Of a stretch of DNA of 64,000 nt, positions 1 through 64,000 are shown one piece after another. A program made the position numbers and the translations under genes. The notes beneath the pieces are model-generated. The model saw nothing but the letters and a program-made list of their open reading frames with translations. It was not told the origin of the DNA and did no database searches. Each line of letters starts with the position of its first letter. Position 1 is the first letter of the stretch. Origin of the DNA: Eunapius fragilis (Eukaryota > Porifera > Demospongiae > Spongillida > Spongillidae); NCBI GenBank assembly GCA_963681505.1, contig OY811984.1:1841272-1905271 (forward strand), in the 5' to 3' direction.

Positions 1-1866
1 ATCGGTTATCAAATTACTTGATAAGTGATTCCTATTCCTAGGTCCTCTACAACTTTTTTCTTTCTTACGCACTTGAAATTGGATGGTATGAATTTCTAAT
101 TACGCGTATAATTTCATTTGTACGCGGCGCTATTTGCGTTAGGTCCATATATGGGATCGTGGACATAACTTATTCCATATTCAAAGAGACACCTATGCCC
201 TCTACAATTTCTTTCATATGCACTGGAAATTAGTTCCTTCATCACGGAGTTACAGTGGCCCGAATTTTTAAATTAGTCGTACATTTTAATTGCACGCGTC
301 ATCTTTGATGCTTCTTCCTGGAATATGCGCTAGATCCCTTTTCGCCGCGACGACCCCATATGTTTGGTGCAAGCATTATTTGTCTATAGAACATTGCATT
401 TGGTAGACTTGAAAGACACAATTTTGCTTCGTTGTGCACTAATAGGGTGTGCATTGGGTCAGTTATTGACATTCTTATGATGTCAAAGTATGGAAGTCTG
501 ATGAGTTCACTTTAACGAACACCATTCTTCTTTTGTATGACACATGCAATAACGCATTCAGCATTATATATGCATAATAATTAGCATTTACAATATATTT
601 ACTCAAATGCGGTACAAATGTGTTAGCGACAGAATTATAAGCCCTCGACGCTTTATGAATCGCTGCATACTTATTCCTAGTGACATAGGCACAACATACA
701 CTGTGACTGAACTGCCACACTACCTTTTCAACAATGTGAACAGTAATCATGTGCATTTTTGTCTGTAATTTTTGTTTTGAAAACCAAATGTTAATTCGTT
801 TCAATGCAAGGATACATTGAGTGAATTTTATAATCACAGTAAGAAACTAAAATCAATTGCAACATTTGTCAAAACTGAGAATTAGAATCTAAAACACGAT
901 TTTAAATCATTACAAAAAATCAGCAAATGATTTCTCTGGTTGAAAAGAAATCATATGTGAAACTATCATTACCACTGTAAATTCACGCGAAGATCAAATT
1001 TTGATTTGCTGATTATACTTCAATAAATTGCGTTTGCGTGGGCGGAAACTGGTGATCTAAATTTCGTCAAAAATTGTGACCGTATTTTCGATTTCTCCGG
1101 CCTAAGAAGACGCGTGCTTTGTAAAGTTGTTTGCAGCAAGGTCTTTATTGCTAGATTACAGAAGAAAAGGGGTTGCACGATACACTAATGCTGCCTAAAT
1201 GTTAGCTAGCATACGGGGTTATTTTGTGTGCCTCGTTAATTTCTATAATCTATCGCGATTAGTCATTCCCTAGTTTGTTAAGGCACTAACTTGAGGAAGT
1301 GTTTCCCATATTTATTAGGTCTTAGTCTATATCCGGATACAATTTCATGAGCTTTCAATGGTGCCCAGGGATCCATTTATCGGCACGGGTGTTTACTGTT
1401 GGATTGCTTATAGCTTGACATATACTACTGCATAACCTGGTATTTCCATGTTAGAACCCTGGGAATCAAACTTATTTTCAATGCATAGACAATCTATTTT
1501 GTTTATGTGCCAAAGAGTTTTGTGATCGTTTAACTCAACCACACCTTTTTGCTAGCTGATACATGGCTCTGATGTACTATTGAGGCTTGTGCACCTATAC
1601 ATGTAAATTAATAGCCATGCAATGAGTGGCACCCAATGAACCGACAGGCACAGTTCTATTTAATACACACCGAATCCGTAAAAGCACGCGTTAGTTATAG
1701 AAAATATTTTACAGCATGGACCTCATGTCATTAAAAACAGCTGTATCATCAAAATATGATGGTGCCCACACAGCGTATTTTTCAAGACAATATATTCATG
1801 TTAGTGTATTCTAGGTATGCATTAACATTGAGAAATGCATTCTATTTGTTTTGTTATTTAGCATAG
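1..1866. other. Intergenic, nothing recognised
   Basis: AT-rich unique-looking sequence. Only short random-looking reading frames occur, including one of 120 codons at 475-837 on the minus strand with no recognisable motif. No RNA gene, repeat array or transposon end was seen. Confidence 0.5.
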
Positions 1867-2040
1867 CGCAAAACTCACGACAGGAACGTTTGTAAAGAAC
1901 GCCAAGCGTACCAATCGCTTCAGGATGTGTCCACAGGTTATCTTCGGGTGTCTGTTAGACGCCTAATTGTTCGGGCAATTAGCTGAAGCGAGTAGCACCT
2001 TATTTGGTGTTGTTATACAAAAAGCACATTACATCAGCTA
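1867..2040. repeat. Dispersed repeat, copy A
   Basis: About 170 bp matches 32799-32965 in the same orientation, with scattered substitutions (by eye roughly 85-90% identity). Both copies begin near ACTCACGACAGGAACG and run to a TTACATCAGCT motif. No coding potential or terminal inverted repeats were seen. It is probably an interspersed element fragment; the family is unknown. Confidence 0.7.
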
Positions 2041-2149
2041 TCGCAATGTTCATGACGCAGCCGGTATAAAATAACCAGCGATATCAAATTCGTTGGTTTT
2101 CCCATGCAATCTCAAGGACAATTCCAATTCCATTCGAGCATCTAAAAGT

Positions 2150-2331
2150 GGAAAGATCCAGCAATCAAAGTGATGGTGGCGTAAAAAGCAAGAGAAAAAG
2201 GCTTCTGATTGAAAAGGAAAAGCTATATTAGCACGCACACAACATGCTGCTAATATAGGTCTATTTCATTTTCCCTTTTCAATCAGAAGCCATGTTTCCT
2301 TGCTTTTCTTGAGAATGTTTTTATTACTTGT
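2150..2331. mobile_element. Foldback MITE-like element, degraded copy
   Basis: Two inverted arms share motifs with the long palindromes at 34251-34533 and 37782-38011: GTAAAAAGCAAG near the outside, GATTGAAAAGGAAAA in the arm, and a centre with AACATGCTGCTAATATAGG. The right arm ends in a GAATGTTTTTATTACTTG tract like the other copies. It is a non-coding, non-autonomous element. The arms are less perfect than in the 34 kb copy, so this one is older. Confidence 0.7.
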
Positions 2332-4088
2332 GTATTAAAAAATCAAGTGTGCAATCTCAAAGCTGATAATTATGTATGCTTCAATCAAAAGTACAATTCT
2401 GACGTATTAATGGAGACAGAGATAAAATACATAGGCTCTAAATCTGATGGTAAATCCTATAGTACATCGTGCCGCAAATCCATTTACTACTCATGCAACC
2501 AGCATATGCCCGTGCAATTATTGAAGTAGTTTTAGCTTTTTAAATGGCTAGGTTTGAAAGTTACTGCTCTTCCTGAACCTTCTATGGTAAGTTATTTAGC
2601 ATATGAACTTGGAGTATTAAATGATTTGCAAGTTGGTAAAATAATTGATGCATAATGGTAAAGATATTGCACTCCACAGTGACAATGGAGAACATATTAA
2701 TGAAATACATATAAGTGTTTCTATAGTACCACCAAACTCATATGTGTTAAGCTTAAGATCCATTGCTGACTACCTGGAAGGTACTTTAGCTCATCTATCA
2801 CCATCCATTGTTCACCAAGCATCATCAGCACCAGTACACAATATTTTTGCAGAACTACCTTATAAGAAAGCATCTAATATTAAAGTAGGGTTCCTTGATT
2901 GAAAAGTAAAATGGAACAATGGAGTGGTTGTGTGCACACTCTCAGAACGAGCAAGAAAGTATAGTTAAATTTTGCATCAGACAAGCTCAGAAGTAAAGTT
3001 AGTTAGTAAACAACATGAACACAACATTTCTATATTACAAGATCAGCGACTAAAGATAAGATTCAAAAGAAGGAGAACAGTTTAAGGAGAAAGATAGAAA
3101 AGTTGCAGTGTGTTGCAGAAAAGCGTGCACTTCAATTCTAAGTGTTGATTGACACGGCTGTCGTAGCAACATGACTAAGTAGCACATAAAGTCAAAGTCC
3201 CGGCGAAAAGCAGGATATTGTAAGCACACATACTACGTGAAAAAACACGGGCTATTTTTAAAATAGTCTTTAACATGCATGCCCTGTGCTACATCACCCA
3301 GTCACGTCAACTCCTGATGCTCCTACATGGAAAATTTTGTAATTCTTTTCGCTGCAACGATCCATACAAAAAGCACTCCAATCAAAGAATTATACAAATA
3401 AACAGCTGACTAATTTTAATTTTGATAGAGTTCCAGATGGCGATGTCAAGGTTCAGTTTTGTTCTAAATAACACATGGTACGTATATACGTGTCATATCA
3501 AGGTTTTCAACATGTAACTGCCACCCGAACAGTCCCTTCTGTTCAGTTTCTAAAATAACGCACATATTCACCAACATAACTTTTCTTAATCGTGAAATAC
3601 ATCGTTTTATCTTCAACAGTTCAAAAGATAAAATCAAATAGCTTGCAGTTGAATCCCGCTCACGTTCGTATACTTGTCTGTTATTTATTACACTGATGAT
3701 TATGAATAATGGTTTGCCACACCGCCATTGATACCAACTCGCTGTCGCACCTTCAAAGCTCACAGGCGTGCTCCAACGTATGTATATACGTAATGCTAGA
3801 GCATTTGCTAGTGATTTATCAACAAGTAAAATAATAATAATAATAATTTATTTTCACCATTTCCGAAAATCCACGCCATGGGTAAACTAGAAACTAAACA
3901 TTTTATTGGAGTGGCCTTTATATGTTGCCCTAACTCGATGTAGACATCACGAGCACGTTAAAGTTCATAACAGAGACAATCCAGAACAAGGACAAATGTT
4001 GCCGAATGATACACAGAGATATTTTACAAAAAACGTGGTAATCAACAACTTTTGCTATAAATTCATTAAAAAATAATAATAATATACA
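2332..4088. other. Intergenic, unrecognised short ORFs
   Basis: Two short plus-strand frames (2347-2529, 60 aa; 2645-2902, 85 aa) have a coding-like look but no motif that I recognise. They could be debris of a transposon into which the neighbouring foldback element inserted. A run of AATAATAAT near 3830-3850 resembles the 3' tails of the LINE fragments elsewhere in the window. Confidence 0.35.
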
Positions 4089-4254
4089 TTATAGAGAGGT
4101 TGCAGTGTCATCCCGGGAAGAGCGGCGGCCATTTTTTTAGTGACCCCAGTTCTGTTACAGGTTGTGAAGAGTGGAAACATTCTGTAACATAACTGGAGAC
4201 ACCAAAAAACATGGCCGCCGCTCTTCCCGGGATGACACTGCAACCTCTCTATAT
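4089..4254. mobile_element. Foldback MITE, about 70-bp inverted arms
   Basis: Nearly perfect inverted repeats: the left arm starts ATAGAGAGGTTGCAGTGTCA and the right arm ends with its complement (TGACACTGCAACCTCTCTAT). Both arms carry the CCCGGGAAGAGCGGCGGCCAT block and meet in a short central loop around 4160-4180. No protein is encoded. It abuts LINE 3' sequence starting at 4255, so it probably inserted in or beside that LINE fragment. Confidence 0.85.
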
Positions 4255-4420
4255 GGCCGTCTGAGCTTGATTTTGGTACGGGCCAATGCTGGAGCTATCT
4301 TGATGAGATCCCTGCCTTTGATTACATCATTTTGGACTTATAGTAACATTAGTGTGTATGTTCATGTTCATGTATTCTTACATGTATTATTATTTACATT
4401 ATTATTATAATTTAAATATG
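4255..4420 (+). mobile_element. LINE 3'-end fragment
   Basis: The plus-strand frame reads YGRLSLILVRANAGAILMR, matching the C-terminus of the long LINE ORF at 36163-37668 (FGRLNITLVRAIARAILAR). Only the last few dozen codons and the 3' tail are present, typical of 5'-truncated insertion or of disruption by the adjacent foldback element. Confidence 0.65.
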
Positions 4421-4430
4421 CACAGACATC

Positions 4431-4850
4431 CTAATACCCAACTGGTCTTTGGGTAAGCCAGCAGCCTTCGACTTGTCTGTGACGTCACCGCTCAACTCCA
4501 ATGTTTTACTTGAAGCGGGACTAGCGGCAGGTCAGGCTGCCAGAGCTACCTTAGCAAAGAAAACATGAAGAAAATGATGCCAAATGCAAGGAGCTAGGGT
4601 GGGTTTGCGTCCCCATGGTGGTTGAGGCATATGGTGCTTGGGGGACAGAAGCAATGGAGTCATTTTCACTTCTGGCCTCTTGCCTTGCAACTAGCTCTAA
4701 CAAGGCTAAGGCTGAGGTCCTATATGGGAGGCTGAACCTCAATTCAGATTAACTTAGTTAGAGCCAATGCCGCAGCCATCCTCTCCAGATGTTTTGTCCC
4801 TGACTATTACCATTAGTAGGGTGCATTTATTTATCTTACTGCTGTATATT
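4431..4850 (+). mobile_element. LINE C-terminal fragment, decayed
   Basis: The first part reads GKPAAFDLSVTSPLNSNVLL, matching the nuclease-like C-terminal segment of the LINE at 36163-37668. The frame then breaks by stops and shifts, although nucleotide similarity continues to a final block resembling NLVRANAAAILSR near 4750. A second, older insertion of the same family. Confidence 0.65.
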
Positions 4851-6157
4851 TGTGAAAATTAATAGTCATATACATGAAATAAAAATTAAGAATAATCAGC
4901 CCGTGATTTTTCACAGGGGGCACGCTAGTAAAAAATAAATAAGCAATCGTATGTACTTTTCTTCGTATGGGTCTTTAATATCTGGCAGCTATACAGCTCG
5001 AGGATGCTTTGATCTCCCCATTCAGCTTACTCCAGACGATCGTTTCTGGCTCCGAATCGCTGGACGTAGATGGGACCAAAAAGTGACACGAGAGACGTGG
5101 GGGGTGGGGGGTTTCAGGGCATGGGACGAGGCTGGCACTGTATTTTCAGTCGCTAGTGCAGAAAACTGCGCGTGCCTTCCTTTGTAATGAAAGTGCACAA
5201 CTCAAGATCATGATATGTTATATATATTCTGAAACCTGATGAAAAAAAAAATTGGCACTTGCTAATACATTATTTTTTATACAGTAAAACAAACAATAAA
5301 CTAAACACAAGACAATTAACTATGTACTTGGCACTTGCTGTATTAGATATCCACTTATGCAATTTAGCAAGATACTGCAACAGATTGTTTAGTATAGATC
5401 TGTCTCTTCTGCAATGTAGTATGAATTGTTTGGTCACTATTTATAATAAGGCTACAATAGGTGTTGGCACATGGGGCCAGGCCACACTAATATGTAGATA
5501 TACTAACAACCAGCTGGTGGTTAATGTCCAGGCTTCTGGGTTATTAATATATATGAACCACAGTATATTATATATTCTATAAAATCCAAATCCAATCACA
5601 GTGGACAAGATCTTGAAGTGCCCTTGACAGGTTAAGCTACACGGAAGAGCATTTTCGTAACGCTTAGTTTACCTTTAGCCCTCATTCAGTCTCTTACACA
5701 CACCCTCCAGCATCCTCCCCCCCCCCACACACCACCACCACCACTACCACTTCCTTTGCTCTTTTCTCCTGCACTCCACTTCCAATGGCACACTGCCAAA
5801 AGGTCATAAGATATTTCATCCTGGACTGCCCTGGCCAACCAATCACTGAATAGTAATGAATTAATTAGGTATATAAAAGCATTTGGACCACTTAAAACGT
5901 AACTTGATGACGTTTAGTTTGTTATTCTCAGTCTTGCACTGGTTACGTGCATGTGCTCTTTTTCCATCCTGATTCCAAGCCGTAAATAACAACATGCCGT
6001 TGTGGCATACATTTTTGCTCATTATGTACTCATGAGGGTTAGGGTCCATGTGTAATCGAAACACGCAACTTTCTGTGGGCGGAGCGTCCGCTTAATTGAC
6101 GGCAAATATATATCGCAATCGTCTCCCGCATGGGTAATATAGCAAACGTTTAAGAAC
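4851..6157. other. Upstream region of gene 1
   Basis: No gene or transposon recognised. Contains a short poly-C/CA tract near 5718-5750 and the putative core promoter noted separately. Confidence 0.4.
5833..5880 (+). promoter_or_regulatory. Possible CCAAT and TATA boxes
   Basis: GGCCAACCAATCAC at about 5833-5846 and GTATATAAAAGC at about 5869-5880 have the spacing and orientation of a CCAAT/TATA core promoter. They lie about 280 bp before the proposed start codon of gene 1 (6158). Motif evidence only. Confidence 0.25.
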
Positions 6158-9100
6158 ATGAGTAGGTGGGCTCTACCAGTACTGGCACTCGTCTCACTGG
6201 CTTCAACCGTTATGTTGTGTCTGGAATACGAGTACACAATTTTATGTGCGTACACGTAGGCCTAGGCAAAATGTATCGCTGTCGTGCTTCGTTTATCTAT
6301 TTCTTTTTGCATGCAGATGGCCCCAGTCATCAGGCTAGGACCCTTTCTCTCAGCGAAGAAAGAAGCTCGTATAAGGATAAGCGCGATGTAACCGCCGGTG
6401 GAGGCGCCGAGGACGTCGTGGCCCCTGTACGTACAGAACCTGTAAGTGCGCGACGTTCGTTCACACATGTGGACGTGCATGTATTTCACGGCACGACAAA
6501 CTCCGCTATTCTTACAGGTGTTGCGCACGCCGACACACGAAACCGTGGGTCTCCTGAACTACGACGTGTGGAGGTGGGCCGTGGGCTTTATGGTGAATGA
6601 CTTGCGCATCAAGAGAGACTTCCCTAACAAACCCACCGTGAGTTGCCAGAGTACGAGTGCATAATTTGACGCGTCATCTCTTTCCAAGTGTGGCTATTAA
6701 AATAGTGTGCTAGTGTGTGTACGTGTCAAGTTCAATTCCATATGTGTGAGGGATAGCGGTCTCACCACTTTAATTTGCACGGAATGCACCTATCAACGGT
6801 CTCCCCCACCAAAGGTGGGGATTTGACAATTTCGGTTTTTAACCCCCACATGATGGTTACATGTACAAAAACTTTCATATTGATTTGTTTTATATAGTCA
6901 GCTTGCAGCGTATAAGTCATACTTCTCATGAATAATTAAGCACATGGTCATTCCGGGGCAAAAATCTTAGTCAGTCCCCATCCAAAAGGCCCCCCCCCCC
7001 CATCTGTGCTCGCACTGGGGAAGGTGGGGGGACCATTGGTAGGTGCATAATATTTGATCTCTGCTCGTGCACATCAGTGTCGTGATTTAGGCTGTCAAGT
7101 AGTGATATGCTTGTACTTGCAATAAACCTAACACAGGGTTTGTGGAAGAAAGGGACCCGGGAGGGGGGGGGAGGAGGAGGAGGAGGAGGGGGGCTTAGCC
7201 CTTCTACTATATTGGAACAAGCGATATACTATGTCCCTTGTTTCCAGCCCAGTCAAAGTTTGATGTACACCTTCACGACATCAGGCATAATTATAATTCA
7301 ATTATTGCCAATACTAGTTACCAGGAATGGTCGTATAAACATGTCATAGTGCAGGGAGCTGGGGTAGGTAAGGGGTCTGGGGTTAGGTAAGGGGTCTGGG
7401 GTTAGGTAAGGGTATCTGGGGGTATGGATGGTGGGTAATGTTGTCATGAGGGTATCTGAGGGTGGGTAATGTTGTCATGCTGAGGGTGGGTAATGTTGTC
7501 ATGCTGAGGGTAGGTAATGTTGTCATGCTGAGGGTAGGTAATGTTGTCATGCTGAGGGTAGGTGAGGGTAGGTGATGTTGTCATGCTGAGGGTAGGTAAT
7601 GTTGTCATGCTGAGGGTAGGTGAGGGTAGGTGATGTTGTCATGCTGAGGGTAGGTAATGTTGTCATGCTGAGGGTGGGTAATGTTGTCATGCTGAGGGTA
7701 GGTGAGGGTAGGTGATGTTGTCATGCTGGAGGGTAGGTAATGTTGTCATGCTGAGGGTAGGTAATGTTGTCATGCTGAGGGTGGGTAATGTTGTCAGCTC
7801 TGGCAGTTCTCATAATGGTGCTAATATGTCATCTTGAGAAGATAAGAAATGTGGAAATGTGGACCATATAAATGCATTTCTTCTAAGATCCCCACCCTCA
7901 CCCAACCCCTCCATACAAACATCATGTGTACCACTAGCTACAAGGAAACATCCCACAATCAGTAGGCTGTAATGCTTGGTGGTAGTTCCAATTGAAACTA
8001 CACTTATAAACACCTTCACCTTAGGGCCACCTTAGGGCCACCTTAGGGCCACCTTAGGGCCACCTTAGGGCGTGACTAAGTGTAGCCACTGGCGATGTGG
8101 GAGGGGTGAAAGGTGGAAGAGGAATATGAGGAGGGATGGAAGGAGGAAGGAGAGTGGATATATATATTTTTTGGGGCTTTTTGTGCAATCTGATATGAAG
8201 CTGTGTTGACATCATGGAATTCACATACAACCACTTTGATCATTAACTATTGTGCAGTTCCCCCCCCCCCCCCCCCCCCCTCAGTATCTAGATATAATTG
8301 CTATACATGTAAGTCCTGAGCTGTCCATACAAAGTTATATGGGGGGGGAGGGGGGGGGGGAGGGGAACTGCTGTGTGGTGGTAATATCTCTGTTACCATT
8401 TATGTGTTGCTAACACTTGAACAGGTGCGAACCAACATTAGCACGCTGAGGGTGGAGTTCAATGAGTCTGCTGGGAGCAGCAATGACAAGGGAATGTATG
8501 GCCACAGGATATATGGTATTCTAATGCCCAAAGCCACTGGTGAGGGTTACCATCATGTGTGTGTGTGCTGTGCTAATGGTGCTTCCCTATTCTTTAGGGG
8601 ACTACTCCTTCTTGGTGGAGATGACTCATATCACGTGTGCCTTCTCTGTTGAGCTCTGGTTGAGTACTGACTCTGATCCGATGAGCAGCAGGAAGATCAT
8701 AGCCACACACATGCCTCCTGTGGTAAGCATATTCACATCATTAGGCGTTGATGTAATTGGAACTATCTATGAAATTGGAACTAATTAACATAATCTGATT
8801 TTAACCCTTTGGGATAGACTACCACTCACATGCACCTACCAGTCTATGTGACTGCTAGCAATCATTAACCTAAAACTTTCACTATTGCCATAATTTATGC
8901 TACTGGTCAACCCCATTCATGTGCCAATGACCAGCATTAAAAAACCTGTTTTTGTATGTGCCTTGTGTGTACCTCTTGTGTGTACATGGGGGGTACCGGG
9001 GGATACTGGGAGTGCCTTTGTGTACCTGGGGGTACCTGGGGTATACCTTGGGGGGGGGGGAGGTACCTGGCATGGGGGTGCCTTTGTGTATTTCTAGTAA

Positions 9101-12100
9101 GCCTTTTCCTGTTATACATATATCAACAAGGGGTGAGAAGGCCAGCAATGTACAATTGTTTGTGGCTCACATCACACGCCCATGCGCACCTTCAACCTTA
9201 TCTACAGCGGACTTCCTCAAATAAGAATAAGTTTATTACTCTGCACTTCTTGATCGGCAGTGACTGTTATGCATAAATCAACAAGGAGGCCAGTAACGAT
9301 AGGCTTCAAAGTTTTTAGTGTTGATTCGATTCCGGCATTTTTTGCATGAGACTGGTGAGACGTTAGTAGTAGAAGTAGGTCGCCATATCGGCGTTCCCTG
9401 GCCCGTAAGATCAGCTATAACCGATCTAGACTGACGGGGATAGGGATACCACCCTAACTAGGATGGTAAGCCGTACCGTAGGACCGCCTTTATTCTAGGA
9501 TGTGCAATTGCTTGTGGCTCATATTACATGCCTGAGCTGGCTTGCTTTGTGGCATGTTTATGCTTGTACTAAACACAGAATTCCTTCTTGGGGGGGGAGG
9601 GGGAGTGGGGGGTCTAACTGCCTTGACCCCAAGACAGCAGGTATAGTGCATTAGCCTGGTTACAAAGCTTTTTGCAATGACATGACCTGCCAAGGCACTG
9701 GTTCTTCATTGTCACGTGTTCCCCTGTTGTATATGTACACCCTGAGTTAAGTAGATCTGGTGAACCAGAGGGCAACCATTTTTGTTACTTACTTAGTATG
9801 TGCGCACCGTTCAACCTTATCCACAGCGGACTTCCTCAAATAAAAAACAGTTTATGACTACATATTTCCAACTGCAGCCATTTATTTATATGTACATATA
9901 CATAACATCACTGCCAACCAAGAAGTGCCTCAAGTAGGCACTCATTCGCCATATTAATCAGTGGGTGTTGTTGCCCGGTGATTGAGGGAATAAGCACTGG
10001 TGCGCCCGTGCTGTGGGTGCACCAGGTGCGCCAGTGCTGCGGGTGCACCAGGTGCACCAGTGCTGTGGGTGCACCAGGTGCGCCAGTGCTGCGGGTGCAC
10101 CAGGTGCGCCAGTGCTGTGGGTGCACCAGGTGCGCCAGTGCTGTGGGTGCACCAGCACTGCAGGTTTTCGAGGGAGTGTTACCGCAACACCTGTCATGTA
10201 CCAAATATCCTCCAATCAAATGCAAACATGCATGGAAATGAAGAGCACATGTGACCATTTCCAACCTTGGTGGAGGACCGGCCAAATCATTTTGTACACC
10301 AAACATGTCTGTTCAACCCTCCCTGGCATACATGGGGGGATCACTGCTGTAAGAATGTCCTAACGCTTTTTTAATTTCAAGGTCTATATAAGCGTATTTA
10401 TTCAAGTTTTCAAATTATCTGATCTTTTGGACACCTACCTAAATCCTCTTTAACTTCTTTCATGTGCTCACTAACATTGGTTTGTCATGGAGTTGCAGTG
10501 ACCTGAATATGTGTACATTTCATCTGCACACATCAACCTTCTTGGGAAATTTATATAACATTGCGTTAGGTCCCTTTTTCAGCAAAGATATCTTATATGG
10601 AGTTCTGATATGTCCGGTACAATAACTTTGAAGTGAACATTAATTAATTCTCAATGAAGCATTGCCCTTCTTTTGATTGTCCTGGAAATGTGGCAAAAAT
10701 GCAACAATTATTATACATATATGGGCATACTTGAAGGTCTGTACATATGGGCATACTTGAGGTCTGTATGTATGGGCATACTTGAAGGTCTGTACATATG
10801 GGCATACTTGAAGGTCTGTACATATGGGCATACTTGAAGGTCTGTACATATGGGCATACTTGAAGGTCTGTACATATGGGCATACTTGAAGGTCTGTACA
10901 TATGGGCATACTTGAAGGTCTGTACATATGGGCATACTTGAAGGCCTGTACATATGGGCATACTTGAAGGTCTGTACATATGGGCATACTTGAAGGTCTG
11001 TACATATGGGCATACTTGAAGGTCTGTACGTATGGGCATACTTGAAGGCCTGTACATATGGGCATACTTGAAGGTCTGTACATATGGGCATACTTGAAGG
11101 TCTGTACATATGGGCATACTTGAAGGTCTGTACGTATGGGCATACTTGAAGGCCTGTACATATGGGCATACTTGAAGGTCTGTACGTACATATGGGCATA
11201 CTTGAAGGTCTGTATGTATGGGCATACTTGAGGTCTGTACATATGGGCATACTTGAAGGTCTGTACATATGGGCATACTTGAAGGTCTGTACGTATATAT
11301 ATGGGTATAGCTGAGGGTATATATATATATATATATATATATGGGCATATCTAAGGGTCTATGGAACTTTAAAAAGTGCTCTGATGCTATAATGGATAGC
11401 AGATAACATTACATACGGTGCCGGATTTAGACAGTCATGGGCCCTGGGCAATTAGCCTTGGTGGACCCTCCCACCCTCCCATCCTTCCACTTCGCGCACT
11501 TCTATTCTCTGGCTCTGGCTCCATGTGTTATTTCTCAATTCACTTAATTAACACTTAATTAACACGCTTATCACATAACCATAAAACATGAAATAATTAT
11601 GAGCATGGTGGGGGCCCTTCAAAGAGCAGTGGGCTCTCGGCAGCTGCTCTGGTTGCCCCTCCTAAAACTGGCACTGTTTACATAGAGTGGGTGTTTTCAA
11701 TTGAACCATAGACATATTGCAAACCATAGACATATTGCAAACACAGTGGGATAACATCCTTATAAATTCTTTTGTTCTTGAGTTTCATTACAGCACACTT
11801 TGACATATAGGGCCTTCCAAATTCTCACACACCTATAGGGATTCTGCCACAATTACATTATATGTGGGACTGTCCTCTATATTCCGTCCTGCCCAGGGCT
11901 ACATTACATGGTGGGACTGTCCTCTATATTACATGGTGGGACTGTCCCTGCCCCTATATTATTATTGCATGTGGACTGTCCCAGTCATTAAGGAGGGGCA
12001 TGGGGTGGGGTGCAGTTGTTACACCAAGGTGTGTAGCAAGAACAGTTTTGTTTTTCAGTCATTGTAAATTTAAACAACACTGACATATAGTATAAGTTCT

Positions 12101-13799
12101 TTTAGAATTTGGGCCGAGATAAGTAAGGCTTAAACAATTTGTCCTACTAGTAAGGCTACGAACATTTTGCTTACCGCACACCGAGCATAAAGGATAGCTC
12201 CACCAGCACTGCTTTGTTAGGGATAGCTCCACCAGCACTGCTTTGTTAAGGATAGCTCTACCAGCACTGCTTTGTTAAGGATAGCTCCACCAGCACTGCT
12301 TTGTTAAGGATAGCTCCACCAGCACTGCTTTGTTAAGGATAGCTCCACCAGCACTGCTTTGTTAAGGATAGCTCCACCAGCACTGCTTTGTTAGGGATAG
12401 CTCCACCAGCACTGCTTTGTTAAGGATAGCTCCACCAGCACTGCTTTGTTAAGGATAGCTCCACCAGCACTGCTTAGTTATACTGCTATACGCATATCAA
12501 AAGGATTTAAGCCTTACTTTTCTTGGTCCTATCCTAAAAAACTTGTACTACCGTTAACTGTAACATCAAAACGGCAAAGTCTTATTGTACACACGGGCAT
12601 GAAATTGTACCAGGACAATAGAACAATGTTCCCCTAACCCAAATCTTTAACCCCCTCCCCCCCCCCCCCCAACGACTGGTTCCCCTAATCTCTACCCATA
12701 GGCATTGGAACCAGGGGGCTGAAGTCCCCCAGGTTTTACTATGGGGGCACTCTACCTAATTACTGCATGCGCCGTACATTTACAAAATTGAAATTAATTC
12801 TTAATTGGTGCTTTAATGTATTAAGGTTCAATTTGGTCAAATCAAAAGTTCGAAACCCTGGTCCCAGAAAGCCTAAAAGTCATGAAACAAAAAAAGGCAT
12901 ATTTCCCAAAAAGCCATGTGATGGTCATTCAATTCTCACGTCAAGCAACACCTCTGCAACGAGTCCCGATGTTCTGTCAGTGACCACTGCGGTGACTGCA
13001 TCAAATAATGTCTCCCTTAGCTCAGCCTCTGTCTGATTCTCCCAGTCTCATCCTTTCCAGTTCAACCTCATCTGTAGTTCCATGTAGTTCGGCATCGTCA
13101 GATTTATTAGTTGCGCCATCTATCTCCGTCATCTGCAAGGTGCTGCTAAAATGAGCACGATAGTTTGTGATTGTTTAGGTTTGATTGGTGAAATATCACA
13201 GCTTATTCATTATTCCCCTAAACGCAGTCTTATTTCCAATAAATGTAGAAATGAGCTCAATCCCAACTCACAAGGGCTCAAACCTCTTTGTGCTACTCGA
13301 TGGACAGTGAGAACAGGTGCTATAGAGTCTGTTATTGAGAACTACGAAGCATGATACAAGCATTTGAAGAAATAAGTACCACTAGCTATGACGATTATGG
13401 AAGACGAGCCAAAGGGTATTGGCTCAGCTTCAGAAATTTCAAATCTATTAAGCTGTGTTACCTTGTGTTCGCTGTGACAGAGGAAGTATCATTGTTACTT
13501 GCAGGGCAAAAGCACAACTCTGGAAGACGCATTGCAACAGGCAGATATTGTATCTACGATTAAATGAGGCTTTCCATGTGTTTTGATATAATAAATTTGC
13601 CCCCCCCCCCCCCCCCACCTCAGGTATTATGACCTATGTACCCCATGACTGGTCCCCTAATCTTTACCCTCTGACTGGTTCTGCTCAGAGATATGACCTG
13701 TCAATCTGTGTAGCCATTAGTGCCTCTCCTCCTGTATCTGTTCCTCCCTGCACTCACTCCCTCATTCTTCCCTCACTCCCTCCCTCCCTCCCTCAGTCC

Positions 13800-13862
<63 letters not shown>

Positions 13863-14240
13863 TTAATGGTTCTATAGCATTGGTCTTTTCTTATAGGCCC
13901 CGCCCACAAATGTTACCAGGATCCCACAAAGTAACACTGTGCAAAGCCCAGGAAGTATAAGGTCTGTAGTGGTATTTGTTCCATGAGATGTACATATACA
14001 TGGGTCTGTACACTTGTTTTTTTTTAAACAGACTAGAAGATGGCAGAATGTACTTCTTTGAGTTATATGAAAAGGCATCTGATGGAGCTGTAGTCACTGA
14101 TGTCAAGGTTTGGGAATCATCATATCCAACTGTGCTGGGGACCTATTTGATTTCTGTCTATACCCTCCACAGTGGAGGACTCCTGAAGGAACCAACTTCA
14201 CTTCCATACCTCCTAGCTCCTTTGCCATGGCAGTAGAATG

Positions 14241-14287
<47 letters not shown>

Positions 14288-14448
14288 ATGTGTGTATGAG
14301 TGTATGTTCTTTAAAAACATATTACATCATCACTATCAACAGTGAACAAGACTGGTCATTACTTGGCATCACCCATGGCAACAGCACTTGGTGGTCCTCT
14401 CCCCAGCTTCATTCTTCAGGTACCCACATGCACATACACACACACACA

Positions 14449-14504
<56 letters not shown>

Positions 14505-17037
14505 TAGCCATTGTACAATGGCTGCTGGCTGCACGATAGTTCATTTGAACTGGCTTTATTAAGACACTGTTTCTCTGCATTAGCATCAAGAGACACGTGG
14601 TGCAAGAGAGTACATCCCTCCAGGTAATGAGCAGATGTGGGAGGGGGGAGGAGGAAATCATATTACTGCTAGGCTTCTTTCAATACTAGTTTTTTAAAAC
14701 CACACTGGTCACATTTATCTGGTAAATCTATCTAGTCCTGGTTCAGATCTGATTGTAATTTCTTATGTGGTGTCACAACCAGAAAGTAACTGTACTGTCA
14801 GATAATCAAATTTGATTCTGTAATGCATAAGGCTGCCTTTCAGTAACCAGGAAATATGGTCGTTACAATATTATAAAATTGGGCAGATAGCTCACATATG
14901 CACACATGTACTTACTTTTCAGCAAGAAGTCTGGAAATTTTGCCATTTTGTGCCTTCAAGTCTGAGTATGCGTCAGAGCACAAGGTGAAGAAGTACAAGG
15001 GTGTTTATGAGGTCAGCGTAAACTACATGTATATGCTAGCACATGTGTACATGCACACCACACACCCACACACACACACACACACACATACACTAGGTCT
15101 TTGAGTCCAGTGTTTTCCCACCTGATGACACATGGTTTAGACTGAACACCATTCCTGACACAGGCAACCCAATCATAAACTACACGGTAATGTGACTATG
15201 ATAGCATGTGAACCTGATCTGTTTATTTTCAATGTGGATTAGACTGCATTGAAGATCTATACAATGTACCAGAAGGCCTTCAATGAAAGTCAAATTCGGT
15301 AAGGACATGATAATACAGAATGCACATACACTCCACTGTTTCAAATGTTTAAAGAAAAAGTACATTATGTGGTGGAAGGTTATGCATTGAGAGGGGAGGT
15401 GAGGTGAGGAGAAGCTGCAGAGTGAGGAATGAGGTAAGGTGAAGGAGAGGAGTTGAGGGAAAGATGAGGGAGAAGGGAGGTGAGGGAGAAGGGAGGTGAA
15501 GGTGAGGAGGTGAGGGAGAAGGGAGGTGAAAGTGAGGAGGTGAAGGTGAGGATGTGAGGGAGAAGGGAGGTGAAGGTGAGAGGTGAGGGAGGAGGTGAAA
15601 GTGAGGAGGTGAGGGAGAAGGGAGGTGAAAGTGAGGGAGAAGGGAGGTGAAGGTGAGGGAGAAGGGAGGTGAAGGTGAGGGAGAAGGGAGGTGAAGGTGA
15701 GGGAGAAGGGAGGTGAAGGTGAGGGAGAAGGGAGGTGAAGGTGAGAGAGAAGGGAGGTGAAGGTGAGGGAGAAGGGAGGTGAAGGTGAGGGAGAAGGGAG
15801 GTGAAGGTGAGGGAGAAGGGAGGTGAAGGTGAGGGAGAAGGGAGGTGAAGGTGAGGGAGAAGGGAGGTAAAGGTGAGGGAGAAGGGAGGTGAAGGTGAGT
15901 GAGAAGGGAGGTGAAGGTGAGTGAGAAGGGAGGTGAAGGTGAGGGAGAAGGGAGGTGAAGGTGAGGGAGAAGGGAGGTGAAGGTGAGGGAGAAGGGAGGT
16001 GAAGGTGAGGGAGAAGGGAGGTGAAGGTGAGGGAGAAGGGAGGTGAAGGTGAGGGAGAAGGAGGTGAAGGTGAGGGAGAAGGGAGGTGAAGGTGAGGGAG
16101 AAGGGAGGTGAAGGTGAGGGAGAAGGGAGGTGAAGGTGAGGGAGAAGGGAGGTGAAGGTGAGGGAGAAGGGAGGTGAAGGTGAGGGAGAAGGGAGGTGAA
16201 GGTGAGGGAGAAGGAGGTGAAGGTGAGGGAGAAGGGAGGTGAAGGTGAGGGAGAAGGAGGTGAAGGTGAGGGAGAAGGGAGGTGAAGGTGAGGGAGAAGG
16301 GAGGTGAAGGTGAGGGAGAAGGGAGGTGAAGGTGAGGGAGAAGGGAGGTGAAGGTGAGGGAGAAGGAGGTGAAGGTGAGGGTGAAGGGAGGTGAAGGTGA
16401 GGGAGAAGGGAGGTGAAGGTGAGGGAGAAGGGAGGTGAAGGTGAGGGAGAAGGGAGGTGAAGGTGAGGGAGAAGGGAGGTGAAGGTGAGGATGTGAGGTA
16501 CATTGAATGTAAGTCCTATATCATTGAACCCTAAGTCCTATATACATCTCCCTAAGTCATACATCTCCCTAAGTCATACATTTCCCTAAGTCATACATCT
16601 CCCTAAATCCTGCATCTCCCTAAATCCTGCATCTCCTAAGTCATACATCTCCCTAAGTCCTGCATCTCCCTAAGTCATAGATCATACATCTCCCTAAGTC
16701 ATACATCTCCCTAAGTCATACATCTCCCTAAGTCATGCATCATACATTTCCCTAAGTCATACATTTCCCTAAGTCATACATTTCCCTAAGTCATACATTT
16801 CCCTAAGTCATACATCTCCCTAAGTCATGCATCTCCAAAGCTCCACTCTCTAGTTCATTTGATGTAGCTGGTCGCTTGCAAGGATTCATACCATTATTTT
16901 TGTTATTGTTATGGTAAATATTCAGTACGAAGCAATACAGCACACAATATCAACACAGCGATTTTTGTTACTGTTACGATCTTTAATTCAGTACATCTAT
17001 ATTGATCATCCACCCAGGTTGGGTATGCCATGCGTTG

Positions 17038-17085
<48 letters not shown>

Positions 17086-17496
17086 TTGTGTGTGTGTGTG
17101 TGTGTATGTGTGTATGTATGTGAATACCAAAGTTCAATAACCTCCACCCACCCCCTCCACTCCTCACCCCTCCACTGCCACCTGCATTAGGGGCACAGTT
17201 GGAGGGCTTCACAGCATGGAGGAGTCGAAGAACAAAGCAAGTGGTACGAGGTTCCTTTTGGAGATGGTGAGTTGTCACGGCGATGGTATTCGTGACAGCT
17301 GATGAATTTCTCTGCTGGTCTCTTTTTTTTGCCAGGACCTCAAGATGGAAGGACAAGGTTGGTACACTAAATTTAATGCTTTCTAACAGAATGGAAAATA
17401 TGGACTACCAAATAAGGATGTTTCCGTGAAAAAGAGCCCAAACTGGTGTTTTTGTCATTGTGGTGTTATCCCTTTGTGTGACAATGGGCAATGGTC

Positions 17497-17575
<79 letters not shown>

Positions 17576-20500
17576 TGTGTGTGTGTATGTGTGCACATGT
17601 GTGTGTATGTGTGTGTACATGTGAGTGTGTGTGTGTGTGTGTGCGTATTCCATTACATACCCATGCGTTTACAAAACACACACGACAGACAACCTAGTCC
17701 ACACATCTGAGTATGTCTACCTGCCTGCCTCTGGGAACAGCAAGCTTTGCCATCTGAATAACTTCCAGTGGGTCCCTAATGTAGATGTCTACCTCATTAT
17801 CTCATGTGAGAGCAGTCAGGTACAATGTCTTTGTCCATGGTGATCACTCCTTCCCCACCCCCTGCAGTGAAGAGCCTTGGACGGTGGTTCGGCCATCTTG
17901 TTGAAAACTTGGAGGATGTGAGTGAAATGGGAGCATCATACATGTGTGTGTAACTCCATCACCTTCCTCTCCTCCCTCTCTCTCATACCTTTCCTCCCTC
18001 TCTCTCATACCTTCCCCTCCTCCCTCGCTCATACCTTCCCCTCCTCCCTCCTCCCTCTCTCTCATACCTTCCCCTCCTCCCTCTCTCTCATACCTTCCTC
18101 TCCTTCCCTCTCTCTCATTCCTTCCTCTCCTTCCCTCTCGCTCATACCTTCCTCTCCTTCCCTCTCTCTCATACCTTCCCCTCCTCCCTCTCTCTCATAC
18201 CTTCCCCTCCTCCCTCTCTCTCATACCTTCCTCTCCTTCCCTCTCGCTCATACCTTCCTCTCCTTCCCTCTCGCTCATACCTTCCCCTCCTCCCTCTCAC
18301 TCATACCTTCCTCTCCTTCCCTCTCGCTCATACCTTCCCCTCCTCCCTCTCTCTCATACCTTCCCCTCCTCCCTCTCTCTCATACCTTCCTCTCCTTCCC
18401 TCTCGCTCATACCTTCCTCACCTTCCCCCTCTCTCATACCTTCCCCTCCTCCCTCTCTCTCATACCTTCCCCTCCTTCCCTCTCTCTCATACCTTCCCCT
18501 CCTCCCTCTCTCTCATACCTTCCCCTCCTCCCTCTCTCTCATACCTTCCCCTCCTTCCCTCTCTCTCATACCTTCCCCTCCTCCCTCTCTCTCATACCTT
18601 CCCCTCCTCCCTCTCTCTCATATCTTCCTCTCCTTCCCTCTCTCTCATACCTTCCCCTCCTTCCCTCTCTCTCATACCTTCCCCTCCTCCCTCTCTCTCA
18701 TACCTTCCTCTCCTTCCCTCTCTCCCATCTTCCTGCAGCTATATGCACACACCCACGATGACCACTTTGAGTTGGTGGTGGTGGACTTTGAGAGTCAAGA
18801 TATTGATGTGGAGTATGTGTTGAAGAGTAGTGCCATTAAGAGGTAGGCTACCCAGCAGTAGAGTCATTGTGGTTCAGTTGCTATGGTCACCAGATGGAAG
18901 TTCATTAAGAAGACTGGTTTGTTCTCAAGAGCTGCTGGCTTGCAGGCAGGAATTGACTATGTCAAAGTATGTCTCGTCATTTAGACCACACCCACCACCA
19001 TCATAACTCCCCCTCCCTCCCTATCAGGACCCCAACAGCATAGTGATGACCATTGACATGCACCTCACACTCCCTGTGGGGTTTGTTGAGTACACCAGAA
19101 GGGTATGTGGTATGAAAGTGAAACCTGTTTACATAACTAATACTCCATTCTAAGAAAACAGCATATTGTTTTTCTGCTTGTGATATGGCATACCAGTCCC
19201 CTGTACATCATATAGGAGATACCCTACAATATATCCTTCATATGTGTGACTAAAGAACCACCAGGGTGAAAAATTTTGCATTGCAAAGTGTTGGGGCAGA
19301 GTCAGTGATCACGGCACACTGTGTTTGCAGCTTCGCAAGACGTGACAATGCGTTGCCACATTTGAAAGTGACGCCACTATATCAATTTGATTTGTATGTG
19401 CTATGTATATAAATCCACATGGGTGAAAATCTTGTAGAATGTTCCGTAATTATATGTGCAAGTAACTTAGTGTCCATTTAACATTTATTGTGTGACCTCA
19501 CGTGTGTTTGTGTTTATGAAATGTCTCATCCTCTTCCCTCTGTAGCACGTGATCCAAGGGAAGATGGGGTATGCTCCCATGTTCTTCAGACTGGGGCCTG
19601 GCTACACTGAAATCAACGTCAATGGTATGGTTGTTCACTGAAGAATTCTACTTAATAAGTTATGACGTATTTGTCCAGGTTTCTGGGAGACACTTACATA
19701 TGGCATGTTTGGTTTGTACAAGTCGGACTGGACTGCCATTGGTGGATTCAATGTTCAACAGTACACAAAATGGGGTGGAGAGGACTGGGATGTCCTTGAC
19801 AGGTTAGTACATGTGAGGCAGCCCATTGTAGAAGTAGATAAGAGGTTCCTTCTCAAGTGTGAAGCTTTATGGAATTAGCCAGCTCTATGCGTGTAACTCT
19901 TCTGTACATGGGACTGCTCAAAACGAATAGTACAGGTATATAGATAAGTTTACAAACAAAGTTATACGATTACCCGGGATCTGTGTAATGGCTAATGCAC
20001 ATGCCTGTCCTGCCAGTGGATACCAGCTAGCTTTTATTGAAAAAGGCCTGGGGACTAAATGAAGTTTAGGGCCTTTGTGTATGGCCTATATAAAATGTAC
20101 AGGAATGGTGCATTTACACAATATAAATTACAATATAAACATTTAAAAAACCATTGATGGAAAATGCTGTAAGTTCTCTTATAATAATTCTTTTCTTGTT
20201 TTCAGTGTAGAATTCGAAACTGATAAACAACTTAGAAGATGTATTTCAAATGTTATACCATTTGAAATCCAAATAATAATTTTGACGGAAAAGATTATTC
20301 TTTTCTTAGTCTTGCAAGTCAGTCGTTATTAAAAGGCAATGAACGATATACAATGGAAATGAGATGCTTCTTTTGGAATACCCACTGCCACGAGACCAGT
20401 GAATAGCCTAGTAATGTTCATCCAATGTATTAAGCTAAACATGTAAAAGCCATGGGATGTCATATATTAGTACCATGGAGGTGATGGTTATACGAAAATA

Positions 20501-22206
20501 GTTTTTCTCATTTGTTTGAGCACGCTGATTTGCAGTCAGCCAATGGTACTTTAAAAAAAAAATACTATGCTCATGTGTAAGAAATTCTTTACTGGAACAT
20601 CCATTTTTGCCTGTTAGGATGTCTTTATGTGGTTTTCAATTGATCCCATCATGGGTTAGCCTTTTCATGCTAGTGTCAAACAGGAGCTAAACTCATTTAT
20701 CTCGATTCCTGACCCAAATATTAGTCGTGCACAGGCCCAATATTTGGGTCCGGTGTTGAGACACATGGATACCTTGTTTCGACACTAGCATGATAAAGCA
20801 GCGAATCTACCCAGTTGTAGCTTAGTTTGAAAAATACAGACAGATCCATCCAAGACCGTTTATACATCTTATGAAGACATTATCTATCTGATGAGTGTCC
20901 GCTTTGTGTCTACACTGTGTGCATTAGCTTTCACTTGCTACTGTGTGCATTAGCTTTCACTTGCTACTGTGTGCATTAGCTTTCACTTGCTACTGTGTGC
21001 ATTAGCTTTCACATGCTACTGCGTGCATTAGCTTTCACATGCTACTGTGTGCATTAGCTTTCACTTGCTACTGTGTGCATTAGCTTTCACTTGCTACTGC
21101 GTGCATTAGCTTTCACTTGCTACTGCGTGCATTAGCTTTCACATGCTACTGTGTGCATTAGCTTTCACATGCTACTGCGTGCATTAGCTTTCACTTGCTA
21201 CTGCGTGCATTAGCTTTCACATGCTACTGTGTGCATTAGCTTTCACATGCTACTGTGTGCATTAGCTTTCACATGCTACTGTGTGCATTAGCTTTCACAT
21301 GCTACTGTGTGCATTAGCTTTCACATGCTACTGCGTGCATTAGCTTTCACTTGCTACTGCGTGCATTAGCTTTCACTTGCTACTGCGTGCATTAGCTTTC
21401 ACTTGCTACTGCGTGCATTAGCTTTCACTTGCTACTGCGTGCATTAGCTTTCACTTGCTACTGCTTGCATTAGCTTTCACTTGCTACTGCGTGCATTAGC
21501 TTTCACTTGCTACTGCTTGCATTAGCCTTCGCATGCTATTTTACTACATGGTTTAGAAGGTCTCGTACCCTGACCCCAGACATGCTAACCCCCTGATAGA
21601 CAGTCACCTGCTTTTCCATCTGTGCACAAGGCAAAACAGTGAGAGCTTTGTACATGAAATAGGCCACAGCTGAGAGCATAATATCTGTTGTGTCGTTCAA
21701 AAAGAAATTGATTAAAATAGGAAAAAAAGTGTACTCTCTGCAACACTTTGAGATAAGTTAGAACTGCTCCACTTAGAATGCAAACGGGTCCGCTATAGTT
21801 ACAAGGCAGTTTGGCAATGATCGAACTCTCTAATGATATCTCTTCAACATCAGAAAACCAGAGTAGGGCACTTGCATTAGCAATGATGTAATCAGTATGG
21901 CTCATAATCCTGGCATGTATGTTTGCTCAGTGTTATCACTGTCTACATTTGGAGATACACGTAAATGCACTCTCACATAAACTTATGCTAGAAATGGAAA
22001 TGGAATGGAAAGAACTTCTTGTTCTGGAATATTTCTTAGAACATCATTATTTATTCTGGTTATGTCTACTTATCTCTCTTTCACGTCTTGTCAACAGGAC
22101 CATAGCAAAAGGCTATGAAATGTTTAGGATAAGGCATCCAGGTCTGGTACATTACTACCACACACGTGATGGGCTGTGGAATAGCGCCAAGTCAGCAAAC
22201 AGATGA
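6158..22206 (+). CDS. B4GALNT3/4-like: B4GALNT3/4-like beta-1,4-GalNAc transferase, gene 1 (23 exons)
   Basis: Predicted Golgi type II enzyme adding beta-1,4-linked GalNAc to glycans. Exons: 6158-6245, 6317-6441, 6518-6637, 8425-8539, 8598-8722, 13897-13961, 14032-14107, 14173-14239, 14343-14419, 14584-14623, 14923-15011, 15097-15186, 15243-15298, 17191-17266, 17336-17357, 17689-17805, 17868-17917, 18739-18842, 18894-18966, 19028-19102, 19546-19624, 19679-19802, 22098-22206. They sum to 1962 nt and keep one frame (653 aa). A signal anchor lies at residues 5-25. A PA14-like domain ([27 protein letters not shown]) spans about 112-240, followed by a stem. The catalytic CHGN-type domain follows from about residue 480: SRAAGLQAG, TIDMHL (D535-x-H537, the likely metal site), [23 protein letters not shown] (608-614) and HTRDGLW (639-645). 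The spacing matches vertebrate B4GALNT3/4, but the protein is shorter than the roughly 1000-aa human enzymes. The start ATG is supported by an equivalent exon, ending in phase 1, in both paralogues. The exon 1 donor is the least certain junction. Confidence 0.85.
7371..7800. repeat. Minisatellite in intron 3 of gene 1
   Basis: Repeats of about 24 bp built on GGTAGGTAATGTTGTCATGC, with variant GGTGAGGGTAGG inserts giving longer composite units. It begins as GGGTCTGGGGTTAGGTAAG copies near 7371. Confidence 0.9.
8019..8072. repeat. Short 11-bp tandem repeat
   Basis: Five head-to-tail copies of ACCTTAGGGCC in intron 3 of gene 1. Poly-C and poly-G tracts follow at about 8262-8281 and 8341-8365. 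Confidence 0.9.
9990..10155. repeat. 26-bp minisatellite
   Basis: About six copies of a G/C-rich 26-bp unit containing GTGCTGTGGGTGCACCAGG. It creates overlapping repetitive ORFs on both strands that are not genes. Confidence 0.9.
10725..11300. repeat. 26-bp minisatellite, about 21 copies
   Basis: Highly homogeneous array of a 26-bp unit with core TATGGGCATACTTGAAGGTC. Some units are shortened or carry GTACGTA variants. It ends in an AT dinucleotide run near 11319-11342. The array is open in all minus-strand frames because of its period, not because it codes. Confidence 0.95.
12186..12475. repeat. 29-bp minisatellite, about 10 copies
   Basis: Ten near-identical direct copies of a 29-bp unit (core GATAGCTCCACCAGCACTGC) with no spacers between units. 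Located in intron 5 of gene 1, just upstream of the hAT relic. Confidence 0.95.
12767..13562 (+). pseudogene. hAT-type transposase relic (ZMYM1/DUF4371-like)
   Basis: Several short frames together resemble the hAT-derived proteins related to ZMYM1. The first (12767-13036) is a lysine/serine-rich N-terminal piece with PGPRKPK. The next (13151-13354) reads SPKRSLISNKCRNELNP and LKPLCATRWTVRTGAI, typical of the segment before the catalytic core. Then come QAFEEISTTSYDDYGRRAKG and AVTEEVSLLLAG at 13351-13510. The frame shifts near 13508 into a continuation reading TTLEDALQQADIVSTIK, followed by a stop. Stops between pieces and absence of the remaining RNase H-like core and dimerisation region show a broken DNA transposon copy within an intron. 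Confidence 0.75.
13802..13858. repeat. CT microsatellite before exon 6
   Basis: (CT)n run preceded by CCCT repeats, about 40 bp upstream of the exon 6 acceptor in gene 1. It is pyrimidine-rich on the sense strand. Confidence 0.9.
14244..14502. repeat. GT and CA microsatellites flanking exon 9
   Basis: A (GT)n run at about 14244-14290 lies just after the exon 8 donor and a (CA)n run at about 14430-14502 just after the exon 9 donor. Gene 2 has GTGTGTG at the same position after exon 8, so the first tract is shared by the two copies. Confidence 0.9.
15395..16497. repeat. 22-bp purine minisatellite, intron 13 of gene 1
   Basis: About 1.1 kb of a 22-bp unit with core GAAGGTGAGGGAGAAGGGAG, shortened or substituted in some copies. 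All residues are purine apart from T. The period makes long minus-strand reading frames (384 codons), which are artefacts. Confidence 0.95.
16507..16835. repeat. 17-18-bp minisatellite
   Basis: About 18 copies of CCCTAAGTCATACATCT, with TTT/TCT and CATACAT/CTGCAT variants. It immediately follows the 22-bp array in the same intron. Confidence 0.9.
17039..17125. repeat. GT microsatellite
   Basis: (GT)n with occasional TATG interruptions, in intron 13 shortly before exon 14 of gene 1. A second, longer (GT)n run lies at about 17498-17642 in intron 15. Confidence 0.9.
17957..18735. repeat. Pyrimidine minisatellite filling intron 17 of gene 1
   Basis: About 30 copies of a 25-26-bp unit (CTCATACCTTCCCCTCCTCC and variants). 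It fills nearly all of the 821-bp intron and runs to the CTGCAG acceptor at 18738. The same intron is 65 bp in gene 2. Confidence 0.95.
20919..21535. repeat. 26-bp minisatellite in intron 22 of gene 1
   Basis: About 24 copies of a 26-bp unit (core GCATTAGCTTTCACTTGCTA) with two alternating variant sites (CTTGC/CATGC and CTGTG/CTGCG). It lies in the 2.3-kb last intron. Confidence 0.95.
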
Positions 22207-23993
22207 TCCATTCAATTTGCATCAGACAATCACTTACTGTTCTATCACTGAATGTTTGTGTGTTTCAACAATCCTCATTGGTCATCTTTTTTAAAATTAA
22301 CATTAACATTCGAGCTCTGGGTAATGTGAATTGATACACCCATACAGGGTGCCCTAAATCAAGAAATCAAGTGCTGGTGCCACAAGTTATTTGCATCAGT
22401 TAATACACAGACTTGATTCTGGAAGCCAAGGTTGGCTTCAGGCAACTGAGCGGAGTGTGGCTATGGAGGTCTACTGTAGTTAAGAGCAGAGTGTGGCTAT
22501 GGAGGTCTACTGTAGTTAAGAGCAGAGTGTGGCTATGGAGGTCTACTGTAGTTAAGAGCAGAGTGTGGCTATGTAGGTCTACTGTAGTTAAGAGCAGAGT
22601 GTGGCTATGGAGGTCTACTGTAGTTAAGAACAGAGTGTGGCTATATAGGTCTACTGTAGTTAAGAACAGAGTGTGGCTATGTAGGTCTACTGTAGTTAAG
22701 AACAGAGTGAGGCTATGTAGGCCTACTGTAGTTAAGAGCACTCATAAGTTATTATTGAGACTATATTATTATACTCAATAATTTCATTTTCTTTTGCATA
22801 ACCTTTTAATAGCATATGTCAACCAAACTTTTTCAAAGCATTGTGGATGGATCAAAGACCAAACTAAGATGCTCAACCAATTTCTGTGGTTCAAAGCCAG
22901 TATTACTTAGTAACAAGTCGTTTGTTGTACAAATTGTAAGAGGTCAGTTGATATGAATAATATAGGTTGATATATAGCCTGCAATGCGTTTTTGAGCCTG
23001 CATCAGTCAACATATCGATCTGCCCTTTATTGTGGCAACATGGCCCAAAATGACAGAACAAACTGAATTCATGTTCATGAGGAAAAGTAAATTTGCATAA
23101 TTTTTCAAAGGTCTTAACAAAACAAACAGAAGCCAAGTTCATGAAGGAGGAAGCAAATGTCTTACAATAAGCTGTCAACATCTAAACGACTATATGAATA
23201 ATCGTTTTGTGTACATGCTAAAGATGTATCAATGTGTTAGGAGGTTGATTAACGAAAGTATATAACTGTACATCTTGAGACATCCTATTTGAACAATGTA
23301 ACACTATTTAAACCGAACAAAATTGAACAATCTGTTGCTCATTCAGACATTTCTGTTCAGATTATCATTGCCAGTGAATCAAATAGTCATGTTCAACATG
23401 AGATGATGATGCAAGAAAAAGACAGCTAGTTGGAAGGGGTTTCAAAGTGTAACTGGATGCATTTATTTCAAAGACCCTAACAAATGCACCTTGGCCTTTT
23501 GACCAAAATTCTTTTGCTCAACAGTATGCCCTAGCCTCAGCATCTGTGCTGGCAGTGCTCTTTGCTAAGTATTTGCACTCACAATCCATTTCAGCATTGC
23601 ACTTCTGTTAGTAGTGAGGCCGTAATATCTCCGCATGATGATATGTTATTAATTATAGTTCAGTAAGTAGGAAAACCACTGATTGAGGGTGGAAGGTTAT
23701 CGCATGGCCAACTGAGAACTGTTTCACACAATTACATCTAGTGCTGTTGGTAAGTGTCCAGTCATATCTCATGCACAAAGTGTCACAAAACAGCACACAG
23801 GTGAGAGCCACGGATGGACACTTTCCCTGCATGTGGCACTGGTATGTGATATAATGATGAACGGTTCACACTGCCTTAGGAGAAAATGATAAGGTCAGCG
23901 CCAGTGGTAAATTGTAATCATCAATCATGTGAGACAGAGTAAAAATAAATAAAATGTGCAGTCTGTGAAGTGTAATGACCAATGTGCTCCTCT
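22207..23993. other. Tail-to-tail spacer between genes 1 and 2
   Basis: Contains the two 3' untranslated regions. No gene was recognised. A 36-bp array at 22447-22740 is listed separately. Otherwise AT-rich unique sequence without transposon signatures. Confidence 0.5.
22447..22740. repeat. 36-bp minisatellite, about 8 copies
   Basis: The unit contains GAGTGTGGCTATGGAGGTCT followed by ACTGTAGTTAAGAGC. Because 36 is divisible by 3, both strands read as 12-aa repeat peptides, but there is no start context or neighbouring exon to support coding. Confidence 0.9.
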
Positions 23994-24624
23994 TTAATTG
24001 CCCCACAGCCCATCACGTGTGTGGTAGTAATGTACCAGACCTGGATGCCTTATCCTAAACATTTCATAGCCTTTTGCTATGGTCCTGCATGCGGGGAGAA
24101 AAAAAGAGGAGAATGTGCTAAATCAGAAGTCCTTGAATATGTGGTCTAAACACAACTTCATCAGCTGATCACTAACCTGTCTAGGACATCCCAATCTTCT
24201 CCACCCCACTTTGTGTATTTTTCCACATTGAATCCTCCAACAATGGTCCAATCAGATTTGCACAGGGCATATATGCCATATGTGTAGACTTCCCAGAACC
24301 CTAAATAATATGATCATGTGGTCACTGTTACCCCATCATATCACACACTAGACTTCAGTACTTACCATTGATGTTGATTTCAGTGTAGCCAGGCCCCAGT
24401 CTGAAGAACATGGGAGCATACCCCATCTTCCCTTGGATCACGTGCTGGTTACCATAGACACAGCAGTTAGGGTTTAATAGGTGTCACCTTAAGTCACACC
24501 ACGTACCCTTCTGGTGTACTCAACAAACCCCACAGGGAGTGTGAGGTGCATGTCAATGGTCATCACTATGCTGTTGGGGTCCTGATAGGGAGGGAGGGAG
24601 GGAGGGAGAGAGATAGGTGAGAGA

Positions 24625-24700
<76 letters not shown>

Positions 24701-25161
24701 GAGAATACATAATACATAAGGGGAAGAGGGACATACAAGGATTGACACTCACTGTGACATAGTTGATTCCAGCTTGCAAGCCAGCACTTCTCGAGAATTT
24801 ACCAGCCTTCTGGATGAGTGCCCATCTGATACACATAAATATGAGTGAACCACGCACACCATGATACTTAAATTTCAGCTTCAGTTGCCAGACGTTTCAC
24901 AACAAATACCATCTCATCAACAATAGCCTCTATATGCAAGTACCTTTTCAGAGAGCTCTTTTCAAGTGTATATTTGATATCAATGTCTTGGCTTATAAAA
25001 TCCACCACCACTAGCTCAAAATGGTCATCGTGGGTGTGTGCATATAGCTAGCATGGGGGGAGAGCTAGTTGTAATGGTATGGTGCTGTAAGTGAAGCCAC
25101 CTGAGCACTCACATCCTCAAGGTTGTTTACAAGGTGTTTGAACCACTGCCCTAAGTTCTTC

Positions 25162-25199
<38 letters not shown>

Positions 25200-28100
25200 T
25201 GTGTGTGCAGATGTGGGGGTGGGAGGTTGGTGTCTGTGACACGGCTAGAAGGTGACCATGCACTGGGCTATCCTCACATGTGATGACAAGGTACACATCT
25301 GTGTTGGGAGTCCATTGGAAGTTTGAGAGGTAGCAAAGGGTGTTGCTGGTAGTGAGGTACACATACTCAGATGTGTGGAGTAAATTGTCTGAGAAGGTAC
25401 ACATAACTGTGGTAACGTTTTTAGCGTGTTATGTACATTCCTCCCCATGGGCAAAGTACAAAGTACTAATATTGCATCACCAAATTAAATTCTCAACATT
25501 TCATGAAGAAATAAACTTAGGGCTGTAGTAATCCATTTGCAGGGAGATGTGCAGGATAACCAATAATCTTACCTCTAACCTCTCTTACCCTTCCTCTCCT
25601 CCTCTCTCCTCCTATCCCTTCTCTTCCCTCAGGACTATCCCCTCCTACCCTTCCTCTCCCCTCCTACCCTTCCTCTCCCCTCCTATCCCTTCTCTCCCTC
25701 CTACCCTTCCTCTCCCCTCCTACCCTTCCTCTCCCCTCCTACCCTTCCTCTCCCCTCCTACCCTTCCTCTCCCTCCTACCCTTCCTCTCCTCTCCTACCC
25801 TTCCTCTCCCCTCCTACCCTTCCTCTCCCCTCCTACCCTTCCTCTCCCCTCCTACCCTTCCTCTCCCCTCCTTCCCTTCCTCTTCCCTCCTATCCTTCCT
25901 CTCCCCTCCTACCCTTCCTCTCCCCTCCTACCCTTCCTCTCTCCTCCTACCCTTCCTCTCCCCTCCTACCCTTCCTCTCCCCTCCTACCCTTCCTCTCCC
26001 CTCCTACCCTTCCTCTCCCCTCCTACCCTTCCTCTCCCCTCCTTCCCTTCCTCTTCCCTCCTATCCTTCCTCTCCCCTCCTACCCTTCCTCTCCCCTCCT
26101 ACCCTTCCTCTCTCCTCCTACCCTTCCTCTCCCCTCCTACCCTTCCTCTCCCCTCCTACCCTTCCTCTCCCCTCCTACCCTTCCTCTCCCCTCCTACCCT
26201 TCCTCTCCCTGCATGCACACAAATAGCTTTGCTTCCAGATATTCAAAAGGAAAAGGTTAAGGTTAACCCTAACCCTAAGGTTATTCAAAGTCAAGGGGAG
26301 AGGAAGGATAGGAGGGTCTTGAGAAATATGTTCACCACACCACCACCACCACCACCACCACCACCACCAATGAAATGGTAGCATGAACAAACTAACCTTT
26401 CACCATGATATCCTTATAAGATAATAGAAGGGAAGAAGGGTACATGGTTATCCACACCCATTGCCTCTACCACTTACCATCTCCAATAGGAACCTCGATC
26501 CGTTCTGTTTATTTTTTGTTTCCTCCATGTAGTGAAGCCCAACAATCTCCCCCCTGGGGGACAGGGGGAACGTTTAACCAACCAGTTATTAATATCGCAA
26601 AGCATAGTTTCACCACAGAACAAAGACAGTATGTATGAGGGTAATGGTTTAATTTTGACAGAGTGTAGCTATGAAGCTCTGTAACTACTGTGGTTGCTAC
26701 TTAAGGTATAGAATGACCCTTTAGTCCTGAATGATGTCTCTACATGCATGTGTGCAACCATCTCTGGTATACCATGTTTCATACATTACACCTTTGGATC
26801 AATGAGCAATAGCATTTGTTGTTGATATTGTTCCACATGTGGTGTTATCCATCATTGAACATGCACAGCCATAACTACAAAGCTGGTGTAAACTGGCAGA
26901 CAGTATCAAGCAATGTGGGCACTCACATACCATGGCTCCTAATAATAAGATACCCTTCCCTACCCTACCCTTCCTCTCCCCTCCTATTATAACTTTCTTA
27001 GAGCTTCGATTTGTCAAGTTGATAATAAATAATATTTTGGACTCAATTCGGTGAAGCACTGAATTTTTTTTTCCACTCTATGGGAGTTGAGGTACCCATA
27101 TCTTTCTACAGTGCTCTGTCCTCAAACTACATGTTCCTTAGTTTTACGTGTCTTACTTGCAACCACACGTCAATTAAGCCACGTAACCAGGGTAGGAACA
27201 TGTAATTTGAGAAAGCAAAAGGAATATATTATAGTCCATAGACCATGATATTTAATTTGACCGCCACTTTGCAACTTTCCCTGATGCTGTCATCCACTAT
27301 AACTACAATATGTGTGTTCTCATTTTTAAACTGCCAACTTCATACCCAGTCTTCAGTCCATCAAACGCCTTCTTGTACAGTTCAATAACATCTGATGCTA
27401 CCTACAATTCACAGGTGAATGAAGTAGAAACTGAAATTCACTCTATGTTACCTTCTCTTTCACTACACTGTTTCCAGTGCCAGCTTCCGTGTTCTTTCTG
27501 AACAGAGTGTCGTCTGCAGGGTACACACTTGACTCAAAGACCTAGAGTGTGTAAATGTGTGTACCCCATTCTTACACATGTATCTACATACTTCATATAT
27601 TCCCTTGTACTGGGAGACGTTGTGTTGAGACACATACTCAGGTTTGAATTCACAGGTTGGCAGTACGTTAACCTGGGTGACTGGAAATAAAGCAGCCACT
27701 TTTTAAAATTTAGAATGCGGCAGGAATGTTACTAAGCAACACAAATGTTAACCTCTTGACAAAAAACAGACCTCACTGGTTGAGAAATATAAGCCTAACC
27801 AAGGCAGAGTGAGAACACAGGCCTCTGCAGTATCGTACACAGCACTCACCTGCAAATATGGAGTCCCCTACAAAGTGAGTCCTTCTGTGACCCTATCATC
27901 CAACGTTTGGGGTCATGGAAGTGCAGAAAATGATCTACCAGAGTGATGAGTGTTCTCGTGTGCACTGGTACATACCTGGATGACCAGGCTGGGGAGAGGC
28001 CCAAGTAATGCTGTTGCCATGGGTGACTCCACATACTGACCAATATTGTCCACTGTTGATAAGTTATTGAGTACATGTACATGTAATACAAACTCACACA

Positions 28101-29867
28101 CACCCTCACACACACACACACACCCTCACACATACACACACACCTACATTCTACTGCCATGGCAAAGGAGCTAGGAGGTATGGAAGTGAAGTTGATTCCT
28201 TCAGGAGTCCTCCACTGAAAGAAGCCATATAAGGGCACCATTTGTGCAGTAAAGTTCACCTACTTTCACCTCAGAGATGACCATCCCATCGTAGGCCTTT
28301 TCCAAAAACTCAAAATAATAGGTACTACCCACATCCAATCTGTCAGAAGAAGTTAGATTAAGAGTGGGAACTCCCATGAATGGATGTGTATGCTGTGTAG
28401 CCTTTACTTCACACATCCACATAGCTACACACACAGTAGCTTCACACATCCACATAGCTACAAACACAGAGCCCTTACTTCACACATCCACATAGCTACA
28501 AACACAGAGCCCTTACTTCACACATCCACATAGCTACAAACACAGAGCCCTTACTTCACACATCCACATAGCTACACACACAGAGCCCTTACTTCACACA
28601 TCCACATAACTACACACACAGTAGCCCTTACTTCACACATCCACATAACTACACACACAGTAGCCCTTACTTCACACATCCACATAACTACACACACAGT
28701 AGCCCTTACTTCACACATCCACATAGCTACACACACAGTAGCCCTTACTTCACACATCCCCGTAGCTAGCACTTACCTTATGCTTGTGAAGCCTGGTACA
28801 ATGTAGCTCAATTGCACAGTGGGGGTATCAGTGTGTGTGACCTAATGACAAATCATTATTTCAGTAACAAGTTCACTAAATCATATTGATTAGGTGAAAC
28901 CAATTCACAGGGGAACATATGTACTTAAGTTTACGATAACTTGTACACTCCTCACCCATAGCACACTATCCCACCATGTGTGTGTGCAAGGGAAATAGAA
29001 CTCCTGTGGTTACAACTTGTAACGTACAATGTGATACCTTAATCCATTCTTAGAAGGAGTAGACATAACAGTAGTAGCAAGTATGGGTAACAGGTAGTAG
29101 CAAGTATGGGTCGGCTTATAACTACGTGCATAGTGGCTTCTGTCAATTCCTCACTATTGACAGTGTGAGTGGCACAGGGGCGGACATACATACGTACATA
29201 CGTGGCAGTTAAAGGGGGGGGGGGAGGGGGGGGGTTTAAATGATTAATTCACAACTACATGTATGATTGCCAAATTTCCTGCTATGAATAATATTATCGA
29301 AGGGCTGGGAGTGGGGGTTTAAACCCCCAAACCTCCCCCTAGATCTGCTACTGAGTGGATACAACTGACAGTGTTACTTTATTTGCCATGCAACTAGTTA
29401 TTACAATAATTGAAGACCATGCCTGAAGTTCCCCTTAATTAGAGAGCACAGGTGTACCCTCCTCACCATGTAGGGCATCTCGACTGCTAAGACCTTTCTG
29501 GAGTTGACAGGGTCAGCGTTTGTGCTCAACCAGAGCTCAACGGAACAGGAACATGTGACCCGCGTCATCTCAACGACGAAGGAGTACTCTCCTAACATGA
29601 AACAGATCCTAACCACAATACAAAGTGCACGAGACACATGTGTGTGTGCACACATACAGACACACACATGCAAACACCCATGCACACACACACATGCACA
29701 TACCCAGACCCACACACCATGCATGCATGTGCACATACACACACACACACACGTGCACACACATACACACATATGTGCACACACACACACGTGCACACAC
29801 ACGTCCACACGCACACACACACACGTGCACACGCACACACACACATGCACACACACACAGCCACACC

Positions 29868-29905
<38 letters not shown>

Positions 29906-31186
29906 AGTGACTGGAGGGTGTAGGACTCCATAAAGCCTATGGCCGTACATTCCCTTGTCATTGCTGGTACCCGCATACTCATTGAATTCCACCCTCAGGG
30001 ATCCAGCGGTGTTTCGCAGCTACAGCAGGGTGAAATGAAAGGCAAGTGTGCATTAAATAGAGCCAACCAAACCCTCTTCTCCATCTATGGGGTACATCGC
30101 ACACCCTTCTCTATTTGTATGAGGTATTAACAGTCCCTCCCCCCACTCCTTCCCCCTTTCCTTCCCCCCCCCCCCCCCCCCCCCCCCCAAGACTTGGTTA
30201 CCATCTGGTATGGCTACAGGTTGCACACAGTACATAAAACAGGTTGTAATACATGTATAATAAAATCTAACAAGTCGCTTTTGTGTTTCTACAGGTGGAG
30301 TCTACAGGTGGAGTGAGTAGTGCCTTTCTGTCCAAAGGCTTGTAGTGTCAACAGCTGTGACTTAACATCTAATATAGGGTAACCCACCTTCATTGTGACA
30401 TAGTTGAAAGGTGGTTGCATGCACCTCCCCTCTGTACTAATTAAGAAGTATACACACACAGCCAACAAAGCTCACCGTCGGTTTCTGGGGGAAGTCCCTT
30501 TTAATTCTCAAATCATCCACAACAAAACCAACGATCCGCTTCCACACGTCATAGTTTAAGTGACCTAAAGTCTAAAGGTAACACTAGTTAAGAGACCAAA
30601 GGGTTAATGAAATCCACACCTAATAGACTTTGGTTATCAATAACAAAGCAAAGCAGAGCGCATTACAAAACTTAAAACTGCACCGTTCGATCCCTAAAGG
30701 ATACACTGATCTGTTTCCCTACCAAACAACAAAAATACACTCCTGGAGAAAAATGTCATTCTACGCCCCCCCCCCCCCCCCCCCCCTCCCCCTCCCCCTT
30801 CCCCCAACCGTTCAACCCCACAGTCTTAGTTTTATCGTTCTTGGACGTCAATAATTATTGCCTTGCACGAACACGGATATTAAACAGTTAAGCTCCGGCC
30901 AAGCCCAACGTACGTACACTACTGCCGTTTAAGGTCGCCGTGTTCAGCTTGTCGCTAGCGTTCGGTGTTCGCTGCACGCCAGGAATTGCAGTACCGGAGC
31001 ACCGCTTTTCGGCGCGCAAGTATTCTACCGTCGTTTGAGGAATGAAGCCTTGGGCTATTTAAATAATGTTTATTACCGAAGGGCTGAGTTTTTTTTGCAC
31101 TTACAGATGTAGTAGCATTCGATAAGCACGATGAATGCCGTGGTCAAGGCAACGGAGATGATTGTGCGAGCGGCCAACCTGTTCAT
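23994..31186 (-). CDS. B4GALNT3/4-like: B4GALNT3/4-like beta-1,4-GalNAc transferase, gene 2 (23 exons)
   Basis: Paralogue of gene 1 on the opposite strand; predicted Golgi GalNAc transferase. Exons in coding order: 31186-31105, 31054-30918, 30571-30476, 30019-29905, 29591-29467, 28841-28777, 28339-28264, 28214-28148, 28052-27976, 27892-27850, 27680-27592, 27541-27452, 27401-27346, 26553-26478, 26412-26397, 25388-25278, 25162-25113, 25047-24944, 24825-24753, 24581-24507, 24444-24366, 24300-24177, 24084-23994. They sum to 1917 nt in one frame (638 aa). The signal anchor is at residues 8-27 after MNRLAAR. A PA14-like domain ([27 protein letters not shown]) spans about 106-235. The catalytic domain has [15 protein letters not shown] (D526-x-H528), WGGEDWD (from W599) and HTRDGLW near the end, then stops two codons later. 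All phases equal those of gene 1. Exon 15, of only 16 nt, is the weakest call; exon 2 is poorly conserved but fits in frame and phase. Confidence 0.83.
24587..24712. repeat. GA/CT microsatellite at the exon 20 acceptor of gene 2
   Basis: GGGA repeats and a long (GA)n on the plus strand, so (CT)n and CCCT on the sense strand of gene 2. It runs to within a few bases of the acceptor at 24582 and acts as an extended polypyrimidine tract. Confidence 0.9.
25170..25208. repeat. GT microsatellite in intron 16 of gene 2
   Basis: (GT)n with one TATG interruption, directly beside the acceptor of exon 17 (sense-strand CACACAG). Confidence 0.85.
25590..26208. repeat. 19-bp minisatellite, intron 15 of gene 2
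   Basis: About 32 copies of CTACCCTTCCTCTCCCCTC with a larger block duplicated internally (variants TTCCC and TATCC recur in the same order at about 25860-25890 and 26040-26070). A 236-codon plus-strand ORF over it is an artefact of period 19. Confidence 0.95.
26340..26370. repeat. CAC trinucleotide run
   Basis: About ten CAC/CCA units in intron 15 of gene 2. Confidence 0.85.
28385..28765. repeat. 38-39-bp minisatellite, intron 6 of gene 2
   Basis: About ten copies of a unit containing CTTACTTCACACATCCACAT and a variable AGCTACACACACAG part. The first copies have ACAAACACAGAGC and the later ones ACACACACAGTAG, so two variant blocks are juxtaposed. The array lies 12 bp from the exon 6 donor. 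Confidence 0.9.
29640..29905. repeat. CA-rich microsatellite region, intron 4 of gene 2
   Basis: Imperfect CACA/TGCACA/CATACA repeats ending in a clean (CA)n. It fills the intron between exons 4 and 5 up to the donor at 29904. Confidence 0.9.
30158..30188. repeat. Poly-C tract, intron 3 of gene 2
   Basis: Long C homopolymer. A similar poly-C run lies at about 30766-30800 in intron 2. Their exact lengths are prone to sequencing error. Confidence 0.7.
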
Positions 31187-32798
31187 TTCACGATCGCTTT
31201 AAAAATTATTGTGGTGATCTAATAACTATGCATGTTCACAGTATTATATTACACGTAAACACGTACACATGTGGTGCCGACATGACGAATGATTTAATGG
31301 ATTTTGTATGACAGTTTACCAAGGGATAATTATATAGAGGGATTGGAAACCGCATTACTCTCTATGCACTAGCGCGGACAGGACCTTGGAAAAGGCGGGA
31401 AGGAGAGTTACATATTTTTTGTCAGAATCAGTAGGATTTTGTACGACAGTCCAGCAAAGTTGAATTTTATTTAAAGGCGTGAGGGAATACAGTTCTACGC
31501 TATATTTGTTGTGAACCTTGTCTAGTTTTCGGATATTTTTGCGGTACGCCAGCTTGACGCGTACAACTTTCCTACAAGAGATCTGTTGCAGGTCCGTGCG
31601 CAGGATTTTGGAAAGGGTGGTTTGATTAACCGCCAGGGAATAAAGGGGGCGTCGGTCACAAAATACGGTACTTACGCGCGAAGTGCGGGGAAGGTCTGAG
31701 TATCGTTAAAAGTATTCTCCACATCAAAGGTCAGTCCTCTCTACTTCTGCAGACACAATATCTGCCCTCTCTACTTCTGCAGACACAAGGTCAGACCTCT
31801 CCACAGCCCTCTCACTGCGTGACATAGTACCGTATGCAGAAATATGCAGAGTCTGCCCACCTTAACACATGCAGATAAGTATGCAGACATGCGCGTATGG
31901 AGATCGATATGCTGATTCGTATCAAGATGTGCAAATATCAAGATCAATGTAGATGGTATGAAGGGGGTGCGATAGCAGCGAAACGCGCGCGTGATGTATA
32001 AACCCGTAAATTATATTAGTGCGCAGTAATAGGAATAGGGGGTATACTAGTAACCGGATGGATCGAGGTACGCTATAATCATCGCAAGCAGTATTAACAA
32101 TACGTGTTCTGTTCTAACAAAAACACCAAGCGAGTGTGTATATGTCGTGTGTCTTGTGAGTTCGGCAAATCAGTGTACAAAACTCGTCTCGCTACGCGCA
32201 TGCGCAATTATTTGTGCACCTGTTGGTAAAAAGTTAACGTTCTAAGTGTTCGTTCTGAGACGTATGCTGACCCTGCATACGAGTCGTGTGAAAAACTGCC
32301 CACGTGTCGAGTACTAGTGCAGACGCGTGGCGACCAATATAGGTGTAATATACAGGACTGCATACGGTACTCTGTCGCGCCGTGTCACCACTTCAGACAC
32401 AATGTCAGTCCTCTCCACGTCAATGCACACAGACATGCGATCAGATTGAGAGTACGAGAGGGACTGTAGGTCAGTGGCTATGCTCTCTGTACCATCAGCC
32501 GAATGAGATGGCATATCGGAACCTACGCGAGTAGGTTCCATATAGGAATCCAACAGTATCATGAATGTCATTAAAAAAACGTCACTCACGTCTAGCGGGA
32601 CATTTAAGAATCGGGTCACTTCGCTCTTAGTGGCATTCGAGCGATATAAAAAAGGACAACAGTTCTGCGTTGTATTTGTGTCACAAGACGGTGTACTTTT
32701 AGAGAACAAAAATACTCGTCCCCATCGTCCGTACCCAGTCCCACCTAAAATTTCTCCTCCGTCGGCTTCTTCTTCTTCTTCTTCCTTCCGGAGAGTAT
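31187..32798. other. Upstream region of gene 2
   Basis: No known gene was recognised. It holds three short tandem units at about 31732-31805 (core CTCTCTACTTCTGCAGACAC) and the unrecognised minus-strand ORF described below. It should include the gene 2 promoter; no clear TATA box was identified. Confidence 0.45.
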
Positions 32799-32841
32799 AA
32801 CTCACGACAGGAACGTTTGTAAAGCACGCCAAGTGTACCAA
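32314..32841 (-). CDS. Unrecognised ORF, 175 codons
   Basis: The frame is open for 175 codons in mostly non-repetitive DNA, with a glutamate run near the N-terminus (residues about 19-24). A hydrophobic stretch (FLMTFMILL) lies near residues 88-96. Part of the C-terminal region reads VERTDIVSEV. The same sense strand at 31732-31805 reads VERADIVSAE and VERSDLVSAE, so a short repeat may be shared between two exons. A good donor (GTGAGT) occurs at about 32587. The first codons overlap dispersed repeat copy B. I recognise no family and cannot tell a real exon from chance. Confidence 0.25.
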   Translation of the reverse strand: MVHLACFTNVPVVSYTLRKEEEEEEADGGEILGGTGYGRWGRVFLFSKSTPSCDTNTTQNCCPFLYRSNATKSEVTRFLNVPLDVSDVFLMTFMILLDSYMEPTRVGSDMPSHSADGTESIATDLQSLSYSQSDRMSVCIDVERTDIVSEVVTRRDRVPYAVLYITPILVATRLH

Positions 32842-32965
32842 TCGCTTCAGGATGCGTCCGCAGGTTATCTTCGGGGGTCTGTTAGACGCCTAACTGTTCG
32901 GGCAATTAACTAAAGCGAATAGTACCTCATTTGGTATTCGGTTAAAAATACCCAATTACATCAGC
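32799..32965. repeat. Dispersed repeat, copy B
   Basis: Direct-orientation match to 1867-2040, beginning at ACTCACGACAGGAACG and ending at TTACATCAGCTA. Confidence 0.7.
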
Positions 32966-34250
32966 TAGCTATTTTTAAATGCAATAATAGCCACGTGTCG
33001 TGGGCGTGATTCAAATTCTTAATATTCCCGCACGCTGTGGAAGAGGTATACGCACTGAATCCAAGAGCCTTTTCGGGTCCCTACGGCTCCATGTATAAAT
33101 GTCCAACCATAATGCCAAATGGTTGAGAAACGGAATGGAGCAGCGATAACGTTATAGGAAGGCTCCTGACGAATATTCAAGGTATCATTTTCTGCATGAC
33201 GCCTGTGCGTTACTCTCAACTCTTATCATTCGTTACGCAGCTTGAAATGAAAGCCAAAACTACCATACACGTAAGTACCCGACACTATCGCATATAATTG
33301 TTTTGACCGAATTGATTTCTATACTATAGCTTCTTATATAGCATAACTTTCGAATTCTGTCGGTGGAACTACATACGCGATCAGATACTACGGTATACAG
33401 TCTACAGCAGATAATGTGAAGTAAGAGGCTCCAATTAGAATGTGTCCCCCCCACACCACCGCCCTTACAGAAAAAAAAAACCCGGCAACAACTAGCCACT
33501 CGTACACCTACAGATATGCCAAACGAGTGCAATACAAGACACGACAAGGTGTCAAGCGCGCTACTGAAAGGACCATCAAAGCGACCACCCCGAATGTGCG
33601 TTACACCATGAATGTTGGATCTGGACATAAATTATAGCATGAAAAGTGTATCGCTAAAATATTTTATGCAACAGTTACAGCGGAAGATATTGCAGCTCTC
33701 TCCGTGCTGTTGTTTGAAATATGTGCACGCTGTTCGCTGACAACAATTTCGTAATAATGTTAATGTGTATTGTGGTGCATAATTTATATCTAATAGTATC
33801 AAAGTTGCTGATGACAACGTCTTGTGGTTTATCTGATAATAGCGTGAGATCAGTGGGTACATGTAATCTTTGTCTGATGTATTATATGGCTTCACTTGCC
33901 AGTGGAGGATTTGTTTCAGGTCCAGGTCCACGAGTGGTTCCATCCATGTCCAGCTGCAGGATTAGCTCCACCTGCTCTACCTGCTATATATCCTGGATAT
34001 ACAGAAGTATATCCTGGTCCAGAATATACAGCAGTATATCCTATACAAGATGACATGCTCCTGGGTTATAAATGAAATACTTGTACTTATTGTTTAAATA
34101 GTAATACTGTGTGTTTTAATGGTACACCCACACCTCAAAAAATTGCATGGCCACGAGATTCTAAAATAAAACTGTCATTTGACATTCTTGCTACATGGTT
34201 ACTTTTCAAGAACTAAATACAATACTAAATCTACCAAAAAATGTAGGAAA
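32966..34250. other. Intergenic, unrecognised
   Basis: No known gene. A basic 65-codon frame at 33440-33637 (YAKRVQYKTRQGVKRATERT) and a proline/tyrosine-rich stretch near 33905-34070 (reading AIYPGYTEVYPGPEYTAVYP) look non-random but match nothing I know. Confidence 0.35.
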
Positions 34251-34533
34251 CAAGTGATAAAAACACTCTCTATGCGAGAAGGTTGGTGGTATATAGGAAT
34301 CAAAGGCGGTGGTGGTGTAAAAAGCAAGGGAACAAGGATTGTGATTGAAAAGGAAAAATGAAATAGACCTATATTAGCACACACAGTTAAACATGACGAC
34401 ATGCTGCTAATATAGGTCTATTTCTTTTTTCCTTTTCAATCACAATCCTTGTTCCCTTGCTTTTTACACCACCACCGCCTTTGATTCCTATATACCACCA
34501 ACCTTCTCGCATAGAGAGTGTTTTTATCACTTG
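34251..34533. mobile_element. Foldback MITE, nearly perfect 283-bp palindrome
   Basis: Left end CAAGTGATAAAAACACTCTC and right end GAGAGTGTTTTTATCACTTG are exact complements. The arms of roughly 120 bp remain almost perfectly complementary, with a loop of about 35 bp (ACAGTTAAACATGACGACAT). It is the youngest copy of the family also seen at 2150-2331 and 37782-38011, with a decayed half at about 34650-34820. It encodes nothing. Confidence 0.9.
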
Positions 34534-34649
34534 TTATCAATATGATCGAATGAGATGGCTTATTATTAATATGATCGGTACAATGTCGAAAGTATTTACA
34601 TGCCTTGCTTCTGATTGCTACCATTGAGTCTTTTACGTGACGCCATTAA

Positions 34650-34820
34650 TATTACATTAAAAACAAGGCATGCACTGTTATATTGTGAGTGTGCTAAATA
34701 TAGGCCTATGTCAAATTTTGTCAACCCTTGTTTCCGTGCTTTTTACACCACCATTGGTCAATCCTATATCCCAACAACTCTCTCGTTAGAGAATGTTTTT
34801 ATTTTCTTGTTTCATAAGTT
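34650..34820. mobile_element. Decayed half-copy of the same foldback family
   Basis: Reads GTGTGCTAAATATAGGCCTA, then CCTTGTTTCCGTGCTTTTTA and CACCACCATTGG, ending GAGAATGTTTTTATTTTCTT. This matches one arm plus the loop of the neighbouring palindrome with many substitutions. Confidence 0.55.
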
Positions 34821-34924
34821 TTTTCTTTTCACCCTGTCATAGCAGTATCGTAGTCAATTATCAAATGTAGGAAGAGTGTTTTGATCCCCTTAAGACCTTA
34901 TCTCTTAATGCATAACTTTAATAA

Positions 34925-35020
34925 TAATTATATGGCTGACTCAATCTCCATTTAGTTAGGGCAAATGTGAGGGCTATTTTGTTCAGACTTTCATGCCCTC
35001 ATCAGGTATACATTTGAGTT
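34925..35020 (+). mobile_element. LINE 3'-end fragment
   Basis: In-frame similarity to the last codons of the LINE at 36163-37668 (NLHLVRANVRAILFR). Very short, extreme 5' truncation or remnant. Confidence 0.5.
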
Positions 35021-35094
35021 TGTATGTTATTTTGTAGTTATTGTCGCATTTGTGTAATAGTTAATACTGTATTGCTCAATTTAAAAAAAATCTT

Positions 35095-35670
35095 TATAAA
35101 TGCTGCCCACAGTCTGGACCCTCTTGGACACCATGCTTTAACTTGCAAATGTGGGGGTGATGTTGTATTACGTCATTATGCACTCAGGGACACTTTAGTG
35201 CACTTCCTTCACCGTGCGCATGCTTCTGTCCAAGTTGAAGCTGGCGCTGGGCTCTTTCCTGACCATTCGCAGTCACGACCTGCCGATATTCTGGTGCAGA
35301 ATTGGAACCTTGGTAGGCCCGTTGCCCTGGACATCTCCGTTGTCTCACAGCTAAATCCTTCAACTTTAGCTGAAGCGGGAGCAACGGTTGGTGCTGTCCT
35401 TAAGGCAACGGAGAGCAGGAAACACCAGGCCAATGACGACAAGTGCTCAGCTCTAGGGTGGGTCTCAATCCCTCTAGCAGTTGATTCCTATGAGGCTTGG
35501 GGTAAAGAGGCTTCTTTTTCAAGTTGCAGCTTGGCTTGCTATCCACAAGTCCCTGCCGAAGTCACAGGCTTCTTTCGACCTGTTCTCCAACTTAAGCATT
35601 TGCTTAATTAGAGCGAATGCCAGAGCCATTCTCCGAAGAGCATATGTAGAACCGTGTTTGATGTATATTT
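35095..35670 (+). mobile_element. LINE C-terminal fragment
   Basis: The frame from about 35100 reads LDPLGHHALTCKCGGDVVLR, RPADILVQNW, GRPVALDISV and HQANDDKCSALGWVSIPLAV. It matches the zinc-knuckle/nuclease-like C-terminus of the LINE ORF at 36163-37668, then passes a frame break near 35510. The reverse transcriptase part is missing. Confidence 0.8.
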
Positions 35671-35683
35671 AAATTTCATTAGG

Positions 35684-36145
35684 TGGATCCTCCTGTTTTC
35701 CAGGCAGCCATCAAATGGTGGCTTGGCCTTGATGTTTCAGAGGGCTCAAAATGTGCACTATGCCCAGGTAGTACACTTAACCACCTTGGTCACCATGCAG
35801 TTACCTGCAAGTATGGTGATGATGTGGTAACTCGGCATAACATGGTTAGGGACATCCTGGTGGAGACATGTCGTCGGGCTCACATAGGGGTTAAGGTGGA
35901 AGTCGGCAACAACTTAAGTAGAGACCACAGTAAGATCCGTCCAGCTGACATACTACTTCCTCCATGTGTCGGCCAAAGTCCATTGTACTTAATGAGATCT
36001 ATGGCCGACTGAATCTCCACCTGGTCAGGGCTAATGCTACAGCTATCTTCTCTAGGAAAGCTCGTCTACTGTAGAGCTGTACTTTGTATTTAATCAGTGT
36101 TGTTTCTGTATATTCATGTTATTATTGTAATCTGTATTCAATAAT
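35684..36145 (+). mobile_element. LINE C-terminal fragment with AAT-type tail
   Basis: Reads PVFQAAIKWWLGLDVSEGSK, LNHLGHHAVTCKYGDDVVTR and KIRPADILLP, then an internal deletion joins directly to the 3' end (LNLHLVRANATAIFSRKARL in another frame). It ends in ATAATAATAATAAT at about 36140-36155, the tail type of this LINE family. Confidence 0.8.
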
Positions 36146-37690
36146 AATAATAATGCATTGAGATGCTTTTCAATGCATGGTTCCTGGATGATGGGGTGCT
36201 GGCTGGCCCTAAATCTGCAGTACTTAGAGCGATGCACTTGATTGAAGAATTGGGTCCTCCTTTTGGTATTTTTATCAACCTTGCCAAATGTGAGCTGTAT
36301 AGTCGTAATGAGCTGAGCAGCACCTTCCCGGTGATGATAAAGAGTTCTCAGGTGCCACATTTGGAGATACTTGGGGCCCCCATAGGTGACTTCTTGTTTT
36401 GCTCAAAGTTCATTGCTTCCAGGCGCAAGATTGCCTCAAAGCTGCTTTCTAAATTGGAAGAGGTTGCCAGTATTGATCCTCAGGTAGCTCTTATCCTCGT
36501 GCGTTTGTGTGGTGGCTTCTGCAAAATGGTGCTTGTGGCTCGAACAACACCCCCTCACCTTGCCTTTAGCTCCCTGGAGTCCTTTGACAGTGATGTCAGG
36601 ATGTGTTTTTCAAACTGTGTAGCCACGGACATTTCTGATGTAGTCTGGAAACAGGCTCAACTTGGCTTGAGCTATGGTGGCCTTGGTCTGCGCTCAATTT
36701 CACACCATTCCTGTGCGGCATACATTGCATCACTGAGCTTTTCTGGCCTGGGGAGTGCTGACAACCCTCACCTGATGCGGTCAATTGTCAAGTACAATGG
36801 TTTGGTCTCACCTCCAGATGGCATCTCTGTGGAGTCTATTTTAGCTTCCCCGATCCCACAGAGAATCTTGTCTCAGAGGCTGGATGACCACTCTTTTGGG
36901 CTTGTAATTGCAGCTGCAACTGACGCAGACAAAGCACGTCTTCTTTCTACATCTGCACCCCATGCAGCCTCTTGGCTCTCAGTTGTGCCTTCTATAGGTC
37001 TTGGGCTACATTTAGATCCCAATGAGCTTCAGATAGCAGTGAAGTGGTGGTTGGGCTTGGACACTTCCAGAGGCTCTTCATGTGGTCTCTGCCCTGATGT
37101 GGCATTGGACCCTCTGGGCCATCATGCAGCTACCTGCCGGCGTGGTGGCGATGTAGTTATACGTCACAATAGGTTGCGTGATGTCTTTCTGAGCTTTTGC
37201 CACCAAGCCCACATTGCAGCAAGGTTAGAAGCTGGAAGTGGCCTCACTCCAGGACTGGATCGCGCTCGCCCAGCTGATGTGCTAGTGAGGGAATGGGCTC
37301 AAGGCAAGCCGGCAGCCTTTGACATCACGGTCACATCTCCTCTTACCCCTGCTATTTTGGCTGAGGCAAGTAGGAGGGTGGGTGCTGCTGCTGAAGCTGC
37401 AGAAAACAGAAAGCACACAGCCAATGACCCTAAATGTGCTGAACTAGGCTGGAGGTGTGTGCCTCTAGCAGTAGAAACTTACTGCAATTGGGGTGAGGAA
37501 GCAAGAGGAACCTTTGCTCTACTGGCCACACGCTTGGCCTTTGGCTCTTCCTCATTTCGTAAAGCCAGGGTGATCAGTGACATGTTTGGAAGGTTGAATA
37601 TCACCCTGGTGAGAGCCATAGCAAGGGCCATACTGGCTAGGACTGTGATCCCTTCTGACTTTAATTAAATAATAATAATATGTTGGTGTG
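36146..37690 (+). mobile_element. 5'-truncated LINE with RT C-terminus and nuclease-like domain
   Basis: The 501-codon frame (36163-37668) begins inside the reverse transcriptase: WFLDDGVLAGP at residues 6-16 is the catalytic YxDD-type motif, followed by INLAKCEL. A thumb/connection region follows. Then a CCHC-like knuckle occurs (C307, C310, HH about 321-322, C326) and a RPAD-x14-FDITV segment at about 369-390. That order resembles site-specific LINEs with a C-terminal restriction-like endonuclease (R2/NeSL-type); the assignment is inference. The frame is intact to its stop at 37668, so this is the youngest copy here. The 5' RT motifs are missing, consistent with truncated integration. It is followed by an AATAATAATA tail. 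Confidence 0.75.
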
Positions 37691-37781
37691 CTGTATGGTT
37701 CTATATGTGCATTTATTCAATAGTGTAACCAATGTATGAAATATTGATTATTAATAATATTTTAAAAATAATAATAATAAT

Positions 37782-38011
37782 GAAAGGTGGTATATAGGAA
37801 TCAAAGGTGATGGTGGTGTAAAAAGCAAGGGAACAATCAGAAAAGGAATAATGAAATAGACCTATATTAGCACACACAGTTAAATATGACAACATGCATG
37901 CTGTCTATTTCATTATTCCTTTTCAATATCGGAAGCCTTGTTCCCTTGCTTTATACACCCCATCGCCTTTGATTCCTACATCCTTCTCGTATAAAGAATA
38001 TTTTTGTCACT
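37782..38011. mobile_element. Foldback MITE, second long palindrome
   Basis: Same family as 34251-34533: GGTGGTATATAGGAATCAAA and GTAAAAAGCAAGGGAACAA in the left arm and their imperfect complements in the right arm, around a centre with ACAGTTAAATATGACAACAT. A small deletion in the left arm makes it less symmetric. It sits about 160 bp beyond the 3' end of gene 3, just after the LINE tail. Confidence 0.85.
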
Positions 38012-38168
38012 TGTGCATATGCTCACTGATTTTTTTTTTGTTCGGGTTAAAGGAAAGGTTATATGCTAGTTCCAGATATTGGTGCCTCCTCATCATAAAG
38101 CAACTGGTGATGATATATGTTCCACATACACAATACAGATTAAATAGACCTGAATACAACAGACAGTG

Positions 38169-41100
38169 CTATCTTTGACCATTCCACATTCCAGCTCTTG
38201 TGTGGAAGTAATGGACCAGGCCAGGATACCGAATTCTGAATACCTCATATCCATGTGCAATAACCCTAATATTGGTGCAGCAGAAAATGGGTTGTGTGTG
38301 AAGTTGTGAGAACAAAGGAAATAACCAACGGTAACCAATAGGAATTAAATATCAAGTAACCAATGGTAATTAAATATACCACTCATGAAAGAAAAGCAAC
38401 AATGAAAGAAACACTACCAACTTATTTAAACCAAGCAGCATACGTGTATGCGGACAAGAAATCAAAGCAAGTGTAATTCTATTCAGATTATCTTCATGCA
38501 ATCAAATATCGAATTCAAGTGAACAGCATAGACAAACGTCCTTACGAAAACGAGCAATTAAATACTGCTCAGCTGTGCACACAACAGTGCAACCAGGGGT
38601 TTATGGGAAGGGGGAAGGGTTTAATAAATATATTCACACCAGATGAGAGGGAGTGTGCCTCTCCCATGACAGCTGGTGGGGTACTATTAGCTCCACCCGT
38701 GAGCCGCGTTAGAATGTAGTGGTATTGGAAACCGTACTTTTTGGCTTCAATTTGTAGATGTGACTTGTCATTGGAGGCACGTGCTGCAGTTAATTGCAAG
38801 GCTTAGTCGTGTAGCAAGGCTTAGTCATGCAGCAAGGCTTAGTCGTGCAGCAAGGCTTAGTCGTGTAGCAAGGCTTAGTCATGCAGCAAGGCTTAGTCAT
38901 GCAGCAAGGCTTAGTCATGCAGCAAGGCTTAGTCATGCAGCAAGGCTTAGTCATGCAGCAAGGCTTAGTCATGCAGCAAGGCTTAGTCATGCAGCAAGGC
39001 TTAGTCATGCAGCAAGGCTTAGTCATGCAGCAAGGCTTAGTCATGCAGCAAGGCTTAGTCATGTAGCAAGGCTTAGTCATGCAGCAAGGCTTAGTCATGC
39101 AGCAAGGCTTAGTCATGCAGCAAGGCTTAGTCATGCAGCAAGGCTTAGTCGTGCAGCAAGGCTTAGTCATGTAGCAAGGCTTAGTCATGCAGCAAGGCTT
39201 AGTCATGCAGCAAGGCTTAGTCATGCAGCAAGGCTTAGTCATGTAGCAAGGCTTAGTCGTGCAGCAAGGCTTAGTCATGCAGCAAGGCTTAGTCATGTAG
39301 CAAGGCTTAGTCATGTAGCAAGGCTTAGTCATGCAGCAAGGCTTAGTCATGCAGCAAGGCTTAGTCATGCAGCAAGGCTTAGTCATGTAGCAAGGCTTAG
39401 TCATGTAGCAAGGCTTAGTCGTGCAGCAAGGCTTAGTCATGCAGCAAGGCTTAGTCATGTAGCAAGGCTTAGTCATGCAGCAAGGCTTAGTCATGCAGCA
39501 AGGCTTAGTCGTGCAGCAAGGCTTAGTCGTGCAGCAAGGCTTAGTCATGTAGCAAGGCTTAGTCATGTAGCAAGGCTTAGTCATGTAGCAAGGCTTAGTC
39601 ATGCAGCAAGGCTTAGTCATGCAGCAAGGCTTAGTCATGCAGCAAGGCTTAGTCATGTAGCAAGGCTTAGTCATGCAGCAAGGCTTAGTCATGTAGCAAG
39701 GCTTAGTCATGTAGCAAGGCTTAGTCGTGCAGCAAGGCTTAGTCATGTAGCAAGGCTTAGTCATGCAGCAAGGCTTAGTCATGTAGCAAGGCTTAGTCAT
39801 GTAGCAAGGCTTAGTCGTGCAGCAAGGCTTAGTCATGCAGCAAGGCTTAGTCATGCAGCAAGGCTTAGTCATGTAGCAAGGCTTAGTCATGCAGCAAGGC
39901 TTAGTCATGCAGCAAGGCTTAGTCGTGCAGCAAGGCTTAGTCATGCAGCAAGGCTTAGTCATGCTTGCTTGTAACATTATGATGCAAGCCATTGATCTCA
40001 CTACCACAAACAGGCCCAGCCCCCTACATCCCTATCGGAGAAAAAAAGGTTGATGTTTAAGGGAGTTCATCTCCATACCTTTAAATAATAATTTTAAAAA
40101 TCATTGTTGGAGTACCATTTCTTTCCTGAAGTGTAACATTGCTGCCTAGTGTATGGCCACCTTTGGTGATATACTATTGGGCAGGGCAAACCGCATGCAA
40201 CACCTCGCAACTAAACTCCACAAAATGATCGTACTGTAATAACCTTCAACCAACTTACTTGTCCACAATATCCCAGTCCTCTCCTCCCCATTTTGTAGTA
40301 TACTTCTGGAGGTCAAATCCTCCAAACTTGTTCCAATCAGACTTGTACATACCAAACACACCATAGGTCATCTGTTCCCAGAAGCCTGCGTAACGAAAGA
40401 TTCAACAGTAACAGCAGAAAAGCCTAAGGAATAGCAAGGTTGCTTGTAAAAATAATCACTCAAGTTCCTGTCATTAATATGTTTTTAATTTTTTGAAGTT
40501 GAAGTATTGTAAGTATGATATTTAAAAATGCTAGCAGAAAAGAGCAACGAGAAAACCTAACTGTAATGTATACACAGCACCCAAGTACACACCGTTTATG
40601 TTGACTTCAGTGAAGCCAGCATTCAGCCTGAAGAACATAGGAGAAAATCCCATTTTCCCTTGAACGACGTGCTGAAAATGAAATGGTTAGTTATTTGCTC
40701 CCAAAAGAATAAATATTCCACAAGTTTTCATGCTATGCCATGCCAATTGGCCACCCCCTCCCCCTCCCCCCCATCAAAAAAAGAGTGTTTAAATGTAACC
40801 ATAAATGTTTGTGCATACGTCTTTGTTTTTCAAGTGTACCATTTTATTTCCAATGTTGGAAATGTTCGCGGAAGGATTTGGAGATACGATCATTTAAACA
40901 CACATCTTTTTATTTTCTTAAAGGGGGGGGGGGGGGGGGGGGTAGAGGGGTGTATGCAGTGTACTCTACATACCCTTCTGGTGTACTCAACAAACCCCAC
41001 AGGGAGTGTGAGGTGCATGTCGATGGTCAACACTATGCTGTTGAGGTCCTAGAATGCAGTGGGTGAAAATAAAAAACGAAGGAGATAACTGAGGTGTGGT

Positions 41101-44100
41101 TTGAAACAGGCACTTACTGTGACATAGTCAATTCCTGCCTGCAAGCCAGCTGCTCTTGAGAATGAACCAGTCTTCTTAATGAACTTCCATCTGGTGAACC
41201 ATTGCAACTGAACCACAATGACTCTACTGCTGGGTAGCCTACCTCTTAATGGCACTACTCTTCAACACATACTCCACATCAATATCTTGACTCTCAAAGT
41301 CCACCACCACCAACTCAAAGTGGTCATCGTGGGTGTGTGCATATAGCTGCAACAAATAAATGCACTTAAACACACACACAAAGGTCACTTTTAAGTCACC
41401 ATAAATGGATTAAACATTAATTAAGCAAATTCCAACAATTAATATAAAAGCAGGGGTGGGCTGGGTTGTCATGACAATTGCAAATAGTAGCCATTATGTA
41501 CACAGAGTGACACTGCCCACACTACTACAGTACATGCAACAAGGAGGTTGAAAATACCGATCACTTCTACAACACACAACATCCCAATTAATGCACACTC
41601 ACATCCTCCAAGTTTTCAATTAGATGTCTGAACCACTGCCCCAAGTTTTTCACTGTTCAAATGAAAGCAAAGAAAATAATGTGAACTTGCGCGCCAGGTA
41701 CAGATACATGTACGCAGAACAGTGATACAGTCTCAGGTCCATTAGCAGCTCAACCATGGGGGGGGGGGGGGGGGGGAAATAAAGCGTATACATGTACATT
41801 GGAGGCTATTGAAACTCTTGGTGAAGATAGCGGCTACTATGAACACCGGTCATGGCCAGACATTCATCCATTTATTCATCAATTGCGGTCAACAAAACGG
41901 CTGAATGTACTGCATAAATAAGTTAAATATGAATAAATAGACAATAGTTCATATAACGTATTCATATTTAATAAACATAGATTAGTATTTTTAAATGCTT
42001 GATGATAAATTTTTCACCTGTTTAAGAGAAATACGAATTTTTAGGCAATTATCATTGAAGTTACGTGAATGTTTTTTATTGCTGGCCATGTATAAAAAAC
42101 TAATAGAGCTTAGCAACCAATGTATGTGCTTAGCAACCAATGTATGTGCTTAGCCACTAATGTATGTGCTTAGCCAACGATGTATGTGCTTAAGGCCGAC
42201 ATACACGGGTCGACTTCCTGCCGATTTATCGCCTGCAACTCAAATGAATATGCGTAAGAACTCCGTAAAACTTTAGTTTACTGAATTTTCACCCGTATTC
42301 ATTTGAGTTGCAGGCAATAAATCGGCAGGAAGTCGACCCGTGTATGTCAGGCCTTAAGTCACCAATGTATGTGCTTAGCCAATGTATGTGCTTAGCCACC
42401 AATGTATGTACTTAGCCACCAATGTATGTGCTTTATTTTCTCTATGACCGAGCAGCAAATCTTCTCTACAATGTACGACCTGAGTAGCGCGTGTACGCAA
42501 ATACATTCAGTTAAGGGCATGTGGACATATAGAGCGACGAAGGCATTACTCACTTGTCTGGGGACCAGACCACATATGAGAACATGGGTCTGGTTGCGTC
42601 CCATAGAAGGTTTTGTGCCAGGTGCCACCAAACTGAGGCAGTACCGCAGGAATGCTAATTAACTGTTATTCTATGCTTATATCTTATTGTGGGATTGAGG
42701 GATTGTGTGGGTGTTACTACCATGGCAATCAGCAATCTGCGGTACGCTGTACTGCTGGATAATTGCATTCCTCTGGCACAAACCTTCTATGGGACGCAAC
42801 CAGACCCATATTCCCATGTAAGGTCTGGTCCCAAACTCACAGGAGATGATGATGTACACGTCCACATTCGGCGTCCACTGGAAATTTGACGTGTGGCACA
42901 CCAAGTCACTGTGGTTAGCCAGGAGGTATATGTATTCAGATGTATACACAGGATATCCTGTCGAGAACCAGAGCATATTCACATCAGTGGTCTCACACTA
43001 CTAAATGGCTTTTTTAAAACCTAAGGACATGTGCAATTATACTTACTTCGTCCAGTAAGTTTAACTTCCTGCAAACAACAAGGTCATTAGTGCAGCTGAC
43101 ACCTACACTTTTGACTTACCATTTCCAACAGGAAGCGAGAGCCCTTATCCCTGTTCTCTGTCTGCTCCAGGAAATGGACCTTCATAACCTCTCCCCTGAT
43201 GAGGTCACAATGATGTAATAAGGGTCACTATTATTCAAGCATGGCCCTCATAACAGGGAGAGATTATTAACTATGATTAAAAGGGGAGGGGGAAGTTACA
43301 GTGCACAGGTATCTGGTGGTGTCAGCACTGGCCACCATGCTCAATGTTTACCTAGCAGTCTAGGGAATATTGGGTCCTGGAATAGATTAGGGGGGCATTG
43401 GATAGGGAATATTGGGTCCTGGAATAGATTAAGGGGGAATTGGATAGGGAATATTGGGTCCTGGAATAGATTAGGGGGGAATTGGATAGGGAATATTGGG
43501 TCCTGGAATAGATTAGGGGGGCATTGGATAGGGAATATTAGGCCCTGGAATAGATTAAGGGGGGAATTGGATAGGGAATATTGGGCCCTAGAATAGATTA
43601 AGGGGGGCATTGGATAAGGAATATTGGGTCCTGGAATAGATTAAGGGGGCGTTGGATAGGGAATATTGGGCCCTGGAATAGATTAGGGGGGAATTGAATA
43701 GGGAATATTGGGTCTTGTAGTAGTATTACACTGTAGGAGAAAAATACTGGGTCAAACATCGGGTTTAGAGGGAACATTTGGTAGCAAGGTTGGAGAACAT
43801 TGGTTCCTTGCAGGCAGTTATAATTTACCAAAAAGGAGGAATTTTTTTAAAAGCATGCTGGCTGCACACCATGCACACTAATCCTACCACTGTGTGGAGT
43901 CATTGCTATATAGAATAAGCTACAGGTGTAGGTAGGTAGAGTAACCATACCGATATTTGCTGTGATTGAAGGCATTTCTGTACAAGTCAAGAAGACTGCT
44001 TGCAATCTATCAAATGGGGAGGGGGGTGAATGGTCACAATACACACGTGAAGGTTGTTGCCACCAAAAAGGGCCTAATGTCTTTTATTGTTATTTAATAT

Positions 44101-47100
44101 ATTGGAAGTCTGAAATGTCTTCTACAAAACGACTCTTATGCAGTGAAAATCGGCCTATCTCTGTCACAACATTTAAAAGGCACTGATATTAGCAATACAG
44201 TTCCAGCTCAACAAAAGCATTGCCCATCTTTATGCGTTAGGCCCATTTTCGTGGCAATGGTTCCATGTATCTGTGCATATAGCTGACCTTTTTAGATATC
44301 ACGCTGTTCCCTTGGCCCATCCTGTTGTAATTTTTGGACCATGTTTCATCAGAGGGGTACACAAGAGAGGGGAACACCTGTGACATGTTCACATTGTAGA
44401 AGGAAGGTGTAAGGAAGGAAGGTGTAAGGGGAAGGTGTAAGGGAGGAAGGTGTAAGGGAGGAAGGTGTAAGGGAGGAAGGTGTAAGGGGAAGGTGTAAGG
44501 GAGGAAGGTGTAAGGGAGGAAGGTGTAAGGAAGGAAGGTGTGAGGGAGGAAGGTGTAAGGGAGGAAGGTGTAAGGGAGGAAGGTGTAAGGGGAAGGTGTA
44601 AGGGAGGAAGGTGTAAGGGGAAGGTGTAAGGGGAAGGTGTAAGGGAGGAAGGTGTAAGGGAGGAAGGTGTAAGGGAGGAAGGTGTAAGGGGAAGGTGTAA
44701 GGAAGGAAGGTGTAAGGGAGGAATGTGTAAGGGGAAGGTGTAAGGGAGGAAGGTGTAAGGGAGGAAGGTGTAAGGGGAAGGTGTAAGGGGAAGGTGTAAG
44801 GGAGGAAGGTGTAAGGGGAAGGTGTAAGGGAGGAAGGTGTAAGAGGAAGGTGTAAGGGGAAGGTGTAAGGGAGGAAGGTGTAAGGGGAAGGTGTAAGGGA
44901 GGAAGGTGTAAGGGGAAGGTGTAAGGGAGGAAGGTGTAAGGGAGGAAGGTGTAAGGGGAAGGTGTAAGGAAGGAAGGTGTAAGGGAGGAATGTGTAAGGG
45001 GAAGGTGTAAGGGAGGAAGGTGTAAGGGAGGAAGGTGTAAGGGGAAGGTGTAAGGGAGGAAGGTGTAAGGGAGGAAGGTGTGAGGGAGGAAGGTGTAAGG
45101 GGAAGGTGTAGGAAAAGGTTTGGTCTAGACCAAAGTTCCCTTCTAAAACACCCCTACCTGATAAACACCACTGTATTTCTTTAGTTTTCGTGGAAATGCA
45201 TATTCTGCTTTGAATTCACATGGAGGTAATACAGCAAGTTGTGTCACTGTTGAAAAACAGACACAGCCAGATATGACATGCAGACTGTAAAATCCCTCAC
45301 AGATACGATCCACCACGGACAGTGCTCACCTGGGTGTATGGTGTCACCTACGAATACAACTCTTCTAAGGTCCTGTGATACAAAAATAGGCAAAAGGATT
45401 TGGCCTCTCCCGCAAGATAAGCAACACGAGGTAGTGTTATACATTGTGACACATGACAGCACTCAGTGTGGTATGCATACGACATACATGTACAGTGCAT
45501 AGAAGCAGTGGTAATACTAGTAGTACTCATGTACAGAACATAGAAGCAGTGGTAATACTAGTAGTACTCATCTACAGAACATAGAAGCAGTGGTACCACT
45601 AGTAGTACTCATGTACAGAACATAGAAGCAGTGGTAACACTAGTAGTACTCATGTACAGAACATAGAAGCAGTGGTAATACTAGTAGTACTCATGTACAG
45701 AACATAGAAGCAGTGGTAATACTAGTAGTACTCATGTACAGAACATAGAAGCAGTGGTAATACTAGTAGTACTCATGTACAGAACATAGAAGCAGTGGTA
45801 ATACTAGTAGTACTCATGTACAGAACATAGAAGCAGTGGTAATACTAGTAGTACTCATGTACAGAACATAGAAGCAACTAGTACTCATGTACAGAACATA
45901 GAAGCAGTGGTACCACTAGTAGTACTCATGTACAGAACATAGAAGCAGTGGTAATACTCATGTACAGAACATAGAAGCAGTGGTACCACTAGTAGTACTC
46001 ATGTACAGAACATAGAAGCAGTGGTAACACTAGTAGTACTCATGTACAGAACATAGAAGCAGTGGTACCACTAGTAGTACTCATGTACAGAACATAGAAG
46101 CAGTGGTAATACTAGTAGTACTCATGTACAGAACATAGAAGCAACTAGTACTCATGTACAGAACATAGAAGCAGTGGTACCACTAGTAGTACTCATGTAC
46201 AGAACATAGAAGCAGTGGTAACACTAGTAGTACTCATGTACAGAACATAGAAGCAGTGGTACCACTAGTAGTACTCATGTACAGAACATAGAAGCAGTGG
46301 TACCACTAGTAGTACTCATGTACAGAACATAGAAGCAGTGCCCGTGGTCATGTTCACTAGTAGTACACATGTGGCACTTACTTGCAAACGTAGACTGGGC
46401 AATGGCATTTGCATGATGCTGGCCATTGGTGAGGTATCGGCATATTGACCACTGTAGTCCACTGAACCATGTAAGGACATGTAAGGACAGGACCCTCCGA
46501 GAGTATAATGGTACACATGCATACACATGTATACAACACACACACATGCCCGTATGTTATGCAAATACCAATAAACATATGTACACACTCACATTCAACT
46601 GCCATTTGAAAGCACTTAGGTGATATTGAGATGAAGTCAGTTTCATGAGATAGTTTCCACTTGAACAGAAAATATCATTTGAACATAAACGCACACACAA
46701 ATAGAGAAAGTTCCAAGGCACACATATCACATAACTCACAAAGGCACACATCACATCACACATCCCACACCAAGGCACACACATCATTCACCAAGGCACA
46801 CACATCACCCACCAAGGCACACACATCACATCACCCACCAAGGCACACACATCACATCACCCACCAAGGCACACACATGATCCACCAAGGCACACACATC
46901 ACCCACCAAGGCACACATCACATCACCAAGGCACACACATCACATCACCCACCAAGGCACACACATGATCCACCAAGGCACACACATCACCCACCAAGGC
47001 ACACATCACATCACCAAGGCACACACATCACATCACCCACCAAGGCACACATCACATCACCCACCAAGGCACACATCACATCACCCACCAGTGTAAAAAA

Positions 47101-50100
47101 AGCACATACCTTGATCTCAGCCGTTAGCCTGCCATTAAACGCCTTTTCAAAGAACTCAAAGTAGTAAGGGGACCCATCCAAAAGCCTACGGCACACGGGG
47201 ATCATTGCACACCAGTACAGACTATGGGGATCATAAAGCATCCTCACTTACCAGTACGATCCACTGAGCAGAACAACAGTTGATGACCACCACTGCATGT
47301 ACAAACAAGAGGTCACAAGTATTAAATAGTCCCACCCTTCCCTAAGCAATTATGTATGACCACATATAAAAATATCCCCACTGTCCCCTCCATCACACTC
47401 CACCATCCCCTCCATCACACTCCACTGTCCCCTCCATCACTCTCCACTGTCCCCTCCATCACACCCCACTGTCCCCTCCATCACATTTCACTGTCCCCTC
47501 CATCACACTCCACCATCCCCTCCATCACATTTCACTGTCCCCTCCATCACACTCCACCATCCCCTCCATCACACTCCACCATTCCCTCCATCACACTCCA
47601 CTGTCCCCTCCATCACACTCCACTGTCCCCTCCATCACACTCCACCATCCCCTCCATCACACTCCACCATTCCCTCCATCACACTCCACCATCCCCTCCA
47701 TCACACTCCACCATCCCCTCCATCACACTCCACCATTCCCTCCATCACACTCCACCATTCCCTCCATCACACTCCACCATCCCCTCCATCACACTCCACT
47801 GTCCCCTCCATCACACTCCACCATCCCCTCCATCACACTCCACTGTCCCCTTCATCACACTCCGCTGTCCCCTCCATCTCACTCCACCATCCCCTCCATC
47901 ACACTCCACTGTCCCCTCCATCACACTCCACTGTCCCCTCCATCACACTCCACCATCCCCTCCATCACACTCCACTGTCCCCTCCATCACTCTCCACTGT
48001 CCCCTCCATCACACCCCACTGTCCCCTCCATCACATTTCACTGTCCCCTCCATCACACTCCACCATCCCCTCCATCACATTTCACTGTCCCCTCCATCAC
48101 ACTCCACCATCCCCTCCATCACACTCCACCATTCCCTCCATCACACTCCACTGTCCCCTCCATCACACTCCACTGTCCCCTCCATCACACTCCACCATCC
48201 CCTCCATCACACTCCACCATCCCCTCCATCACACTCCACCATTCCCTCCATCACACTCCACCATTCCCTCCATCACACTCCACCATCCCCTCCATCACAC
48301 TCCACTGTCCCCTCCATCACACTCCACCATCCCCTCCATCACACTCCACTGTCCCCTTCATCACACTCCGCTGTCCCCTCCATCTCACTCCACCATCCCC
48401 TCCATCACACTCCACTGTCCCCTCCATCACACTCCACTGTCCCCTCCATCACACTCCACCATCCCCTCCATCACACTCCACTGTCCCCTTCATCACACTC
48501 CGCTGTCCCCTCCATCTCCCTCCACCATCCCCTCCATCACACTCCACCATCCCCTCCATCACACTCCACTGTCCCCTCCATCCCACTCCAAAGTCCCCCC
48601 AACACTTACTGACTGAGGTTGTTTGGTGAGAGTGACCTTTGAGATCTTCATTGGATCAGCATCAGCACTCAGCCATAGTTCAAAGGAGTACAGAGCCTTG
48701 TAGTATTGGCTAACTTCAATAACAAAGTTGTAGGTGCCTGTAGTACAATTGGTCAATCCAAGTTATGAATAGGAAAGTTTTCGTTTACTTGATACTTACT
48801 CAGACACCATGTATGCATGTCAACCTACTACAAGCCAGGATTTTCTTTCCCAAGACAACAGAAACAGTTGGGTGATATCCATCATTTCCAGAGGGTTAAC
48901 AGTGACACCCTATGGTAAGCCATTATTGATCTGAACACATGCAGGTGAATTCATTAGATCCCATTAATTGTTGCTTTTGATGTACTGTTGCAGCATTTCA
49001 GTTAGTTATAAAATCTGGCAAAAACTTGTTTCACTTTAAAATGGTGAAGCAGTTGAAAGTGGCTGAGGAAGATATGCTGCTCAATGACAATGGGATGTTG
49101 AACTCAATACATTGCGATGGTATTGAATTTTCTCTTGGTCCGGTTGAACTGAAAGCATCACAAGGGCGATTATGGTGGAACTGTCCCTATACATCACACC
49201 TTGCTTTTATTTTGTGTTTCTTGTGTGTGTGTTTTTATTTGCATTGGATAACATGACTTATTGTGGTTAAAAAAACAAGCAACACATGTATTCATTCAAT
49301 TTATTATACACAGTGCATCATTATACCTGGTTGAACTGTTTTGTAGAATGCTGCTATATGTGAACGTCCGATATGATGAGTGAGGTTTTATTTTATTTTT
49401 TAAAAGCATATGAATTAAAAGACATATTGATATTTTCTGAATGTGGTTTGCTTAAGGTTTCTGATATTATGCCTTTCAGCTTGAAAATGTCATACAGTTA
49501 CTAATAACTGAAACAGGGCCACATGTTTCTATTGCCACAACTTTTGCACACAATATCAAGCTCACTATTGTACTAGGAAACAGGTATGATTATTAATGCT
49601 GTAGTGAGAACAAAGTGAAATTTTATTGGTGTGCAGATATTTGAAAATGTTCAAACACCAAACCATCCTTATTTAAAAGGACGCCAGGAAGCTTAAATAA
49701 AATTCAGCTCAACGTTTACTGCACGGCATACACAGCAGGCCTCACTACATACATAGACAGCAGGCCCTCACTACATACATAGACAGCAGGCCCTCACTAC
49801 ATACATATACAGCAGGCCCTCACTACATACATACACAGCAGGCCCTCACTACATACATACACAGCAGGCCCTCACTATACATACACAGCAGGCCCTCACT
49901 ATACATACACAGCAGGCCCTCACTACATACATACACAGCAGGCCCTCACTACATACATACACAGCAGGCACTCACTACATACGTACACAGCAGGCCCTCA
50001 CTACATACATACACAGCAGGCACTCACTATACATACACAGCAGGCCCTCACTACATACATACACAGCAGGCCCTCACTATACATACACAGCAGGCACTCA

Positions 50101-53100
50101 CTACATACGTACACAGCAGGCCCTCACTACATACATAGACAGCAGGCCCTCACTATACATACACAGCAGGCCCTCATTACATACATACACAGCAGGCCCT
50201 CACTACATACATACACAGCAGGCCCTCACTACATACATACACAGCAGGCACTCACTATACATACACAGCAGGCCCTCACTACATACATACACAGCAGGCC
50301 CTCACTATACATACACAGCAGGCCCTCACTACATACATACACAGCAGGCCCTCACTACATACATACACAGCAGGCCCTCATTACATACATATACAGCAGG
50401 CCCTCACTACATACATACACAGCAGGCACTCACTATACATACACAGCAGGCCCTCACTACATACATACACAGCAGGCCCTCACTACATACATACACAGCA
50501 GGCCCTCACTACATACATACACAGCAGGCCCTCACTACATACATACACAGCAGGCACTCACTATACATACACAGCAGGCCCTCATTACAGACATACACAG
50601 CAGGCCCTCACTACATACATACACAGCAGGCACTCACTACATACGCACACAGCAGGCCCTCACTACATACATACACAGCAGGCCCTCACTACATACATAC
50701 ACAGCAGGCACTCACTATACATACACAGCAGGCCCTCATTACAGACATACACAGCAGGCCCTCACTACATACATACACAGCAGGCACTCACTACATACGC
50801 ACACAGCAGGCCCTCACTATACATACACAGCAGGCCCTCACTACATACATACACAGCAGGCCCTCACTACATACATACAGTAGGAGACACGAAAAAGGTT
50901 ACGTTCCGTTTACATAAAACGATCGTTGCGCGGTGTTGACTACAGCCTGTTATACGAAGTACAAATTGCGTCTGTAAGGTGTGTTGATGGGTGTTGATTG
51001 CGTACACGCATTCCATCGTTTGCACTACCTGGCTGCACGCTACCGTTGCGTTTGTGCGCCGCGTTCATCGTGAGTCGCTTTAGCTGTCGCGATGCGTTCT
51101 GAAGTCTTCAGAAAAAGAAAGTAAGTGTCTCCAAATCGAACGGAAACCAATCTAGCAACGTTGTGATGGTGTATTTCCTCTTGCGCTTGATTCCAGAAGC
51201 TACGTAAGCGTAGATACGATGCGCACGATAGTACAGACGTAAACGTATTCATACACGATAATTGATACCGTACCTGCGCTCGATCGTGTTAACTCCGTGT
51301 ATACCAGCGTAGTTCGAAACTATACAATCGTACATATGGCGTGCTAACAATACGGAACGTAACCTTTTTCGTGTCCCATACTGTACACAGCAGGCACTCA
51401 CTACATACATACACAGCAGGCCCTCACTACATACATACACAGCAGGCCCTCACTACATACATACACAGCAGGCCCTCACTACATACGTACACAGCAGGCC
51501 CTCATTACATACATACACAGCAGGCCCTCACTACATACATACACAGCAGGCCCTCATTACATACATATACAGCAGGCCCTCACTACATACATACACAGCA
51601 GGCACTCACTATACATACACAGCAGGCCCTCACTACATACATACACAGCAGGCCCTCACTACATACATACACAGCAGGCCCTCACTATACATACACAGCA
51701 GGCTCTCACTATACATACACAGCAGGCCCTCACTACATACATACACAGCAGGCACTCACTATACATATACAGCAGGCCCTCACTACATACGTACACAGCA
51801 GGCACTCACTACATACATATACAGCAGGCCCTCACTATACATATACAGCAGGCCCTCACTATACATGTATACATACATGCATGCCATAAAACAGCCAATA
51901 GAATGAACACCTCCTACATGTAACCAACTCCTACAGAGAGTGGAGGACATTATAACGGGGAGAGCAATGACTTCTCCTAATTATGTGCCTATCCAATACT
52001 GAATTTCTAGGGTGTGTATGCAAGGCTATAGAAAGGGGGGAGGGGGGGGGGGGGGGGGTCAATGGGGCCAAACAATCCCCCTCTCATAATGAAGGTGACC
52101 CATGACCCGCTATGTATACATGTGCGTTCTAACATACCACTGACTGTTTGAATTGAGTACAATTCGTCTGCATTTAGAATAGGGTCTCTCTTTAGCCTCG
52201 GACCCAACTAACACAGCTGCAGATGGATTACATCAGCGGTGATTTAGTCCATCCAAGCTGCATACATTGGGTCTGGGGCCAAGACTAGGTCTGGGGCCAA
52301 GACTAGGTCTGGGGCCAAGACTAGGTCGCTCTAAGCAAACTCACTCGCACATATCTGGCTACGGTCCTGGTGTGGAGGTGTGTGTGGAGGTGTGTGTGGA
52401 TGCCGTGGGGGATGGTAGGGAGTGGGGAGGGAATGGTGGAGTGGTGTGGGGAGGGAGGGAGGGTATGGAGGTGGAGGTGCAGTACGTGTTTGACTCTATC
52501 CAGTTTGTAGTGGTCAGTACCCTCTCCATTCCCACACCTCACCACACTCTCCACACGCCCACGCCCATGCTTTTACCCCTAAAAACACCAAACTCACCAG
52601 TGGCTGGTGGGTACAGAAATCCATAAATCCTATGTCCATATTTCCCCTTCTCATTGCTCCATCCAGCAAGTTCATTGAATTCAATCCTCAGGGACCCAAT
52701 TGAAGTCCTGAACTACAAATCAAATAGAACATGATTTCAATGCAACACGCACACATGCACACACATGTACACACGTACACACATGTACACTGATGTTCAC
52801 CTTACATGCCAGTGTACACACAGTAATGGCACGTGGGAGACTGTAAAACCCAATAAAAGAGAAGGGGACAGGGGTGGGGGAGGGGGGAGGTGATGGGGGT
52901 GGGGGGAAGGGGGTGGGGAGGGTCATTCCACATCAAATTAGCTCATTTTTATTACTTCATACAAATTCTCCTTATAAATCTGTAGATTTTCACTTTCATT
53001 TAATAAGGGTGTGGCCAATACATCTCATTTAATAAGGGTGTGGCCAATACCCCGTGCTGAACTGCTGAATTCATGTATTCATCACAGATTTGGCTTAGTT

Positions 53101-56100
53101 TAACAAGGTGTGTTGGTCACACACTTAAATTTCCCAGAACCAGATTAGGCGGGACTTTTAAAAACACAAACTGTATGGAGCAACAGTTTTGGTTTCATTT
53201 GGAGGTAATTATGTACTGCATGAAATATGAACATTGTAAGAGATAATGGCAACTCATTAAATCAGTATAACCCAAGATTGAAATTAATTAACCACCTGAT
53301 TTCATTAATACACATTACTGCCATTAGGTAAATACTAACAATCCAATTATTGTAAGCGGTTAAGTAATTGTATCAAAACCCTCTTAAATCAACATATAGG
53401 TCCTCTATTATCAAAGTTATTCAAGATTAAGGTTAGAGATAATTGATTATAAAAGCACAAGATATGAATATGCAGGCAGTGAACAACATTGATTTTTAAG
53501 TTCCTTTAATGGTTGCTTGTAATTAATTTAATTAGTCCATTATGAAATGAAGTAGGAAACACCACATGTAATTATTTAATAGTGAGTTACTCAAAGTTCA
53601 TTAAAATTGCATTGGGCTTCTACATGTACATGTACCATAGTCTTTTCAAGTTTGACTTGTTGTTTTGAATATATGTCAATAGAATTTCATAATTTCTCAA
53701 ACTTAACAGTTTATAAATCACTCAATTAATTAAACATTGCTGTACACATTAAAGATAATTAGCTTTTTAAATGTGTAAACAAATTTGCCTGAACCCTCGA
53801 CTTTAGTAATACACGATTTTAATCTTCAACCTATCAAAAGTTATTTCACTTCAAACACCATTGGTTCATCCATGGACACCTGTACTAGCTTGTATGAGGT
53901 ACAAAAGTGGACTCATTTAATGTGGAATGTTCGCAGAGGGGGATGGAGGATAGTGATGGTGAGGGGATGGTGAGGGGAGGGGGATGGTGATGGTGAGGGG
54001 AGGGGGATGGTGAGGGGAGGGAGATGGTGAGGGGAGGGGGATGGTGAGGGGAGGGGGATGGTGAGGGGAGGGGGATGGATGGAAAGAGGATGGTATGGAG
54101 GATGGGGGGGGGAGGGAATGAGATGGGGATGATGAGATGGGAAACGGGTGGTGAGGGGGAGATGGTGAGGGGGAGAGGGTGAGGGGAAGATTGAGGGGGA
54201 GATGGTAAGGGGGAGAGGGTGAGGGGGAGATGGTGAGGGGGAGAGGGTGAGGGGGAGATGGTGAGGGTGAGAGGGTGAGGGGGAGATGGTGAGGGGGAGA
54301 TGGTGAGGGGATGGTGAGGGAGATGGTGAGGGGATGGTGAGGGAGGATGGGGATGGAAGGTGAGGGGAGGGAATGGGATGGGGACGAGAAAGGGATGGTG
54401 AGGGGAAGGGATGGTGGGGAGGGGATGGGAGGGGGAGGAGGATGGTGGAGGGGATGCAATATGACTCACTGTGGGGTTGTGGGGGAAGTCCCTCTTGATT
54501 CTCATGTCATCAACCATAAATCCAACCGTCCATTTCCACATGTCATAGTTCAAATGGCCTACTGTCTAAGAAGGATAAGATTTAAATGAAAATTGAATGA
54601 GAGCAACCCCTTAATCACAACATGAGTATGGAACATCCAATGTGCCCCACCCCATAGCATATTGGAACATCCAATGTGCCCCACCCCATAGCATCCAATG
54701 TGCCCCACCCCATAGCATATTGGAACATCCAATGTGCCCCACCCCATAGCATCCAATGTGCCCCATCCCATAGCATATTGGAACATCCAATGTGCCCACC
54801 CCATAGCATATTCGGAACATCCAATGTGCCCCATCCAGTGTCATTTTGGTAACTAAAGTGCGTCCACACACACGTCTGTCAGTGTAGTTGATGTGTCCAC
54901 TGTTCCAATATGCCCACCCCATAGCATATTCGGAACATCCAATGTGCCCCACCCAGTGTCATTTTGGTAACTAAAGTGCGTCCACACACACGTCTGTCAG
55001 TGTAGTTGATGTGTCCACAGAGGGTAGGTATCTCCCCATAAATCAGTGGACTCACAAATATCCAAGGTGGTCCTCACACAACAAACCATAACCCATTGCA
55101 AACAGAACTGGTGTCTAATGCAGCACCAGGTGTCAGAACTGGTGTCTAATGCAGCACCAGGTGTCAGAACTGGTGTCTAATGCAGCACCAGGTGTCAGAA
55201 CTGGTGTCTAATGCAGCACCAGGTGTCAGAACTGGTGTCTAATGCAGCACCAGGTGTCAGAACTGGTGGCAACTATTAAACTCAAAGACAATAACCTGCT
55301 CAAAAGTTGGGATGTAAAATGTCTCATACCAAACTGGTACCCCACTGACTAAATTGTGCAATGAACTTTAATTTGCAACACACTTTATTGCCTTTTCCAA
55401 CACAACTAGACTGGACTGGCAGTGTACAAAGTAAAGATCAGCCAACTACAGTGGATTGCACCTTAAGTGCGCCACTGGTTAACCGATTAACGTCGGAATA
55501 TTTTTAACATATAGAGTTGTCCACAGACAGCTAAATGAGGCAGCAGAGGAATCTTAGGTAGCTGGATGGGGTTTCAACAACATAATCTGAAGCCGTGAAC
55601 ATGTGTAACTTCAAATGGTATAATTTTTCAAGGGGTCTGGATGAATTCATTGGTAATGGTAAACCCATCTTTGATGCAGATATGCGTATCTTGGTGATAA
55701 TCGGCTGCCATGTGATGACCATTAATTACCCTACACCTCATGAAACCCAACAAACTATTGAGCCGAGGGAGGTGTACACAGCTCATCGTGTAACACATCT
55801 GGCGCACGAGGATTGCCAGCTATTGGCACAGGGGATTCACAGATACACATGACCCTACAATATACAAACAACTTAACTTGATTTAAGTGGCCCATGAATG
55901 CATGCTCCACTACAACATTAAAATGTTACTTGTCATGCAGCAAATAGCACAGGTGTACAAGAAAATACAGGGGTACACAGAAAAGCGGAAGGGTGGACAA
56001 GAATATACAGACTAGTGCACAGGGGTGCACATGCCAACACATGAAACAAAAACACGTAACACTGGGAGAAGAAATAAGGCCTTATTGGGGAGGGAGGGTA

Positions 56101-57418
56101 CATGCACATAGTAACGTGACCTTACATGATTGTACTGGAATGGCGTCTGAGAGACATTTCTCATGATGCTCCTCTTTGCCAAGTTGACATATTTGGACTC
56201 TTTCCCCAAATATAAATCAGGCTGGAAAAGAATACCTAAACCAATTGAAAAGAAAAGTACATAAATGTGAAAAACAATTGTACACAGGTCTGATTGTTAC
56301 ACAAGCGTGTAAGCGTGTACCGTCTGTGCTCCAGTAAATGAACACAAGCATGCAAACATGGCCCCTCTATGCTACAGCAATTGAACGCAAGCATGTAAAC
56401 GTGTACCCCTCTATGCTACAAGCATGCAAACGTCTACCCCTGTATGCTACAAGCATGCAAACGTGTACCCTCTATGCTACAAGCATGCAAACGTTTACCC
56501 CTCTATGCTACAAGCATGTAAACGTGTACCCCTCTATGCTACAAGCATGTAAACGTGTACCCCTCTATGCTACAAGCATGCAAACGTTTACCCCTCTATG
56601 CTACAAGCATGTCAACGTGTACCCCTCTATGCTACAAGCATGTAAACGTGTACCCCTCTATGCTACAAGCATGTAAACGTGTACCCCTCTATGCTACAAG
56701 CATGTAAACGTGTACCCCTCTATGCTACAAGCATGTCAACGTGTACCCCTCTATGCTACAAGCATGTCAACGTGTACCCCTCTATGCTACAAGCAAGTAT
56801 TACATGAAAAGAGAGGTAAATGCAAACAACAGCTGAACAGAAGCAAGTACAGGCAGCGAGGTGGGCGGAGGCACGGGATAAACAGGAGGGGTGTTGAACG
56901 ACCGGACATATTATCACCACAAAACCACATCATCGCGTTGCGCTCGAGCAGAACCAAACATGCATGGGGGAGGAGGGTGGGGGGAGAAGCCCAGCGTACT
57001 TCAAATGGGATACAGTTGTAGTGATCGCCATGTGCGATAACGGCAGCAATGTTCGCCCCCCGCCACGCCCCCACCTGTTTATACTAAAGAGCGCAGTTAC
57101 CTGCGTAGAACGCGTGTTAACAGAGGAGTCTATTTAACCTCTTCAGTCATTATAAAGTGCGGGTGGTGACTCCCTGGCGAAATTACATTAACGTACCCTG
57201 TGTTGTATGTGTGTGTCCTCCTAAGCCCTTGCATTACATAAGCGGGGTGTATGCATAGCATGATAGGGCCTACGAACACCCGTCGCAATCCAGAAACAGG
57301 GACCAGAAGACCATGGCCGTTATCACCACACACACACCGTACACTTACCTAGATACATAATCGTAAACAGAGCACTAATAGCAAGCAGTGAGAAAAAAGC
57401 CGATCGTTTCGTGTTCAT
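38169..57418 (-). CDS. B4GALNT3/4-like: B4GALNT3/4-like beta-1,4-GalNAc transferase, gene 3 (23 exons)
   Basis: Third paralogue, same direction as gene 2. Exons in coding order: 57418-57349, 56235-56126, 54565-54470, 52712-52598, 48737-48610, 47292-47252, 47185-47110, 46659-46593, 46461-46382, 45372-45330, 45246-45158, 44377-44288, 44006-43951, 43195-43120, 43068-43047, 42957-42841, 41652-41603, 41346-41243, 41190-41118, 41048-40974, 40671-40593, 40385-40259, 38265-38169. They sum to 1881 nt in one frame (626 aa). The signal anchor is at residues 6-23. The PA14-like domain (GHRIYGFLYPPATG, YSFELWLSADADP, LLSGSYW, LLDGSPYYFEFFEKAF) is the clearest of the three and spans about 93-215. The catalytic domain has SRAAGLQAG, TIDMHL (D511-x-H513), GMYKSDW, WGGEDWD (from about W585, with one extra Thr before it) and HTRAGMW. 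Intron phases equal those of genes 1 and 2, but most introns are inflated by private minisatellites, making this the longest gene. Confidence 0.85.
38800..39966. repeat. 18-bp satellite, about 65 copies, intron 22 of gene 3
   Basis: Unbroken array of GCAAGGCTTAGTCATGCA. Only two positions vary, giving the unit types ATGCA, ATGTA, GTGCA and GTGTA. With period 18 and no stop in either of two frames, it produces 404- and 405-codon open frames on the two strands (LSHAAR and MTKPCC repeats), neither supported as a gene. The first half is mostly one variant; the second half is mixed. Confidence 0.97.
41755..41776. repeat. Poly-G tract
   Basis: G homopolymer in intron 16 of gene 3. A similar G run is at about 40922-40942 in intron 20. 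Lengths are uncertain in any assembly. Confidence 0.7.
42108..42430. repeat. 20-bp minisatellite split by a MITE
   Basis: About eight copies of a unit with core GCTTAGCCACCAATGTATGT. Half lie before and half after the foldback element at 42194-42353, so the element inserted into a pre-existing array. Confidence 0.9.
42194..42353. mobile_element. TTAA-flanked foldback MITE (160 bp)
   Basis: Terminal inverted repeats of about 55-60 bp begin GGCCGACATACACGGGTCGA on the left and are mirrored at the right end, enclosing a loop of about 45 bp. TTAA lies directly outside each end (42190-42193 and 42354-42357), the target duplication used by piggyBac-type transposases. No coding sequence. It probably depends on a piggyBac-like enzyme elsewhere; that is inference from TTAA alone. 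Confidence 0.88.
42561..42832. mobile_element. Foldback element beside exon 16 of gene 3
   Basis: Inverted arms share GGGACCAGACC at the ends and GGTCTGGTTGCGTCCCATAG with AAGGTTTTGTGCCAGG inside, plus weaker inner pairing around GCAGTACCGC/GCGGTAC. The outer right end lies only 8 bp inside the intron from the exon 16 splice donor (42841/42840). Non-coding. Confidence 0.8.
43368..43725. repeat. 42-bp minisatellite, intron 13 of gene 3
   Basis: About eight copies of a unit containing GGGAATATTGGGTCCTGGAA and TAGATTAGGGGGGCATTGG. Single-base variants accumulate toward the right end. Confidence 0.92.
44391..45115. repeat. 12/15-bp two-unit array filling intron 11 of gene 3
   Basis: Mixture of GGAAGGTGTAAG (12 bp) and GGAGGAAGGTGTAAG (15 bp) units in longer repeating order. 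A block near 44640-44770 recurs near 44935-45060, including the same AATGTGTAAG variant. It occupies 725 of the 780 bp of the intron. On the sense strand it is pyrimidine-rich and reaches to about 13 bp from the acceptor. Confidence 0.95.
45483..46340. repeat. 41-bp minisatellite filling intron 9 of gene 3
   Basis: About 20 copies of a unit starting CATGTACAGAACATAGAAGC and continuing AGTGGTAATACTAGTAGTAC. There is a set of ACCAC/AACAC/AATAC variants and a few internally deleted units. Confidence 0.95.
46775..47092. repeat. CACCAAGGCACACA array, intron 7 of gene 3
   Basis: About 14 copies of CACCAAGGCACACACATCAC with deletion variants (ATGATC, ATCACATCAC) forming larger blocks. It extends to about 18 bp from the exon 7 donor. 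Confidence 0.93.
47375..48588. repeat. 21-22-bp minisatellite filling intron 5 of gene 3
   Basis: About 55 copies of CACTCCACCATCCCCTCCAT alternating with CACTCCACTGTCCCCTCCAT. A long segment (about 47430-47900) is repeated almost word for word at about 47990-48400, so the array grew partly by block duplication. A 418-codon plus-strand frame across it is an artefact. Confidence 0.95.
48738..49719. other. First part of intron 4 of gene 3
   Basis: Unique AT-rich sequence. A 76-codon frame at 49026-49256 on the plus strand is unrecognised. Nothing else seen before the minisatellite. Confidence 0.4.
49720..50880. repeat. 26-27-bp minisatellite, left part
   Basis: About 45 units of CAGCAGGCCCTCACTACATA with a following CATACA, plus short variants missing ACATA and GCACTC variants. 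It continues at 51382-51865 after an inserted transposon. It occupies intron 4 of gene 3. Confidence 0.95.
50881..51380. mobile_element. Non-autonomous DNA transposon inside the minisatellite
   Basis: About 500 bp of unrelated sequence interrupts the array. The ends are inverted repeats of about 27 bp: left GGAGACACGAAAAAGGTTAC then GTTCCGT, right ACGGAACGTAACCTTTTTCG then TGTCCC. A TA dinucleotide lies just outside each end, but the target duplication is not certain. Its base composition (many CG dinucleotides) differs from the surrounding repeat. No transposase is encoded. Confidence 0.88.
51382..51865. repeat. 26-27-bp minisatellite, right part
   Basis: Same units as 49720-50880, resuming after the inserted element with about 18 copies and several 'TATACAGCAGG' variants. 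Confidence 0.95.
51866..52597. other. End of intron 4 region of gene 3
   Basis: Holds a poly-G run (about 52037-52057) and three copies of GGTCTGGGGCCAAGACTA at about 52268-52324. Short GGTGTGTGTGGA repeats precede the exon 4 donor side. No gene seen. Confidence 0.6.
52713..53935. other. Intron 3 of gene 3, unique part
   Basis: AT-rich unique sequence with one duplicated 38-bp segment (ATTTAATAAGGGTGTGGCCA at about 52998 and 53026). G-rich runs lie near 52870-52920. No gene seen. Confidence 0.45.
53940..54445. repeat. GATGGTGAGGGG array, intron 3 of gene 3
   Basis: Irregular repeats of GGGGGATGGTGAGGGGAG and GGGGGAGATGGTGAG type units. Purine-rich on the plus strand, hence pyrimidine-rich on the sense strand; it starts about 25 bp from the exon 3 donor. 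Confidence 0.9.
54615..55022. repeat. Composite repeat with a 120-bp block duplication, intron 2 of gene 3
   Basis: Copies of GGAACATCCAATGTGCCCCA and CCCATAGCATATT. A larger block (CAGTGTCATTTTGGTAACTA through GTTGATGTGTCCAC) occurs twice, at about 54835-54900 and 54953-55018. Confidence 0.9.
55107..55267. repeat. 31-bp minisatellite, 5 copies, intron 2 of gene 3
   Basis: Five almost identical copies of a unit with CAGAACTGGTGTCTAATGCA and GCACCAGGTGT. Confidence 0.95.
55268..56125. other. Rest of intron 2 of gene 3
   Basis: Mostly unique. An 85-codon plus-strand frame at 55595-55852 is unrecognised. No additional exon is required by phase. Confidence 0.4.
56345..56795. repeat. 31-bp minisatellite, about 14 copies, intron 1 of gene 3
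   Basis: The unit contains CATGTAAACGTGTACCCCTC and TATGCTACAAG. Variants CATGCAAACG, CATGTCAACG and GTTTACC are interspersed. Confidence 0.95.
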
Positions 57419-57565
57419 TTGCCCTGCCGAGAAGCATTAACCCTCACAACAATTCTCGTGCCCAGGACCACGCCCACATTAACGTTATTGACCTTTGTTG
57501 GGCGTGGCCCGACGCACGTACACGTTCTCGGCCCCAGACCTTAAACTTCCCGCGCTGTGACATAG

Positions 57566-57862
57566 TCTGGGGACCCGACTGATGGCTGTACTATGTGATG
57601 AGCAGTATCCCAGGACGTACAACAGAGGCGGAGCACAAAGTAACAACCACAGGGGCAAGGCCAGTCAGACTACCACCGTACCGGTTACCTCATGCGTATC
57701 GAGACCTGGTAGAAAAGGAGATAAAGGAGATGCTTGATGCTGGGGTCATGGAACCTTCATCAAGTGAGTGGGTTACTCCTATAGTACTGGTGGACAAGAA
57801 GGATGGTACACTTAGATTGTGCGTTGACTATCGTCGTTGATACAGTCGGGTCCCCATACTAG
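57566..57862 (+). mobile_element. Ty3/Gypsy RT fossil between short inverted repeats
   Basis: An 81-codon stretch (57595-57840) matches the start of a Ty3/Gypsy reverse transcriptase: RLPPYRLPHAYRDLVEKEI, a GVMEPSSSEWVTPIVLVDKK block and LRLCVDYRR. Only this N-terminal RT piece is present; the rest of pol, gag, integrase and LTRs are absent, so it is a broken fossil. It is bracketed by an inverted repeat (CAGTCGGGTCCCCA on the right, its complement on the left), suggesting capture inside a small foldback element. The preserved reading suggests a moderately recent insertion. Confidence 0.8.
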
Positions 57863-58201
57863 CTGTGACGTTCAGGGCCTCGGGCCGAGACTAGCACCAA
57901 ATTGAAATCCTCGCTTTTATGTATACATGTACACGTTTATTGTTTTGCATAGGCGGTTCTAAATATAAACACGGCCATGACATTTGAACAGTATTCAACT
58001 CGCAAAGGTACATATCATGACCAGAGATGATCTCCTCCCAAGTGTTGAAATAGTTTTCATTTGAAATGTGAAAAGTGATCAGAGAAGATCACGAATATAT
58101 TTGCCATCCGAATTCTCAAGCTGTGCAAATCTTATGTACCTTCCCGTAATCCGCCTGCAGCTGCATGCACTGGGTCTGGGTACGAAACATGTTTGCGGTG
58201 G

Positions 58202-58216
58202 CGTATGAATGGGGGG
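58202..58216. repeat. Poly-G tract
   Basis: Short G homopolymer upstream of the EXPERA gene. Confidence 0.6.
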
Positions 58217-58382
58217 GGGGGAGGTGGGCAGCAACACTTCCCTTTTTGATACAGGAGCGCGCTTACGCAACATTGTATAGAGGAGTTGCGTTGATCTTGT
58301 ATGTACTATACAATTACATGTAGAACGTACATTCATTCACGTGATCACGCTACTTATATTATTATTTTTAATAATTAATATC

Positions 58383-60302
58383 ATGTCGAAACACCGGTAA
58401 GAGGCTAAAGCACACATCGCACCATTGTTCTAATGACACTTCTCTCTCAGGACCTTCACACTCGCTTGGCTAGTCATCTCCACGATAGTTTGCACGTGGG
58501 ATGCCTTGTTCGTCATACTGCGACCCCGTACGCAACCAGGTGGAGATCTGTACTTCATTTGGAAACCATGTACGTTTCACCGCGCAATGCACTCGGCAGT
58601 AAGAGAGAAGTGCCTGCATGCTGCATTTGATTTAGCATTGGATGTTCTAGTACCCGGTCCTGAAGGTTGGGTGGGTTTAAATTGACACTTGGGTTGGCGC
58701 GGTGTGGATTACCATGAGTTCACATAGTATCGTATTAGCTAGAACTATGGATGCACATAATGATGACTCAGGGATTTTCCCCTCCAGATGCTATTTATGC
58801 CCAGGTGGACAAACGTTATGGAGATATGAAAGATCCTTTTGTTCTTGCGCAGTCATGGTTAGTTAGTTACCGATATTCCCCCCCCCCCCCTCCCCCCCTC
58901 CCCCAACCCAGCAGCCCTCAGCGCTTTACATGTATGGTACATTAGCATCTCCCCTCTATCTCTCTCCCCCCCTCCCCTCCCCCCCTTCCTTCCTCTCTCT
59001 CTCTCACAGGCAGAACTTGTTTGAGTGTCTCCTGAATGTATTAGCTGTTGTACTTGTAAGTACCCCTTTTCAATGTACTCTTTTACAACTCCCACTTTAC
59101 CTCCCTCTCTCTCTCTCTCACACATACCTTGTACGACTCTTTTTACAATCCTTCCCTCTCCCCTTACTTCTGTTCTCTTCACCCTTTCCCTCCCTCCTTC
59201 TCTCCTCTGACCCTCACCTCCCTTACTTTCCCTCTCACCCTCACCCTCCCATCTTCACTTCCTTTCCCCTCTCACCCTCACCCTCTCACCTTGACTTCCT
59301 TTCCCTCACCCTCCCACCTTCACTTCCTTTCCCTCTCACCTTCACTTCCTTTCCCTCACCCTCCCACCTTCACTTCCTTCCCCTCACCCTCCCACCTTTA
59401 CTTCCTTTCCCTCACCCTCCCACCTTCACTTCCTTTCCCTCTCACCCTCCCACCTTCACTTCCTTTCCCTCTCACCTTCACTTCCTTTCCCTCACCCTCC
59501 CACCTTCACTTCCTTCCCCTCACCCTCCCACCTTCACTTCCTTTCCCTCTCACCTTCACTTCCTTTCCCTCACCCTCCCACCTTCACTTCCTTCCCCTCT
59601 CACCTTCACTTCCTTTCCCTCACCCTCCCACCTTCACTTCCTTCCCCTCACCCTCCCACCTTCACTTCCTTTCCCTCACCCTCCCACCTTCACTTCCTTT
59701 CCCTCTCACCCTCCCACCTTCACTTCCTTTCCCTCACCCTCCCACCTTCACTTCCTTCCCCTCACCCTCCCACCTTTACTTCCTTTCCCTCACCCTCCCA
59801 CCTTCACTTCCTTCCCCTCACCCTCTCACCTTCACTTCCTTTCCCTCACCCTCTCACCTTCACTTCCTTTCCCTCACCCTCACCTTCACTTCCTTTCCCT
59901 CACCCTCCCACCTTCACTTCCTTTCCCTCACCCTCCCACCTTCACTTCCTTTCCCTCACCCTCCCACCTTCACTTCCTTCCCTCTCACCCTCCCACCTTC
60001 ACTTCCTTTCCCTCCCACCCTCACCCTCCTGCTCTTCCACGACACAGCTCTTGAAGAAGAAAAAAACTGGTCTTCTTATTGGCTTCCTGGTGTGTGCCTT
60101 CACAACATGGAAGACAGTGACCTACATGCTCCTGTACACTGACCTGTGTGGGGGCAGTGAGCAGATGGTTCACACTACCTGGGAGGAGTACATATTCCTC
60201 TTTGTCATCCCTAGTGGTATCTGGCTGGTCATGTCACCTTTAGCAGGCGCAGCACTAGGGAAGGACATTCTGCACATGATGGGCAAAAGTAAATTGGAGT
60301 AG
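58383..60302 (+). CDS. EXPERA/EBP-like multi-pass membrane protein (5 exons)
   Basis: Complete small gene: exons 58383-58396, 58451-58569, 58788-58857, 59010-59055 and 60048-60302 sum to 504 nt (167 aa) with consistent phases. The first exon codes only MSKHR. Four hydrophobic segments fit four membrane helices: TFTLAWLVISTIVCTWDALF, NLFECLLNVLAVVL, TGLLIGFLVCAFTTWKTVTY and EYIFLFVIPSGIWLVMSPLA. The family pattern is WD...RP..(Q)PGGDLYFIWKPYAIYAQVD, RYGDMKDPFVLAQSWQN, WKT(V)TY and IPSGIWLVMSP, close to the emopamil-binding-protein-like proteins of the EXPERA superfamily found in fungi and other eukaryotes. Relatives act in sterol isomerisation or ligand binding in the ER; the activity of this one cannot be stated from sequence. 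Intron 4 (59056-60047) is swollen by a pyrimidine array. Confidence 0.75.
59100..60030. repeat. Pyrimidine minisatellite in intron 4 of the EXPERA gene
   Basis: About 30 units of CACCCTCCCACCTTCACTTC with CTTTCCCT, mixed with shorter CTCACCTTCACTTCC units. It ends just before the GACACAG acceptor at 60047. Long plus-strand frames here (374 and 337 codons) are artefacts. Confidence 0.95.
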
Positions 60303-61799
60303 CAACTTAGCCAGCAATAACTTTAGCATTTTAGTGTTTTTTTTTTTTAAATTAGTTCTAATTGTCGTGCATTTTGGAGAGAAGTTAAGATCCTGTGCAT
60401 TGTGTTCTATACTGGTTTATACAATGACACCTTGCTGCAACCAAGCTAACCTCTTGTGTGTGTGTGTGTTCACTGAGAGCTAACCTCTTGTGTGTGTGTG
60501 TGTCCACTTAGAGCTAACCTCTTGTGTGTGTGTGTGTTCACTGAGAGCTAACCTCTTGTGTGTGTGTGTCCACTGAGAGCTAACCTCTTGTGTGTGTGTG
60601 TGTTCACTGAGAGCTAACCTCTTGTGTGTGTGTGTCCACTGAGAGCTAACCTCTTGTGTGTGTGTGTGTGTGTTCACTGAGAGCTAACCTCTTGTGTGTG
60701 TGTGTCCACTGAGAGCTAACCTCTTGTGTGTGTGTGTCCACTGAGAGCTAACCTCTTGTGTGTCCACTGAGAGCTAACCTCTTGTGTGTCCACTAAGAGC
60801 TAACCTCTTGTGTGTGTGTGTCCACTGAGAGCTAACCTCTTGTGTGTGTCCACTGAGAGCTAACCTCTTGTGTGTGTGTGTCCACTGAGAGCTAACCTCG
60901 TGTGTGTCCACTGAGAGCTAACCTCTTGTGTGTGTCCACTGAGAGCTAACCTCTTGTGTGTGTCCACTGAGAGCTAACCTCGTGTGTGTCCACTGAGAGC
61001 TAACCTCTTGTGTGTGTCCACTGAGAGCTAACCTCTTGTGTGTGTCCACTTAGAGCTAACCTCTTGTGTGTCCACTTAGAGCTAACCTCTTGTGTGTGTC
61101 CACTGAGAGCTAACCTCTTGTGTGTGTTCACTGAGAGCTAACCTCTTGTGTGTGTGTCCACTAAGAGCTACGTGCTAATGGAACACACCCCCCCTTAGTA
61201 ACACAGCAGAGTACTTTTGTTGTGGGTTATGTAATGTAAAGTATCGCCACATAAGCCCCCCCACCCCCATCAGCGAGAAATATTTTTAAAATGTGTATAT
61301 CTCCATAAGTGTGAGTACAATTTTATTTCCTGTGCTAGTGCAGAGATACGATCGTTTAAACACGAGCAATTTTTTTCATGGGAGCAGGCTTATACAGGAT
61401 ACTTTCCCCCTGGCCTCCCCTATCCCTTGGCAGCCTCCAATGTATTACACCAGGGGTTACAGGAGCAAGGTATCTAAAGTATATTACAATAGTGAGTGTC
61501 TTTCTATATCATAACATTTAATAGTCGGGCAATGGTCATAACCTAGATACAACTATACCATGCAATCTTGTAATGAAACTTAAGTCTGTAATTAATACAA
61601 CATACAAGACCTGATATTTCTCTCTCTCACACACACACGAACAAAATCTCAAGATACAGTATCTCAATATGAACAGTAAAACAAATTGTGACACATTCAT
61701 TACTATACAGTAACAGTACCACACAAACGGCAGGCTCTGGTCCCCACTCCATGTTTGGGTACACACACACACACACACACAGACAACTCAAGGCTCCTC
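60303..61799. other. Convergent spacer between the EXPERA gene and RBCK1
   Basis: Contains the 3' untranslated regions of both genes and the TG-rich minisatellite below. No further gene recognised. Confidence 0.5.
60455..61172. repeat. Minisatellite of AGCTAACCTCTTGTGTGTG units
   Basis: About 26 units of GAGAGCTAACCTCTTGTGTG with a following variable (GT)n and TCCACT. The internal GT run changes in length from unit to unit, so a microsatellite is nested in each minisatellite unit. Confidence 0.95.
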
Positions 61800-63627
61800 C
61801 TAGTGGCAACACTTGCACTGAGGGTGGCATGCCTTCCCACCTTGCCAGAGGGCACACCCACATCCTCCCGAAGTGTCTCCTTCACCCTGAAAAAAAAAAA
61901 AGTCGATACATGGGACATTGGTGATCCAAGACATTTATTGCATTTCAGCAAGGAGAGCATTCTTAAAAGGACAACTTTTTAAAAAACATTTTTATGTGCC
62001 CATGCCATAGACAGTACAAGTGTATGCAAACATCACTTTTTCGACTGTCAATTTTAGATTACAGTGCAATATGTGTCATCAAAACGGTTAGATGTGTACA
62101 ACATGACACTGATCAAAAGGCTCAACTGTGCAGGCTTTCGGAAGGATGTAGATAACCTTCAAAGGATGTGCACACACTTACCTTAGGTCCCCAGCGAGGG
62201 CCTCTGGTGACCCAGCATATCTCTGTCTTGCACATCATGCACTTGATCCAGTCACAGCCATCCTTCTTCTGAATTACGATCTTACACTTTGGGCAGTTCA
62301 TGGCTTCGCCATCTCTTATCATAGCCTGGCATAGAGACAGGAGACTAATATGCACCCACCAAGGCAAATACACTTTGCAACACCTTCCTCCTCATCCTGG
62401 TCTTTTCCCATTCCTTTCTTATCTCCCACTTTTGCCTCATCTCACCTTAACCTCCCTTCCACCCCCTCCCCCCGTTGCCTAGGCACCCTCATCATTAAAT
62501 ACCTCTTTCCCCTCCTCCCTCACCTCCCACCCTCCCTCCTACACACCTCCATCATTTCCTGGGTTGCCTTGGCAGCCTCATCGTTGGCTGCACGTCTCTT
62601 AAGGTCATCCTGGTACTGCTGGCAGTTCATCCCTTCATGGATGGCTTTACATAGGATGCAGTTCTTTTTGTTGCACACCTCACAGGTGAATTCATTCACA
62701 TCATCGTCATAGAAACAGAACCCTTTGCAATTTGGTGTCCGACAATGGAAGCTGTGTAAATCAGCATTTTCTGCTTGTCGAAGACTTCGAAGATGCACAT
62801 TTTCAATTTCCTGTTCATTTAGTAGCTATTGTGGACAAGACACATAATTTCACAGTATTAAACTACTGCTAGAAATGAAATGTCAAAGGTGAAATTGTGT
62901 AAAGTAATATTAGACAAAGTTATATAAATAATATTTCAGAGGGACCGAAAACAATATCTCATTTACTATTTTTGCAGATGACACCTCATAATAAGAAGTC
63001 ACAAAAATTTCAAATGTAATTCTAACTTATTACAGCTAGAGTTAATGATGGTTTTAATACAATCATTGCTTTTGGCCATTGTATGCATAACTGCCCCTTC
63101 TCTTTAGGGCATGCACGTCCATGTGTTCTGCACCTTTACATGTAACATTCTATTTAAAAATGTAGGCAGATGTATACTGAATAAACATACTTAATGAAAT
63201 TAAAACAAAAGACTTAGTAAACATGTAGAGATCTTTAAAAACTTACTAAATCAACATAGCCACTTGATTCAAATTAATTTAGTAATGTTAATAAATTTTA
63301 TGAATCTGAATCATACCTACTTTTAGTGGTAGGATTTTTAGAGTAACAAAATGCTGTTTGAAGTTAATTCATCTTGAGACACCAGCACACACATATCCAG
63401 TACATACAGCACATGGGTGTCTAGTATAGCACATGGGTATCTAGTATAGCACATGGGTGTCTAGTACTTAACACACATGTCTAGTACTTACAGCACACAC
63501 ATGTCTTGTACTTACAGCTCTGATCTCTATATCGGAAATAGGACAGTCGCAAGAGAACTCTGCATCTTTAAAGGGACACATGACCTCAGCCTCTGTGGTA
63601 GTAGTGATGTGGGCCCTGAGACAATCT
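61800..63627 (-). CDS. RBCK1: RBCK1/HOIL-1-like RBR E3 ubiquitin ligase, 3' part
   Basis: C-terminal part of a HOIL-1 orthologue, a RING-between-RING ubiquitin ligase of the linear ubiquitin assembly complex. Exons in coding order: 63627-63516, 62825-62547, 62325-62182 and 61886-61800 join in frame to about 207 codons ending in TAG. They show the end of RING1 ([15 protein letters not shown]), the IBR ([33 protein letters not shown]) and RING2 ([20 protein letters not shown], then [20 protein letters not shown]). They end with the terminal zinc ligands GDTSGGCGC and CHPQCKCCH. The Cys in KKDGC corresponds to the catalytic Cys460 of human HOIL-1. The RING1 start, the NZF and the ubiquitin-like domain lie upstream, beyond the window. 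Near-identity to the human motifs over the whole C-terminus makes the assignment firm. Confidence 0.9.
62345..62546. other. Pyrimidine-rich intron of RBCK1
   Basis: The intron between the IBR and RING2 exons is C/T-rich on the plus strand, with CTCCC and CCTTCC clusters. No clean tandem unit. Confidence 0.6.
62826..63515. other. RBCK1 intron with short 3' repeat
   Basis: AT-rich, otherwise unique intron. Copies of AGCACATGGGTGTCTAGTA occur at about 63405-63500, next to the donor of the upstream exon. Confidence 0.6.
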
Positions 63628-63884
63628 CTGTAACAGAAATGGTCAGTCACTAATGAAAAAGGTAAACGTGTGTGTGTGTGTGTGTGTATGTGTGCACACA
63701 TGGAGGTTAGCACAACTCTGATAAGTGGGGCCCTCACTATATTCTGTGATGTAGCTGACACAATGCAGCTATATGAACATGCCAACATGCGAGTCATATT
63801 TGTAATATAATTTCCATCAACCATAGCTGTTACCAGTGGAATTCTCCTGTCCAACAAAATTACAACAACTACACCTTCACCTGC

Positions 63885-64000
63885 ACATGTACACTTACAC
63901 ATGATCACCTTCACCTACACATGTACACTTACACATGTTCACCTTCACCTACACATGTACACTTACACATGTACACTTACACATGTACACTTACACATGC
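63885..64000. repeat. ACTTACACATGTAC repeat at window end
   Basis: Tandem TTCACCTACACATGTACACT and shorter CTTACACATGTACA units, running off the window edge in an RBCK1 intron. Confidence 0.8.

Follow-up and report, generated by a model that had tools for sequence, protein, structure and literature searches.

The window, the whole stretch of DNA analysed here, comprises 64,000 nucleotides of the freshwater sponge Eunapius fragilis (C14:1841272-1905271), and the genome searched amounted to 218,937,333 bases in 24 contigs. Three paralogous genes were located in the window: gene 1 on the plus strand (~6.5-22.2 kb), gene 2 on the minus strand (~30.6-24.0 kb) and gene 3 on the minus strand (~54.6-38.2 kb). 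The joined C-terminal exons of gene 2 matched the Pfam families CHGN (E 1.1e-17) and Glyco_transf_7C (9.6e-12), and its product is therefore predicted to be a chondroitin N-acetylgalactosaminyltransferase-like protein; in the N-terminal part of gene 3, the sole match was PA14, under the curated cut-off. Splice sites were predicted from genomic sequence, being placed by eye on an alignment of genes 1, 2 and 3. Tandem repeats detected by TRF made up 26.8% of the window. In 10 dinucleotide shuffles they averaged 0.05% and never exceeded 0.13%, which rules out a chance origin of the arrays. Like minisatellites, the arrays consist of head-to-tail units of about 10-100 bp, well above chance.

The preliminary description had reported four introns of gene 3 as filled by arrays, with lengths of 1317, 450, 1009 and 780 bp. 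This was confirmed, tandem repeats accounting for 93% (intron 5), 84% (intron 7), 85% (intron 9) and 91% (intron 11) of these introns, as follows.

47293-48609, minus strand: gene 3 intron 5, 1317 bp; array at 47378-48605, 56 copies of a 22-bp unit that is shared with C14:2446326-2446747
46660-47109, minus strand: gene 3 intron 7, 450 bp; array at 46713-47090, TRF periods 21 and 88
45373-46381, minus strand: gene 3 intron 9, 1009 bp; array at 45487-46340, 21.6 copies of a 41-bp unit
44378-45157, minus strand: gene 3 intron 11, 780 bp; array at 44401-45110, 50 copies of a 15-bp unit, with 28- and 43-bp multiples

On the sense strand, the intron 11 array is 86% pyrimidine and contains no AG over 710 bp. 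In introns 5, 7, 9 and 11, respectively, the distance from the donor to the array is 4, 19, 41 and 47 bp, and that from the array to the acceptor 85, 53, 114 and 23 bp; the earlier placement of the arrays about 15-50 bp from the splice sites thus holds for most ends, though not for every one. Once the arrays are subtracted, 70-155 bp are left. The counterparts in genes 1 and 2 measure 65 and 49 bp (intron 7), 164 and 83 bp (intron 9) and 85 and 50 bp (intron 11), in agreement with the lengths given before except that gene 2 intron 11 had been put at 51 bp.

Inflation is not peculiar to gene 3, as genes 1 and 2 are array-filled at different intron positions. Further introns of interest in the three genes are the following.

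43196-43950, minus strand: gene 3 intron; 8.4 copies of a 42-bp unit (43361-43714), matched only within the window
48738-52597, minus strand: gene 3 intron, 3860 bp; one 26-bp unit in two arrays (49727-50879 and 51384-51861), 2135 bp being non-repeat
52713-54469, minus strand: gene 3 intron, 1757 bp; arrays pyrimidine-rich on the sense strand between 53955 and 54414
17918-18738, plus strand: gene 1 intron, 821 bp, 94% array; pyrimidine-rich 53-bp unit without AG, stopping 10 bp before the acceptor
14240-14342, plus strand: gene 1 intron 8; GT run from 4 bp past the donor
28053-28147, minus strand: gene 2 intron 8; donor as in gene 1, minisatellite-like GT run, period 20 bp
29592-29904, minus strand: gene 2 intron, 82% GT-rich array from the donor GT onward; its gene 1 counterpart measures 58 bp
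25389-26477, minus strand: gene 2 intron, 1089 bp; 30 copies of a 19-bp unit (25638-26209)

The gene 1 intron at 17918-18738 has counterparts of 65 bp in gene 2 and 256 bp in gene 3. The positions of gene 3 introns 7, 9 and 11 match in genes 1 and 2, and these introns therefore look older than their arrays; for gene 3 intron 5, the paralog alignment resolved no counterpart in genes 1 and 2. Gain of introns 7, 9 and 11 by tandem duplication was rejected on the same ground, that same-position introns are present in both paralogs. The exons, described earlier as having stayed intact, were indeed clean, with 1 repeat base in 3752 bases (44 exons).

Across the window and the myosin loci described below, introns that were more than half repeat (n = 19) measured 450 bp at the median and kept a median of 89 bp of non-repeat residue, while the repeat-free introns (n = 19) had a median of 83 bp (interquartile range about 64-166 bp; Mann-Whitney p = 0.93 against the residue). 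Without arrays, the lengths in genes 3, 1 and 2 draw together, coming to 72, 65 and 49 bp for intron 7, 155, 93 and 83 bp for intron 9, and 70, 45 and 50 bp for intron 11. Over all 12 positions that could be compared, subtracting the arrays reduced the spread between paralogs, expressed as SD of log length, only from 0.85 to 0.63; this convergence was not significant (Wilcoxon p = 0.16), owing to the long non-repeat sequence of several introns. Arrays account for only part of intron growth.

If an array grew in place, its unit would derive from the short ancestral intron. When 18 array sides were examined for founder copies, the donor side of intron 9 was clear (p = 0.003 against shuffles): from intron base 10, the 41-bp unit continues in degenerate form over an 18-base stretch, which would follow if the array had been founded from the beginning of the old intron. 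The donor side of intron 7 was marginal (p = 0.047 against shuffles, 0.45 against other introns), the similarity on its acceptor side was merely the degenerate continuation of the array, and none of the remaining 15 sides was significant. Derivation of the unit from the short intron's own sequence is thus clear for intron 9 only. Matching each array against itself gave peaks at lags of 550 and 506 bp in intron 5, of 666 and 707 bp in intron 9 and of 555 bp in intron 11. These peaks, at lags where only part of each array is compared, point to duplicated many-unit blocks; no block-scale peak was found in intron 7. A possible early stage is seen in intron 8, where exon 8 of genes 1 and 2 is identical at 66 of 67 bases and ends at the same donor, behind which gene 1 carries a near-pure GT run and gene 2 repeats at a 20-bp period. 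This pair plausibly captures a microsatellite on its way to becoming a minisatellite.

An alternative to growth in place is that ready-made arrays, that is, minisatellites carried on mobile or foldback-like elements or copied during repair, inserted in introns and then expanded. In its favour, the 22-bp unit of intron 5 recurs about 0.56 Mb away as a 19.5-copy array (C14:2446326-2446747), 92% identical, with the same main variants and unrelated flanks. At least 38 further matches were found at 70-82%, some overlapping. In two of these look-alike loci, 22-bp arrays form inverted arms, 466 bp long in L002 (84.5%) and 429 bp in L004 (86%), giving a foldback-like structure, and L002, L004 and L005 resemble one another, their best matches covering 967-1556 bp at 80-87%; inverted arms were also looked for in L003 and L005, and none were found. 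The intron 5 unit may therefore be related to a dispersed, foldback-like 22-bp family, although convergence is possible given its C-rich make-up. A second such case is a 26-bp unit at 20914-21538, which has relatives at 77-84% on contigs C16, C9, C2, C4 and C23. It was the only exception among ten hand-picked arrays of complex units, the other nine being matched only inside the window in a genome search that skips simple repeats and very common words. In the same 219 Mb, the 41-bp unit of intron 9 had a single match, its own intron, and close copies at many unrelated loci, by which transposon-borne or introner-like arrays are recognized, were not found for it. For introns 7 and 11, with 39 of 649 and 40 of 374 candidates scored, the matches listed elsewhere were only low-complexity look-alikes at 71-80%. 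Insertion of ready-made arrays is also at odds with the non-repeat residue of the inflated introns, which equals a plain mini-intron in length, and we consider it unlikely. The view that every intron has a private unit consequently needs qualification, since it agrees with intron 9 and with nine of the ten picked arrays, but not with intron 5. Units matching dispersed elements, an outcome that the preliminary description had set against its own account, may be represented by intron 5, the unit of which resembles the dispersed 22-bp family, and were not encountered for intron 9.

Beyond the window, twenty 10-kb stretches were sampled at 2.0 Mb (2.5 Mb on C14) of contigs 1-20. Of these 200 kb, 17.5% was tandem repeat and 15.6% had periods of at least 10, the stretches ranging from 0.6% to 82%. 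A search with the PF00063 profile revealed about a dozen multi-exon myosin loci, six of which were analysed; leaving aside exon gaps that covered at least 25 profile positions or lacked a consistent frame, 31 introns were found, 6 of which had weak splice scores and were dropped before counting. Repeats were present in 23 of the 25 introns kept and made up 48.5% of their bases, close to the introns of the window (19 of 36, 44.4% of bases). The start of one array in a myosin gene (L034) lies 9 bp upstream of a predicted donor. Exons of dynein, ADAR, kinase, FAST-kinase-like and polymerase-beta-like genes were recognized in the sampled loci, where a home-made gene finder with stricter penalties gave 26 introns that were kept; among the 17 under 1500 bp that were used, 12 had repeats. 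At two myosin loci this gene finder placed 5 of 7 and 4 of 10 anchored introns exactly, and its introns are therefore taken as supportive only. Array-inflated introns thus occur also in unrelated genes (the myosins and other sampled loci).

A further alternative is ordinary genome-wide minisatellite turnover, which introns would simply tolerate. Intergenic sequence of the window is itself 13.5% repeat and the sampled regions carry the 17.5% noted above, as such turnover would produce. However, repeats are denser in genic spans than in intergenic sequence of the window (35.3% vs 13.5%), and in the sampled loci the median was 28% in the seven classed as genic vs 8% in the other thirteen (p = 0.043), the classing being rough and one locus classed as genic (L022) being nearly repeat-free.

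Placement relative to the splice sites bears on the same alternative. Ten of 80 array starts lay within 5 bp of a donor, compared with 2.1 expected under uniform placement, an excess that speaks against plain turnover; array ends within 10 bp of an acceptor numbered 7 against 3.9 expected, which was not significant (p = 0.09). A strand rule was also noticed, in that on the sense strand G tends to outnumber C in arrays near donors but not in those near acceptors. Cut-offs of 15, 30, 60 and 100 bp were tried. In counts pooled over the window, myosin and sampled loci, G exceeded C in 13 of 19 donor arrays vs 1 of 16 acceptor arrays within 30 bp (Fisher 0.0003), in 21 of 30 vs 6 of 26 within 60 bp (p = 0.0006), and, for periods of at least 10 within 30 bp, in 8 of 12 vs 1 of 12 (p = 0.009). 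The 20-position matrix used to pick myosin acceptors covers the pyrimidine tract as well and may have favoured C-rich acceptor arrays; with the myosins excluded, the counts were 6 of 7 vs 1 of 9 at 30 bp (p = 0.009) and 9 of 13 vs 4 of 13 at 60 bp (p = 0.12). With only the three genes of the window counted, the rule was seen at 30 bp (5 of 6 vs 0 of 4, p = 0.048) and faded at 60 bp (5 of 8 vs 3 of 7, p = 0.62). The gene 3 intron at 52713-54469 is an exception, its nearest pyrimidine-rich array lying 55 bp from the donor.

In splicing, AG is avoided upstream of acceptors. Ten of the 16 acceptor-side arrays (within 30 bp) contained no AG, including the 710-bp and 768-bp arrays of the window, and the exceptions, one of them a short G-rich array, had 1-4 AG each. 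The non-repeat intron bases showed the same lean more weakly, with G 493 and C 412 near donors and G 412 and C 604 near acceptors. This shared lean favours ordinary turnover, under which the strand rule would reflect selection against AG and against pyrimidine loss near acceptors, with no seeding; the genic excess and the donor starts speak against that explanation, and we think it somewhat doubtful. The strand rule fits both AG avoidance and seeding by splice signals, and the data do not separate them. It is only tentatively that we put forward the bolder idea that splice signals (the GT/G-rich donor and the pyrimidine/CA acceptor) seed minisatellites, so that intron growth in freshwater sponges would be splice-guided throughout the genome, each intron inventing its own repeat.

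It may also be asked whether copies were inflated or misplaced by the assembler. Such arrays are hard to assemble, the published assembly is reported to have 802 gaps (PMC12616128), and two 2.5-kb stretches on C7, 30 kb apart, are 100% identical. The consensus quality given in that report is, however, about QV 60 (PMC12616128), the window contains no N, and the arrays are not alike from intron to intron and are seen in many genes, all of which makes an artefact very improbable.

Most arrays are best explained by old mini-introns growing in place, a minority having shared or imported units. In-place growth is favoured because the residue equals the length of repeat-free introns, units are mostly private, and the intron 9 unit continues in degenerate form towards the donor, and because block duplications, the excess of starts at donors, the intron 8 pair of genes 1 and 2, the strand rule and the same pattern in myosin and other genes all agree with it. 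Against it stand the absence of founder homology on most flanks, the shared unit of intron 5, the long non-repeat residues, acceptor ends that are not enriched and a strand rule that, in the window alone, fades at 60 bp. The earlier proposal of ancestral mini-introns growing in place therefore stands as regards shared positions, mini-intron residue and clean exons, whereas the founder is mostly missing and the growth is only partly due to arrays. On this balance, we regard it as probable, with some reserve, that old mini-introns were enlarged by minisatellites and microsatellites expanding inside them, a minority with shared units. A short, often low-complexity stretch would first be duplicated locally, and the array would then grow by single units and by the many-unit blocks observed, possibly through unequal exchange or repair. 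In some cases, as in the GT runs at donors, the array begins right at the splice signal and may have been seeded there. Arrays entering exons or placing an AG just before the acceptor are scarce, presumably since they would be purged by selection, and seeds or arrays would sometimes be copied between loci, as may have happened for intron 5. The arrays would need no function, the outcome being longer introns, and their growth probably yields length polymorphism.

Intron lengthening is usually attributed to transposon insertion. Here, repeats make up 44-49% of the examined intron bases, mostly with private units and at shared positions, so that introns can be compared before and after growth one by one. 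The Eunapius fragilis genome, in which small ancient introns are inflated several-fold, is thus a good place for studying intron growth. The strand rule is open to testing wherever a genome is annotated, which would separate splice-signal seeding from plain selection. The repeats seem mostly to have arisen on the spot, tending to a make-up that splicing tolerates.

In another sponge, Ephydatia muelleri, introns are reported to be larger than in Amphimedon and repeats to form 47% of the genome (PMC7385117); the word "satellite" does not occur in the main text of that article, and no description of array-filled introns in sponges was found in the literature searched, within one collection of papers. 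Several related systems have been described. The "mirages" of amphioxus Adh3 and globin genes (PMC3087553) are likewise minisatellite-like repeats at introns, unstable in unit number and with units differing per gene, but a mirage unit straddles the boundary between exon and intron, and mirages are proposed to give rise to new introns, whereas the four gene 3 arrays are wholly intronic. In Daphnia pulex and other arthropods (PMC3152781), tandem repeats are densest in introns and strand-biased (CT over AG-type motifs), but the units are short, those above 8 bp being much rarer in introns than elsewhere, while units of 10-90 bp fill introns in the sponge. CeRep25B and similar minisatellites of C. 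elegans (PMC4039745) are mainly intronic, with a possible effect on splicing, yet form one shared 24-bp family instead of a separate unit per intron. Tandem genomic duplication in the potato RdRp gene (PMC4974935) is likewise reported to alter intron structure, but there a new intron is gained, and here introns at shared positions have grown. Intronic minisatellites and strand-biased intronic repeats are already known, and what is notable here is how extensive the arrays are, that most of their units are private, and the strand rule near donors and acceptors.

Genes 1 and 3, two of the three paralogues in the window, have 148 identical bases in common (18734-18881 on the plus strand in gene 1, approximately 41200-41350 on the minus strand in gene 3). 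The identical tract begins 5 bp ahead of the intron end, and the adjoining introns are completely different between the two genes. The identity looks like the product of a recent gene conversion that would have halted at the inflated intron.

Among the other arrays of the window, an 18-bp array at 38703-40031 (65 copies, 96% match) has one open frame of more than 400 codons on each strand, because its unit is without stop codons. The unit of a 26-bp array at 20914-21538 was found again at 77-84% identity on contigs C16, C9, C2, C4 and C23 of the same genome, the relatives on C16 lying in both orientations less than 2 kb apart. Systematic sampling also yielded a 7.3-kb tandem array, at 19-7282 of a fixed-position 10-kb stretch (L018, C9:2000001-2010000).

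At least three related ORFs, the longest of 504 aa, are repeated within the window (35018-37668 and 4416-4749); a Pfam scan of two of them gave no match at E 0.1. The following inverted repeat is possibly a small mobile element:

34249-34535, inverted repeat, arms of 131 nt, 99% complementarity, spacing of 25 nt

Elsewhere in the genome, two stretches separated by 30 kb (L036, C7:1051801-1054300; L037, C7:1021811-1024310) were 100% identical across 2.5 kb, which would reflect either a very recent duplication or an assembly duplicate.

Two stretches matching the 22-bp unit of gene 3 intron 5 were foldback-like elements:

C12:8000555-8004725, foldback-like element L002
C14:208028-212229, foldback-like element L004

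Both have inverted arms of 429-466 bp composed of 22-bp tandem arrays, between which lie additional arrays and a CA run.
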